A DNA stretch of 64,000 nt. Source: Macrocystis pyrifera (lineage: Eukaryota; Sar; Phaeophyceae; Laminariales; Laminariaceae). The translations under genes were made by a program, and so were the position numbers. The DNA lies in contig JASSKH010000021.1 of assembly GCA_031763025.1 (NCBI GenBank), forward strand, positions 8,613,358 to 8,677,357, written 5' to 3'. The notes under the pieces are model-generated. The model saw nothing but the letters and a program-made list of their open reading frames with translations, was not told the DNA's origin and did no database searches. Position 1 is the stretch's first letter. Every line of letters starts with the position of its first letter. Positions 1 to 64,000 of this stretch are shown piece by piece.

Positions 1-35
1 CCAATAGCTCGCCATTGCGAGTGTACCGTAAAACC

Positions 36-114
36 ACTCTGAACGGAAATGTAAGTACCTTTTTGTGTCCGTATGTGTACTCCCGACGGTCGTAACATTT
101 CGGTCCAAAGTGCA
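36..114. mobile_element. short MITE, CCACTCTG-type ends
   Basis: The left end reads ccactctgaacggaaatgta and the right end is its imperfect complement (taacatttcggtccaaagtg). The 79-bp span has no coding capacity. Related termini recur at 13004-13083, 47546-47625, 51085-51132, 57484-57560 and 62905-62990. Confidence 0.5.
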
Positions 115-127
115 TTTCACAAGATAG

Positions 128-165
<38 letters not shown>

Positions 166-705
166 CCCCGATCCAACGAATTTCAACTCCGAGTTTTTTG
201 TCTCGGCAACGGGAAAGGGTGGTGCTAACAAACGCCGAGCGAAGTAGGTACGGAAAAGACCTCGACGAGATTTCATTTCCACCGCCGCCACCTTCGTTTT
301 GTGTCTCCCCCCCCCGGTAGCTTCGGAGGAAGATCGTATCTAAAATTTGTCCCAGGGGAGTGTGTTTTCCTATCACCCGTGTGGTACGGTACATGTTCAG
401 TTTTCGAGGAATTTCCCAGGCGGTCGGGTTGAACTTCAGTAGTGCATGGGGCTTGGACCAGCTTCGACAAAAATGGTTGATTGGCCACACTAACTCCCAT
501 TAACACATGTGAAATTTCCGAGAAATTTCCGACGTAGGCGGTCGGGTTTAGGGTTCAGTAGTGCATGCGACTTGGACCAGAAGCAAGCTACGGTGGAGGG
601 GCGCATCAACCTTTGCTTTTTTTTTTCTGAGGCTCCCCACTTGAAGAGGGTGCATTATTGTCAGCAAGTCGTTAGTATGTAACCCGATGAGCATATCCCA
701 TGGCC

Positions 706-795
706 TTAACCCTCTTACATTAGTACTACTGTAGTACCAGTCAAATTCCAAGTAGTTTGTCCCCAGAACGGGACTACTGCAGTCCTACAAGGGTC
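706..795. mobile_element. ~90-bp hairpin repeat (family HP90), copy a
   Basis: The arms are ttaaccctcttac and gtcctacaagggt, around a core that contains gtccccagaacgggact. In this copy the left arm has lost its 'cccgttttgggg' block. The family consensus, read from nine copies in this window, is a near-perfect inverted repeat starting TTAACCCTTTT. Confidence 0.55.
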
Positions 796-1307
796 AATGT
801 CAGTAACGAAAAACGTAAAAAAGCGATATTGGGTAGTTCCTTAGTTGAGAAAAAAGCCTCGTCAGTCGGAAATAATTTGCCTTGCGAGGCGAAAAGTTCC
901 CACCCCTATATATATCGATAAAATGGTTGATAGTCCACACCAAGCCCTCGTAACACATCTTCTTAGAATTTCCGAGAATTTTCCTAGGCGGTCGGGGTTA
1001 TAGGGTTATAAGTGGTGCGTATGACTCGGACCGGCTTCGACAAGGTGGTTGATAGTTCACCGTAATTCCTCATAACGTCTTGAAATTCCGAGAAGTTTCC
1101 TAGGCCGAGAAAATTCCTAGGCGGTCGGGATTAGGATTCGGTGTTATGTGCGACTTGGCCCTGCTTCAACCAACTGGTGGATAGTCCACGCTACCTCCTC
1201 ATTACACGCTAGAAATTTCCGAGAATATTCCCTAGCGGTCAGGGTTAGGGTTAGGAAATACAGTAGGGTAAGCATTTTTCAGCCATCGTGTTTGTATATC
1301 TCCGTCG

Positions 1308-1850
1308 CTGCTGGCGGTAGCGCCGGTTGTGATGCTGGTGCTGTTGGTGCTGATGCTGGTGATGATGGTGGTGTTGTTGATGTGTCCGTACTGCCCGTGC
1401 TCCTGTTTTTGTTTCCCTGCTGATGCTGGTGATGTTTTTGATGATGCCCTTGCCGATATTGCTCCTGCTTCTGCTGCTGCTGCTCTTTCCCCTCTTGATG
1501 ATGCTCATGCTGTTGGTGCGCATGCTGCTTCTGCTGCTTCTTGTTTTTTCTTGTATGATGCTTGCGCTCATGCTGCTTCTGCTGCTGCTTCTTGTTCTAC
1601 TCCTCCGTCTCCTGCTGCTCGTTCCCCCGACGATGATCCTGCTGGTCCTGCTCCTGCTGCTCAAACTGCTGCTTCTTGTTCTGCTGCTCCGTCTGCTGCT
1701 GCTTCTGCTGCTCGTCCCCTTCTTGATGACGATGCTCATGCTCATGACCATACTGATGATGCTCATGCTGCTGCCTTTTGTTCTGCTGCTCCATCTGCCG
1801 CTGCTCCGTCTACTGCTGCTTCCTCTGCTGTTGCTGCTGCTGTTGCTTCT
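1308..1850 (+). repeat. CTG/CTT-rich trinucleotide array
   Basis: About 540 bp of ctg, ctt and ctc triplets and gatgatgctcatgctg variants. It is open in several frames and so produces long spurious reading frames. It runs straight into the acceptor of the E2 lipoyl exon at 1855 and acts as its polypyrimidine-rich tract. Confidence 0.85.
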
Positions 1851-1854
1851 TCAG

Positions 1855-1961
1855 CGCTGTCGCCGACGATGACGCACGGTAACCTGGCCTCGTGGGGCAA
1901 GCAGGCAGGAGACGAGATCGCGGCGGGCGACATCGTGTGCGAGGTGGAGACCGATAAAGCG
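1855..1961 (+). CDS. DLAT: E2 exon: N-terminal half of lipoyl domain
   Basis: The acceptor is cttcttcag and the donor GCG|gtgagg. The exon starts with two bases of a split Ala codon, giving (A)LSPTMTHGNLASWGK and then GDEIAAGDIVCEVETDKA. An upstream exon must supply the first base of that codon. The open frame continues upstream through the CTG array, so an unspliced start there cannot be formally ruled out, but the LSPTM start at a clean acceptor is far more likely. Confidence 0.88.
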
Positions 1962-3991
1962 GTGAGGCTTCGCTCTCAATCTTGATACTCTCGGAATTTT
2001 AGTAGCGCACGATGCGCACGTGTGCAGCCTATATATATTGTCGAGGCTTGTGACCCTGGTTTTACTTATCCGGTCGTAACTTGAGGAAGCCATCCATACG
2101 CCTTTTTTGTATGATCCACATCCAAATTTGCGCAGGACTTAACTCGAACACCATACGTAATATTTTCGCTGTTTCGGCTCCTCTTTTCCTGTTCATGTAT
2201 ATACACGTATTACGTCTGATGTTGTTCCTTTGTGTTTCTGTCTTTTTTTATGTTTTGACTTACTTACAGCAGTACCGGTCCCTCTATTGTGCCGGTTGAG
2301 TCATTCCGGTTTTTCAGCTGTAGTGCCTGTGATGACGAATCGCTTGGCGGCCCAGATAGGATTAACTATTAATAGTGTGGCAGTGTGCGGAGTAATTAGT
2401 GCCGGTTGGCACAGATGGGATTACCTGTTAATAGTGTGGCAGTGCGCGGAGTAATTAGTGCCGGTTGGCACATATGGGATTACCTATTAATAGTGTGGCA
2501 GTGTGTGCGGAGTAATTAGTGCCGGTTGCCGCCATAATAGTGCCGGTATTGTTGCCTGGCGCATATGATACCGGCACTATAGAGGCAAACCGGCACTACT
2601 GGATGAGTAACGTCGCAAGGGTTCGCACGTCGAACAGATAATCTATTGCCGCTTGGTGATGTAGATATGTTTTCAGGAGGAATTCTTCATGTGTAGCATC
2701 TGTTAATAGCTCAGGTTGTCGGCGGGTGGGAGCCGTATAGCCCGCACTGTCTTAACACATGTTTGCTTGGTGGGATCTATTTGCCCTATATGGCAGATCC
2801 TGCACAACCAACCTCTCACAGATGAAGAACTGGATGATCTATCTGTAGATGGTCTGTCTGATCTGTCCGGGGTGGGGAACGTTTGTGGGGATATTTGTAG
2901 TGCGAGAACAACTCAATAGGATATTGGGGTTTTGTACGGTATAGTGCGGCGGTTTTGCTTGGATATGAAACCGTCTTTGCAGGCAGCTTCCGGCGAGTCT
3001 GTGCTGTGAGATGATGCTTAACTCTGTTTTTGCTCTACCTGAGAACCTCTGCTCAGCGCTATAGCTGCTGCATGCTCTTCTGCAGCAGCGACGTCATTAC
3101 CGCATGCTCTACAGCATTTGTTTTTTGTTCTTCTATCACATGCGTGGCGGCGGTATCTGCTCACATTCCCGGCCCACACCTCCCTGTCTGTGGAACCGAA
3201 ACGCTGACCGTACAGTACGTAGGCGTTTTGATTGAGCACACTCCCTATCAAAAACCACAACCCCCTGCGGTTTTCCCCCCTCCCCTCTCCTATTGTGAGG
3301 AAGGGAGTCATAGTCACAAAAATTATATATGTAATGTATGGGAAAATACGTATTGGCGGCAAAGGTTGGGCATGCCTCTATTAGGAGTAGACACGGTTCT
3401 CCTTCCGAAAGGGATGCGTGGTCAATGGTCGAATGACTAGTGCAAGCAACACATGAGTACGCCCCCCCTTCCCCCCCTCGACATCCCGCCTCCGTGCTCG
3501 GTACGTATCGTGTACTGGCAAGACTTAAGATAGCACACACTCTCGAACGAATTTCCATGCTGATTATCTCGACGCGGAGCGACGCGTCAATGGGAATAAC
3601 TATTCCCGACGAGGTCTTCTCATTGATTCGGAGAACTTACCGCTCGGAAATTCACCGCGCAGGGCATGTGTTGCCTTGCGTGTTGCGTGGTACACGGCAG
3701 GCGTTTGTATTTGTGAACGCCTTTGTCGCCCTTGGAAACCCCTCCAATGTTCCAGGGTGTGCCTTACCTTGCGCGTTGTTGCACGGTAGCCGTTTTTATT
3801 GGTGAACGCTTTTGTCACACTTGCAACTCCCTCCGATCTCTCCCCCCCCCCCCCCCCGCCGCCCCTCTTCATACCATATGGAAATACACGCAATGAGCGC
3901 CTAAAGGTTAGAGGTGTCTCTGGACGGTGCTGCGTCTCGAAAGGGATGCGTGGTCAATGTTGAATAACTAAGGCAAGCAAGCAACAAATTA

Positions 3992-4049
<58 letters not shown>

Positions 4050-7000
4050 ACTGGTCGGTGAAAACCCGACGTGCTCCGTCCCGGCATTGTAGGGATGCGA
4101 GGGTATATGACCATACGACTACGGCCACGCATGACCCCCCCCCCCCCCCCCCCCCCCTGTGGTAAGATACCCGTAAAACTATACCGATTTCCATTGGGCG
4201 GTGGAAATCTGGTCTGATATTATTCCTAAAATCCCCGACGTTTGGTGCACATACCAAGCGCTAAATGAAGGGGAGGGGTGGATGATGCATGACATTAAGT
4301 CAAGACCTACTATACTCATGAAACAAACACCTTGCATTTGATCGACCACATGACCTAAGAGAAGGAGCACCAAGCGGTACGTAGATATCTTGATATCTTG
4401 AAGGATAGAAGCCGGTACAAAATGTGGGGGGATTGTTGGCCAAGCTTTCGGCAGTGAAGGTCTACTCGGGAGCATTAGTGGGGTAGTTACCCATGGTGAA
4501 ACGTACATATGACGGAGAAAGCGACGTACGGGGCATCCCGATGTGTGAGTAAGACTTTGTGTTATGCAAGCCGTCCTTGAACCTTGCACGGTGAAAATGA
4601 CCTCCCTGGAGAAAAGTAACCAGTACAGCAGCGGGGCAAGAAGATAGAAGATACGATCGTGGGACGCCAGGATGGTTACCATGCAGATCGCCTGACACAA
4701 ACGTGGGGTACTTGTGTTAAGGGTGTTGAACTTGGCTCCAGGCTACGAGTCCGTGTTGGAGACACTATTTAGTGTGGTGCACCGGCAAAAGAACTGAAAG
4801 ACACCAGACCCTCAACGAGTACTAGGATTGGGAAGTCCCAGTAACTTGAACACTTCCCACTACCACTACGAACACAAACAAGCTGGAGATATTCTCGGAA
4901 GAGATTAGGAGACAGACGGTGAGGAAGGGTGGGTGGAGAAAGAAAGATTGGCAGGGTAAAGGACTAGTAGTGCTGATATTTGGAGTTCCTAGCGACATGA
5001 CAAAGATTGAGTTCAAGAGGAAGTGCGACGAAGTAGGACTGTATTGCTTTGCAATAGGAAACGTAGAACGAGAGGGAGAACACTTTCGAATCACTCTGAA
5101 GCTGAAAGCGAGCATGGAGTGGCAGAGGATAGAGACAGAAAAAGTGTCGGCATGAGTTAGAAGACTAGGATGGAGAGTATGTATAGCTAATGGAATAACG
5201 AAACTAAGACGTAGCCCTAGGGTGAACGAAGGTAGGGGGGGAGGCAGGAAACAGCAAGTGGCTCAAAGGGAATGGGGGGAAAACATAGGGGCGCAGAACA
5301 AGCAGACAAGAACAGGAACGGAAACGAAAATAATGCTCAAAGAAGGGATAACAGAAATACTCGTGGCGACAACGGAGAAAGAACAGGTAAGACTAGAGCG
5401 GATAGTGAAACGAAAAGGAGGCTGAGAATACGATCATGGAACGTATGTGGCTTCGCCACGGAAGAGCGCAAAAGAATCGAAATTGCCGAAGAAGTAAGTA
5501 AGCGCGACCTAGACATAGTGGGAATTCAAGAGTCGTGGGAGCGAGAAAGAAGGAGGAGAGATAGGATCCAAAGTTGGAGAGTACGCATGGATAGGGAAAA
5601 AGAGGAAGGGACAGAATAGCAAGAATAGGGGGGGGGGGGGGGTGTGGGGTTCCTAGTCAACGAGTACCTGTGTGACATAATAGAGGTGATCAAAGACACT
5701 AAATTCGACGAAAGTATATGGATTCAGATTCCGGGGGAGCGGGGAGCGAAATATTACTCCTTAGGAAACATATATATGCCCCCAGAGTCGAAGAATACGA
5801 TAAAAGATATACAGAGGAAGTTCGGAGAAGTAGCAGTAGATGTACAGAAGTATAAGAGGCAAGGAGAAGTAGTACTAGTGGGAGATTTTAACTCAAGAAT
5901 TGGGAGGGCAAGCAAACTGAATGAGAACATTGGACAATATGGGGAAGTAACAAAGAATAAGAATGGGGAAGAGATGCTGAAGTTCCTCAAGCACAACGAG
6001 ATGAAAACGTTGAACGACAGAGTAAAAAAGGCAGAACCGGAATGGACTAGACAATGCATACAAAAGGGAGAAAGCTCTATCCTTGACTTCATGGTAGTAG
6101 AAAATGGAAGTGGTAAGGAAACGGAACTACATGTATGCGCGGCGGACATAGGAACTACGGATCACTGTCTAATATGGACAGTCAACAGACGAGAGTTATC
6201 AAAGATAGAAGAGGTAGGAAATTGTGTCGATGGAGAATAGATAAACTAGAAGTAAAAGAGAAACGGGAAGAGTTCCAAGAAGAGATGGCCAAAAATGCAG
6301 AGAAATTTTCCGAGCTGTTGGAAAGAATAGATACAACAAGGAACGATATAGAAAGGGATGACGCAGGAGCTAGGATAATAGAAGGATGGGAGCAGTTGGT
6401 CAAGACCACAGCAAGTAAAGTAATAGGGAAGAAGTTGATAGTATGCAACAGAGCGGTAAAATGGTGGGATGAAGAAGTGAAAGAGGCTATGAGAGCAAGG
6501 AGAAAGGCACACGCAAGGTATACATCGAGTAAAACTCCGATAGGGTGGGAGGAGTATGCTATATATAGAAAGAAAGTAAAAGAGATGGTAGAGAAGAAGA
6601 AGAAAGGGATATGGAAAGACGTAGTAAATAAAACAAATGAAGACTTTGAGGGCGGGATGAAGCAGATGTGGGTAGGGATAAAAGGGATACTTGGCAGACA
6701 AGCAGGAGAGGCAGACACGGGAATAGCTACTCTAAGAGCACAGAACGGTAATCTGGTTAGTAGTTCGAAGGGGAAAAGGGAGGTACTAGTAGAGCATTAC
6801 CGAAAGCTAGGAACACCCACAGCCAACGAAACGTTCGATGCAGAATTCGAGAAGGAAATCAACGCGTGGGCAGAGGCGAACGTAGATACATCAGAAAGGG
6901 AAGACAGTGGTTCGGGAGGGTTACAGAGAGAGTTCACAGGGGAAGAAGTAAAGAAGTGTGTAGCCAAACTTAAGAATAGAAAGGCAGCAGGGGCAGACCA

Positions 7001-9419
7001 AATAGTGAATGGATTTATGAAGTACGGGGGAGAAGGGATGCTTACCATGATGGTTATGTTGTACAACTGGATATAGAAAAACGAGTACGCACCTAGGAGG
7101 TGGAGAGAAGGAGTAGCAGTAAATTTATTCAAGAAAGGAGATAAGGCTGACCCGGGCAACTATAGAGGGATAACGCTACTAAGCACAGTAGGCAAAAAAT
7201 TTTGCAAGATTTTGAACGATAGAATGGGAACGATGATGGAGAAGGAAGACAAAATAAGCGAAGGACAAGCAGGGTTTAGGCCAAACCGTAGCTGCGTAGA
7301 CCATGTGTACACTTTAGGTAAGATTATTCAAGGTAGGAAAGACGCGGGACTAACAACGTACTGTTTCTTTCTAGATGTGCAGAAAGCCTACGACACTGTA
7401 TGGAGAAATGGATTGTGGAAAAAACTGTGGGAAATAGGAATCAGAGGAAAGATGTGGAGAATGATGAAAAAGATGACGGAATGTGCGAGAAGTGCTGTGA
7501 TGCTGGACGGGGAAATATCGAAGTATGTTGATATTTTACAAGGTGTTGCACAGGGATGTACGTTGTCACCTAACATATTCAAGATATATATTATCGACCT
7601 GATAGTAGCAGTCGAGGGAGCAAGGCAGGGAGTCACGGTAGGGGAAGATACGGTGTCGGGATTGATGTTTGCGGATGACTTCGTGGGGATATCAGAAACA
7701 CCCGAAGGATTGCAGAAACAAATAGAGAAGGCGCTAGAATACACCAGGAAATGGAGGGTGACGGCGAACGTCAAGAAATGCGCAGTAGTTGTTTGCAACG
7801 AAGATAAGGTAAACCCGGTAAATTTCAGTTGGAAGTGGGGAGAAGATGAATTGCCGATCGTAGACCAGTATATATACCTTGGCGTAGATATCTCAAAAGA
7901 CTGCTCTTGGGATACACATATAGCAAAAGTAATAGGACAGGGTAAGACACAAGTAGGCAAGATGGATGCGATCCTAACAGACCCGAACCTTGACACTAGG
8001 ATTAAGAGATGTATCTTGATGAATGTGATAGTACCAAAGCTAGAATATGCAGGAGAAGTATGGGAAGGGAACGCGAAACTCGTAAAACAGTTTGAAACAG
8101 TACAAATGACAGCAGCTAAAAAAATCCTAGGAAGCTCAAGTACGACTAGCAATACAGTATTAAGAGCAGAACTGGGAATGCGCCCACTCAAGACAAATAG
8201 AGACATGAGAAAGTTGAACTGGCAATATAAAGTAAGGAACATGCCAAAAAAGAGGTTGCCAGCCATAGTTGATAGAGCTGTATGGGAGAAAGTAACAAAA
8301 GGGCGAGCTGGATAAGGTGGGATGGCGTAGTTCAGAAAGTATGGAAGGATCTAGGGGGAAACCAAGTAGATATGATGTCCGCCGGGAAGTTTGGGAAGTA
8401 CAAGGCAGAAGTAGAAGAAAGGATAGAAAGAAGGGAAAGGCTAGTGCTAAGAAACAAGGTGGAATCGGAAAAACACTTAAGAGATATACGGGGGATTGAG
8501 GAAAGGAATAGGAATGAAAACATATTTGCATGGCCCAATGGACTTCGCGAAAACGCTGAAACTGCGCTTTCGTGTAGGGGACCTGGACCTGCCAGAAAGA
8601 AGAAAGAGGTACACCAGTAGCCGGGAAGAGGAGGAAGTAGACGCGCAGATGTGCCCGTGTGGCAAAGCAATAGAGAGTAGAACTCACATAGTAGGAGAAT
8701 GTGAATATACAAGGAGGAACGGGATGTGTTGGAAGAGGAGATGAGGAAAATAGACGAATGTGACATGGAGGAGTTTGATATACAATGAATAGCAGCGAGA
8801 AAACGATCGCTATCCTAGGAGATAGATGGTGGCCACAGGAGGCGAAACAGGAAGGGGATAAGAATAGCAAAAAGTTTCTATGTAATTTATGGAAACAACG
8901 TAATGAGCGCCCAATTGTTGGAGGTGTCTCTATTAGGAGTAGGAACGGTGCTCCGTCTCGAAAGGGATGCGTGGTCAATGGTCAAATGACTAAGGCAAGC
9001 AACAAATGAGTACGCCCCCCCCACCCCCCCTTTTCCCCGCCGACGTCCCGCCTCCGTACCCCCGCAGACCGTAGATTTCGACGCGCAGGACGACTCCTTC
9101 ATGGCGAAGGTCCTGGTGGATGCGGGCACCCAGGACATCCCGGTGGGCACTCCAATCTTCGTCACCGTAGATGACGCCGAATTTGTCGCGGCCTTCAAGG
9201 ACTTCGTGGTTGCGGCGGAATCTGAACCTGAAACCGTCGAACCCGTCGCTGCTGCCGAAGCGGCACCGGCTCCAATTGTCGTGGCGGAGAAGGAGGTAGT
9301 AGTGGCGGCAGCGGCGGCGGCAGCGGCGGCTCCTGCGCCGGTACCGGCGGCGGCGCCGGTGGCGGCGGCGCCGGTGGCGGCGGCGGCGGAACCGGTGCCG
9401 GTTGCGGTGGAGGCGCCTG
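1855..9419 (+). CDS. DLAT: pyruvate dehydrogenase E2, lipoyl-domain part (exons 1855-1961 and 9068-9419 certain)
   Basis: The E2 core of the pyruvate dehydrogenase complex moves acetyl groups from E1 to CoA on a swinging lipoyl arm. The first exon encodes the ALSPTM opening of the lipoyl domain and ends in ETDKA, where K is the lipoylated lysine. The second continues at TVDFDAQDDSFMAKVLV with the G-T-PVGTPI turn, completing one standard domain of about 75 residues. An Ala/Pro-rich flexible linker of about 65 residues follows, as usual in E2. The junction is phase 0 (GCG|gtgagg ... gcag|ACC). The 7,106-bp intron holds a sense-orientation LINE. The start, targeting peptide and catalytic domain are not identified, so the gene is incomplete here. 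E3-binding protein X shares this lipoyl type and cannot be excluded. Confidence 0.88.
2272..2600. repeat. inverted-repeat element enclosing a 62-bp tandem repeat
   Basis: The ends 'ccctctattgtgccggtt' (2281-2298) and 'aaccggcactatagagg' near 2567-2592 are inverted relative to each other, with 'accggcact' motifs repeated. Between them lie three copies of a roughly 62-bp unit (attaatagtgtggcagtg ... gccggttggcac) at 2366, 2428 and 2489. Confidence 0.55.
2650..2885 (+). repeat. GATCTATC-family dispersed repeat, copy 1
   Basis: Carries the family landmarks in order: 'tagctca.gttg..gg.gg' and 'cacatgtttgcttggtgggat', then 'gcagatcctgcacaac' and a short gatctatctgtagatg run. Other copies lie near 29.2, 36.2, 41.9, 45.3, 47.3, 58.8 and 63.2 kb. 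Confidence 0.55.
3385..3477 (+). mobile_element. 5'-truncated LINE tail with poly-C
   Basis: Matches only the last ~80 bp of the LINE at 4158-9037 (attaggagtag..., gggatgcgtggtcaatggtc, aacacatgagtacg), followed by C7 and C-rich sequence. Such short 3' fragments are typical of target-primed reverse transcription that stopped early. Confidence 0.75.
3886..4049 (+). mobile_element. 5'-truncated LINE tail with 53-C tract
   Basis: About 110 bp of LINE 3' end (caatgagcgcc ... gggatgcgtggtcaatg ... caacaaattagtg) followed by a pure C run at about 3997-4049, the longest poly-C in the window. Confidence 0.75.
4055..4157 (+). mobile_element. SINE-like (family S-C) 3' fragment with poly-C
   Basis: Begins inside the family consensus at 'ggtcggtgaaaacccgac', continues 'cggcattgtagggatgcgag' and ends 'cgactacggccacgcatga' plus C22. 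The full-length LINE starts immediately after this C run. Confidence 0.7.
4919..5155 (+). CDS. LINE ORF1-like small basic protein
   Basis: A 78-codon open frame with ATG at 4919, rich in Lys, Arg and Glu (GLVVLIFGVPSDMTKIEFKR, then a VGLYCFAIGN segment). The pattern of 'VLIFGVPSDMTKIEFKRKC' recalls the beta-alpha part of an RNA-recognition fold, which some LINE ORF1 proteins carry. That is only a suggestion from the pattern. The same region is present but degraded in copy 2. Confidence 0.4.
   Translation: MRKGGWRKKDWQGKGLVVLIFGVPSDMTKIEFKRKCDEVGLYCFAIGNVEREGEHFRITLKLKASMEWQRIETEKVSA
5422..6240 (+). pseudogene. LINE ORF2 endonuclease domain (broken)
   Basis: An exonuclease-endonuclease-phosphatase fold that nicks target DNA. 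Visible motifs are RIRSWNVCGF at the start, IVGIQESW (metal-binding Glu), LGNIYMPP, VVLVGDFNSRIGR (catalytic Asp/Asn, about 5874-5910) and GTTDHCLIW (catalytic His, about 6149). An in-frame TAG at 5617-5619 and a following poly-G tract interrupt the frame between the QES and LGNIY motifs. The reverse transcriptase continues in another frame from about 6.2 kb. Confidence 0.85.
6241..8315 (+). pseudogene. LINE ORF2 reverse transcriptase domain (broken)
   Basis: An RNA-dependent DNA polymerase of the non-LTR type. Motifs in order are [19 protein letters not shown] (about 7130), [28 protein letters not shown] (motif A), [10 protein letters not shown] (motif B) and GLMFADDFVG (motif C, catalytic Asp pair, about 7659-7688). 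One TAG at 7074-7076 interrupts an otherwise open frame. Downstream thumb sequence runs to 8315, where the frame changes. The FADD box is intact here but altered in copy 3. Confidence 0.9.
8496..8744 (+). pseudogene. LINE ORF2 C-terminal Cys-His knuckle
   Basis: The frame encodes [17 protein letters not shown], a C-x-C-x8-H-x4-C arrangement like the Cys-His segments after the polymerase in many LINEs. It is in a different frame from the 8282-8620 segment that links it to the polymerase, so a second frameshift lies near 8.5 kb. Confidence 0.7.
9068..9419 (+). CDS. DLAT: E2 exon: C-terminal half of lipoyl domain plus Ala/Pro linker
   Basis: The acceptor is ccccgcag|ACC (phase 0) and the donor CCTG|gtgagt (phase 1). 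It encodes TVDFDAQDDSFMAKVLV, then GTQDIPVGTPIFVTV, then an acidic stretch and an Ala/Pro/Val linker. The LINE's C-rich tail ends about 30 bp upstream, so the acceptor's pyrimidine tract is at least partly LINE-derived. Confidence 0.92.
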
Positions 9420-9942
9420 GTGAGTTCCCGGAGTGTTGTTTTTTTGGGGGGGGAGGGGGTAGTGGTGGCGGTGGTGGTGATGTGTGACTTGGTAGTTATA
9501 ATATAGATTAGACGAACCGTCTGTTTATGTTTATAGGTGGTGGTGGCAGTGGTCATGGTGGCGGTGATGGTGGTTGGTATACTATACAATAGACGAACCG
9601 TCTGCTTATGTTTACAGGTGGTGGTGGTGGTGGTGGTCATGGTGGCGATGGTGGTGGTGTTGGTGGTGGTGTTGTTGGTGTTGTTGATGTTGGTGGCGGT
9701 TTTGGTGGTGTTTTTTTAGTTCATTTTTTTATCCTCCGGCGGGTTGGTAAAAAAGGAAGCTTACGCTCACCACGCTTTGTACTAGTGGTGGTGTCGGAGG
9801 TGGCAGTCTTGGTGCTTGTTCCACGAGTCCTTCGTTGGCGCGTTTCTGGAATTGTTAGCGATTCATTCGTAAAGTAAAAAGAGGTTGCTTGATCATCGTT
9901 TTTTTTTTTTTACCTTCGTTGGCGGTCTTTTTTTCCACCCCC

Positions 9943-10000
9943 CTATGGTCATACGACTACGGCCATGCATGATAATGAGTACACCCCCCCCCCCCCCCCA
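9943..10000 (+). mobile_element. SINE-like (S-C) 3' end, ~58 bp, poly-C tail
   Basis: Only the last ~42 bp of the family (tggtcatacgactacggcca ... atgagtac) followed by ACCCC... It is the shortest recognisable copy. Confidence 0.7.
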
Positions 10001-10320
10001 CAGCATCGGTAAAATGAGGTCTTTGGCTGTTTTTCTTTTTCCCTCTCGCGGCTTTTCTCGCTATACCTGGAATACCCTCCAAAACCTTACACCGTGGTGC
10101 CGTCTCTGGTTTCGGGTTTCTGTAACCCTCGTTGGCGTGTTTCTGGAAGCAGCCGTTGCCTTTTGTTCATGTCCAAAGTGTAAATTTTGTTGTTGCTTCA
10201 CCCTTTTGAGTACCGCACTGCTGAACGGAAACAAACGTGTACGACGCATTCTAAGATGGAGAGGTGCACCATTTTTTTGGGGGGGGTTTCTCGCTCGAGG
10301 ACCTCTATACTATTATTAGT

Positions 10321-10437
10321 ACTACGGGGGTCCATAGTTAATACCAGGTAGGACCTATCGTATACATAAAAACCTATATATTTACCTATTTTTACTGACA
10401 ATATTTGATCCTATTTACTATGGTCCCCCGTAATAGT
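10321..10437. mobile_element. palindromic MITE (PalM) with CCAGG scar
   Basis: Ends 'tacgggggtccatagtta' and 'tactatggtcccccgtaata'. Inside the left arm, 10342-10350 reads TACCAGGTA where sister copies have TA (ccatagttaaTAggacc), a 7-bp gain. Confidence 0.85.
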
Positions 10438-10737
10438 ATGTGAGAAACGATTACTAGAAATAATTGAAAGTGCAATGGTTGATGAGCCATCCCGTGGCCT
10501 AAGTGTAGGTATGCACTACAGTAGCTAAAATATCGCGAAAAAAGAAGAGCGATTCCGACGATTTTGGGGTCAATATCCTTTTTAGGACTGCCGTCCCGTT
10601 TTGGGGTCAAACTACTTACCTGGTGGAATTTAGAGTGGCTTTAGGAGGCCCCGTCTTTCGAAATAAAAATAATCAGAAAGTGCTACGTATCCCTATGATG
10701 GCACGCATCACATCTCCCCATTTCGGGGTCAAACTAT

Positions 10738-10852
10738 TTACGGGGGACCATAGTAAATGGGACCTACGGTACACACACAAAAACCTATATATTTTCCTAT
10801 TTTTACCAGCAATATTTGGTCCTGTTTACTATGGCCCCCCGCAATAATTGCC
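10738..10852. mobile_element. palindromic MITE (PalM)
   Basis: Arms 'ttacgggggaccatagtaaa' and 'tttactatggccccccgcaa' around the family core acaaaaacctatatatt ... caatatttggtcc. Confidence 0.85.
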
Positions 10853-10871
10853 TGCTAGAATTTACCGTGGC

Positions 10872-10968
10872 TTAACCCTTTTAGAACCGTAGCCCCGTTT
10901 TCGGGAAAAACCGGTCAAATTTTAAGCAGTTTGTCCCCCAAAACGGGACTGAATGCAGTCTTAAAAAA
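10872..10968. mobile_element. HP90 hairpin repeat, copy b
   Basis: Starts ttaacccttttagaaccg. The right arm ends 'gggactgaatgcagtctta', with 'gtcccccaaaacggg' before it. Confidence 0.6.
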
Positions 10969-11147
10969 TGGTTTTTATGGAGGCCCGACTTTCAAAACAA
11001 AAAATACCAAAAAATGCCACGGATATACCCCTTATCATACAAAGCCCGCGTCATATCTAACTCTAAAATCAAGTCGTTTGTCCCCCAAAGGGCAGTGCGC
11101 TCCTGAGCGGGGTTAGTTGCCGTAAAAAGAGTGTCTTGAGTGCGAGC

Positions 11148-11387
11148 AGGCGTGAGTGCGATCGTTTTTTTTTTTTAGCGCGCGTCTTCTCTTTATTTGC
11201 AGCGATAAGGCGGGCGGATGCTACTGCTGCAGTAAAAGTCGAATGGTCTGTTTTCGGAAGGGCTGTCGACCGGATCGTTCCGAAAAACGCCTTCCCCCCC
11301 GCGCTGTGTTCGTTTGTTGGCAACCAACCTTTTTGCTCTTTATGGCCGAAGAAATGGAGGGCTGAAAAAACGATCGCACCCTCCCCT
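11148..11387. mobile_element. element with GTGCGATCGTTTTT inverted ends, copy 1
   Basis: The left end 'gagtgcgatcgtttttt' and right end 'aaaaaacgatcgcaccc' are inverted repeats about 230 bp apart. The interior resembles 13471-13750. It is non-coding, and a MITE-like origin is likely. Confidence 0.5.
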
Positions 11388-11728
11388 GTCTCAACGAAGT
11401 CAACGATCTTTTCTGTATTTTTGGTGATATTTTTAACAGATTTTCGCCACTAACTGCTGGTTCCAAAACAGTGTTCGCAAGTAAATGGCCCTTTTGATAA
11501 CTGTGTGTCTTCTCTTTTTTGGCCTTCTCCTCTTTTGCACCACTAGAGAACAGCGTTCACAATAACGTCCCTCATGAGACTTTCTTGCTTTTGATTTTTC
11601 CCTCTTCCCCTGCGGCTGCTCTCGCTCATGAACAACGCTGTGACGTGTACACCGCGCGCTCTCTCTTGCTGTGGTGTCGGTTCTCACTCACCGTCGAAAA
11701 CGTTCCGGGGGACGCTTTCTCTCGCCAG

Positions 11729-11795
11729 CGGCGGCACCGCTTGTTTTTAGGAGGGACTGGGGAAGTGGGGTTAGCGGAAGCCCTCTGGCGCACAG
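11729..11795 (+). CDS. DLAT: probable E2 exon 3 (start of subunit-binding domain)
   Basis: A 67-bp segment between acceptor ctctcgccag and a strong donor, CACAG|gtgagt. Its phase matches the preceding exon (G + CG = Ala). It reads AAAPLVFRRDWGSGVSGSPLAHR, here split as AAAPLVFRRDW + GSGVSGSPLAHR. SPLA-(basic)2 is the opening of the peripheral subunit-binding domain (typically SPLA+KLA), which follows the lipoyl linker in E2. The evidence is phase, splice sites and a short motif only. Confidence 0.5.
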
Positions 11796-12128
11796 GTGAG
11801 TGCTTCACTCCTCGTGTTTGTTTTTTCTTTTTTCTTTTTTTCTGTCTTTGTTGTTAATTTTGCTCGTTTTTTGTTTCTTGCTTGCTTGCTTGCGTGCTTT
11901 GCAGTTTTCTTGGTTGCTTGTTTTTTTTCGTGATTTTAAGTTGACATGTTTTGGTTTTGGTGTTTTGTACTTTTTCATGACAGCGAAGAGAGTTGCTAAA
12001 CTTACACGTCCGTGTATGTTATTTATTTATTTAGTTTTATTCGCTTTTGTTGAGGTTTGCTTATTTTTTAAACAACAGCGGGAATAGGTAAGGCTGTGAG
12101 TTGACTGACTTAAGGTCACCGACTAGTT

Positions 12129-12237
12129 AATATCGGGGACCATAGTATATAGGACCTACGGTATACACAAAAACCTATATATCTCCCTATTTTCACTAGT
12201 AATATTTGGTCCTATTTTCTATGGTGCCCCGTAATAG
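12129..12237. mobile_element. palindromic MITE (PalM)
   Basis: The left arm is 'tatcggggaccatagtat' and the right arm 'ttctatggtgccccgtaata'. Both arms carry substitutions. Confidence 0.75.
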
Positions 12238-12386
12238 TAGTTCAGCTAGGTAGGTTCGATGATTATTATGTAGGGCTGTGAGTTGGCTGACTATATGCCG
12301 CAGACTAGTTATTCGTTTTGCTAGGTAGGTTCCATGATTAGTAAGTAGGGCTGTGAGTTGGCTGACTATACGTAAGTCGCCGACTA

Positions 12387-12494
12387 TTACGGAGAACCAT
12401 AGTAAATAAGACCTACGGTACACGTAAAAACCTATATAATTACCTATTTTTACTAACAATATTTGGTCCTGTTTACTATGCTCCCCCGTAGTAG
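12387..12494. mobile_element. palindromic MITE (PalM)
   Basis: Arms 'tattacggagaaccatagta' and 'tttactatgctcccccgtag'. Confidence 0.75.
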
Positions 12495-12964
12495 TAAATT
12501 TGTTTGGCTAGGTAGGTTCCATGATTATTAGTAGTAGGGCTGTGAGTTGGCTGACTATAAGCCGCCGAGTAGTTGTTAAGTTCCATGATTAGTATGCAGC
12601 GCTGTGAGTTGGCTGACTAATTCGCCGACTAGTACATTAGTTTGGATATATAGGTTCCATGATTATTAATAGTAGGCTGTTTGGTGGCTGACCACAAGTC
12701 GCCGACCAGTTATTCAGTTGGCTAGGTGTTACGGTTCGTTGCGCGTGAGGTAATTTAGCTGAATCTGCCTTTTTGTGCGCTCTGACTGGCAGGTGTTTGC
12801 GGCTCGGACCGTGTTTTTTGGTACAATAATAACACACGGGAAAAAAAGTCAGTTAGTTGGCTCACTTCGCCACACCCAACTAATCTAACCAGTAACTATT
12901 AATAGGCATACATTCTAGCCAACTCACGGCCCCAGAGATAGGGTAGGCCTTATCGCATTTTACT

Positions 12965-13335
12965 TTTGAGCTGGGTGAAGCCGGAAATCCTACAATCAAA
13001 ATACCGCTCTGTCCCTATATATAATTATCGTCTTTACTTCATGTTCGTATTAAATTTTTTCTTATATTGAGAGACAGAGTGGTATATGGCATAAGTTTTG
13101 AGCTGGGCAAAGCCGGAAATCGCGTATACGACCTGAATATATGCAGTAGGGTCTGCCTCCATCTCTTATTTTGGGAGCTGGGTGAAGTCGGAGAACCTAT
13201 ACGGTAGTACACGGCCTAGCTGTATGTAGGACATGCCTTACAGCTGTGCTGGGTGAAGGCCGAAGATCCTATACAGCAGTACACTATCTGAATGCAGGCC
13301 ATGCCTTGCTTTTGAGCTGGGTGGAGCCGGAGATC
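12965..13335. repeat. ~65-85-bp tandem repeat, five units
   Basis: The unit starts 'gagctgggtgaagccggaga' (12967, 13090, 13171, 13247, 13314), with 'cctatacagcagtacac' in the later units. The first interval is longer because the short MITE at 13004-13083 sits inside it. Confidence 0.65.
13004..13083. mobile_element. short MITE, CTCTGTCCC ends
   Basis: Left end 'ccgctctgtccctatatata', right end 'cttatattgagagacagagt'. A closely related copy lies at 57484-57560. Confidence 0.6.
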
Positions 13336-13470
13336 TAAACCCAGGTTATTGTTGTTTTTTTACCGATCGCGACGAAAGCCAACACGCCTCGTTCCACCAC
13401 CGAACCAGCGCTCACAGCAGATGATGGCAGTTTCAAATTCCGTAAAAGGGACCGTTGAGTTCGCACAGGA

Positions 13471-13750
13471 AGGAGTGCGACCATTTTTTCTGCGCTCGTT
13501 TTTCTCTACTCTGGCCGCCAATATAATAAACGTTTGAACTCTGATATTACTATCAAACGGATCTTATATTCACGGTCAGAGTGGTATGTACAACAGCTAA
13601 TAAAATCGAACACTACATTTTCGGACCATATTTGTATCTTGTTTCCGAAAAAAAACACTTTTTTTTTTTTTTGTTACGGTGCTGGCAAAAGCTTCCCGTT
13701 TATGGAAGCGTCTCGAGCGTTCAAAAACGATCGCACCCAACTCATCCCTG
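13471..13750. mobile_element. element with GTGCGATCGTTTTT inverted ends, copy 2
   Basis: The left end 'ggagtgcgaccattttttc' and right end 'aaaaacgatcgcacccaac' match the ends of 11148-11387. The interior differs in length. Confidence 0.45.
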
Positions 13751-14168
13751 TGCGATCTCAACGTTTTTTTCTACGGTAAGCGCCAGAAAATAAACGCGAG
13801 TTCTTAGCGAGAGTTACATGTACCCTTTCGGGGGGTGTGTACACGTTTTTACAAGCGACTCGTATTTGCGGGCCAAACAAAAGCATGTGGACCTCTTTCG
13901 ATTTTTGCCTGAAAACACCTGATCATACATATATATATATATATATATATCCAATGAAGCCTATCGTTAGTTGTGTTTTGACGTTTTCGACCCACCGTTC
14001 GTTTTTTTTTTTGTTTGTTTGTTAGTTTTTTTGTTTCCCGTCCCCCGTGAGCACATACATATATATATATATATATATATCCAATAAAATCTGTATGTGT
14101 GCTTTGACGTTTTCGACCCGCCGTTTTTCTTCTTTCTTTTCTTGTTTTTCGTCCCCCGTGAACGTCAG

Positions 14169-14238
14169 GTTGTCGGCCGAGCAAAAGAAGTACATCGAAC
14201 GTTTCGGACCCACGCTTCAGCAGCCCTTGGATCTCTGA
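14169..14238 (+). CDS. possible terminal exon, weakly linked to E2
   Basis: A long pyrimidine tract (about 14120-14155) precedes acceptor gaacgtcag. The following frame reads (x)LSAEQKKYIERFG...QQPLDL and stops (TGA). Joined to 11795 the phase fits (AG+G = Arg), giving SPLAHR|LSAEQ, which resembles the SPLAKKLAVEK start of a subunit-binding domain. The rest does not match E2, which should continue with a G-TGPGGRI segment. It may be an alternative end, a different gene or chance. Confidence 0.25.
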
Positions 14239-14429
14239 AGTTTTTTTTTCAATATTGTGTGTGTGGCTTTGCTTCCCCCGCGCAGGATATCGAAACCCAC
14301 TCCGTGTTTGAACCCCCTTAGCATTGCACCCATGTTTTTTTTGGGGGGGGGATGAACTACTTGGAATTAGTGTGGGATTTTTTCCCAGCAGGAACAGGGT
14401 TTTGTGCGGGGCTTGACGGATCAGGTCAG

Positions 14430-14580
14430 ACTTCGCTGGTCGGGTCGCGTCGGGTCGGGGTGACCTGGCCCGACCCGTGAGGTGTTGAAAACGTCCTGGC
14501 CCGGCCCAACTTGACCCGTGAGATTTTGAAAGACCTCCTGCACCCGACCCGCGGGTTTTGTGGTACTTTAAGGGTTGACG
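14430..14580. repeat. cccgacccg-rich dispersed repeat
   Basis: A 'cgggtcgcgtcgggtcggggtg ... cccgacccgtgaggt' block. Similar blocks with 'acgggt' and 'gacccgtga' edges occur at 16400-16560 and 43085-43310. Confidence 0.5.
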
Positions 14581-15034
14581 CAGGCACCTTGGCCTGCGAA
14601 AAGTATGCAGGGATGGAGTGTAACGCTTCGATATTTCCGCCGCCTTTTTGGTCTCGTCCAAGAGTTTCGTAACGCTTCGATGATTCCGCCGCCATTTGGC
14701 CATGTGCAAGTTTTTCGCAACGTTTTGTTTTCGTGTGTTCGGCGTCTCTGGCCACGTGAAAGAGTTTCGTAACGCTTTGGTGACAAATCCCGCCGCGTTT
14801 TTGCCGCGTGGAAGAAGTTCGCACGAAACTCTTTTTTGATAAGTCCGCCGCCTTTAGGCCACGTAGACTTGTCTCTTCTTCGTTTGGCGCCATCAGCGGT
14901 GGTTGGGGGACTGGCGCTCGGGATGGGAGATGAGAGTGGGTCCTGATCGCAGATGCTGGTAGATGAACCGACCGCGAGTTGATCCCTTGACTGACCGCTC
15001 CCTATACTGGAGTCAGTATAAGAACCGTGCAAAT

Positions 15035-15330
15035 GTAGGGGCTGCAATTAGGGGTTGCCCATTTGGGGTTGCAATTAGGGGTTGCAATTTTGGGGTTGCA
15101 ATTAGGGGTTGCAATTTTGGGGTTGCAATTAGGGGATGGAATTTTGGGGTTGCAATTAGGGGGTTTGAATTTTGGGGTTGCAATTAGGGGTTCCAATTAG
15201 GAGGTTGCAGTCACGGGGTTGCCCTTTTGGGGTTGCAAATAGGGGTTGCAATTTTTGGGTTGCAATGTTGAGTCGCAATTCTAGGGTTGCTATTAGGGGG
15301 TTGCAAACAAGGGTTGCACTTTCGAGCCCA
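15035..15330 (+). repeat. ~20-bp minisatellite (GGGGTTGCAATT)
   Basis: About 14 units of 'ggggttgcaattttggggtt' and 'aggggttgcaatt' variants. It is open on both strands and so gives repeat-encoded frames with no coding meaning. Confidence 0.85.
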
Positions 15331-15791
15331 AACTTGTCTCACCGAGGGAGCCCCTCTTTCGACTATCAGAGGTTTCCCAATACCCGTTTTTTTTTTTTTT
15401 TCGCCACTAAAATCAACAGGTACTAAACCTCTGGGGATATGCATCAATCAGCCTTGTCACAGCTTTACATTTTTTCCTGAATAAAGTCGATAGCTGGGTG
15501 AGAGTTTTTCAAAGGAGGAGCCTCAGATAATGTAGGCGCTATATTTCCCCAACCGTAGCACGGACTATACTAAAACTAGTATAATAAGCCCAAAAGAGGC
15601 CTCGGCGCGACCCCCAAAAAGGCCGGTCTCGTATTATACCTGGTATGAATTACTAGAGCCTCTTTTTTTTTGTCCTGATGTGATGTGATACATATATATT
15701 TGTGGCGGCGGCTTTTCGGGTTCGGGGTTCCGCGATCGATCAGATCGCTTTTGGTGGCACGCGGTGTGTGTCCGCGCAAACTCGGGCGGGG

Positions 15792-15900
15792 CGGGGGTCC
15801 ATAGTTAATAGGACCTATGGTATACATAAAAACCTATAAATTAGCCAATTTTTACTAACAATATTTGGTCCTACCAGGTATTTACTATGGCCCCCCGTAA
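15792..15900. mobile_element. palindromic MITE (PalM) with CCAGG scar
   Basis: Arms 'gggggtccatagttaatagg' and 'tttactatggccccccgtaa'. At 15872-15880 the right arm reads ggtccTACCAGGTAtttac where sister copies read ggtccTAtttac. Confidence 0.85.
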
Positions 15901-16399
15901 ATAGAAGTCGCTCGTGCGTGAACTGGTGCTTGGCCGCGAGCACGCTCGTGGCGCGAGAACCAACAGTGCTAGTCGCTCTCGAATTACAGCACGTAGGTGT
16001 TAGGCTTCGAGCATGCTTGCGGCAGCGAGAACGCCTACTGCTGAATAATGAGTTGTTTGCGGGGGGGTTTGCTGCCTTGTGTGGTTGTGTGGTCCGGACC
16101 CCGAATGGGATGCCCCCGTGTTTTATGGGGACGTGTGCTGTGATTGGGAGTTCCCATTCCGCCGGATGCTTTGCTGTGACGGGGAGTTACGGTTTCCGGG
16201 GGGGATTTTTGTACTTCTGTGTCCAGGAGTTGCCCTACATGCCTAGGTCGGAACACGCGTCTCTCTCCTTTTTTTTTTCCTTTGGTCTGTGATTAGGATT
16301 CCTTGCCCAACCGGCCGTGACGGGATTACAATTGTCACGCGTGTTTTTACACGGTTCCACACGGATTATGACCCCACCTGCGGGTTGTGTCAGGAAGTT

Positions 16400-16560
16400 T
16401 TCGGAATCTCACGGGTCCGGTCCGGTCCGGTCCGGTCCGGTCGGGTCGGGTCGGGTGGGGTCGGGAGGTTTTCGAACTCTCACGGATGGGTCGGGTTACC
16501 CTTACCCGACCCGACCTGATTTGATCCGACCTGACCCGCGAAGTTTGACCCGGACCCTTG
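16400..16560. repeat. ggtcc/gggtc short-period repeat
   Basis: Four 'ggtcc' units, then gggtc units, then the complementary cccgacccgac. The block can fold back on itself. It is the same family as 14430-14580. Confidence 0.55.
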
Positions 16561-17018
16561 AACAGCCCTGCAGTGTTGTAAGAGGAAGTTCTGCAGCGCG
16601 TAGGTCTAGGCCGGGAGATGGTGCTGAGCCAGGGCCAGGCACCGCCTTTTTTTTTCGGTGTTGGTGTTAACGACACGAGAGTGCACGGAATTTATGCTTG
16701 CGTCCCGCAAAGCTTCCACACCTCGGACAGCTAGATCACGATCTACGTAGATCATGTAGATTATGCACCAGATACCGTAGATCCTAAGCCGCCGTTATGA
16801 TATTTTGTGCGAGATCTAAATCATGTGGATCCTAACGTGCTGGCATGATTCGGTAAGTTGTGCGGGATACGTAACAGTACATATCCAACCCGGCAACATG
16901 GTGGCTAGATAGATCATACCTGGTACAGATCAAGAATATTCCCGGAAATATCTGGATCATGAAGTGGGAATTTTCTATCTGCTTTTGTCTGAGGCATGGG
17001 TAAGACTTTCCACGAGTT

Positions 17019-19205
17019 TTTTTACTCTGTCGTTCGACATCTTCCATGTATTATTTCTCTTGGAACGTCACCATCTCTGCCCCATATTATTGTTTGTTAC
17101 TTCCCCGTGCTGTCCACTGCTCTTGTTCGGGTTGCTTGCCTTCCTGGTTCTTGAACTAAAGTCTCCCACTAGTGGACCAACGCCCCAACGGGTAGGGTGG
17201 ACCGTAACTGGACCAAGTCCGGCGGGAAGGCATCATAGCCTCGGTTTTTGTTTGTGGGTAAGCTTGCGCAAGTCCCACACTACCCGGAAGAAGAGATGAC
17301 TCTCCCGGGTGTCTATCTCCACCGCACCTGCTCCTCTCGGGGGTCAGGTCGGGTCAACGGGCCCGAACTCCAGGGGTAACAGCAGCCTGTTCTGATGTTG
17401 CAACGGGAGCTATGGGCTAAATTGACACACAACGCGTTGGAACGTGGAAGTGTGGTGAGCTTAAGCTTTATTTTTACCAATCCGCCAGAGGATCCAAAAA
17501 AAATGTACTACTTCTCCCTAGTTTTTTTACTTCTGTACATCTACTGCTACTTTCTCCGAAGTTCCTCTGTATATATCCTTTTTACCGTCTCTTCGACTCT
17601 GGGGGCATAGAGATGTTTGCCTAGTATCTAGTATTTTGCTCCCGATTCCCCTAATATCTTTATCCGCGAGCTTTCGTCGAATTTGGTGTCTTTGATCACC
17701 TCTATGATGTCACACAGATTTTCTTTGACTAGGAGCCCTACCCCCCCCCCCCCCCCTGTTCTTGCTGTTCTGTCCCTTGCTTGTTTTTTTTATCCATGCG
17801 TACTCTCTATTTGTGTATAACTGTTTCCTCCCTCTTTCTCCCACGACTCTTGAATGCCCACCATGTTTAGGTCGCGCTTACTTGTCCGGCTGTTCATATC
17901 CCCACGCGGTCTTCCGTGGCGAATCCACATAAAAACGTCCCATGATCCTATTCTCAGCTTCTATCCTATCCGCTCTATTATGTGGTTCCTTGTCCATCGT
18001 TGCTACCTCTGTTCTCTCTTGTTTGAGCTTTCTTTTCGTTTCCGTTTCCGTTTCCAGTTTTGCCTGCTTGTTCTACGCTATTATGTTTCCCCCCCGCCAA
18101 CTGCTTCCTGCAGCCTCTTGCCTTCCTTCACCCCAGCTAGGACTACGTCTAAGCTTCGCTATTCCATTAACTGTACATACCCTCCATCCTAGTATTCTAA
18201 ACCCATGCCAACACTTTTCTGTTTACATCCTCTGCCACTCCATGCTTGCTTTCGGTTTTAGCGATATAATCGAAATCGTCTCCGCTCCCTTTATGCTTGT
18301 CCTAACGCGAAGCAGCACGGTACTACTTCGTAACACTATTCCTATTGAACTCTATTCTCGTCATATCGCTAGGAATTCCAAATGTCAGCACTACTCAATA
18401 GCACTTTACTCTTCCAATGTTTTCTTTCTTCTCCCACCCTGCCTCACTGTCTCTCTCCTAATCTCTTTCGAGAATATCCCCAGCTTGTTTGTGTGCCATA
18501 TTTGTAGTGATAAAAATTAAAGTTACTGGGACTTCCCAATCCTATTTATTGTGCTCGTCGAGGGTCTGGTGTCTTTCTGTCTACAAGTTTTGCCGGCGCA
18601 CCACACCAAATATTGTCTGCAGCACGGGCGTAACCTGGAGCCAAGTCCACAACCCTTCTCATAAGTACCCCACGTTTGTGTCAGGCGATCTGCGTGGTAA
18701 CCATCCTGGCGTCCCACGATTATATCTTCTATCTTCTTGCCCCGCTGCTGTACTGGTTACTTTCCTCCAGAGGTCATTTTTACCGTGCAAGGTTCAAGGG
18801 CGGCTTGAATAACCGAACTCTTGTTACTCACACATCGGGATATTCCCCGTACGTTGCTTTCTCCATCATTTTTACGTTTCACCATGAGTAGCTACCCCAC
18901 TCGTGCTTCCGAGTAGACCTTCGCTGTCGAGAGCTTGGCCGACAGCCTCCCACGCATTGTGTACCCGCTTCTATCCATCAAGATATTAAGATACCAGGTA
19001 TCTGCGTATCGTTTGGTGCTCCTTCTCTTCGGTGGTATGTGGTTGGTCATTGGTACGAAAGCTGTTTATTTCATGAGTTCAAAGGGTCCTGACTTAGTGT
19101 CATGCATCACCCCCCCTCCTCTTCGCTTGGCGCATGGTATGTGCACCTAGTGTCGGGGATTTTAGGAGAATGTCAGGCTAGATTTTCAACCGCCCAATGG
19201 AAATC
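17019..19205 (-). mobile_element. LINE copy 2: 5' half only, reverse strand
   Basis: Corresponds to copy 1 from its 5' end through the endonuclease region (copy 1 about 4160-6030). The 3' end is missing, which is unusual because LINEs normally lose the 5' end. A deletion or rearrangement after insertion is likely. It holds a 333-bp insert (17174-17506), and TACCAGGTA at 18992-19000 stands where copy 1 has TA. Frames are broken in many places. Confidence 0.85.
17174..17506. mobile_element. 333-bp insert in LINE copy 2
   Basis: The LINE sequence is cleanly interrupted: left flank '...ctcccactagt', right flank 'actacttct...', contiguous in copy 1. The insert ends in A8 (in ccaaaaaaaatgt). At most 2 bp (GT) are duplicated. 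Part of the insert (about 17460-17500) resembles 9728-9775 in inverted orientation, so it belongs to a dispersed family. No coding content is recognised. Confidence 0.6.
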
Positions 19206-19589
19206 GGCGATTTTTCCGGGTGCCACGAGACACCAACGTCCTGGTAATTGAACATGACGGGGTGACCTTGCTGTATCTATGGGGGAGAGGGGATCGTTTG
19301 TGTTTTGTTGTGCCGTCGCGATATTGAGCGGGGTGGGCGCTTTCGGAAGCTGTGGCCACGAAACCACTAATGGACGCACAGCTGAGGAAGCGTGTGTCAT
19401 TCCACGGACCCGTACGTAGAATACTCGCTCCCACATTCCTTTAAACTGTTCTGTCTCCTTCTCCGCCTGTCTATGCCCCTTTGCTCATTGCCTGTAGACG
19501 ACACTTATCATCTTTCGTTAATATTATTCTTTCCATCCTCAGCAAATGTGTATAGGATGAGCTTCAACGTTGATCACCCAGAAGCACTC

Positions 19590-19715
19590 CGACATGATAA
19601 AGCCACGACGGCAACAAAAGGAGTCGCCCCACGTATACATGTGTATGGCACTCCCGACATGATAACGCCACGACGGAAACAAAAGGAGTCGCCCCACGTA
19701 TACATGTGTATGGTG
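19590..19715 (+). repeat. ~64-bp tandem duplication
   Basis: Two units of 'gacatgataaagccacgacg ... gtcgccccacgtatacatgt'. They differ at only a few bases, so the duplication is recent. Confidence 0.8.
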
Positions 19716-19954
19716 CTGCTTTTTTGTGATGATGCGGCTGAAAGCCCGGTAATTACTTGGGTTCACGTACTACTGGTATTTGGGAGGTGTATCTTAGATG
19801 GAACACCAGGGGTTTTCCCAGCGAGAGGCACGAGAGCTTTGCTCTCGGTCTCCGCGCGTGCACGAAAGGAATGTGGCTGCTCTTAGACTTCTTCTATCTC
19901 CAAGCAAACAACACACGTGAGTACTAGAACGGGTACCTGCTTACATAGTTGGCC

Positions 19955-20300
19955 AACCTGTCCATGATAAAAGTGTCCCGACCTTAATAAAACATATAGC
20001 GTCGTCGGCAGGACGAACCTGCTGCGCGTGAAATCACAATGGGTTTCGAATCTGGTCGTAGAGTACACGTAAAGTCTAAATCCCTTCTGTATTTATATAC
20101 TGTCTGTACTAACCTACCAGGTAGTAGTATACTTCCTTCTGTCCATGATAAAAAGTGTCCCGATCTTAATATAACAAATGGCGTCGTCGGCAGGACCAAC
20201 CTGCGCGTGAAATCACGATGGGTTTCGATTCTGATCGTAGAGTACACGTAAAGTCTAAATCCCTTCTGTATATATATATATATCTATACTGTCTGTACCT
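19955..20300 (+). repeat. ~185-bp tandem duplication
   Basis: Two units share 'gtccatgataaaagtgtccc', 'gcgtcgtcggcagga' and 'gtagagtacacgtaaagtct'. The first carries TACCAGGTA at 20115-20123 near its end. The corresponding part of the second is 'cctaccgaatag', so the comparison is suggestive but not exact. Confidence 0.8.
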
Positions 20301-21152
20301 ACCGAATAGTATATAGTAGATGTTCTGTGTGCTATGTCAGGCGTGAACAGCAGCACTGCGTGTGTGTTTTGTTTACAGCAGTATGGCACTACTTCTCGAA
20401 GACACCGCACCACCTTTTTCATCGCCGTTATGAGAAAGAACACGCTGTACCCACCCCAGACGATTTTCGGATCTGATTTCCTCCAAAAAAGTAAGGTGTC
20501 GTCGTTGGAAATATTCCGTCGCGAAAGATTCCGTCGCGAGATCTTTCCATATGGGCGCATCGCTCGGCGTTTGCGTTCTTCTTCCAGTTATCGAGTAAAC
20601 AAGCTCGGAAACTCGTCTGAGGGGTAGTGTTATCTTATCATACGTGTTGTTCAAGTTACCAACTCTCTGCCCGACTGCTGTACCTACCTGTGATTCTACG
20701 CTGTGCTCACAGTTCCCATGTGCGGCCAATCGGGAATCGGGAACAATCGTTTTGGGGAGCGCTGAGCGCTACATTATTACTGCCCCAAATCTCTACTCGT
20801 ACGTACACGAGTACTCAATCGAAACTGTTGCTATCATGCGTCATGTGTCAACGATGTGTGTGTGCTGCTGTGCTGCCAGGTAGATGGTGGGGTGAACGGT
20901 AGGGTGGCTCAGGCACAGGAGGCGGGGCGAGAGGTCCGACATACAACAACAATCAACCCGCGGATCAATGTGAAAAAAAAAATGACTTTTTACGGTTATT
21001 AAAACGCCTTAATATTTGGAAAACTGGGCGCGCAAAAAAAAATGTTACCAAACTACAACCTGCAACCGACCTAGTGTGCAACAGCCCGGACATCGTCCAT
21101 CTTTCCCGAGGAAACACAACAACAAAATACTCTTGAAGTGATATCTCCACAG

Positions 21153-21424
21153 CGACGGACATATCGAGCGTGGCAATCGCACTGGCCGTGATGGGCGCTA
21201 CGGTGGCTCAAGGGAGCTCCGTGCGTATGCCGGACGGCGCCAGTAGACTGACGGTGTCCTACATGGGCCGGCCCATGAATATTGTGGCATCTCTACTATT
21301 GGCGCTTATGTCGAATTTGTTCGAGCTGCTACAGCTTATTCGGAGAAGAAATATTCAAGGAGAGAGCAGGCCGGTGCCGCCAGAGGACCACAAGCCTCCC
21401 GTCCGACTGGACAACCTCGCAGAT
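21153..21424 (+). CDS. hydrolase exon 1 (membrane segment)
   Basis: Frame open from an acceptor-like ctccacag at 21145-21152. The first ATG is at 21191 and would give 78 residues in this exon. Coding runs VRMPDGASRLTVSYMGRPMN, then hydrophobic IVASLLLALMSNLFELLQLI, then RRRN and a Pro-rich linker ending LDNLAD|gtgagt, phase 0. Either ATG 21191 is the start or an upstream exon exists. Confidence 0.7.
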
Positions 21425-24400
21425 GTGAGTCGAGCCCACCGAAGCGCACCTCGGGTAGAAGCTGCGTCGAGTTTTATACCAAAGAAAGAAAGTCGCTGCT
21501 TCCGATGGAGCCTCTCTCTCTGTTTCTCATCTTCTTGTTGCCGCGTTCGTTGCTTCTTCAATGATAAAAAGGTTGGTGGCATTTTTTGCCATATACTACG
21601 CCTGTGTGTCTGTAATTATAAGTACCATTTTAATTGTTTTTGAAAATCAAAATGTTTCTTATTTTTACGAACATTTTTAGTAGGAAAACTCGCGCAATAT
21701 TTTTTGTTACGCAGGAGGTACGATTATCTTGTCTGGTCATGTCTTGACCAATATTTTTCTGGAAAAATTGCTGAGACAGACAATAATAATATACCCTCGG
21801 TCCTCTCTTGAAGGAGCTTCAGCGTCGATGGCGCCCGAAGACTTGACCTGCCCGCCTCGTCAGATAAAGTAGCGAGCTCTCCCTGCGCTTCGTCTGCTCC
21901 CTGCGTGTGTCCCGTCTGTTTGGCTCTGTCTGTGTCGGTTGCCGCCGCTCTGCTCTGGTCGAGAGCAGTCGGGGGAGTATTTCGTCAACAAGCGAGGAAA
22001 TTGCATCCATGTGCGGTCCTACCTGCCTCCCACTGCTGACGTACACGACATCAAGGCAGTGGTGCTCTTCTCCCACGGGTGAGCTTGTCCTGCTATTTTA
22101 GATGGGCCGGGCGGTAGGGTTGCAATTTTGGAGGGAAGGCAACGACGGCGACTCGTGGCTGAAGCTTTTGTTGGTTTGGCTTATTTTTGGCTTGTGGTGG
22201 TGTTGGCGGCGGCTACTGCATGGGCTTGGTCGGTCGAGTCACGAAAATGGCGGTCACATGCATGTACAGCAGTATGACGGCTCGTGTTTTTTTTTTCCCC
22301 GCGTACCTGGTACATGTATGTTTTTTTACTTGTGCGTACTATTGTAATATTAAATAATAGACAAAATTTAGTGAACACTTGTCATGTAGTATTAAATAGA
22401 AAAAAGCACAGCAGTACTTGTTGTACATCCACGTGTTATCCGTACGTACGTATGTACTCACGTGTATTCCTGGCACCAAGTTGTCCCGCAATATAAGTAA
22501 CATTTAATCATAATATTGATATTGTAACGATTCTTATATATGGGGATATGTCATACTATTAATAGTATGTACATACCGAGTAACAAGTGCCATTGTTGTG
22601 GTACGTACGCACACGCAAGAATTTGTTGACCAAGAAAAAGTGTCGAAAATAGGCGACGATTTTGTCATACGGTTTTATCGAACACACTCGATCAGGAAGC
22701 CCGGGCTGCTTGGGTGTATCACATCGTCGTCCCCGGTGGCTTGGCAGGTGGTCCGCGAGCCTGTCAAGATCAATTTCGTGAGTTCGAGTCTCACCGAGTG
22801 CATGCTCATAGGGATTTTTTCTTGCACTAAAAATTGATAAGCGGAAAGCGCGAAAGCGTGAGTTGGCTACATTCGATGAAAATCGACGAGCAGTGGGAAT
22901 GCTGAACCCTATGCGCGATAAAAACTAAAGGCACGTACCGGGGGGGAGAAGGGACGACACCTGTGACCACGGCTTGTCCAGAAGATCGTCGAGGGTAAAA
23001 CCTCCTACGAGTAGCCTGGAAAGTAAAAGTGATGATTAAACAAAAAAAAAAAAAATCACATCGTAAGGCACGCGTTGGGAACTGCAATGTGAAGGACTGC
23101 TGCTCCTGCTCCTGCTGCTGCTCCTGCTGCTGCTCCTGCTGCTGCTCCTGCTGCTGCTCCTGCTGCTGCTCCTGCTAATGCTCCTGCTAATGCTCCTGCT
23201 GCACGATCTTCCTACGTACAAGCTCAACACACAACAAGCTTTTGAGAGATTATTGGCAAAGCTTGAGAGATTGTGAACTCGACTCGTCGGTTTTCGAAAA
23301 ACCATATCTTTACTTGGAATTAGTGTGGTAACTTCCTTTTGTAAAGTATTTTGCACGCGCTGTGTTCATACACTCCTGTCTGCGTACGAACGCACATGAT
23401 GCAAAAATAATTTCGATAATGAAAGATGAAGATGTCTATTATCTGATTATACAGCAGCAGTACTGAGCAGGGATATCGATATAATTTGCTGTTGCGCTTT
23501 TGCGCTGGCACAAAACAGCAGTTTGATCAAAAGCAGTAGTAATGGACCAACCTTGATAGTAGATCTTCCTGGGGTAGCTAACTAGGCACTCTGATTGGCT
23601 AGGGGTATGTTTTACGCGGCTCAATCAACTTTCGCGTCTTTCCCAGCCACAGCATCCCGAGCCATCCCGAGTCAACCTATATTAGAGTCTTCCCAAGCTC
23701 AGCATCCACGCCGGGCGAGCCAACCTAGAGTCTAAACAAGCACAGCATCCCAGCACTGACCACTGGCATAGGGTTCGGGTTCGGGTTCGGGTTCGGGTTC
23801 GGGTTCGGGTCGGAGGGTCGGCTTAAGGCGTCCAACACAAAACCCCCATAAAGATCTACTATCAAGGTCTGTCCACCCCTCATCAAAAGTCAAAATAGCC
23901 GTTTTCCGCAAACAGCCGCGGAGGGCACTAGTTGCGCGCAGGGCAACACGCGATTTTCGGCGCGCAACTTTTTTGGTCCCAGGCCCTACAAATTGTTGCG
24001 GCCTTTTTTGTTCGCCGTCCAGCTACGTACAAGTAGGCGTTTTTTTTTTGGCAACACTCACTGTACTGTTTTTCTAATTCGCCTTTTTAGCGATTTTTTT
24101 TTTCGAGCCCCCCTTTTTGGATTCGGCGGAGGCGATTTAAAAAATAATCATACTGGTAGGGGCCCTTTTTCTATTCGCCTGTAGTATGCAGAGCAAAAGA
24201 AAATCGGGTGCTAATCCCGATACACGCCTTTTCGAGGTTCGGCAGGCGTTTAAACGCACTTTGTTGCATGGTTTTCGGGCATAGGTTCGCGCTTATATCG
24301 CAATTTTTTGGCGTCCGGCGGCCCTTGCGTCGCTCGCAACAGCCACCGGACCACTGATCATACCCCTGGTACTTGCTTACTGTAGTGCTGGCAGGTAGTG

Positions 24401-27400
24401 CTTCTTGCTGCCTGTCTTATCTGGCTGATCTCGTGGTTGGGTCCCTGCTCTTGCCTATTGTGTGTCTGTCGATGTCAATGTATTTTCATGGTTGAAGCGG
24501 CTAGCGGCAAGTATTGAGGTCGACCGACCAACCAACAAGCACTCTCCATGCTCTACATGCATATCGATTTTATGGCTGTGGGTTCGTGTCCTCATGTGCT
24601 GCATGTCTCGTATCTCGTAACATATCGATATGACAAACAAGGAGGTGTTGGGTCGAGCACCCGAGGGAGAGCCTGACTTCATCAATAAATTTTCGGCAGC
24701 AGATGCAAGCTTCAAAAGCAGATGCAATCGTAATTCGTAACAGCAGTTAAACTGCTGTTGCCGTACGTAGCGCACTATTGATACGATCTGCGGTACATAA
24801 GTAAAAAAAGCTGTAACCCTGTAATTTCATGATTTCTTCTGTAATAAAAACCTAAAAAAAGACCACGACCCACGACAGCACACAGCAATAAGATGGACCT
24901 GCATGGCGATGCATGTTGATACGCTATAAAGAGCCAAGAGCATAGCTGTGTAGCATGTGTTGTACCTGGTAGCAAATATGTTGTACCCGAGGATACGTTT
25001 TTTTACGTCTGATTGATACGCGTGTGCATATCTATTATAATACCAGGGACTAGGTACGTGTTGCAGCGTTGCAGCCGTTCGAGTAGGTAGCCCCTAAGCT
25101 TTAATCTTTAATCGTATCTGGAGGCTCATTGTTTCTTACCAGGTATTTTCTTATTTGGGTCAGTAGTGGGCAAAAATGTTGGGCCGAAATTTGACTTGTT
25201 GCTTAAGCGTTTTCGCCTTTGCTGAGAGGTCCCACTTTTATTGAATAATACCTACCCAGGTACTAATAATACTGCAGCTACCATCGTAGTAAATACGTAG
25301 TAAATAGTTGTATACTGGTGTACCACTAACAAGTACTGGCATATATTAATAGTAGTAGTATTGCCCTGTGATAATGCTGTGTAAATCGTAAAACACATGA
25401 TACATGATACACACTCTGTACCTGGTTTACCAGTGCAGGTACCAGGCATCATACATTGTACCACCAGTACGAGCTTGTTCGTACACTCCGTATATTGACT
25501 CCATAGCTTTGCTTTGCTTTGTAGATGGATATTGCTGAAGTCTCATTGCATTGGTGGGTAGATCTATGCTACAGCAGTACGGCAGTAGAACTACTATTAA
25601 TAGTAGTATAGGTATCTACGAGGTAGAGCTGCAAGTTCAACAACAACTTCATACATACGACCCGGTATTTCAGTTCAGTATTATTATTAATAATAGTAGT
25701 AACAATAGTTTCACAGCTCACAGCCGTATCGATTTATTTCATACGAGTATGATGTGCGAGTATGCGAGTACTTAGACCAGGCACGTACTATTCTGCCGTA
25801 CGATAATAAGTACCAGGTGCCAGGTATGGTATGCGTGTGTGTGTGTGTTCTTCACATTAAACCGTTCTTCTACTCGTCGACATCCAGCAAGCCGAGTGTC
25901 CGTGCTGATGCTTCACCCTAGAAAGATACGAGCTCTGTGGTCACAGACTACGACACAGAGATAACACACCGTAATGCATTAATAGCCTACGTAATACCAT
26001 GCCTTCGCACTAGGTGCGGCCGACACAACATACATACATACGCCAGCAACCAAAATACACCATAAAGAAAGAGAAGCAACGAAAAAACCAAACCGAAAAA
26101 GAACAAGAAAAAGAAAAAGAAAAGGAGAAGAATCCCAAGTATGGTATGGTATAATCTTCAGATAAGTTGAGTATCAACTATTTAATCAGTCGGACTCTGA
26201 CGTATTTCATAAATTTATAAAATCTTGAGATACAATTACATAAGAATTACATAATTACATAATTGCATAGAAGCAAGTATTTTGATCTATTATTGTCAAT
26301 AATAGTGCGTGGTACGAGTAGCCGTGACTCGCCAGGCTTGTTTGCTGCGGGGTGCGCATTTCCCCATGATATGATGCATGATATCACTCCTCCAGAGAGG
26401 GAGCGCAGAGAGCTGAGCGCCGAGTAAGGGAGGGGTTTAATACATACCAGGTACCTGGTACCTGGTACTGATGCAAGATGCAGTACAACTCGTGGCTCGT
26501 GTGGCATATCCCAAACCATCCATGCATTGCCATGGCCATCGCCATCGACTGCTGTGCCAGTACGCCAATACCACTGACGAGTTTTTTTTTCATCGTAGAA
26601 ATAAATACCTGGTAGTGCACTCGTAGTAGATTTGCTTTTTGTAAAATGAGGCCAAATGGCGCCAGTGGACTATGGAGAGTGAACTACTATTAATAGTGGA
26701 AGTCGGTTAGTTGGCCAGCCAACTGTCGATAATTACTGCCCGGTAAGTCCAGCCAGCTCACCGCCCTGCCTTTTGATGATCTGAAATATACACCTCCTGT
26801 ACCAGGCAGATATTTTGAAGATCGAGATCTTTCAGGGAGATAGATATAGTCGTCATCTATACCAGGTATCTGGTACGATCTTTCAGGCAGATATGTCCGT
26901 TATTGTTATATTAATATTTGCTGAGTGGGGGTCTCTATTTAATTATTTATAGAATAAAATAACAGATGATTACTTTTAGGAGAAAGAGAAATAAATAACA
27001 TGTTGTAGTGGTAATAAAATGGCCCACATAGCAAGAAAACAGTAAAATAAATCGGCCCCTAGGACCAAGAAGAAAAACAATTAGATGTAAGACCTGTGCC
27101 AATGGAAACGCGAAGTCCAAAAGTTTCTTTCAAAAATGTTGCTTTAAAAAATCAGCCGAAAACATCCTCGTACCGCCGCTGTGGGAAAAAACTGAAAAAA
27201 GTTTGATTTCTTTTTCTAACGGCTGCAGGCGGCGCAATTTGTTTTTCTCGTTGCAAATTGTCAACACGCTGATAAAAATCAGCTCGTGCGACGATAGCCG
27301 CTCGATCTCGATATAGACTCAACCCACGACCAACCCGCTTGGTGTCGGGCAAGGCCAACTATATATGACGGCCTCCAAGATATCAGGTGGATCCATGCTC

Positions 27401-30400
27401 TAGGGGGCGAGAGCTTGCCGGCGGCGTCCTACGGTATCCTCCCAAATCTGACAAAACGAAAAAAGCCTGCTTTTTGTCATTCGAGACGAATCGAGAAATT
27501 TCGTCTTCTGTTTTGTGCACACGAGCGGCTTCTTTTTTTTTTATCGTACGCCTGGCCAGCGCCCGCCACCCTTCACTGGCCATTGTGTGAACACGGTGAC
27601 CTTACAGTAGGGTGGGTCGGAGCCCCTAACGAGCGCACCCCGTTCAAAATTCATGACGCAGTCGTTGGTTTTGTCGATCGATGTCTGTCGAGGACTCGGA
27701 ATCTCGCCGCTTCGAACCGAACATCCGCCTGAGTTTTTCTGAAGTCGATCTTGGCCCAAAATCGACCCCTGAATTGTTTTTTTCGGGCTTTTCCAAAAAT
27801 TTGGAACTTTCCGTGTGAAGAAACATGCCCATAGCAAGCTGTACCTGGATTTTTCTGACGGGTGTCCGTGGGATTCAAACTGTTTATGGGAAGTTTGCGT
27901 TTCCATTGGCATAGCTCTTTTTAACTGTTAATACCCAGAATGCTGAGATTTCTGGACGAAAGTAAAAAATGCCTTTTTTTGTTCAAATTTATGTATACTT
28001 GGTTAGTATTCATGTGCAGGAAAGTACGCTTCACAAGCGGTTCTTAGGATGCAGCCCACCCTTCATGCAACTCGCCGAATACCTCACGGCGCTTCGCGCT
28101 TTTGGTGCTTGCAACATCTGCCTGGTCGGTGAAAATCCGACGCGCTCCGTCCCGGCATTATAGATATGCGAGGGTCTATGGTCATACGACTTCGGCCATA
28201 TGCCACAATATTGAGTACCCCCCTCCCTCCTTTATCTGGCACTATAACAAAAAAAGCACGAAGAATAAGATTCGTAGTCGATACCGCCGGTGGGTCGTGA
28301 TCCCACGTCTCTCTGCGTTAGCAGAGTGTTCCTAGTGTTGAACTACGACGGCTAGAGTGTAGGACAGCTCGGGCTGAGACAGCAGCCCGATGACAAGATG
28401 AGACAGGGAGATATGATGAGTGAGAGCCGAGGGGCGAGCAATCATCGTTGCTCCCGCGGCGCTCGGGTCAAAGGACAGTTCAGCGGGGTCTTGCTATGTC
28501 CCGCTGCGGAGAATCCGCTAGGCAGAATAGCCGCCGCTGAGGCTGCGTCACCGGAAGGTGAAGGAGAAGGCTCCGTGGCGAGATCCTGACATGACAAGCT
28601 CCCGAGTTCCCGAGCAAAGTTTCTGGAATAGCTTTCTCGAAGGATGCGGGGGTTTCGACTATATTGGTAGGCGTGTTGGTTCCAGGGACATGGTATCCAC
28701 AAGAACAACTTCTTTTTTTTTTCAAATATTTCTGTATTTTATTTGGTATTAGTATAGTCTACCCCCCCTGTCTGGGTCTAGGGAGTGGGAGCAGGGGGGA
28801 TGTCGGGATTTTTTTTTTTTGTCTGTTACTCTGTATGTACCTCTGCTGGGTTGTGTCGTTCTTTTGTAAAGTACCTGGTACGTATATACCGTAACCCTGG
28901 ACGATTCGAAGCTACCGCTGTAGGTTCGGGCTCTATCACGGAAGACCATAGTTAATAGGACCTATGGTATACACAAAAAGCTATATATTTACCTATTTTT
29001 ACTAGTAATATCCTATTTACTATGGTCCCCCGTGATAGCTTCTGCTGTACGTAGGAACTGCCCCTGTTAATAGACGATTCCAAGATACTGCTGTACGAGC
29101 TCTCGCTAGGGACTTGACTCGCGCTGGTGGATATAGGATGTTTGTACACCTCGCACAGATCATCTACAGATGATTCCCACAGTTCATGATCTAGATTTTT
29201 CAAGGCAGATATATGATCTGTATGATCTAGCTCATGTTGCCGGGTGGGACCCGTATATTCTGCATCATCTACGGTAGCCAAGCACATGTTTTTTTCGTGG
29301 GCTGGAGCTGTACTATGCAGATCCCACACGACGCCTCGCAACGGCAGGCGAGGAACTAGATCATTTTTTCTGTAGATGGTCTACAGATCATGACCTGTGT
29401 GCTTTTTCGGAGGTGTGGATAGTTGTAACTGCTGTGTGCGTTAGCAAAAAAAAAAAAAGTCCAACACGACCAAAGCAGCAGTTGCACATGTCTTAACAGC
29501 AGTAGTTTTTTGTTTTTTTTTTTTTTGTAGAGGGGCGTAGACGGAGATTCGGGCACGCTATACTTTACTGGTAGGCTGGAAAGGAACCCCTAACCTTTTT
29601 CGCCGTCGTAAAATTAGAAGCTCGCTTACGGTGAGCGAGTAGTGATAGTATGCATACTCGTATAATACTCCTCGTACCTCCGCGGCTGCTTGGAATGTGA
29701 CGCTGTTGTGTTCTACTAATATTACGGGGCCCCATAGTAAATCGGACCTACGGTACATATAATACTACACACAAAACCTATATATTTACCTGTTTTTACT
29801 ATTACGGGGGTCCATAGTTAACGGGATCAAATTTTGTTAGTAAAAATAGGCAAATATATAGGTTTTTCTGTACACCATAGGTCCTGTTAACTATGGACCC
29901 CCGTAATAACAACATTTGGTCCTATTTACTATTACTATGGTCCCCCGTAATAGTAGTTTCGTTTTCGTTTTTTCTTTTTTTTTCCCCCCTTTCGTTATTA
30001 TTTTCTTGCCTGCGTCGGTGGGTGGCGAGCCTGTTTTACGGCTGTTTTTCTTGGTGTGCTTTTATTTTCCTTCTGTTTTTTACTTTTTGCTGCAGTTCCC
30101 TTTGCTGCATTTTCCGTCGCAGCCCCTTCCCACGAGAGAGCACCGCTGCGGTGTTTTTTTTTTCGTCGCTTTGGTCGGTCCTTGCCTTTGCTTTCTGTCT
30201 TGCCGCATCAGGTATTTTGTTCCATGTCTTTGGAATTTTCTTCAATGTGTTCTGGCTACGTTTTTAGTTTTTGGTTTGTTTTTTTGCCCTTGGGTTCTTT
30301 CCTTTCGTTCTGTGACGTTAGGGGTTGGTACGAAAATGCCGCGAAATTGAGTAGGCAGCGCCACACACCCGTTACATGATTGGCGTTCGCGTTCGAGGGG

Positions 30401-32239
30401 AGGGGCAGGCGGGGGGGGGGGGGGGGGGGGACAGTCGTTGGAAAATCGTGGTTGACGGAAGCAGGAAGGAGACGGCAGACAGGGCAGCAAGGTACCAGTC
30501 CGACCATTACGGGTGGGCCATAGTAATAAGACCTGTCATCTTACATACACAAAAACCCACATATTCCAATATTTGTTACTGTTGCGGGGGATCACAGTTA
30601 ATAGGACCAAATATTGTTAGTAATTATAGGTAAATATGTAGGTTTTTTGTGTGTACCGCAGGTCCTATTTACTGTGGTTCCCCCGTAGTAAGCGTATTTG
30701 GTCCTGGTAGGTCGAATCCGTCTATGCTATTACGGGGGACCATAGTGAATAGGACCTGCGGTACGCACAAAAACCAGTGTGTTTACCTATTTTTACCAAC
30801 AATATCTGGTCGTATTTACTGTGGACCCCCGTAAATAGTCGCACCACAAAGTTGCTGCCGCTGCTTGGAGGGCGCTTTGTTGTGCTTCGGTTTGCCTTGC
30901 CCTTCCCTTCCGCTCTCAGTCTTTTACCCTCGTATTTACTAGTTGTTGCATTGTTTGGTTGTTTTTTTTTTTTTTTTGTGTGTGTTGTGTTGTCTGTCGC
31001 ACTTTCCAGGGGGGAGGCACGACACTTTTAGTACTTTTTTTTGTGCGTTTTCCGATTTTGTTTTGTTTTTCTTTGGTTTCTTTTCGAATTTTTCTCTCTT
31101 TCAACGCATGCTACAGCAGTAGAATGTGTACGTCGCGCCTGTCGTATCCAGTACATGGCATGGCATTGTTTTGTCTATTGTCTACTCTGCTCTGCTTACT
31201 GCTTAACGATGTAGTAACAGCAGTATCTCTGTGGCGTAGTTTTGTGACCACATAACTTTTCTACGTGTCTTGTTTCTAGATTTGACAAAAATCGGCACGG
31301 ACACTGAATGGTTGTGCTGGATGTCGACGGGTAGAGATGACGGTTTTAACCCTTTTGGAACTGCAGTAGTCCCGTTTTGGGGACAAACTACTTGGAATTA
31401 GACTGGTCTGTCCCCAAAACGGGACTGCAGTGCTAAAATGTTTAATGTAATTAAGTTGATTAAGGACACACATAGCTGTGATGAGAAGGGCAGGCATCAG
31501 AAAGACATGCCGACGAGCTGTGGGAATAGCCGATTCCTATTATTACGGGGGTCTATATTTAACAGGACCTATGGCATACATAAAAATTTAGGCATTTTTA
31601 CTAACAATATTTGGTCCTGTTTACTATGGTCCCCCGTAATAGCGACAACGATCAAGGCAAGGCAAGGCAAGGCAAGGCAAGTGCGGGGAGTGAATGACAG
31701 GTCTATGGTGTATAGACAAGCAGCATCCCTGAGTGACCGAGCGCAGTTAGCGCCAAACTCCCCACTGCTATCTGTTCGCCCTTCTACGCCCCGCGACTTA
31801 TTCCCCCCCCCCCTTCTCCGCCTCCGTCTCGAAAGGGATGCGTGGTCAATGGTCGAGTAACTAAGGCAAGCAACAAATGAGTACTCCCCCCCCCCCCCTT
31901 CTCCCCCTCCCCCCCCCCCCCTCCCCCCCCCCCCCTTCTCCCCCTCCTCCCCCCCCCCCTCCCCCCTCCCCCCCCCTCCTCCTCCCCCCCTCCCTCCCTC
32001 CCTCCCTCCCTCCTGTTGTGTTTTTATCGCTTCGGATGCTTAGTTACGGGAGTCATTGCAATTCTCCGAGTAAGCACAAGATGGGGCTAGCGATGCCGGA
32101 ACAAGGTGTGTGTATGTTTCAGATGGATCTCGAGGGCCATGGCTACTCCCAGGGCGAGCGCGCGTACATAGAAGACTACACGCATTGGGTGGACGACTTC
32201 CGCCAGGTGGGTGGGGGGATAGCGGAAGGGGGGGGGATA

Positions 32240-32289
<50 letters not shown>

Positions 32290-35200
32290 GAGGTGGAAGA
32301 GGGGGGCGTTGGAGTGGAGGGGGGGGGGGGGGGAGGGGGGGGGGAAGGAGGGGGGCGTAATCATCTGTTGCTTCCTTCGAGTGATTTGACCGTTGAGCAA
32401 GCATCCTTTTCTAGACGGAGCACCGTCAGCACTCGTTGTAGAGACACCTCCGACACTTGGGGCGCTCATTGTTACGGGGGACCGTAGTAAACAGGACCAA
32501 ACTTTGTGAGTAAAAATAGGGAAATGTATAGGTTTTTGTGCGTACCGTGGGTCCTATTTACTCTGGTCCTCCGTAATAGCTAGTTTACATATATTACAGG
32601 GGGGGGGGGGGGGGGGGGGACTTGGAGGGGTATGGGTATTTTCTGGGCGACAGAGCGTATATCGAGGATTACAACCATTGGGTGGACGATTATAGGCAGG
32701 TACAAGTCCGTGTAAAATGACCAACCCCATGGTTGCTATCCTCGGTACACGCCCCCCTCGCCCTGAGAATAACCGTGATCTTGCAGGTCCCCCCAGCCCC
32801 CCACCCCAACCCTCTACCCCTCCGGTCGGGGTGTTTGCTGGGGGTGGAAGGTGCGCGGGGTGGGGTGGGGGGCTTAGAGGGACACGGGCATTCTTATCCA
32901 TACGGTCCTTACATTTCTGTCAGATGGTGGATTACGGACCGTAGGCTCCGATAAACACAATAAGCCACGGCAGTCACGACGCAGATTGGTGTGTCACATC
33001 CGGCCGGTGTTGCCTGCTGCTGCTTTTGAACGAGGGTGGGGGGGGTGGTGGGGTGGGGGGTGGGTGGGCTGGAAGGGGCATGAGTATTCTTGGGGCGAGA
33101 GGGCGTATTGTATATCGAGGGATACAACCATTGGGCCGAGGGTTTCAGACGTGCGGGAGGTAGTACGACGATTTGTTTGTTTCGGGCAGTAGGTCGAGGA
33201 GGAACGCAATCATTGGGTCGACGATTTATGGACAGGTGGGAGTAGGGGTGCCGCTTCCACCTGTCTCAAATTATCCACCCAGTGTGCACGCATAGTCCTC
33301 GATATAGCCCCCCCCCCCCCCCCCCCCCCTAAAAAAAAACCCCGCTCCTACCTGTCGAAACTCGTCGACGTATCGGTTGTATTCCTCGATATGCGCCCTC
33401 TCGCCCGGATAACCCCCCACCGTCTCGAAAGGGGTTCGTGGACAACGGTCAAATAACTAAGGCGAGCAACAAATGAGTACGCCGCCCCCCCGCCCCCACG
33501 TTCCCCCACCATACACACACCTGCCCCCACCCCCTACCCCCCAACCCCTCCGAGTGGTGTAGGGGGGTGGTGGGGGGTGCGAGGGTGGGGGGAGAGGAAG
33601 GTGGGGGTGTGGGGGGGTGACTGGGTGAGAGCGGGGGGTGGGGCGGGGACAGGAGAGAGGGGAGGGTAGGCGTGGGGGGTAAAGAGGAGAGAAGGAGTGG
33701 GGGGAGAGAGGAGAGCGAGGGCCGATGCGCGTTGCTGCACGATGCTTGCCATCTGTGATAGGAAGAGATGGGGGTGAAAAAATAACTTATCGTACCGGTC
33801 GGTCGGCTCGCACGCACGCCAGTCATGGTGTCGTCTGCTTTTTTTTGTTTTTGACCTACCTGAGCGAGTTTTTGGGGTTTTTTTGCCCCTGTTTGTTTTT
33901 GTTTGTTGGCTGCGACTGTGACGTTCGACCCCCCCCCCCCCTTCCCCTACCCACACACCCACACACCCACACACCCACCCACCCACCCTCCTAGCTCGTG
34001 AAGACGCATACACACCACATCAACAAACAGTGTATTCCCACATTTGTTTTATGCACGCACGCATACACACGTCAATAACGGACATAATAACAACCCACAA
34101 TTGTGAAATATTTAACGGACAGTTGATGGAGCTGGTGGCGGGTGAGCCTGAGGTCATCGCGGACGGTGGTCGATCTGGATCGGGTAGCGAGAGGGCAACA
34201 GTCACGCCGCATGTGTTCAAGGCGACGGCGGCCCAACGGAAGCGTCTTAGAGAGGTGAGGGGAGCGGTGACGTTTTTTCGTTTGCTTTCCCTTAACTCAG
34301 CTTTGACTGACACAATGGTTGCCCTAGCTTCAACGGTCCTGTTCGTACCAACGGCTCTATTTGTACCAACGGCTCAAGTTGCACCAACGGCCCTATTGGA
34401 GGCAACAGTCTAATTGCCGCCAACGGTCCTATGTTCTTACCGACGGTGATTGTCCCTCCAACGGATCTTTTTTGAATGGCAGGTGCCGATCTTTATCGGC
34501 GGAGAGTCGTTGGGTGGCGCGCTGAGCATCCTTCTGGGACTCTCCCTACATGACACGAAGGTGTGACATTCTCAGCACTTCTTGTTTTTTCTGTCTGCGT
34601 GTGTCAGGCTGCACGTTCTGCTTGTTCCATCATTTGTACAGAGTCTTCTTAAGAGTCTCAAAAGATGTGGTGGATAGTTATCGAATAACGTTCGAGCCCG
34701 GCGAAAGCAAGACACGACCGTCGCGTTTTGGAAAAGAAAAAAAGAGAAATATCAAAACTCAACTTTTGGTGTGGGTGTGTGTCTCCATCGCGCAGTTATG
34801 ATCGTATCGTCGGCCCCAGTATCGGATCCGTTTACTTGAGCTACCATATGTATAATACCTACCCGGTATATACCGGGTGTATATATGCGTATTCATATGT
34901 CCTGTTTTTTTTTGTGCCTTCTCCTCGCTCCGCCTCGCGACCACATGCCATACCTGGTGAAGGTTACGAGAAGGGGAGAGGAAGGGGGAGTGAGAACAAC
35001 ATCATCAGCAACTAACATAATGTGCAAACCCTCCCTTCTTCTCTCTCTCTCCTTCCCTTCCCCCCCCCCCCCCCCCCTTCTTCTCCCTCTTTCCCTCCCT
35101 CCCTCCCTCCCTCCCTCCCTCCCTCCCTCCCTCCCTCCCCCCCCCCCTCTCTCCTCCCCTCGCCATCCACTTCCCCGATTTGCTCCCCCCTCCTTCTATC

Positions 35201-35395
35201 ACAGCACCCACTTCTTCCCCGTTTCAAGGGAGAGATTCTGATAGCGCCTGCCATCAAAGGCAATCCACCTTCGGCTCTCGTTGTGGCAGCATTGAGACGC
35301 CTGGTTGTGCCCCTCATCCCGCGCTGGCAGGTCCCATCCTGCCTCGAATCAGGTAGGGGATTTTAAGGGGTTTTGTTTATGTGTGGAGGCGGAGG

Positions 35396-35431
<36 letters not shown>

Positions 35432-38400
35432 GTACTCGATAGGAGAGATGTATGTACTCGATCTCATGAATGGCAGTAGTCCTATGACCATAGACCCTCG
35501 CATCCCTGCAATGCTGGGACGGAGCATGTAGGGGGGTTTGCTTAACGGTACTGCTGTCGCGGCTGCTAGAGCTACTGCTAGCGCGGCTGTTAATGCTACT
35601 GCTAGCGCGTGCCGTACTGCTAGCGCTTCTGTTGACGCCACTGCTAGCGCTACTACTAGCGCTACTACTAGCGCTACTGCTAGCGCTACTGCTAGCGCTA
35701 CTGCTAGCGCTACTGCTATCGCTACTGCTAACCTTGCTAACCCGGACGGTATAACCCGAACGCTTTTTTGCCTGCGTGTGTGCCCTCGTCCAGTTAACCG
35801 ACCTGAGGTGTGCGTGCGGAACCCGGATGACCGGCGGGCCTCCAACCATGATGTTCTCGGATACCCAGGTAGGTAACCCCGCCCCCCCCCCCCCCCCCCC
35901 ACCCACCCTTCCCACCCTTCGTGCAACTCGCTCAACACCTCACGGCGCTTCGCGCTTGGTGCAAGCAATATCTGTCTGGTCGGTGAAAACCCGATATGCT
36001 TCGTCTCGGCAGTGTAGGGATGCGAGGGTGCGGGGGGGTCCATCGATGAGCACGAGGGCCCCGTGTAATCTGCATCATGTCGGACATGTTTTCTGGGTTG
36101 GATATGTACTACTGTACTAGATACATACATATCCTGCACTACATCTCATAACGGCAGCTCGGGATCTATCTGTATATGATCTATCTGTAGATGATTTATA
36201 TGTGGATGATCTATCTGTAGATGATCTATCTGTAGATGATCTATCCGTAGATGATCTATCCGTAGATGAGCTATCTGTAGATGATCTATATGTAGATGAT
36301 GTATCTGTAGATGATGTATCTGTAGATGATGTATCTGTAGATGATGTATCTGTAGATGATGTATCTGTAGATGATCTATCTGTAGATCTATCTGTAGATC
36401 TGTCTGTAGATGGTCTATCTGTAGATGATATATCTGATGATTTCACTTTTTAACCCCTCTCCAACCGCATCACCTTTTTTTTTTGTTTACAAACGACAAG
36501 GTAATAGTGTACGATATATATATATGTATGTACATTGGCAGACAAAATTGGGAGTACTCTCGTGCATGCATGCACACACATCGTCAGAGTTTTTTTTTTT
36601 TTTTTTTGACGATTCACAGCGACGGCGATACAGTGGTTGGTGTCCTAGTCACATTGGTTGAAACAAGGAGTCGTAGGGCACTGGCACAGCGTGATTCTAC
36701 CCGTACTTGTTGGCCCGCACGCTTCCCGTACACGGTCCAATGGTTGACAACACCAGAATATATCAACCATTGTTTTGGTCGTTATCTACGCCAATGGGGT
36801 GGTCATGGTTTAGTTGACTTCCCTCGGGTTTTGTGTTTTTTTTTTCCTTGTGATGACAACATCATGGGGTATTTTTGGCGATGCGGTGATGCGAGGATAA
36901 GAACAGGAGCAAGTTTAAACCGCGACAGTAACAAACGGCAAATGCAACAAGCGCTGAGCAGAACAACAACAGCAGCAGCAGCAGCCGCAGCGGCAGCAGC
37001 AGCAGCAGCAGCAGCAGCAACATACCAGGTAAACTCTACAACACGATCATCAACAAACAACAACTTAGCTCAACTATAGCTCGACACAGCTCAACCACAC
37101 ATGCTCCGCTGTTGCTTGCAGGAGGGCTGGGCTATGGGGGCAACATGAGGTTCCGCACCGGCCTTAACCTTATCGACCTAACAGCAGAAGTATCGCGGAG
37201 GATGAAGCACGTCAAGTTTCCCTTTCTCATCATGCACGACCCGGGAGACAGTGAGTTTTGCACTTTGGCATGGCGGGAAGGGGGCAGGGGGTTGGGGGAG
37301 GGTGGTGGGGGGTAGGATGGGAGCGGGGATATAGGATAGGATGGGGGAGGGGGGGGGGGGGGAGGGGTGGGTGGGTAGGTAGAGGGGGCGTCCTCATTTT
37401 TTTTGCTTGCCTTAGTCATTTGACCATTGACCACGCATCCCTTTCGAGACGGAGGGGGCGGGTTGGGGGGGGGGGGGGGGGGGGTGGGATGGCCTGTCTG
37501 CTCACGAGGTCTAATGCTCCGTGTTAGGTCGTCCCGAGCACACGGTCTGTGTGGTCATGAGATCTATGATGTGTTCTTCGCAAGGTCTGCATTCGTTTAA
37601 CGTGCGGTTTAAATACGGGGTTAACAACTCAGATCGAAACTCGCAAATTTGAGCGAGGACATGGCAGATATATCGTTTTTCTCGTAATTACTTGGATTTA
37701 TGTACGTATGGAACCGTGTTTTGGTAATACCTTTTGACGGATGTCGAATAGGGCAATGAAACTTCTATAGATCTGTGTCTTCGGCGCTGCCTCCAGGAAG
37801 TTCCTCCCCGATCAGGAACGACGATTTTTAAGCGAATTTCGTGTTCTTAAAGTTGATGCTTTTAAAAGCTTTCGCGGACATCTCGGCGAGAGACTTGAGT
37901 CGGGTTTCGCTTTATTTTCATCATTTTTCATCTTTTTTTTTTTTTTTTTTTTTTCCCCCTTGCGTATGCAACGTTATGTCAAGGCCAGTGCTCCAATTTT
38001 TTGTCTTAATTCTGATTGGTTCACGAGATACGACTTAACGGGGCTGTGTATCCGTTTTTCGGCTGGGCTAGCTCGCATGTGTACCGATGAAATTTCGATG
38101 GTTGTTAGGTCACGCCTTTCGTTTTTAGGGCTTGTATTGACCAAAAAAAAATTCAGCGGGTGGTAAGCCTTCCGTTCTTCTTCGGCCGTAAAAAAACGTC
38201 GCCGGATTTTACCTTGCGTCGTTCGCCCACGTCCGAATGCCTCCGACGGGAAAACCTTCCGCGTGTTCTATATTTGCGCCCGAATGCCCCCAGCCCTCCT
38301 CAACATCTGATGGAAGCGGTGTGCTCCCTTTTGCTTCCGTGTTTCGCGCCGCCCATCGCTGTCCACGCAGGTATTGTGCAATTTGAATCGTCGAAAGAAT

Positions 38401-40457
38401 TGACTCACAGAGCAAGCACGCCGCGATGGGTTTCCAGGGGAAGGCAAGAAGCTTTTTGGTTGTTTTTTGTTTTTTTTTTTTCATTACGTACACTGCTCGG
38501 TTGATTTTGATTGGTTGGTATTTTGGTTGGCTGGTTGATTGATGAGTGGGTTGGTGGGTTGGTTGATCGATCGTTTGATTGGTTGGTGGATTTGTTTGTT
38601 GATTGGTTCTTTGATCGATTGATCGGTTGATTGATCGATCGATCGGTCGAATGGTTGGTTAATACAATACATTGATCGGTTTATTGTTGGCTTGCTTGGT
38701 TGCTCGATTGTTGCTGTTGCAGTTTTATTGAGTGATTGCTCGATTGCTTCGTTGCTGTTTCTGGAGCTCGACGTCATCATAATAAAACATCCAACTCGCA
38801 CCGTGTACCAAGCCACCTGGTATAAGTACTACTACTGTAGGTACCACCATGTTCTTCTGGGGAATATTCCCAGAAAGTTCCGATCTCCAACAGGGTGGAG
38901 GACTTTACTGTCTAAATCTAAAGTGAACTATAGAGTAAAGGGTGGAGCTTGAGCACCGTTTGGTTCAACAATTTGTGCAAAACAAATTATTGCATTACGG
39001 GACAGAATGGGACCTCATAGCACTCTGGGGGGCATTCTAAGGACCGCGTGAGCCCTTAATACGAAGAGTGGTGGTACGTGCAGCAGTCAGACAGAACGGT
39101 TTGGAGTTCCATATATATATATATATATATTTTTTTTGTTCACGGTACACTGTTTGGTTTGCGAGTGATAATACGGGATGGCAGACCGCCACCGGGGGTC
39201 CCGCGTTACCTACCACCACTCCATGGCGAATATTAACAGTGTTAATAGTGTGAATAGTGTCTAAACGGCCCTTGCGCGTGTGTTTTTGCCAGGCTCGTAC
39301 CCGGTACGTTTTATTTTTGGGCTCGTGTCTGTAGCGGCGGTGCGGCGTAGCTTGTTCTGTGACCGTGGGCTGTATGTATATAGACTTGAGGGGAACTGGC
39401 TCGTAGTGTGAGAAAATCGCCGGCATCGTCATTATCGTCATACATGATCGTTGCCTTGTAGAAGGTGTAAGATGTGCAGCGGTAGTATGTATACGTGGAA
39501 ATAGGCGTCTGGGTTTTTGGGTGATTTTGTCTTGTTTTTTGGTTGTCCGTCTCGGGTTGCTTAACCCCTGCTCGTTCTCTTTCTCTTTTTTCTCTTTCTC
39601 TTTTTTCTCTTTCTCTTTTTCTCTTTCTCTTTTTCTCTTATCTTCTCTCTTTCTCTTTTCTTTCTGTGCACAGGCAATTGATTCCGATGAATGATTGGCT
39701 ACACTGCATACTCACGAACTGCACGTACCTCGCCATCAGCCACTTTCAAGACTGGGTACTGCATCAGGTGGAGCAGCAGCACCACCACCAGCAGCAACAC
39801 CACCAGCAGGAGCCGAAGAAGCAGAAGCTATCCCAGAAGCTATCCCAGAAGCTCTCCCAGAAGCTGTCCCAGAAGCCTCAGAAGCCACCGCCGCCGCCGC
39901 CGCAGCAGCAGCAGCAGCAACAGCAGGAAGGCCTGGAGCCCTCATGCAGCAGCAGCAACAGCGGTGGTAGTGTTGGCGGTAGCGGCCGCGATGTGCTGGT
40001 GGCGGTGGAGACGGTGGGGGGTGTAGAGAGAGCGCAGGAGTTGGGGGCAGCGGGAGGGAAGGGCGTGAAGGGCAGTCCAGTGGTGGTCAAGGGAGCTGAT
40101 GACGTCGGCGGTGGCAGCGGCGGCGGCGCTAGTGAGAAGAAGCTAGTGAGGGGGGGCGTGGGGGCAGCGGGGGATGGGAGGGTAAGGGGGGACGCAGTGG
40201 TAGAAACGAGCAGCAGCACCGGCACCAGCAGCGCCACCAACAACATGAACAAAAACTGCGGCGGCGTCTGCAGCGTTAGCAGCGTTAGCAGCGTTAGCAG
40301 CGTTAGCAGCGCAGTCTTNNNNNNNNNNNNNNNNNNNNNNNNNNNNNNNNNNNNNNNNNNNNNNNNNNNNNNNNNNNNNNNNNNNNNNNNNNNNNNNNNN
40401 NNNNNNNNNNNNNNNNNNCCCCCGTTGCTCGGTGTGCTGGTCGTGCTGGTTGATTGA
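21153..40457 (+). CDS. alpha/beta serine hydrolase, monoacylglycerol lipase type, ten exons
   Basis: Joining ten exons gives an unbroken frame with matching phases at all nine junctions. The protein has a hydrophobic segment (about residues 30-50) and then a Hydrolase_4 fold: EYFVNKRGN-IHVRSYLPP, VVLFSHG, MDLEGHGYSQGERAYI, nucleophile elbow GGESLGG (Ser about 222), FLIMHDPGDS (Asp about 348) and DWLH (His about 383). This is the order of monoacylglycerol lipases and lysophospholipases, which release fatty acids from glycerolipids, probably membrane-anchored here. A Gln-, Ser-, Gly- and Lys-rich tail of about 240 residues enters the assembly gap. A 44-residue insert precedes the nucleophile. 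Intron 9 appears to be GC-AG. The true first exon and exact substrate are uncertain. Confidence 0.88.
21969..22078 (+). CDS. hydrolase exon 2 (VVLFSHG strand)
   Basis: Acceptor tcgagagcag, phase 0 in. Reads SGEYFVNKRGNCIHVRSYLP then DIKAVVLFSHG, where the HG forms the oxyanion region. Donor GG|gtgagc splits a Gly codon (phase 2 out). Confidence 0.9.
22735..23055 (+). mobile_element. candidate tRNA-derived SINE with A-tail
   Basis: A box-A-like TGGCTTGGCAGG (about 22738) is followed about 40 bp later by a near-perfect box B in a T-arm, GTGAG-TTCGAGT-CTCAC (22775-22795). A tRNA-unrelated body follows and ends in A13 at about 23041-23053. The body from about 22890 matches 61795-62095, which also ends in an A-run. 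Acceptor-stem pairing is poor, so this is not a functional tRNA. Confidence 0.4.
23098..23200 (+). repeat. CTGCTC/CTG microsatellite
   Basis: About 100 bp of ctgctcctgctg units. Confidence 0.9.
23768..23812 (+). repeat. (GGGTTC)7 array
   Basis: Seven near-perfect gggttc hexamers. One base differs from a TTTAGGG/TTAGGG-class telomeric unit. It is interstitial and short. Confidence 0.9.
28035..28230 (+). mobile_element. SINE-like family S-C, near full length, poly-C tail
   Basis: Starts 'aagcggttcttaggatgcag', continues 'cggcgcttcgcgctt', 'ggtcggtgaaaatccgac' and 'cggcattatagatatgcgag', and ends 'ttgagtacccccc'. About 195 bp. It lacks the leading 'tgcaagaaaatccgcctc' of longer copies. Confidence 0.8.
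28282..28352 (-). tRNA. tRNA-like cloverleaf, possibly a decayed tRNA-Val(AAC)
   Basis: Read on the minus strand, 71 nt fold into all four arms. The acceptor is GCCGTCG/CGGCGGT (7 pairs, two G-U), the D-stem GTTC/GAAC, the anticodon stem CTCTG/CAGAG and the T-stem GTGGG/CCCAC, with linker TA and a 4-nt variable loop. Against a working tRNA: the T-loop is ATCACGA instead of TTCRANY, the anticodon loop CTAACG has six bases and the D-loop lacks a clear GG. A pseudogene, an organelle-derived copy or chance are all possible. Confidence 0.35.
28936..29036. mobile_element. palindromic MITE (PalM)
   Basis: Ends 'tatcacggaagaccatagtt' and 'actatggtcccccgtgatag'. The core is shortened by loss of 'caatatttggt'. 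Confidence 0.8.
29140..29400 (+). repeat. GATCTATC-family dispersed repeat
   Basis: Shows the fullest set of landmarks: 'cccacagttcatgatctaga', 'agctcatgttgccgggtggg', 'ctgtactatgcagatcc' and 'aacggcaggcgaggaactag'. Confidence 0.6.
29719..29952. mobile_element. nested pair of palindromic MITEs
   Basis: The outer PalM (29719-29802 plus 29909-29952, 'accatagtaaat' type) is split by an inner PalM (29803-29908, 'tccatagttaac' type). The junctions read tttttac-TA-ttacggg and cccgtaa-TA-acaac where unsplit copies have tttttacTAacaa, showing a TA target duplication. The inner copy is in the opposite orientation to the inner copy at 60330-60436. Confidence 0.88.
30505..30692. mobile_element. adjoining PalM pieces, second nested arrangement
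   Basis: A half element (30505-30582, 'tacgggtgggccatagtaat...aatatttgttac') is followed without gap by a complete inverted element (30583-30692). The outer right half is missing. Confidence 0.75.
30727..30838. mobile_element. palindromic MITE (PalM)
   Basis: Ends 'ctattacgggggaccatagt' and 'ttactgtggacccccgtaaa'. Confidence 0.85.
31346..31440. mobile_element. HP90 hairpin repeat, best-preserved copy
   Basis: Arms 'ttaacccttttggaactgca' and 'gtccccaaaacgggactgca' pair over most of their length around an 'acttggaattagac' loop. Confidence 0.65.
31541..31643. mobile_element. palindromic MITE (PalM)
   Basis: 'tattacgggggtctatattt' to 'ttactatggtcccccgtaat', slightly shortened core. Confidence 0.85.
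31830..32014 (+). mobile_element. LINE tail with expanded C/CT tract abutting exon 3
   Basis: The last ~55 bp of the LINE (tctcgaaagggatgcgtggt ... acaaatgagtac) followed by about 130 bp of C with T interruptions, ending about 30 bp before the hydrolase exon-3 acceptor. It would serve as the exon's polypyrimidine tract. Confidence 0.75.
32044..32206 (+). CDS. hydrolase exon 3 (DLEGHG strand and cap start)
   Basis: Acceptor cggatgcttag. The first base completes Gly (GG+T). Reads YGSHCNSPSKHKMGLAMPE, GVCMFQMDLEGHGYSQGE, RAYIEDYTHWVDDFRQ and then donor CAG|gtgggt, phase 0 out. Six decayed part-copies of its second half follow within 1.3 kb. Confidence 0.9.
32360..32470 (-). mobile_element. LINE tail, reverse strand, poly-G on plus strand
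   Basis: Complement of the LINE 3' end (atctgttgcttcc..., gaccgttgagcaagc, agagacacctccgacactt). It is preceded by about 140 bp of G-rich sequence, including an uninterrupted run of roughly 49 G at 32239-32287. It is inverted relative to the LINE tail at 31830, so exon 3 is bracketed by complementary tails. Confidence 0.7.
32473..32580. mobile_element. palindromic MITE (PalM)
   Basis: 'ttacgggggaccgtagtaaa' to 'tactctggtcctccgtaata'. It sits directly after the reverse LINE tail. Confidence 0.85.
32600..32699 (+). pseudogene. exon-3 part-copy B (plus strand, open frame)
   Basis: After 19 Gs it reads DLEGYGYFLGDRAYIEDYNH then WVDDYRQ|gtacaa, fully open and closely matching exon 3 from its DLEGHG motif onward. 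An acceptor-like attacag precedes the G-run, and the G-run length (1+18) happens to keep phase with exon 2. It lacks the first half of exon 3, so an encoded protein would have poly-Gly there. It is probably a non-functional duplicate. Confidence 0.75.
32872..32950 (+). pseudogene. exon-3 part-copy C (plus strand, diverged)
   Basis: Reads GLEGHGHSYPYGPYI and then loses similarity. Over the first 21 bases the differences from copy B are all transitions. It is preceded by a G-rich run. Confidence 0.55.
33069..33160 (+). pseudogene. exon-3 part-copy D (plus strand)
   Basis: Reads LEGHEYSWGERAY, then a 3-base gain, then a recognisable YIEGYNHW-like stretch (atatcgagggatacaaccattggg). Preceded by ggggtgggtggg. 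Confidence 0.65.
33190..33238 (+). pseudogene. exon-3 part-copy E (plus strand, last third)
   Basis: VEEERNHWVDDLW followed by acag|gtggga, matching the THWVDDFRQ end of exon 3 with its donor. Confidence 0.6.
33250..33308 (-). pseudogene. exon-3 part-copy F (minus strand)
   Basis: The complement reads ctatatcgaggactatgcgt ... ctgggtggataatttgagac-ag|gtgg, a YIEDY...HWVDN-RQ equivalent with a small length change. It begins at a C-run on the plus strand (33310-33329). Confidence 0.65.
33310..33329. repeat. poly-C tract between inverted exon copies
   Basis: A run of about 20 C between the two minus-strand exon-3 fragments. The exon similarity stops exactly at the run. Confidence 0.85.
33350..33416 (-). 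pseudogene. exon-3 part-copy G (minus strand, open)
   Basis: The complement encodes GYPGERAHIEEYNRYVDEFR-Q and a donor-like gtagga. It is open throughout but opposite to the gene. Confidence 0.7.
33418..33495 (+). mobile_element. LINE tail fragment, poly-C
   Basis: 'gtctcgaaaggggttcgtgg ... caacaaatgagtacg' followed by a C-rich run. It lies next to exon copy G. Confidence 0.7.
34123..34254 (+). CDS. hydrolase exon 4 (44-residue insert)
   Basis: Acceptor taacggacag, donor GAG|gtgagg, phase 0 both sides. Reads LMELVAGEPEVIADGG, then RSGSGSERATVTPHVFKA, then TAAQRKRLRE. This basic, Ser/Gly-rich segment has no counterpart in compact lipases, where only about 10 residues separate the cap from the nucleophile strand. 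An internal gtgagc at 34140 would break phase with exon 5. Confidence 0.75.
34483..34560 (+). CDS. hydrolase exon 5 (nucleophile elbow GESLG)
   Basis: Acceptor ttgaatggcag, donor AAG|gtgtga, 26 codons, phase 0. VPIFIGGESLGGALSILLGL carries the G-x-S-x-G nucleophile at 34507-34509. Confidence 0.93.
35040..35160 (+). repeat. CTC/CCCT polypyrimidine tract
   Basis: About 120 bp of ccctccct units with C-runs, about 70 bp before exon 6. Confidence 0.85.
35229..35352 (+). CDS. hydrolase exon 6
   Basis: Acceptor cgtttcaag, donor G|gtaggg (phase 1 out). Reads GEILIAPAIKGNPPSALVVA, then ALRRLVVPLIPRWQVPSCLE. LIAPAIK corresponds to the strand after the nucleophile helix in the lipase family (usually APM). 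Confidence 0.85.
35397..35525 (-). mobile_element. SINE-like S-C copy, reverse, poly-G junction
   Basis: About 34 G, then tgtactcgataggagagatg, gaccatagaccctcgcatcc and 'gctgggacggagcatgta'. Truncated at its 5' side. Confidence 0.75.
35565..35740 (+). repeat. GCTACTGCTAGC 12-bp minisatellite
   Basis: About 14 units. Each contains the palindrome gctagc. It encodes Ala/Thr/Ser repeats in one frame, but lies in hydrolase intron 6. Confidence 0.88.
35794..35868 (+). CDS. hydrolase exon 7
   Basis: Acceptor ccctcgtccag, donor CCAG|gtaggt. Split Val (G+TT) in and split Gly out. Reads NRPEVCVRNPDDRRASNHDV then LGYP, matching the 'RDP...A..DPL.Y.G' cap segment of lipases. Confidence 0.85.
35900..36030 (+). 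mobile_element. SINE-like S-C copy, no terminal poly-C
   Basis: 'cgtgcaactcgctcaacacc ... ggtcggtgaaaacccgatat ... tagggatgcgagggtgc' followed by G8. The usual last 45 bp and C-tail are missing. Confidence 0.65.
36035..36445 (+). repeat. GATCTATC-family repeat with expanded 15-bp minisatellite
   Basis: The family body (36035-36170) is followed by about 17 units of 'gatctatctgtagat' (36175-36440). In one frame it reads (D-L/V-S-V-D)n, which is not coding. Confidence 0.8.
36950..37020 (+). repeat. CAG/CAA microsatellite
   Basis: About 20 cag/caa/gcagcc triplets in hydrolase intron 7, immediately followed by TACCAGGTA at 37023. Confidence 0.9.
37122..37250 (+). CDS. hydrolase exon 8 (catalytic Asp)
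   Basis: Acceptor gttgcttgcag, donor A|gtgagt. G+GA completes Gly. Reads GLGYGGNMRFRTGLNLIDLT, AEVSRRMKHVKF and PFLIMHDPGD. HDPGD aligns with the HGxxD strand that carries the catalytic acid (GAC 37247-37249). Confidence 0.93.
37385..37470 (-). mobile_element. LINE tail fragment, reverse strand
   Basis: 'tttgcttgccttagtcattt ... gcatccctttcgagacgga' follows a G-rich run at 37258-37382 and is itself followed by another G-run (37462-37481). Confidence 0.7.
38371..38443 (+). CDS. hydrolase exon 9 with GC donor
   Basis: Acceptor ccacgcag; A+GT completes Ser. Reads IVQFESSKELTHRASTPRW then VSRG, matching the 'V...GSKEL...ASTP' helix that follows the catalytic Asp. The frame demands a phase-2 end, met by GGAAG|gcaaga, a strong GC donor. 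No GT donor gives a matching phase. Confidence 0.8.
38500..38720. repeat. GATTGGTT degenerate tetranucleotide-type array
   Basis: gattggttggttgatcgat variants in hydrolase intron 9. The same sequence type recurs at 40440-40865. Confidence 0.85.
39674..40457 (+). CDS. hydrolase exon 10 (catalytic His, low-complexity tail, interrupted by gap)
   Basis: Acceptor ttctgtgcacag. G completes Arg and the frame reads QLIPMNDWLHCILTN then YLAISHFQDWVLHQV, with His at 39702-39704. After the fold it continues as His/Gln, (LSQK)n, poly-Pro/Gln, Gly/Ser and (SVS)n. The frame enters the 100-N gap. The stop at 40455 is valid only if the gap is truly 100 bases, so the C-terminus is unknown. Confidence 0.8.
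40319..40418. other. assembly gap, exactly 100 N
   Basis: A round-number gap of unknown true size, placed after an AGCGTTAGC repeat in hydrolase exon 10. An unstable repeat probably stopped the assembly. Confidence 1.
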
Positions 40458-40865
40458 TTGGTTGGCGGGTTGGTTGGTTAGTTGACTGATTGATTGACCG
40501 ATTGGTTCGTCGGTTGATTGGTTCGTTGATTGATTGGTGAATTGATTGACTGGTTGATTGGTTAACTCCTCGTTCGATCGATTGGTTAGTTGATTGAATG
40601 ATTGATTAAGTGATTGGCTGGTTGGTCGAGGGATTGATTCATTATCGATTGGTTCATTTAATGATTAACTGCCTGGTTGATTCATTGATTCACTGATCGA
40701 TTGGTTGATTGGTCGTTTGACTGATTGATTTTGGTTGATCGGTCGACTGATTGATTAATAGATCGATTAGTTGATCTATCGATTGATCGATTGATCGATC
40801 GGCTGGTCGATTTTTGATTGATTGATTGGCTGATCGATTGATCGGTTGGTTGCTCGATTTAATTT
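40440..40865. repeat. GATTGATTGGTT degenerate array
   Basis: About 425 bp. It begins right after the gap and may continue the sequence lost in it. Confidence 0.85.
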
Positions 40866-41864
40866 TTCGATTGGGTGTGTCGCCCGCCCCCCCCCCCCCC
40901 GCCTCCTTGTTCGTGTTCTGGTTAGCTTGGTTCGTTACGCCATCTTCCAGACGGATCGGTTATTCTTCTGGCAATGGCCAAAACTAGCATAAGCAAATGG
41001 TTGGTTGATCTGCTTTTGACTTTTGATAGACCTTTGCGGTGGCGTTCTTTGGAGCCCCCCTTTCCCCAGCGGCAAGAGCCTTATAGAAAATAAACAGGCG
41101 TGTTTTTTTGGCGGGGGCGGGGCGGGGGGCGGGGCGGGATCGGGTTGAGCTTCAGTAATTATGTTCTCATTACTGTATTGCCAGCGTTCGCTTTCTGGAT
41201 GCCGAGTTGACGCGCTGAAGAAAGTAAAAGCCATGAGGCTCAACTAGCCTGATTGACTCGTGGATGAAGACGCTCGTCGTAGGATAGGTGGTTGCAGCAG
41301 CAGTAGTTGCAGCAGCAGCGGCAGCGGCAGCAGCGGCGGCGGCAAACAAGGTATACATAATTACATATATATATACCTGGTACACTGTTTTCGTTTCTCA
41401 AGGAGGAAACAGTTCATTCTGCGGGTTGAAAAGCTTGAAGCAGTTAGTTGCTATGATTGAGATTTTTGATGTAATTGTGCTAGAGGGGAAAACGTTTGGT
41501 TGTTGTTGTTGTTGTTGGTGTTGGGATGAGTCGACGTGGCAGCAGCAGCAGCAGCAGGAACAGGAACAGGAGCGGCGGTGGCGATACCGGCGGTGACGGC
41601 GGTGACGACTGCACCGCAACTGCCGCGAGCTGTCCGGTTTGTTTGCTCCCCGATGGAGTGGCACAGCTAACTGCAACTTGGTGGGCGTGGGTGGGACTGA
41701 TTACGACTGCCTGCCCGCTCTCCGCGCGTGACGCATGAGATTACTATTACTATTAATTGATGATCATGGGACAGGAACTAATAATATTATTAGCGTACTT
41801 GGGAATGGGCCGAGCCGTGCCACGCGCAGGGGTGTGTGCCCATTTAGCGCCAAACATACGCCTC

Positions 41865-42130
41865 CGGAAAGATCATCGACTCCCACAGTTCATGATCTAG
41901 ATCCTTGGAGGCAGATCTACTCCCGATGTTGTATGATTTGTATGATCTAGCTCATGTTGCCGGGTAGGACACGTACAAATTGCGCATGGTCTAGCGCATG
42001 TTTCCTGGGTTGGAGCTGTACTATGCAGACAGATAGACCTTGCACAACCCCGTACAACGGCAGCTGATGAGGAACTAGATCTAGATCGTCTACTGTAGAT
42101 AGATCAGATAGATCACGATCTATCTGTCCG
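41865..42130 (+). repeat. GATCTATC-family dispersed repeat
   Basis: 'cccacagttcatgatctaga', 'gctcatgttgccgggtagga', 'ctgtactatgcaga', ending in gatctatctgtccgggg. Confidence 0.6.
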
Positions 42131-42645
42131 GGGTGTTTTGCATTGGTTCTTGTCGACAGGAGCCACCCAGTAGTGTTACGAGCCGAAATGTTTTTTTTTG
42201 TTTCTTTTTCTTTTTCCATTTCGCAATATTACGCACCTTGGGCACAGAAGATCACGATCTACTTCGTCGTCTATTCCTTAGGTTCACCTGAGGGGTTCTA
42301 TAGCGACATTTATTTTTAATCTGTCTTGTCTGTCTGTCTGTCTGTCCCCCCCTCAAAAAAGGAAACTCTAATCCTCCCAAAATCTGGTCCCAAACCGCCC
42401 CCGACGCTAACGTGTTTACCGCGCGGATCGATAGCGGACACAGATACACAGGCAGTATGGGCCAAATCTCGGATTCAACGGAGCCCTGGGACTAGACAAG
42501 ATACCCGGTTACCAATCTGGGCAGAAATATAGGGAGCTTTGATACATCAATATCAATACCTATCGGTTATTATATTTCCGACCAGAGCACAGGAGCCCGG
42601 AAAAAGAAATGTGAACCGTCACAGATTTTTTTTTGGCTAGACAGA

Positions 42646-42895
42646 CGGGGGGGGGGGGGGGGGGGTGGGTTGTACTCGATAGGAGAGATGTACTCGATAT
42701 CATGCATGGTCGTAGTCGTATGACCATAGACCCTCGCATCCCTACAATGCCGGGACGGAGCATGTCGGGTTTTCACCGACCAGGCAGACATTGCTTGCAC
42801 CAAGCGCGAAGCGCCGTGAGGTGTCCGGCGAGTCGCATGAAGGGTGAGCTGCATTTTACTAAGAATCGCTTGGGGGGGGGGGGGGGGGGGTACTA
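42646..42895 (-). mobile_element. SINE-like S-C, full length, G-runs at both ends
   Basis: About 20 G, then tactcgataggagagatg ... gggacggagcatgtcgggtt ... tgaggtgtccggcgagtcgc ... ttttactaagaatcgctt, then another G20 run (42871-42890) and tactag. The C-tract thus stands on both sides of the element. Confidence 0.82.
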
Positions 42896-43360
42896 GAACC
42901 AAGTGAAAAAAAAAAATGAAAAAAAAAAAACCCATTTTTTCTTTTTTCATCGTGTGATCACAACGGTTGCAGCGGTTTTCCATTTTGACCTGTGTGACCT
43001 GTGTGGGTGTCGTGTGTCGTTTTCTCTCTTTTCACAGACGCCCCTGACGAGAGACAGTGGTACGTATTAAAAAAATAGATCAGTGCTGTTCACGGGTCTG
43101 GTCAAACCTCGCGGGTCAGACCTGGTCGGGAATTGTGACCGGAGACCCGATCCGTGAGTTTTTTTGGAAACCTCCTGACCCGACCCGACCCGACCCGACC
43201 CGAACCGACCCGACCCCCAATCCAACCCAACCCCACACATGATATTTATGAAAAATCCCTGACCTGACCCACGGGTTTTGGGGTCTCACGACCCGTGAAG
43301 AGCCCCACAGTAGGTGCCCCGGTTCAAGAGCGACCCGCGACAATGGTTAACCCCCGACAC

Positions 43361-43765
43361 CTCCTTAACCCCGTAGGGACTGCGGTCAGTCCCGTTTTGT
43401 CCCCAGACCACTCGAAAGTATCGGTATAATTTACCCCCAAATCACTCAGTTTTTCGGTGTATTTTTGTCCCTAAACCACTGAAATTATCAGTATAAGTGG
43501 TCCCCAAACCGCACACATCATCGGTATAATTTGCCCCCAAACCACTCGAATTATCAGTATGATTTGTCCCAAAACCACTGAAATTATCAGTATAATTTGT
43601 CCGCAAACCCCACACATTATCAGTATATTTTATCCCCAAACCGCTCGAATTATCAGCATAATTTGTCCCCGAACCACTCGAATTATCAGCATGGTTTGTC
43701 CCCATACCATTCAAATTATCAGCATAAGTTGTCCCCAAAACCGGCCTGCGGTATGGAACGGGTTT
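43361..43765. repeat. HP90 hairpin with centre amplified into ~33-bp repeats
   Basis: The left arm (ttaaccccgtagggactgcg) and a distant right arm (ccggcctgcggtatgg ... ggttttaac) belong to HP90. Between them lie about 11 units of 'ccactcgaattatcagtata' plus 'atttgtccccaaa'. The unit derives from the hairpin's own 'tttgtccccaaa' region. Confidence 0.6.
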
Positions 43766-44174
43766 TAACAAGTGCTCTAAACGAACAAAGTTGCTTCTAT
43801 TGTAGTGATGAACGTACGTGGTATACCGGCAAAGTCATACGCCGATTTTTAGTCGATCTTAAGCCTCGATTTTTTTTTTCTACGCTCTACAGGACGAGAA
43901 GTGCCTCTCTTAAGACCGGTGCGTACCCAATACCAGGTATATACTGTCAATCTCCGGCCTAGATTTTTCCCGTGAACCCTCTTGTATACCTGGCCGGACT
44001 CTCGGAGAGCAAAAAAAGTTGACGATTGCGGCAACGCCAGAGGCGGCTGCGTGATCGGGGGATGGCCCAATTTTTTGTGTGTCAGAGTATACTACTATTA
44101 ATAGGTACTGGTACAGCGCAAGAAGCCATACGGCGCGGGTACGACATGATCCTCGCACAGTACAGTACCCGCAC

Positions 44175-44273
44175 TTGACCGTTTTAGTGCTGCGGTCCCG
44201 TTTTCGAGGTCTAACCAGTCAAATTTCAAGTAGTTTGTGCCCAAAACGGGACCGCGACGCAAAAAAGGGTTAA
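44175..44273. mobile_element. HP90 hairpin repeat
   Basis: 'ttgaccgttttagtgctgcg' to 'gcgacgcaaaaaagggttaa'. Confidence 0.65.
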
Positions 44274-44529
44274 GGTCCCACGCTGCCTGCCCTAGACGCG
44301 CGATAACGCCCAAGTTCTTTTCAATGTTATCGTGGGGGTCGCAATACTACAAGCAAGACACACACAAAGGAGTTACTCTTTTTTTCAAGTTTAAGAACGG
44401 CCCCAGTCAGTAACAGCAGTTTTGCGTTCTGTTTTTTTTTTTTTTTTTTTTTTTTCAGTTGTGGAGTACGGCCCGTGCAGCCAACCATGGGGGGTGCAAC
44501 AGCGAGGTACCCGCTTAAAAAAACATTCT

Positions 44530-44620
44530 TAATAGTAGGACTACAGTCCCGTTTGGAGGACAAACCAGTCAATTTCTAAGTAATTTGTCCCCAAAACGGG
44601 ACTACAGTTCAAAAAAGGCT
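44530..44620. mobile_element. HP90 hairpin repeat
   Basis: 'taggactacagtcccgttt' to 'aaacgggactacagttcaaa'. The outer TTAACCC ends are lost. Confidence 0.6.
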
Positions 44621-44924
44621 TGGAAAGACCCCCCCCATGGTACCCACTTTTAGACCTCCATCCGTTTCAAGACTTTTCGGGAGACTGGGGAGACCAGGTA
44701 AATCGGCTTTTGTTGTCACGATTAAAAAAAAATACCGGGGAACCGGGGAACTAGTACGCTCAACAGTAAAAAATACCTGGTAACCAGGTGCCCGGTAATA
44801 CCATACCTGGCATCAGAGATAAGACTTACCTTTCTAGGCCTTGTCACGGGGTGCTCTTAAAGTGGGTACTCCACTACTCAGTAGCAATTTTTGGGCTAAA
44901 ATATTTCCGACTTGAGGGGGCTTT

Positions 44925-45029
44925 TTAATCCCTAGAGTACGGCAGTCCCGCGCAGTCCCGTTGTGTGGAGAGAGACCAGTCAAATTCCAAGTAGTTTATC
45001 CCCAAGACGGTACTGCGGTCCCAAAAGGG
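44925..45029. mobile_element. HP90 hairpin repeat with internal 11-bp duplication
   Basis: The left arm has 'gcagtcccg' twice (cggcagtcccgcgcagtcccg). The right arm is 'ccccaagacggtactgcggt'. Confidence 0.6.
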
Positions 45030-45194
45030 TGAGGGTTGACCCAGGAATTACCCCCTCCCCCCCTTTCTTCTGAGGTTCGTCCCCCCTGTGTTTCATCCGC
45101 CTGTCGTCCGGATCTGCGGAGGGAAACGCCTCCCACAAGAAAGTTTCCGCAATCATCGAGCTTGTCAATGTCACTTGAGTAGATTCCATGATGA

Positions 45195-45450
45195 AGCTGT
45201 TCATAGCTCGAACAAATCATGATCTATCTATCTCTCTATCTATCTATCTATCTATCTACTGTAGATGATCTAGTTCTTCACTTACCATTGTGAGAGGTTG
45301 TGCAGGATCTGCGTTACAGGGCAGATCCAACTCAGGAAACATGCGCTGTATCTGGTACCTGGTATAGCTTACAGCTTACGCTGATTGCATGGGTCCGGCA
45401 ACATGAGCTAAAATATGCAACATCGGGATTGGATATATCTGCCTTGAAAG
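45195..45450 (-). repeat. GATCTATC-family dispersed repeat, reverse
   Basis: A ctatctatctatc run, 'gtgagaggttgtgcaggatc', 'ggaaacatgcgctgta' and 'gtccggcaacatgagcta'. TACCTGGTA lies inside it at 45356-45364. Confidence 0.6.
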
Positions 45451-45462
45451 GTCTACCACTAT

Positions 45463-45577
45463 TACGGGGGGCCATAGTAAATAGGACCAAATATTGTTGG
45501 TGAAAATAGGTAAATATATAGGCTATTTTTACTAACAATATTTGGTCCTATATTTACTATGGTTCCCCGTAATAGCA
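45463..45577. mobile_element. PalM snap-back copy: near-perfect long inverted repeat
   Basis: Unlike other copies, both halves are the same half of the element in mirror image (ggaccaaatattgttggtga ... actaacaatatttggtcc), giving an almost complete hairpin of about 110 bp with no distinct core. Confidence 0.8.
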
Positions 45578-45619
45578 GACGCCGCGATCAAACCATTAAT
45601 AGACGCCTCGATAAAGTTG

Positions 45620-45785
45620 CTGGGCCTAGTCAAAGCTGCTGTTTGTGCCTCGACAAAGCTATTGCTGTGCCCCGACAAACCTACTGTTTTGTGCCTCGAC
45701 AAAGCTACCGTTTGTGCCTCGACAAAGCTACTGGTGTGCCTCGGCGAAGCTACTGGTGTGCCTCGACAAAACCTACTGCACTCAT
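45620..45785. repeat. 21-22-bp array (CTCGACAAAGCTACTG), upstream copy
   Basis: About eight units. The same unit forms 46325-46640 next to the SLD5 stop codon. Confidence 0.85.
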
Positions 45786-45789
45786 TCTA

Positions 45790-45915
45790 AGGCAGGGGTG
45801 CCGCGAATAATCCATACGAGGAGACGCGACCCTATATATATATAGCACGAAGGTCCTGATCGGGCGACATCACACGATGAACATGTCAGCCCCCCCTCGA
45901 GGTTCATCGCGATGC
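45790..45915 (-). pseudogene. decayed duplicate of SLD5 last exon and 3' flank
   Basis: Aligns with 46640-46760: shared tagcacgaagg/gggccctgat, 'gggcgacat', 'cgatgaacatgtc' and 'gaggttcatcg'. Read on the minus strand, the frame of exon 6 is lost (an AT run replaces the LVLEGRV region). It lies beside a copy of the same 21-bp array, so array and exon were duplicated together. Confidence 0.75.
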
Positions 45916-46324
45916 CGAGATCGAGCTATAGCTTCCGCGATCAAAACCGAATTCCGTGGTAAAAAACAACTGAAAAAATACATTTTTGAGACCCCGAGAT
46001 AGTGACGAAAACAATGGTTCATACATTTTTTTATTGTGACAATCCACCGTCTGCGACCGCAGCGTGGGCGCCTATAGAGCAGTACGCGGTAAGATCATGC
46101 TGCCTGCGCCAGTTCCGTGCGACTTGCATCAACCATTGTAACTCGGATACCAACCATTGTATCTCACTCCCCAATCACGCAGTCGCCGTTGTTGAAATCA
46201 TAAGGTCACTATTTATCGTATTTTTCCCCTCCTAGAGTCCCAGGAGAGTATATCTATTATTAATAGATCGCCAAGACCAAAGCTAGCGCTATCGGTCTCC
46301 AGCAGGAGTCCCGCGATGGAGCTA

Positions 46325-46640
46325 CTGATTTGCATCGACAAAGCTGCTGCTGTGCCTCGACGAAGTTGCTGCCGTGCCTCGACAAAGCTGCTGCTGTGCC
46401 TCGACGAAGCTGCTGCTGTGCCTTGACAAAGCTACTGCTGTGCCTCGACGAAGCTACTGCGCCTCGGCAAACCTACCGTGCCCGACAAAGCTACTGCTGC
46501 TGTGTCTCGACAAAGCTACTGCTGCTGTGCCTCGACGAAGCTACTGCTGTGCCTCGACAAAAGCTATTGCCGTGTCTCGACGAAACCACCGTGCCTCGGT
46601 AAAAGCTGCTGCTGTGCCACGACAAAACTACTGCTACTCA
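46325..46640. repeat. 21-bp array in the presumed SLD5 3' UTR
   Basis: About 15 units of 'tgcctcgacaaagctactgc' with variants. It begins about 30 bp past the SLD5 stop codon, so transcripts probably contain several units. Confidence 0.85.
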
Positions 46641-46668
46641 ATTCTCTAGCAGAGGTTCTGCGACGGAG

Positions 46669-46779
46669 CTATATGAGGTCGACGCGTCCCTCTAGCACGA
46701 GGGCCCTGATGGGGCGATATCGGACGATGAACATGTCTCCCCCCCTGAGGCTCATCGACCTGTCGTCCCTACCTGAGGC
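46669..46779 (-). CDS. SLD5: SLD5 exon 6 (B domain, stop)
   Basis: Acceptor ccctcggccag on the minus strand, phase 0. [19 protein letters not shown] then [17 protein letters not shown] and TAG. RY-I-LV--G-V-LI is the conserved family ending. Confidence 0.95.
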   Translation of the reverse strand, partial: ASGRDDRSMSLRGGDMFIVRYRPIRALVLEGRVDLI

Positions 46780-48987
46780 CTGGCCGAGGGAGGGAGAAAG
46801 GAAGAAGTCAGCAAGGAAAGACGATTGGGCGGTAGTACACGGAGTCAAGAAACCCAATCCATCAAGCCTTCAGTAGAGACGGCCCGTGCGATTAAATAGT
46901 AGCACTTTTTGCCTTGCAAGGGAAATATTTTATGAGTATATGACAGGGCTTCTCTCGACTGAGCAGCTACCCAATGTCACTGGGCATATCGTTTAGTTCT
47001 TGAAAAAAAAAATAACGATACAGACCTCATGTCATGGGATTGATCGCTCATCAGATTGAGGGTACGTTCTTGAATCCTTTTTTTTGTTTGGGTGGTATTC
47101 CCAGAGACACAAAATACTGCCTGCGTTTCGCACGCAAACCCCTCTACCGTGTGTCTGAGACGCAAACAATTCACCCTTCGGACAATCCTTGATTCCTACG
47201 TTCAATGATCTAGACTTCTCAGGGTAGATAGATCTATTCCTAATCTGTATGGTCTGTATGGGTTAGCTCATGTGGCCGGGTGGAACTCGTATAATCTGCG
47301 TGATGTACTATAGGTCATATTTCCCGTGCATACGATCCTGCACAACATCGCACAGCGGCAGGTTAGGAGCTATTATAGATGAGCTATCTGTAGATGATCT
47401 ATCTGTAGATGATCTATCTGTAGATGATCTATCTGTAGATGATCTACCTGAAGATGATCTATCTGTAGATGATCTACCTGTAGATGATCTACCTGTAGAG
47501 AGAACAACAACAACAACAAAAACAACAACCAACCATTGAATGAAACTCTGGTATGATCGGAAATATAAGAACCGTTTAGACATTAGTATGAATACGAAGC
47601 GTTCCTTGTAATTCCGACCGTTGGGGCAAGCAATTTGGTTGGGCGGCCACTCAATCAATCAACCATCCAATCAATTGTTCAATCACTCACTCAATCAACC
47701 ACCCAATCAATCCATCGTTCAATTCCACCAATCAACCATTCAACTCCGTCTTGAACCCATGCAAACGATTGACGCAATGGTAGCACAATGGTTGATACGT
47801 GCCGGCAAGAAAGGGGTCAGCAGTTTTTCGGCCGGATAAAAAAAAATCTGGCAGACCGGGCTTGCTTCTTGACCCAATATCGTTGGGATGTCATGATTCA
47901 CAGACTGATAGTGTATTTCAAGTACTATTCGTGATGTAGGCTTTACCGGCCGTTGTCATCGGGTTTTGCACTTCTAGCTCAATTCTCAAAACTAGTTTTC
48001 GAGCGACGCCTACAATGACGTACTCGTCGGAGCGTACGGTAGACGAAACCGTCTGTATGTGTACTATTCGGATCTCAACAGATCTGCCGCACGATGATAT
48101 GTGGAGAGTGAGCTGGCGCGGCTCACATCTCTGTGATCACCCGCTTCATCATCACCACCAGCCACATTCTCACATTTACTGCTATTAAATAGTAATAGTA
48201 CGTATACTACAAATAATACCAGGTAGATGCTATCATGCCCCTGCCGCAGTTTAATTTCCACGCTGGCCGAAAATTAAGTACCGGTTGGTATTGATATTAA
48301 TGTACAAACGCTTCTTATATTTCCGCCCATGGTGTTGTGTGCAGATATATTCATTTGTTTTGTGGCACAGATCTTCCGGGGCAGATAGATGCCTGATTTG
48401 ATGCACGTGATGTTATCGCAGTATCTGATGGTGTTTGCTAGGTGGGATCTGTACGATCTATATGTGCACGAGTTTGAAGGGTGGGATCTGTGTGACATAG
48501 CTCTTGCGCAACATATCACAACGAAAAATAAAGGATCCGTATGATCTAAATGATCTAAAAGATGTGCGTGATTTGTATGAGCTACAAGATATATTCGAAC
48601 TATATCAACTATAATATATCTATGATCTATATGATCTATTAGATATCTATGACCTATATGATCTATGTGATCTATATTATATGCGTATAGACTATATATT
48701 GCCATCTATCCGACGTGTGAAATGTTTGATTTGGCGGACCAACCCGTGAAAGTCACGAAGACCAACAGACAGACAAACAGACAGGCACACAGACAGCAAC
48801 ACAAACACACAGACAGACAGACAGACAGACAGACGGCAACACAGACACACAGACAGATAGACAGACAGACAGACAGAAACACAGACACACACAGACAGAC
48901 AGACAGACAGACATGCATAAAGACGGACAGACAGACAGACAGACAAAACACAGACTGACAAGACAGACAGACAGACCTACCTACATA

Positions 48988-49018
<31 letters not shown>

Positions 49019-51256
49019 ACAGACAGACAGACAACCAGACGGGACATACACAGACAGACCGACAGACAGGCAGAGAGACCGAGGATCTGACCTCTCCAAT
49101 CTGCACCAAGCCCACATCCTCTTTAGCACGGCAGACGACAAACGTGTCAAGGTTCGGTTCTTGCACCATGTTCTCCTCTTGGCTGGTATTGGTCAGCGAT
49201 CGGAAGTTGGAAGGCATCTGTTCCACAATATACGAGGCACGTGTGTGGGAGGGGGGGGGGGGGATAGTAACCCCTGTAGAACACCTATGTTTTGAAGTAG
49301 AGGAAAATGGGGGGAATCATAACCTCCTATATAACCGCAGTCATGTTTTGAGTCCAAACCACTTGGAATCAGAATAGGATATGATTGCAGCGTAGTTGTA
49401 CAAGCACAAAGGCGGGGGGGGGGGGGGTGTACTCGATATCATGCGTGGCCGTAGTCGTATGACCATAGACCCTCCCATCCCTACAATGCCGGGACGGAGC
49501 ACGTCGGGTTTTCACCGACCAGGCAGACATCGCTAGCACCAAGCGCGAAGCGCCGTGAGGTATTCGGCGAGTCGCATGAAGGGTGGGCTGCATCCCACTA
49601 AGAACCGCTTGCGAGGCGGATTTTCCTGCATATGGGGGGGTACTCACGTGTTGCTTGCCTAGGTCATTTGACCATTGACCACGCATCTCTTATCGAGTAC
49701 TCGATATCATGCATGGCGGTATGGGGAGGGGGAGGGGAAGCTAATCAGGATAATGTACTTATTTGCAGGGATGGGGCGAGGCATGTTGGTGGGGGGGGGG
49801 GAGGTGAATGAGTCTTAAATGTTTTGCCTCACCTATGGCATAAACACCCCACACAAATGCCAAACATTTTATACCCAAAAACGTAGGTACAGCTCTAATG
49901 GGGTCAAGGCAAGTTCACGATACCTACATAACACCTGGGCAGGCATGCCTTCCTACTCTGACACCGGTACATATCACAAAAACGACACCCAACCCCTCCC
50001 CCCCCTCTCCTTCCCAGAAGATGAAGCCAACCCCGACTACCAAAGCCCCAGCCTAATCAACACACAAAAAAACCGCCACACCGCATCAAAAACGCCTCGG
50101 AGGCGTGCGTATTATTAGGGAGGGAAGGAGGCGTGATGGAAAGGGGGGGGGGGGGGGGGGTACTCAATATCATGCATGGCCGTAGTCGTATGACCATAGA
50201 CCCTCGCATCCCTACAATGCCGGGACGGAGCGCGTCGGGTTTTAGCCGACCAGGCGGGCATTGCTTGCATGGAAAGGGGGGGGGGGGATACTCAAGTCAT
50301 CCATGGCCGTAGCCGAATGACCATAGACCTTCGCGTCCCTACAATGCCGGGCGTGATGAGGGAGGGGGGGTGTACTCGATATCATGGCGGGGGGGGTGGG
50401 GCGCAGCAGGAGATGTGTATTTAGCCTCACCTGATTAAGGCAAGTCTTCCCGAAGTGGTCTTCCAGCATATCCACATAGTCCTGGGCATGCTTTCGCTCT
50501 CTGACACGAGGCCAACAACGGGGGGGTGGCGTTAAATATTGAAAACTCAATACAGGGGGGGGGGCATTGACACGTGCCCCACCTCACTATTCGAACAGAT
50601 TGGTTGGGGGGGGAGGGGGGGGGTAACATGTCGAAAATATTCAACACCTCGGTCATGGTCTATTAATAGATGTTTCACCTTTGAAGGCAGATACATGTAT
50701 CCCCGACACTGCACGATCTACTGTATGTAGCTAACGATGCAGGAGGGGCCCCGCAATAATCTGCATGCTCTGGCACATGTTTCCTGGGTTTGGTCCCACC
50801 CTACCCACCCATCATGGCCGGAGATCCATCAATCGCTAAAAAAAAACGGACTTGACCCTTCTAGAACCGCACTCCCATATGTAGGGAGAAATCACTCAAA
50901 TTATAAGTACTTTGTCCCCAAAATAGGCCTGGGGGTCCTGGGGGTCCAAAAAAAACGAAAAAAAATCGCTCAACCAGATTTTTTTTTTTTTTCCCGCAAT
51001 GCGTAGGTTAAAACGCAAAATTCAGAAAAGAAAAAAAATGAGCGAGATTCAAACAGTATGGGGTTACCAAGGAGCGCGCGTCTGAATGAACATGAAGATT
51101 AAACGGTTCTTATGTTTCGGCCCAAAAGTGGGAAATGTCAATACCTAGCGAGTTTCGTTGCTACAAAAAACGCTTACATTTTGTACACCGTAAAAAAGCT
51201 GCCAGGTACATTTACACCGTGAATCACGCACACAGCTTGCGAAGACCGAGTTCGAG

Positions 51257-51307
<51 letters not shown>

Positions 51308-51731
51308 ACTCGATAGGAGAGATGCACTCGATCTCATGCATGGCCGTAGTCGTATGACCATAGACCTTCGCATCCGTACAATGCCGGGACGGAGCATGTC
51401 GGGTTTTCACCGACCAGACAGACATTGCTTGCACCAAGCGCGAAGCGCCGTGAGGTGTCAGGCGAGTCGCATGAAGGGTGAGCTGCATCCTACTAAGAAC
51501 CGCTTGTGAGGCGGACTTTCTTGCATATGGATGACAGCTTCAATGAGTTAGTTTAATTTCCGGTGTAGCCACTTCCAGAGACAGCAATGGGACTACTATG
51601 TAACTGCCTCTTGGGTGCCTTACCTTGAACACTACGTGATACGATCAATTCCCTAGTGCAGAGTAAAGGCTCTTTACCTCGCACAAATGATTCAACTCGA
51701 CCACCAGCAGTGGGCGACCGCCAATAAAAAA

Positions 51732-51765
<34 letters not shown>

Positions 51766-54700
51766 ACTCATTTGTTGCTTGCCTTAGTCATTTGACCATT
51801 GACCACGCATCCCTTTCGAGACGGAGCAACGTTCCTACTCCTAATAGAGACACCTCCAACACTTGAGCGCTCATTAGGTTGTTTCCATAAATTACATAGA
51901 ATTTTTTTGCTAATCTTATCCCCTTCCTGTCTGGCCGCCCGTGGTCACCATCTATCTCCTAGGATAGCGATCGTTTTCTCGCTGTATTCAGTGCATCAAA
52001 CTCCTCCATGTCACATTCGTCTATTTCCCTCACCTCCTCCTCTAACACATCCCGTTCCTCCTTGTATATTTCACATTCTCCTACCATGTGAGTTCTACTC
52101 TCTATTGCTTTGCCACACGGGCACATCTAGTTGCATCTACTTCCTCCTCCTCCTGGCTACTGGTATACCTCTTTCTTCTTTCTGGCAGGTCCAGGTCCCC
52201 TACACGAAAGCGCAGTTTCAGCGTTTTCGCGAAGTCCATGGGGCCATGCAAATACGTTTTCATTCCTATGTATTCCTTTCCTCAATCCCCCGTATATCTC
52301 TAAATGATTTTCCGATTCCACCTTGATTCTTAGCGCTAGCCTTTCCCTTCTTTCTATCATTTCTTCTACTTCTGCCTTGTACCTCCCAAACTTCCCGGCG
52401 GACATCATCGCTTCTTCGTTTCCCCCTATCCTTCCATACTTTCTCAACTACGCCATCCCACCTTGTTCCAGCTCGCCCTTTAGTTACTTTCTCCTATACA
52501 GCTCTATTAACTATGGCTGGCAACCTCTTTTTTGGCATGTTCCTTACTTTATATTGCCAGTTCAACTTTCTCGTGTCTCTATTTGTCTTGAGTGGGTGCA
52601 TTCCCAGTTCTGTTCTTAATACTGTATTACTAGTCGTACTTGAGCATCTTGGGATTTTTTTAGCTGCTGCCATTTGTACTGTTTCCAACTGTTTTACGAG
52701 TTTCGCATTCCCTCCCCATACTTCTCCTGCATATTCTAGCTTTGGTACTATCACATTCATCAAGATACATATCTTAATCCTAGTGTCAAGGTGCGAGTCT
52801 GTTAGGATCGCATCCATCTTGCCTACTTGTGCCTTACCCTTTCCTATTACTTTTGCTATATGTGTATCCCAAGAGCAGTCTCTACGCCAAGGTATATATA
52901 CTGGTCTATGATCGGCAATCCATCTTCTCCCCACTTCCAGCTGAAATTTACCGGATTTACCTTATCTTCGATTCAAACAACTACTGCGCATTTCTTGGCG
53001 TTCGCCGTCACCCTCCATTTCCTGGTGTATTCTAGCGCCTTCACTATTTGTTTCTGCAATCTTTCGAGTGTTTCTGATATCCCCACGAAGACATCCGCAA
53101 ACATCAATCCCGACACCGTACCTTCCCCTACCTAGCTCCCTGCCTTGCCGCCTCGACTGCTACTATCAGGCCGTTAATATATATCTTGAATATGTTAGGT
53201 GACAACGTACATCCCTGTGCAACACCTTGTAAAATATCAACATACTTCGACATTTCCCCGTCCAGCATCACAGCACTTCTCGCACATTCCGTCATCTTTT
53301 TCATCATTCTCCACATCTTTCCTCTGACTCCTATTTCCCACAGTTTTTTCCACAATCTATTTCTCCATACAGTGTCGTAGGCTTTCTGCACATCTAGACA
53401 GAAACAGTACGTTGTTAGTCCCGCGTCTTTCCTACCTTGAATAATCTTACCTAAGGCGTACACATGGTCTACGCAGCTACGATTTGGCCTAAACCCTGCT
53501 TGCCCTTTGCTTATTTTGTCTTCCTTCTCCATCATCGCTCCCATTCTATCGTTCAAAATCTTACGAAATGTTTTGCCTACTGTGCTAAGTAGCGTTATCC
53601 CTCTATAGTTCCCCGGGTCAGCCTTATCTCCTTTCTTGAATAAGCTTACCACTACTCTTTCTCTCCACCTCCTAGGTGCGTACTCCTTTTTCCCATATCC
53701 AGTTATACAACACAACCATCATGGTAATCATTCCTTCTCCCCCGTACTTCGTAAATTCAATCACTATTTGGTCTGCCCCGGCTGCCTTTCTATTCTTAAG
53801 TTCAGCCACACAACTCTTTACTCCTTCCCTCGTGAACTCTCTCCGTAACCCTCCCGAACCGCTGTCTTCCCTTTCTGATGTATCCACGTTCGCCTCTGCC
53901 CACGCGTTGATTTCCTTCTCGAATTCTGCATCGAAGGTTTCGGGGGGCGGGGGGGGGGGGGGGGGGGGGAATCTCACAGACGAGATTTAGCTATTTTTAT
54001 CGGATATCGAGAACTCGATTCTCGGACGATTTCCGATACCCATCGTCGCTACGAACACGATGCAAACACTCACACACACACGCACACACACACACACACC
54101 TGTCCGACAGACGACCTTCCATCTCCTCCTCCCCTACGGACAGCACGTGCATGGCGTCCCTCTCCACCTTGCGGAGGCGTGTTCGAAGGTACTTGGACAG
54201 AGAGTAGCGGAGGCGATCGAGCTCCATCTGGTAGAGAGAAGCAGAAAAAGCCTCCTCAGGAGTACCCCTTGCCACACCCACAGCCACAGCCACAGCCACA
54301 CCCCCCCCCCCCCGCCCCCCCCGAAAAGAGAAAAAAAATAAGAAGGGAAATCGTTAGGGCTGTGCGTTAGTTGAGCTGACAAAGAGCGTTTAGCTCGCGC
54401 TCGATTTCTCTTCTCAGTCCAAGGGTGTTACCGTGGTTTCGGAGGTCTTTCTCCCCCTCTCTCTCGACCACATTTTCCCGAAAAAAACACCTTGTTTTTC
54501 GATATTGGGAGTGGTGGGGGGGGGGAGAGGGTGGTTGTACTCATTATCATGCATGGCCGTAGTCGTATGACCATAGACCTTCGCATCCCTACAATGCCGG
54601 GACGGAGCACGTCGCGTTTTCACCGACCAGGCAGACGTTGCTTGCACCAAGCGCGAAGCAAGCAGTGAGGTGTTGGGCGAGTCGCATGAAGGGTGAGCTG

Positions 54701-57213
54701 CATCCTACTAAGAACCGCTTTAGAGGCGGATTTTCTTGCATATGGATGACAGCATCAATTAAAGTTCTGATGTATGGCCACTTCCAGGGAGCGCGCGCGC
54801 GCGGGAGGGGGGGGGGGGGGGAGGGAGGGTCGTTTCGTTCGCCTGACTACGGCCAACAACCCCAGCTGGTTGATTGGTTGGCTTGGCTTGGCCATCGAAG
54901 CAACAACAAATTCCGACAGTCATAGATAGGGGTGATCTATGCTACAGGCTTCCCTGAGGATCCTCACTTCAGCTCTACGCTACAGGCTTCCCTGAGGATC
55001 CTCACTTCAGCTCTACGCTACTAACAAGTCAAAAGTCTACCCCATGGCCGCGTATCGACCGCGTGACGGTTCCGTCGCGGTCGTGTATCGGTCGTGGGAG
55101 AAATGCGCGCATCGTAACGGCCGTGTAACTGTCGTGTAACGGTCATGCAACTGTCGCGTAACGGTCGTGCGCTAATCAATGGCAGGGGTAGCCGCATTTT
55201 TATTTTCAAGGCTTCCTACTTCAGGAGACGTACATAGTGTATCTCTCCCCCCAAAGCTGATTTTTGATGAAATTTGCAAGCATATCGAACTAACCATCAT
55301 GCTCCTTTCAGCCGGTCGGCCGGTCCGTGTTACGTGCCTGGTTGCTTGCCCGATGGCGGCTACGCCCGTACTTATTTTTATCTTTCGCGTGCGTAGCTTT
55401 CAATATATATTTTTGAAGATTATTTCTAGGCTGGTGGTTCTCGCCCGGTGGCTACGTACGAGCATAGTCGGTGCGAGGCACGGAACGCCTGCTGTGTCCC
55501 CCCCCCCCCCCCCCCGTTTTCAGCTCGCGACACCTCCGAGACTTCGAGTCAAGCACCATCCGGAAGGGGAACCTTTGTGTGCCGAGAAAAAGTGAAAAAC
55601 AAGAACGGCAAGGCATGTCTTAACCCTTTTAATGCTGCATTCCCGTTTCGGGGGGGACGAAACCTCCTAAAACATTCTAAGCGCTTTGTCCCCCACAATG
55701 GTTGGACTGCACTTTTGCCCTAAAAGGGTTGATAGTAGGAGTAACGCCTTATTCGGCTAAATCCTCAGATGAGGCCCCGTCAGTCCAACCATTGTTTGCC
55801 CCCACGTTACTCCCCCTATCGTTTCGTAGCATGAGTCTACTACTACTACTACTACTACTACTATTAATACTACTACTACTACTACTACTATTACGGGGGT
55901 CCATAGTTAACGGGACCAAATTTTGTTAGTAAAAATAGGCAAACATGTAGGTTTTTATGTATACCATAGGTCCTATTAACTATGTACCCCCGTGATAGTC
56001 TTCTAACAGCAGTTCATGTCGTTGTTGTTGAGAGAATGTATGTGAAACACCAAAAAAAAAAACAAGGGCACGACCAGACACAAGAAAGTTCCCCGCAATT
56101 TCCGAAAGAAAGACACGCCCAGGGGGATGGGATCTCTCCACGTATGCATCTACTAGTGTAAAACGCCACACGGGACTGTTCTGGACGTGCATACGCATAA
56201 AAAAAAACCCTGCGACACTCTTCGCCGCGACCGGAGCAACAGATGGTCACCTAGCGTCGTCCACGATCTCCTGCTGGTTCCGGATCTGCTGCATCAGGTC
56301 CTCCACCAACTGCTCGTCCAGCGTCAGGAGCTCCGGCGCGCTCACCTCGTTCCGCCACGCCGACCTGCGAAGAAAAATACAGGAATTTTCCAGGGGTCAC
56401 AAACGTAGTTACAAAACTGACGACCGGCAAAAGAAAGGCGCAGGAATTTTCCAAGGCTTATGGACGGAAGCGAGCCGGACGTTTTATTTCCTTAACGCCC
56501 CGTTTTTTGCAATTTGTGTTGTGGAGTAGGCCTGTTGGGCCCCCGATCCCCGCTTTTTTTTTTTTTGGTGGTGTACCCATTCTAAGATCACCCGGTTTGA
56601 GGACACAGTAGAGAAAAAATCAGGTGACCCGGCTTGTCACGAGAGAAAGTACTTGGAATCAGTATGAGATCCTTCTTTCAGTGGTGAAGGATAATGCTGC
56701 ATCATTACGGGGGACCATAGTAAATAGGACCGAATATTGTCAGTAAAAATCTGAAAATATATAGGTTTTTGTGTGCACCGTAGGTCCTACTTACTATGGT
56801 CCTCCGTAATAGTGGTATGACCACGTTTGTTACGGTAGCTTCTCACGTCACGGGGTGTCATCAAAATGGCTACCCCACTACTGTATAGGCTACTACTGTG
56901 CTGCATATAAGGTGCCTACTGAATCTTCAACTGTACGGCGGACCTTAACCTGGCGACATATTCCAGGTGTATTCTACCGATGCAGAGAGCAATAGGCTAC
57001 TGTATCTTCAACAGTAGCCTACTGTATATTCAACAGTAGCCTACTGTATCTTCAACAGTAGCCTACTGTATATTCAACAGTAGCCTACTGTATCTTCAAC
57101 AGTACGGCGCACCTTAACCTGGCGACATCTTCGTTCAGGTCCGACTCGTCCAGTTCCACGGCTCCCGAATCTTCCAAATTGAGCAAAGGGTCCTTCCATA
57201 AAGACACCATCAT
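46669..57213 (-). CDS. SLD5: GINS complex subunit SLD5 (GINS4), complete, six exons
   Basis: GINS joins MCM2-7 and CDC45 to form the replicative helicase at nuclear forks. Six exons join with consistent phases into 227 residues, close to the 223 of human SLD5. The N-terminal A domain shows [40 protein letters not shown] and [16 protein letters not shown]. Then come [23 protein letters not shown] and the C-terminal B domain [24 protein letters not shown], ending at TAG. Each segment matches its SLD5 counterpart in order. Two adjacent ATGs (57213 and 57210) can start it. Introns are filled with repeats, including LINE copy 3 in sense orientation in intron 3. I see no lesion, so the gene is likely functional. 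Confidence 0.95.
47195..47505 (+). repeat. GATCTATC-family repeat with 15-bp minisatellite
   Basis: Body ('gttagctcatgtggccgggt', 'cctgcacaacatcgcacagc'), then about eight 'gatctatctgtagat' units (47375-47495). It lies in SLD5 intron 5. Confidence 0.75.
47546..47625. mobile_element. short MITE, ACTCTG-type ends
   Basis: 'aaactctggtatgatcggaa' to 'cttgtaattccgaccgttgg', with 'aagaaccgtttagacatta' next to the left end as in 62905-62990. Confidence 0.5.
48360..48700. repeat. diverged GATCTATC-family repeat, AT-rich
   Basis: Degenerate 'tgatctatatgatctat' runs and two 'gggtgggatctgt' landmarks. Confidence 0.45.
48770..49075 (+). repeat. (CAGA)n microsatellite
   Basis: About 300 bp of acagacagacag with cacacac and cagc interruptions, ending about 15 bp from SLD5 exon 5 on its donor side. 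It reads as Cys-Leu-Ser-Val repeats on the minus strand, which are not coding. Confidence 0.92.
49092..49217 (-). CDS. SLD5: SLD5 exon 5
   Basis: Minus strand: acceptor gtggaacag, donor GAG|gtcaga, 42 codons in phase 0. Reads [35 protein letters not shown] and GLVQIGE. Confidence 0.95.
49412..49630 (-). mobile_element. SINE-like S-C, full length
   Basis: G12, then tgtactcgatatcatgcgtg ... gcgtgaggtattcggcga... ... aagaaccgcttgcgaggcgg-attttcctgcatatgg. Includes the 5' 'gaggcggattttc' part. Confidence 0.85.
49635..49690 (-). mobile_element. LINE tail fragment, reverse
   Basis: G7-tactcacgtgttgcttgcct ... gaccattgaccacgcatct, only about 50 bp, directly joined to the S-C element before it. Confidence 0.7.
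50143..50265 (-). mobile_element. SINE-like S-C, 3' half
   Basis: G18-tactcaatatcatgcatggc ... gggacggagcgcgtcgggtt ... ccaggcgggcattgcttgca. It ends where the next copy's G-run begins (50276). Confidence 0.8.
50276..50352 (-). mobile_element. SINE-like S-C, short 3' fragment
   Basis: G12-atactcaagtcatccatggc ... tcgcgtccctacaatgccggg. Tandem with the previous copy. Confidence 0.7.
50431..50500 (-). CDS. SLD5: SLD5 exon 4
   Basis: Minus strand: acceptor cctcgtgtcag, donor CAG|gtgagg. A completes Arg. [20 protein letters not shown] then LNQ, the helix before the MPxN motif. Confidence 0.93.
50850..50955. mobile_element. HP90 hairpin repeat, degraded
   Basis: 'ttgacccttctagaaccgca' and 'gtccccaaaataggcctggg'. 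The right end is replaced by a 'ctgggggtc' duplication. Confidence 0.5.
51267..51530 (-). mobile_element. SINE-like S-C, full length with 40-G run
   Basis: About 40 G, then tactcgataggagagatgca ... gggacggagcatgtcgggtt ... aagaaccgcttgtgaggcgg-actttcttgcatatggatga. Confidence 0.87.
51734..53943 (-). mobile_element. LINE copy 3: 3' half, reverse strand, in SLD5 intron 3
   Basis: Corresponds to copy 1 from about 6830 to its end, and so is 5'-truncated in the linker before the polymerase. The tail is 30 C (read as G on the plus strand, 51734-51763) after GAGTA. At its truncated 5' end stands another C-run of about 25 (53944-53969). The polymerase frame is mostly open ([41 protein letters not shown]), but motif C reads FADV, not FADD, and the thumb is frame-shifted. 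It lies in the sense orientation of SLD5. Confidence 0.92.
54100..54267 (-). CDS. SLD5: SLD5 exon 3
   Basis: Minus strand: acceptor ggtgtggcaag, G completes Arg, then [38 protein letters not shown] and [17 protein letters not shown], donor AG|gtgtgt. An alternative acceptor at ctctctaccag would put the frame out. The donor opens directly into a (GT)n run. Confidence 0.93.
54505..54760 (-). mobile_element. SINE-like S-C, full length, near SLD5 exon 3
   Basis: G-rich start, tactcattatcatgcatggc ... gggacggagcacgtcgcgtt ... aagcaagcagtgaggtgttg ... aagaaccgctttagaggcgg-attttcttgcatatgg. A 4-bp 'aagc' duplication distinguishes it. Confidence 0.85.
54936..55021 (+). repeat. ~39-bp tandem duplication
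   Basis: Two copies of 'gctacaggcttccctgagga' plus 'tcctcacttcagct'. Confidence 0.88.
55050..55175. repeat. cggtcgtgtaac short-period repeat
   Basis: About nine degenerate 11-13-bp units (gtaacggtcgtg) in SLD5 intron 2. Confidence 0.7.
55620..55731. mobile_element. HP90 hairpin repeat, longer variant
   Basis: 'ttaacccttttaatgctgca' and 'gcacttttgccctaaaaggg'. The 112-bp span exceeds other copies because of insertions in both arms. Confidence 0.6.
55889..55998. mobile_element. palindromic MITE (PalM), tccatagttaac type
   Basis: 'tattacgggggtccatagtt' to 'actatgtacccccgtgatag'. It follows a TAC trinucleotide run (55839-55886). Confidence 0.85.
56251..56364 (-). CDS. SLD5: SLD5 exon 2
   Basis: Minus strand: acceptor tcttcgcag, donor AG|gtgacc. 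[20 protein letters not shown] then [26 protein letters not shown] is the family's N-terminal signature. Confidence 0.95.
   Translation of the reverse strand, partial: VGVAERGERAGAPDAGRAVGGGPDAADPEPAGDRGRR
56704..56814. mobile_element. palindromic MITE (PalM)
   Basis: 'attacgggggaccatagtaa' to 'ttactatggtcctccgtaat'. Both TIRs are nearly intact. Confidence 0.88.
56885..57115. repeat. 22-bp array, each unit self-complementary
   Basis: Units of 'cctactgtatcttcaacagt' plus 'ag'. Tactgt and acagta within each unit can pair. The array ends beside the SLD5 exon 1 donor (57117). Confidence 0.85.
57119..57213 (-). CDS. SLD5: SLD5 exon 1 (start)
   Basis: Minus strand: ATG ATG GTG from 57213, [20 protein letters not shown] then [11 protein letters not shown], donor AG|gttaag. 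The acidic leader and DVA-R-AW junction fit SLD5. The frame is open upstream through GTT/GTG triplets, so the exact start rests on the ATG pair. Confidence 0.85.
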
Positions 57214-57480
57214 CAACAACACCACCAACAGCGACACCGGCAACATCACCAATCAACAAAAGCAGCATCAGCATCAGCGGCAGCGGCAGCAGCAGCAGCA
57301 TTAACAAACGCACAAGCATCAGGAATCCAACAACAACAGCAACAACAGCAACACCAATACCACAAACAACAGCAACAAACAACAGCAGCAACAACAAAAA
57401 CATTAGAACGTGTGAAATTAAAAAAAAGAAAAACTTCAGCAGTGACCACAACCAAAAACCGCCACCAGCAGCATACTAAG
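57214..57480. other. SLD5 upstream region, CAA/CAG-rich
   Basis: About 200 bp of caacaacagcag triplets (57240-57410), then 'acgtgtgaaattaaaaaaaag'. The promoter is presumably here. I see no clear TATA box, which is common for replication genes. Confidence 0.4.
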
Positions 57481-57483
57481 TAC

Positions 57484-57560
57484 TACTCTGTCCCTGAATA
57501 TAACGACCATTTATATTGATTTTTTATACGAAAAAGTCTCTATATTTCGGGACAGAGTGG
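57484..57560. mobile_element. short MITE, CTCTGTCCC ends
   Basis: 'tactctgtccctgaatataa' and 'ctatatttcgggacagagtg', the best-paired copy of the family in the window. Confidence 0.65.
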
Positions 57561-57589
57561 ATATTTACATCAAAGCGTGGCACCTTTTA

Positions 57590-58335
57590 TTATGTCCCGC
57601 TTCCGAGGCCAACTCACCCTCCATGTCTCAAACGCCTGTAGATGGAGGGAGACAATCCGCCTACATGCGACTACATGGGGTTTCCTTGCTTGCAGGAAGG
57701 CTTTGTTGGTTTATCACAGTATCATATAATCTTTGGTCTCCACTCAGCCTCTCCGCCCTTTCCTGTTCCCGTCCTGCTTCCGAAGCCAACTCATGCTCCA
57801 TGTGTCAAACGTGGGTACATTGAGGGATACGTGTCTGTGCCTTCCTTCGATGACCTTGGATTCTCCTTGAATGTAGGAAGGTTGCTTGATTTACCACATT
57901 ATCCTGTTTGGTGTCCACTCAACCTCCCCCCACCTTGCCCTACCCCCCTGCTGCTCCCAAAGCCAAGCCATGCTCTCATGTCTCCAACGCCTACAAATAG
58001 AGGGACTTATTCCTGCTCGTATCGCAGTTCTTCGGTATTCTCGTGCTGCAGGAAGGCTTGCTTGCTGTGTCACAGTATAATGTTGGGATCTCCAGTCAAC
58101 CTCCCCACCTCGTCCCGTTTTTTGTCCCCAGAGTCATCCTCCATACCTCAAAAGCCGATAAAAGCAGGGACAGCATGTCTGCCTGCATCCGGCGATTGGG
58201 GTTTCACTATTTGTAGGAAGGCTTGATTGGTTTATCATAGCAATGTCACATTTGGTCTCCAGTCGACCTCCCCACCTTGTCCTGTTCCTGCCCTGTTTCT
58301 GAACCCAAGTCGTCCTCCATGTCTCGAATGCCCGC
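57590..58335. repeat. ~175-bp satellite, about 4.3 units
   Basis: The landmark 'cttccgaagccaactc' or its variant occurs at about 57600, 57779, 57956, 58127 and 58299 (intervals 169-179). Each unit also carries 'gcaggaaggct' and 'tggtttatcacagta'. Units are 70-85% alike by eye. The long open frames over it follow the repeat and are not genes. Confidence 0.8.
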
Positions 58336-58689
58336 TGTCGAACGAGCTACTCTTGTTAGCCCAGTCCCTTCCCCTCCTGTCCGGTCCTTCCCGTCTCCCC
58401 GGTCCTCTATGGCAACAAGATCGTGGAAACCCCAATTGCGTCGTCAAGTCCCTTCTCCCGCCGCTCTCTGCAAAAATGTGACACAAGCCTCGTTTCTTGT
58501 TGGACTGTTGTCAACAAGGAGAAGAGAAAATAAAATAACAGGTGAAGTATATGTACAAAAGTATGTACATAAGAAACGTACATTTTGATTGGAAAAAAAC
58601 GAAAACATCATTTTTATTTTCTTCAAAATATTCTTAAAAAAAAGTCCTTTGTACTGAAAAATAAAAAACTTCTTCACATCGGGTAGATC

Positions 58690-58985
58690 AGATATTAATA
58701 GATCTTTTTCACCCAGCGATCTAGATCTTTCCAGAGGGCACACACACTAGATATAGTCATGATCTGTATCATCTGTATGATATATTGGTTCGCGCTCCCG
58801 GATGGGAGCTGTAAAAACCTCAGCGATCTACGGTATGTTTCCCCGGGGTTAGATCTATGATACAAACGCAGATCCTGCCCGAGCCTCTCATGACGGCGGG
58901 TTAGGTTCTGGATGGTCTACAGTTAGATAAATAGATAGATAGATAGATAGATAAATCATGATCTGTCTCATCTGTCCGAGGTAGT
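58690..58985 (+). repeat. GATCTATC-family dispersed repeat
   Basis: 'cgatctagatctttccagag', 'atcctgcccgagcctctcat' and a gatagatagatag run. Confidence 0.6.
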
Positions 58986-59059
58986 GAAAACAATTGAAAT
59001 ATGTTGGCGGCGCCAAAAATTAGAGGCCCCTTTGGAGTTGCCTGAAACGTCCGCCGTCA

Positions 59060-59475
59060 CGGTGTCCCGCAAAAACCTTGACGGCCTTGCCGGGAAGGGT
59101 CTTTTGCCGTGCGGGCCTTGCCGCGAGCCTTGCCGCGAGCCTTGCCGTGGTCATGGCCGCGTGGCTTGCCGTGCGCATCACCGTGGGCATCGGCGTGGGT
59201 ATCGCCGTGATATGCCATGGACAATACCGTGGAGTGCCGTCGGACTTGGCATTTACCGTGGAGCTTGCCGTGACGTGCCGTGAGGGTTTGCCGAGGCCCT
59301 TGCCGCAGGGCTTTTCGCCGTGGCAGTCGTTCTGCGGCATGCCATAAGGGCTGATGTCTTAAGGGCAGATGTCTTAAGGGCTGCCACGGCATGCCGAAGC
59401 GGCGGCATGTCGTGGCATGCCGTGGGCTCGGCTGCCGTGGTTGCCGCGGCATGCCGTGGAAAAGCCGCGGCACGC
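59060..59475. repeat. GCCGTGG/GGCATGCC-rich short repeat
   Basis: A GC-rich block of ccttgccgcgag, catcgccgtgg and cggcatgccgtgg units, many containing the palindrome ggcatgcc. It gives long frames on both strands. No protein is recognisable. Confidence 0.7.
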
Positions 59476-59706
59476 CACACCTAATTGCAGGACGACCCGG
59501 GCAGAAAAAAAAAACCATCTTGGAACGGGTCGTGGGTGACCAATTTCAATCTTGCACGCCGGACCAGACTACCGTATTCTACGTATAGTCAAGATAACAC
59601 CCCCCCCCTGGAATGAAAATATGGCGGGCACACACCACGAAAATAGCGAAAATAGTGGCTTCGGGAATATCTCGTGCAGACGCCATTATAATAATAGGCG
59701 TTTTCA

Positions 59707-59818
59707 CTATTACGGGGGGCCAGAGTAAACAGGACCTACGGTGCACACAAAAACCTATATATTTCCCTATTTTTAGCGACAATATTAGGTCATTATTTAT
59801 TATGGTCCCCCTTAATAC
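59707..59818. mobile_element. palindromic MITE (PalM)
   Basis: 'tattacggggggccagagta' to 'ttattatggtcccccttaat'. Confidence 0.82.
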
Positions 59819-60259
59819 TGTCGGCGTTGTCGAGCAAAAGGGCTCCGCTGTTCTCAACCTACCTACGACGGGATGTGTTGCTACCTTGCGCGTTATGTCT
59901 ACGTACGTACGGTAACGTACACTCCTCTCACCCTATCATACGTAGCCCCGTCGTTATTTTTTTCCCCGCGGGAAACGCCTTGTGGCAAACCCCTCCGCCC
60001 GCCGGAAAGGAAGGGGATTTTACAGCAGATAATACCACTGATACGAATAGCTACGTAAACGGCCGTGTACAGCAGTACATTTCCGGACGGAAGCGGCCTC
60101 TGCTCTCGGGAAGAGGAACATGCTATTAATATTGAAAATACCTACTGCTGGTATCGTACGGGTACGATGATACAGCAGCAGTGCAACGCATTCGTCTTCA
60201 GCATGCTTGCTATATACTACCGCTGCACCTACGGATCTACAGCAGTGTTGACAATAGTA

Positions 60260-60478
60260 TTTCGGGGGACCATAGTAAATAGAACCTGCGGTAGATACAA
60301 AAACCTATATATTTGACTATTTTTACTATTACGGGGGTCCATAGTTAACAGGACCTATGGCGTACATAAAAACCTATATATTTAGGTATTTTTACTAACA
60401 ATATTTGGTCCTGTTAACTACGGACCCCCGTAATAACAACATTCGGTCCTGTTTACTATGGACCCCCCCGTAATAGTA
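60260..60478. mobile_element. nested pair of palindromic MITEs, second case
   Basis: The outer PalM (60260-60329 plus 60437-60478) is split at ttttacTAacaac, exactly as at 29.8 kb, by an inner 'tccatagttaac' type PalM (60330-60436) flanked by TA on both sides. The inner copy here is in forward orientation. Confidence 0.88.
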
Positions 60479-61629
60479 GTGTACCAGATGCCCCTACGTA
60501 CACCTGGGATATACCCTGTGGGACGCTACTTGGTATATACCAGGTACTCGAGCAAGCATCAAGCGTACGTGTGTACGGATTGAGCAGGAGCTAGCTGTGT
60601 TCGAATTGGGAAAAGAAACACGAGTGATTACGACTGCTGTGAGCAGTGAGCACACGAAGATCTGCCACATGTCAAAGGTAGCAACACACACGCTCGTATC
60701 TGGTAAAGAGATACGAGTAGCATATGTAGGCATCTACCTGTCACCAAGCTGAACCGTTGCTACAATGCAACGCGCACAACCGGAGAAGACCATGCAATAG
60801 GCACACTCACAGGATTAGTTTTCAGGCACCACTCGATCCTTTCCAGATCGCGATGGGCTGTTTTCTGTGCATGCAGCTGTACTGTAGGTACTGCTGCTCC
60901 AGCTCGCGATGGGCTGCTTCCTGTACTACCGCGTATGTACAGCTGTACCGCATGCTATACGACGAGTACTCGTTTCGGGTACGTAGGTACGTAGCGTTTT
61001 GAATTTCGAATTCCCGCCATGAAATTGTACAAGGACACGATGGTCGGATGCAACTCTGCCGACCAAAGCATCGCCAGGGCAGCGAGACTGCTCTAGAGAC
61101 TATAACACCTACTTCATGATGGGATCTTCGCTTACCAGCAGAAGAGTGTCGTCGGCCCCTCAAGCGTGAAGAAACTGTGGTGGGCCGGACACGGTGGGTG
61201 CCGCACTTTCGAAGCTGTATCACGCCCTGGGTAAAAAGCCTCCATATCATATAGCAACACAATCTCCGATACCTTTGATACGTGCACCAGAGTGTGTATC
61301 TTCATGATGTCTTGATCTTGGTGTGCTAAACATGTATGATATCGCATGATGGTATAATAGTCCTGCTTGAAGCCATGGTACCTTACAAAGGTATATCCTG
61401 ATTATGATATCCTTGAGCACGACGGGCGAGACTCGAGACTCAAGACTCGAGTGTGCTAGCGCGTGTTTTCGTTGTCTCGTCGTACGTATCATACCATCAT
61501 ACATCGATGCTCGTGTCCCTGTTGCCTACTGCTCCCAGTGCTTGCTCCCTGCCTACACTGAGTACTGAGTCCTGGCTCTCTGCCTATTGCTGGCGGGTGC
61601 TGGCACCATGTACATACGATATGCGCGCC

Positions 61630-61724
61630 GCGCGATATAAAAAGGGCGGGTGTAAAGCGCCTCGCCTCGCCCTGGAGCTGATGATGTCGCGGAGCTTCAA
61701 ACGGGGCAGTAACAGACATTCCAG
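61630..61724 (+). promoter_or_regulatory. TATA-like box with short downstream frame
   Basis: 'gatataaaaagggcggg' (about 61635) resembles a TATA box followed by a GC box. About 45 bp later an ATG opens MMSRSFKRGSNRHSR and meets a ccag|gtacta donor-like site. No downstream exon can be assigned, so this may be chance. Confidence 0.2.
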
Positions 61725-61794
61725 GTACTAGGTATACCAGATATACGAGCGGCCCCACGGATATTTCGTAATTATTCCATGCAGACGGGCAAGC

Positions 61795-62095
61795 ATAGAC
61801 TGTGGGGAATGGTGAGCCCTCTGCGCGATAGAAGTGAAGGCCTTACACCCGTTATACCTACTTCTGCTGTAGCACGACACCTGTCTACCTACTACTGCAA
61901 CACGACACTACACCTGCCTACCTACTCTACTACAACACAGCAGTAAATACTACCTGGTACTGCAAAACTCAGCAGTAAACCTGTGACAACAGCTTATCCA
62001 GAAGGCCACTATTAATATTAGTAGCTGTTAGGGTGCAGAATCTCAAAAATGTGTACGCGAGTTTAGCTGGAAAGTAAAAATGAGGAAAAAAAAAG
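61795..62095 (+). mobile_element. second copy of the A-tailed SINE-like body
   Basis: Shares with 22890-23055 'cctatgcgcgataaaa/ccctctgcgcgatagaag', 'acgacacctgtgac', 'gcttatccagaagg' and 'ctggaaagtaaaaatga', and ends in an A-run. It is enlarged by a 'ctacctactact' short repeat with TACCTGGTA at 61951. Confidence 0.5.
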
Positions 62096-62274
62096 GAGGT
62101 GCGTACGTACGAGTATAATGCGATGGATGATTGCTATGACATTGAGCACGTGGGACACGCACCCAACCCCTAGGCAGGTATATCGTGTAACTGATACAGC
62201 ATCCATCCCGCAGCACGGAGCACGAGACCCGAACCGCCGCCATATCAGCCCCCATCATCCATGCGCAAGTCCGC

Positions 62275-62530
62275 CTCACAAGCACTTCTTAGTAGGATGC
62301 AGCTCACCCTCATTGCGACTCGCCGAACACCCAACGGCGCTTCGCGCTAGGTGCAAGCAATATGTCTATCTGGTCTCGGTGAAAACCCGACGTGCTCTGT
62401 CTCGGCATTGTAGAGGATGCGAGGGTCCATGGTCATACGACTACGGCCATGCATGATATTGAGTACCCCCCCCCCCCCCCCCCCGCCACCAGCCACCCCC
62501 CGCGCCCCCCCCCCCCCCCCCCCCCACCCC
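62275..62530 (+). mobile_element. SINE-like S-C, full length, poly-C tail
   Basis: 'gtccgcctcacaagcacttc' ... 'cggcgcttcgcgctaggtgc' ... 'ggtgaaaacccgacgtgctc' ... 'atgcatgatattgagta', then C-runs at about 62466-62484 and 62508-62526. The longest forward-oriented copy. Confidence 0.87.
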
Positions 62531-62904
62531 CCCGCGGTCGAGAAAAAACGGAAAAATGTAGGTGATACTGCCTCCGCGAACTTGCGGCGGGTGCGTGCTG
62601 TTCTGGAAGGCCTGCAGAATAAAGGCCCAGGAGAAGAAATACGGAAACGGAGTCCGGCGTATTGCGTCTTGAAAGGCCTCTGCGTACGATGTATACGTAC
62701 AGCAGCATGGGCGCACCAACAAGAAACGCCTAATTTGAGCTAATCTGATAGTCTTACTGCGAGACCATCCTCTGTTTAACCTTGAGCATACCGAAGTAAA
62801 CTTATTATGTACTAGTAAACCTGGTAGAATTTAGTGTCGCTCGCCACTGAGGGAATATTCTTATTCCTATTTTCTTAGCGTCTCCCGAAACGTGAGCCTT
62901 TACC

Positions 62905-62990
62905 ACTCTGGTCGGAAACATAAGGACCACTTAGACATCAGTAAGAATACCAACCGTAACGGTCCTTATGATAGCGCCCGGAGGATTATG
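62905..62990. mobile_element. short MITE, CCACTCTGG ends
   Basis: 'accactctggtcggaaacat' to 'aacggtccttatgatagcgc'. The right end is incomplete. Confidence 0.4.
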
Positions 62991-63129
62991 TTCTTGTCAG
63001 GACGTTTCTTTTTCGTGGCATGTTCTTATCAGGGAAACAGGGGTCCAGAGGGCGAGGCAAAAAAACCTAGCCCTTTTCTGTCAGACCTCTCCTTTCCCTC
63101 GGATTGGACAAAACAACTCACTCACTCAC

Positions 63130-63385
63130 ACCAGATAGATCATCTAACAGATCATTCCCACTCCGTGAGAGATCTACGGCAGATCAGTTCACGGCAGATA
63201 TATAGATTCATCATCTTGTACGTATGACCTAGCTCATGTTTCCGGGTTTTGGGAGTCGTATAATCTGCATCATCTTGGAACGGTTTACTGGATTGGATCT
63301 GTACTGTACAGATCCCGTGCACAACCCCTCACACGGACGGTGAGAGGCACTAGATGATCTAGATCGTGATGTGTCTGATGTATGA
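63130..63385 (+). repeat. GATCTATC-family dispersed repeat
   Basis: 'agatagatcatctaacagat', 'ctagctcatgtttccgggtt' and 'ctgtactgtacagatcc', ending 'gaggcactagatgatctaga'. Confidence 0.6.
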
Positions 63386-64000
63386 GTGTTATGTTTAAGA
63401 GGGGTATGTACCTAAGAGACTGACTACCGCCAGCAGGTGTTATGCCAACATCAAGGCCCGCAGAATCGAGCGCGTCGCACCTATGTGCCGCTGCACGCAG
63501 CTCTCGACAAAACCGACGCAGCACGCCAGTTGACACGTAGTGGCGAACTCGCGACAGCTTGTTTAATTGGCGCTTTCGAACCAGAGCACACACAAAACGC
63601 AAGTGAGTGACAAAACGCGGGACCTTCAGTAACTGCGCCCGCGCTGCTGGGGCCAGACTACTTGGAGTTAGTGTGGGGTCATTTTTACGGTTTGTTTTAA
63701 AAGAGGGCTATTAATCACAGGAAACACTAGAATGCGAGGGGATACTTACGTGTGTCCCAAAACAATCTGATATCGACGGCGTCATCGACAAGACTGGTGT
63801 TTTGCCGTGAATTTAAATAGCCCTCGGGTTCTTGTGCCTGTTTTTTTTTTTTCGCTTTCGTTCGTTGCAATATTAAGTAAGGTGTTTTCGTCTCGAGGAG
63901 CGACGCCGTCGTACCGGAATGAAGGAGGGAGGGAGGGAGGGAAGGAGAAGAGCGAGGGAGGGCTCTGCCCCTCTGACGGCGACCATGAAAGCAGAAAACC
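63386..64000. other. window end, nothing firmly identified
   Basis: Open frames exist on both strands at 63410-63600. The plus frame contains TYVPLHAALDKTDAARQL, which faintly recalls an ankyrin helix pair, but it is too short and alone. A gggaggga run lies at 63925-63962. Confidence 0.3.

Follow-up and report, generated by a model that had tools for sequence, protein, structure and literature searches.

The overhangs left by transposases of the Sleeping Beauty type are complementary to each other but for one A:A in the centre, and either A or T is found in the middle of the resulting scar. In Tc1/mariner elements the non-transferred strand is cleaved slightly inward of the element's ends, by a few bases, which leaves 3' overhangs, and end joining then produces a footprint, CAG in the case of Sleeping Beauty (PMC8151067; this and the other papers cited are represented here by portions of their text). 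Published footprints measure 2-4 bp for Tc1/mariner elements and 0-3 for ZB (PMC7913693), 0-4 for the pogo element Passer (PMC9976928) and 1-4 for Osmar5 and Ppmar2 (PMC1925063, PMC9632168). Footprints are also described for Stowaway MITEs and rice Osmar5, where repeated gain and loss at one TA was inferred from sister sequences, and repeated insertion and excision was inferred for Stowaway in a wheat-tribe intron (PMC1925063). The brown alga Ectocarpus, which belongs to the same algal class as kelp, holds 17 Mariner-Tc1 families, mostly as short non-autonomous copies, and the main text of that paper mentions neither footprint nor excision (PMC12477816). The word TACCWGGTA of the kelp Macrocystis pyrifera is a real and strong genome-wide scar. 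It resembles the TA-CAG-TA of Sleeping Beauty (PMC8151067) in that TA is doubled around a few terminal bases, and CCAGG follows the same logic as CAG with two more bases. In contrast to Tc1/mariner systems, the kelp scar has 5 nt, a further TA lies at 7 bp in the target, and neither element nor transposase was found in the searches run. Whereas Stowaway and Osmar5 leave varied 1-4 bp pieces of their terminal inverted repeats at single loci (PMC1925063, in part), one stereotyped 5-bp product is present at about 121,000 places in kelp. Among TA footprints the scar looks unusual for its five letters, and no surviving jumping gene was found in ~296 kb. No report of a TACCWGGTA scar was found in the portions of the literature on excision footprints, brown algal elements and kelp that were covered, and neither 9-mer appeared as a whole word in the papers searched.

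The stretch of DNA under study (the window) comprises 64 kb at positions 8613358-8677357 of its contig, in an assembly of 537,376,219 bases and 223 contigs. It holds 23 exact copies of the word, 11 TACCAGGTA and 12 TACCTGGTA, whereas the average over 100 dinucleotide shuffles was 0.37 and no shuffle exceeded 4. A sequence-only reading had reported more than 20 copies where less than one is expected by chance, and all 23 positions that it listed proved to be exact. The features of the window are as follows.

10342..10350, plus strand: scar TACCAGGTA in PalM MITE, site 1; exact match, empty TA in 16 sister alignments
15637..15645, minus strand: scar TACCTGGTA, with a TA 7 bp rightward; exact match
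15872..15880, plus strand: scar TACCAGGTA in PalM MITE, site 2; empty TA in 16 sister alignments
16917..16925, minus strand: scar TACCTGGTA, with a weak empty counterpart near 29249; exact match and alignment
18992..19000, plus strand: scar TACCAGGTA in LINE copy; sister segment 4244-4536 has the empty TA
20115..20123, plus strand: scar TACCAGGTA; exact match
22304..22312, minus strand: scar TACCTGGTA; exact match
24963..24971, minus strand: scar TACCTGGTA; exact match
25137..25145, plus strand: scar TACCAGGTA; exact match
26445..26467, no strand assigned: three stacked scars with common TA, TACCAGG-TACCTGG-TACCTGG-TA (26445, 26452, 26459); exact matches
26606..26614, minus strand: scar TACCTGGTA; exact match
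26860..26868, plus strand: scar TACCAGGTA, then variant unit TATCTGGTA, with the TA common to both; exact match
28872..28880, minus strand: scar TACCTGGTA; exact match
37023..37031, plus strand: scar TACCAGGTA downstream of a CAG/CAA run; exact match
41374..41382, minus strand: scar TACCTGGTA; exact match
43931..43939, plus strand: scar TACCAGGTA; exact match
44774..44782, minus strand: scar TACCTGGTA; exact match
45356..45364, minus strand: variant unit TATCTGGTA, then scar TACCTGGTA, with the TA common to both; exact match
48217..48225, plus strand: scar TACCAGGTA; exact match
60538..60546, plus strand: scar TACCAGGTA; exact match
61951..61959, minus strand: scar TACCTGGTA; exact match
10325..10433, plus strand: PalM MITE copy bearing scar 10342; aligned span
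15792..15900, plus strand: PalM MITE copy bearing scar 15872; aligned span
4244..4536, no strand assigned: LINE segment, empty-site counterpart of 18992; alignment
~2265, 13272, 20374, 22265, 25570, 31112 and 60068, among others: the word TACAGCAGTA/TACTGCTGTA

Ten of the 23 scars cluster in the 10-kb bin from 20000 to 30000, and scars are overdispersed over 10-kb bins (variance/mean 2.6). The window also holds a LINE reverse transcriptase ORF at 7212-8315 (RVT_1, E=2.5e-24). Genome-wide, 60,665 and 60,614 exact copies of TACCAGGTA and TACCTGGTA were counted (121,279 in all), compared with 1,239 and 1,182 (2,421) for the reversed word used as a control, so that the word is about 50-fold in excess. 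Such an excess had been set beforehand as a check of the initial claim. The possibility that the motif belongs to a longer repeat was likewise followed up, and no conserved longer repeat was found in the flanks of 70 sample sites. The main sample of 264 kb combined the window with twenty 10-kb stretches drawn from 14 contigs (L009-L028). Eight places around scars on contig 1 (L001-L008), scarred PalM places (L029-L036, eight of ~2-3 kb, and L037-L056, twenty of 184-272 bases) and nine places of 351-1,001 bases (L057-L065) were also read. The ~296-kb set (296,214 bases) contained the window and the loci up to L036, minus L002, L004-L006 and L030, which overlap others or are duplicates. On contig C1 (L003, L004, L008), a repeated unit with two fixed scars ~400 bp apart recurs every 12-24 kb, and one of its two scar sites is also present on C7 and C8.

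Comparison of sister copies verified that the word arises as a gain. The three gains proposed from the sequence, at PalM 10342, PalM 15872 and LINE 18992, were each borne out by sister alignments with strictly TA at the site (n=16, n=16 and n=1), while the remaining PalM copies read CA, TG or CG there or, in some cases, were too diverged for scoring. A possible fourth gain, 16917 against 29249, is weak. An informative sister copy was available at just 4 of the 71 sites of the 264-kb sample, three of them empty and one aligned ungapped. The single TA of the sisters as opposed to TA-CCWGG-TA in the scarred copies is what insertion at TA with TA duplication, a Tc1/mariner trait, would give. When indels between repeat copies were screened in the 264 kb without specifying a word, CCAGG was the commonest TA-X-TA gain at X of at least 3 nt, with 3 loci against 2 for CAG and 1 for every other; at shorter X, the most frequent gains were TA only and C, with 5 loci each, and CA, with 3 loci. 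The gain from TA to TA-CCWGG-TA also bears on a reading as a dispersed functional motif, a binding or recombination site made by point mutation and kept by selection. A sharp short word that has no longer conserved context would suit such a motif. However, sister copies differ by a 7-bp gain and not by substitutions, the word is found in MITEs and the LINE about as often as TA sites overall would lead one to expect, and variants with one mismatch are over-represented at most of its positions; this reading is largely contradicted already and is considered very improbable.

The gain recurs at one and the same TA. Pattern matching over the genome detected 102 copies of PalM that carry TA-CCWGG-TA at site 1 and 15,611 that are empty there (102/15,713, or 0.65% scarred), with 0 copies for the reversed-word control. 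The product is narrow, as CCWGG accounts for 102 of the 111 five-letter TA-bounded gains at this site. Among the first 100 five-letter gains listed, the others were CCAGC, CCAAG and CCTAG, each one change away from CCWGG, together with GTTAA (four) and TACTG (one). Both central letters occur at this single TA: in MITE orientation, 36 copies with CCAGG and 64 with CCTGG were counted by eye among 100 listed copies, one duplicate pair included, a split that departs from 1:1 (P=0.007). Outer left flanks were compared for the 29 of the 102 scarred copies that were read (L050, too short on that side, was left out) and match only for L029/L030, the next best identity being 55%. A scarred master copy of PalM was considered as the source of all 102 and is unlikely, because scarred and empty MITE bodies intermix: in an alignment of 13 empty bodies with 27 of the 29 scarred ones (L030, a duplicate, was dropped, as was a copy that was too short), the nearest neighbour was also scarred for 20 scarred bodies, compared with 18.2 in shuffles (P=0.42). 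The unlike flanks, with the exception of one pair, and the intermixed bodies indicate that the scar arose many times in independently placed copies. About 0.40% of all TA are scarred genome-wide (121,279 of ~30.2 million, the latter extrapolated from 16,621 TA in 296 kb), and PalM site 1 lies near this average. As site 1 has a TA 7 bp off on both sides, its rate should exceed the average more if the target bias described below acts alone.

These observations are probably explained by TACCWGGTA being the excision footprint of an unseen cut-and-paste transposon that duplicates TA, has CCAGG ends and leaves 5-nt overhangs able to anneal to each other. The course of events that we infer would begin with insertion of the element at TA, where it would sit as TA-[CCAGG ... 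CCTGG]-TA. Its transposase would then cut one strand at the TA and the other strand within the element, at a distance of 5 nt, so that each flank would end in a CCAGG 3' overhang. These overhangs would anneal save for a central A:A mismatch, and repair would resolve this mismatch as A or T to give TA-CCAGG-TA or TA-CCTGG-TA, with a net gain of 7 bp. Of the original proposal of recurrent 7-bp gains left by a transposon, the gains themselves hold firm through the counts, the sister copies and the independent PalM copies, and excision is the cheapest explanation for them. Its assignment to the Tc1/mariner class agrees with the doubled TA and with a word that self-pairs but for its central A:A and occurs with A or T there, but is not quite right, as the fixed 5-nt scar falls outside the 0-4 terminal nt of the published footprints compared here; the source is therefore described as working like Tc1/mariner and is not assigned to it. 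Two further points speak against the excision reading. The split between A and T at PalM site 1 is not 1:1, and trimmed products are uneven, with CCAG (27, expected ~8-11) and CCGG (30, expected ~6-8) above expectation and CAGG (11) not.

Many scars look old. In the 264-kb sample, one-mismatch neighbours of the word numbered 105 where 54 were expected, compared with 42 and 42 for the reversed control word, and exceeded expectation at most positions of the word. Set against ~69 excess exact words, this amounts to a decay of roughly 8% per position. The source apparently had a long period of activity and seems now to be rare or lost. The age of the scars bears on a variant of excision in which TA-bounded elements are cut out anew in every gametophyte or life cycle by a transposase that is either domesticated or resident, which would leave only scars in the sequenced haploid culture. 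The abundance of scars with elements not seen would agree with this, as would the origin of the assembly from a haploid female gametophyte (PMC10498591, in part). That the scars look old on average suggests instead that most were fixed in the germ line, and programmed excision is judged improbable. Ciliate internal eliminated sequences are TA-bounded and missing from somatic genomes, and their elimination is precise and leaves one TA, whereas kelp keeps a 5-nt scar; the likeness lies in the removal of sequences from the genome (PMC3464196, in part). The decay of copies by point mutation likewise speaks against an assembly or library artefact, in favour of which nothing was found. Both central letters occur, the target bias is strong and the scar is common to a duplicated contig pair (L029/L030), so that an artefact can hardly be credited.

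The sites at which the scars lie carry a signature of their own. A is avoided (T at the opposite end) in the base beside the word: it is the first base outside on 6% of sides at 89 sites, compared with 19% around TA overall. At a distance of exactly 7 bp, a TA was found on 62,384 of 242,558 sides across the genome, or 25.7% with stacked scars and PalM sites counted in, compared with a sample background of 7.7%. At 8 bp it was found on 33,878 sides (14.0%, sample background 7.5%), which indicates a general richness of scar flanks in TA on which a peak at 7 bp is superimposed; in the sample, TA is also raised at 2 and 4 bp. After 10 of 80 sample sites were dropped as PalM sites or stacked units, the peak persisted in the remaining 70 (27 against 10.8 expected, P=8e-6, uncorrected for 20 distances), and TA lay at 7 bp on both sides in only 1 of them. 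In the sample the peak is absent at CWG, CWGCWG and TTAA words, and CWG and TTAA flanks have signatures of their own. The 7-bp register, TA plus five bases, is that of the scar itself, and the bias may reflect one machine with that spacing. To our knowledge, the 7-bp peak is not a trait of the Tc1/mariner family, which prefers AT-rich palindromic targets around TA. This preference and the other TA-bounded words described below were absent from the sequence-only reading.

Some scars are stacked with a common TA, as repeated insertion and excision at one spot would produce. In one array compared by eye, L057/L058 read TACCAGG-TACCAGG-TACAGCAG-TA and the homologous L059 reads TATCAGG-TACCAGG-TACAGCAG-TA; no triple stacked scars were found in viral contigs. 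The stacking is also compatible with direct insertion of 7 bp and no larger element involved, where a fixed TA-CCWGG unit would be captured or copied into TA sites either by a TA-specific enzyme or in the course of break repair. The head-to-tail arrangement of units, a very uniform product, a parent element not found in ~296 kb and targets that often read TA-N5-TA already, without such a peak at the other words, all fit this alternative. Yet a near self-pairing CCWGG with either central letter is explained by staggered excision without further assumptions, and we know of no enzyme that inserts a fixed TA-CCWGG unit at TA. Direct insertion appears unlikely, and the excision footprint is retained as the preferred reading.

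The parent element was searched for in several ways. Pairs of TACCWGG...CCWGGTA with matching inner ends reached at best a terminal match of 12/20 in the sample, and a half-site search gave nothing convincing. When the flanks of 480 end pairs in the ~296 kb were joined, 13 alignments crossed the junction, none of them a convincing empty site; on inspection each proved to be a match of the sequence to itself or a PalM end that continues past the junction. The ~296 kb hold 86 TA-bounded inverted repeats, and the only one that starts with CCAGG (25137/26614) is formed by two scars. Positions 749-1528 of L028 were considered as an element starting TA-CAG and rejected, as the pairing continues outside them as in a long fold-back. 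Long near-perfect inverted repeats of fold-back type were observed at L028 701-1576 and L026 5979-8087. A profile search of the genome with DDE_3 (PF13358) returned 0 matches, with only 3 candidates scored. The predicted element with CCAGG...CCTGG ends thus has no copy in the ~296 kb, which represent ~0.05% of the genome, and its existence as the source is deduced from the scars; such a search would miss a family of fewer than ~1 copy per 300 kb (~1,800 copies) and also any element that exceeds the stretches read in length.

CCAGG leads the dispersed TA-X-TA words of the sample, with 46 distinct contexts against 2.0 expected. Several other words self-pair apart from A:A or T:T, namely CAGCAG (21 against 1.5), TTAA (39 against 5.4), CCGG (12 against 3.0) and CAG (67 against 42), a property that annealing of overhangs predicts; they were picked post hoc from a list of 45. 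This list also contains non-self-pairing words (ATAG, 32 against 11; CGAG, 28 against 10; CTACAG, 11 against 1.1; and CATATA) as well as TA-repeat words, CAG ranks low in it (1.6-fold), and for TTAA the site preferred by PalM is a confounder. A strictly empty sister was found at none of the informative sites (CAG 0/7, CCGG 0/1, TTAA 0/2; CAGCAG had no informative site), and the indel screen of the 264 kb gave direct gains of CAG at 2 loci and of CCGG at 1 locus. As direct gains are few and the words were chosen post hoc, a guild of staggers is put forward only tentatively. Its members would be TA transposons of a hit-and-run kind, hardly ever visible as elements: possibly, one undescribed lineage with a 5-nt stagger and a second TA favoured at 7 bp marked about 1 TA in 150-250 with CCWGG, while its relatives produced CWG by a 3-nt stagger, CCGG or TTAA by a 4-nt stagger and CWGCWG by a 6-nt stagger, and every one of these scars would have a distinct flank signature. 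TACAGTA, which is the classic footprint word of 3 nt, occurs 106 times in the 264-kb sample, compared with ~39-46 expected, with G favoured beside TA. The word TACAGCAGTA/TACTGCTGTA is dispersed 24 times in the 264 kb (0.7-1.5 expected) and is sometimes stacked on CCWGG scars. A further palindrome, CTATTAATAG, is also dispersed, for example at ~22557 and ~50661 of the window, with 58 TATTAATA places in 264 kb. It equals the two outer ends common in PalM copies joined at TA and is either a preferred target of PalM or PalM's own excision product.

If the excision footprint is the correct reading, the responsible transposase would have a stagger longer than those behind the published footprints compared here, as far as the portions of those papers show. 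Ordinary repeat annotation does not pick up words as short as 9 bp, and similar scars may therefore be overlooked in other genomes. The scars would add a stereotyped, frame-shifting 7-bp class of mutation and would permit the counting of past transpositions even where no element survives, with 121,279 exact scars in addition to decayed ones in one genome and 102 of them at one position of a MITE. In an organism with few genetic tools, it would thereby become possible to measure how cut-and-paste activity, the choice of targets and the repair of breaks have run over time.
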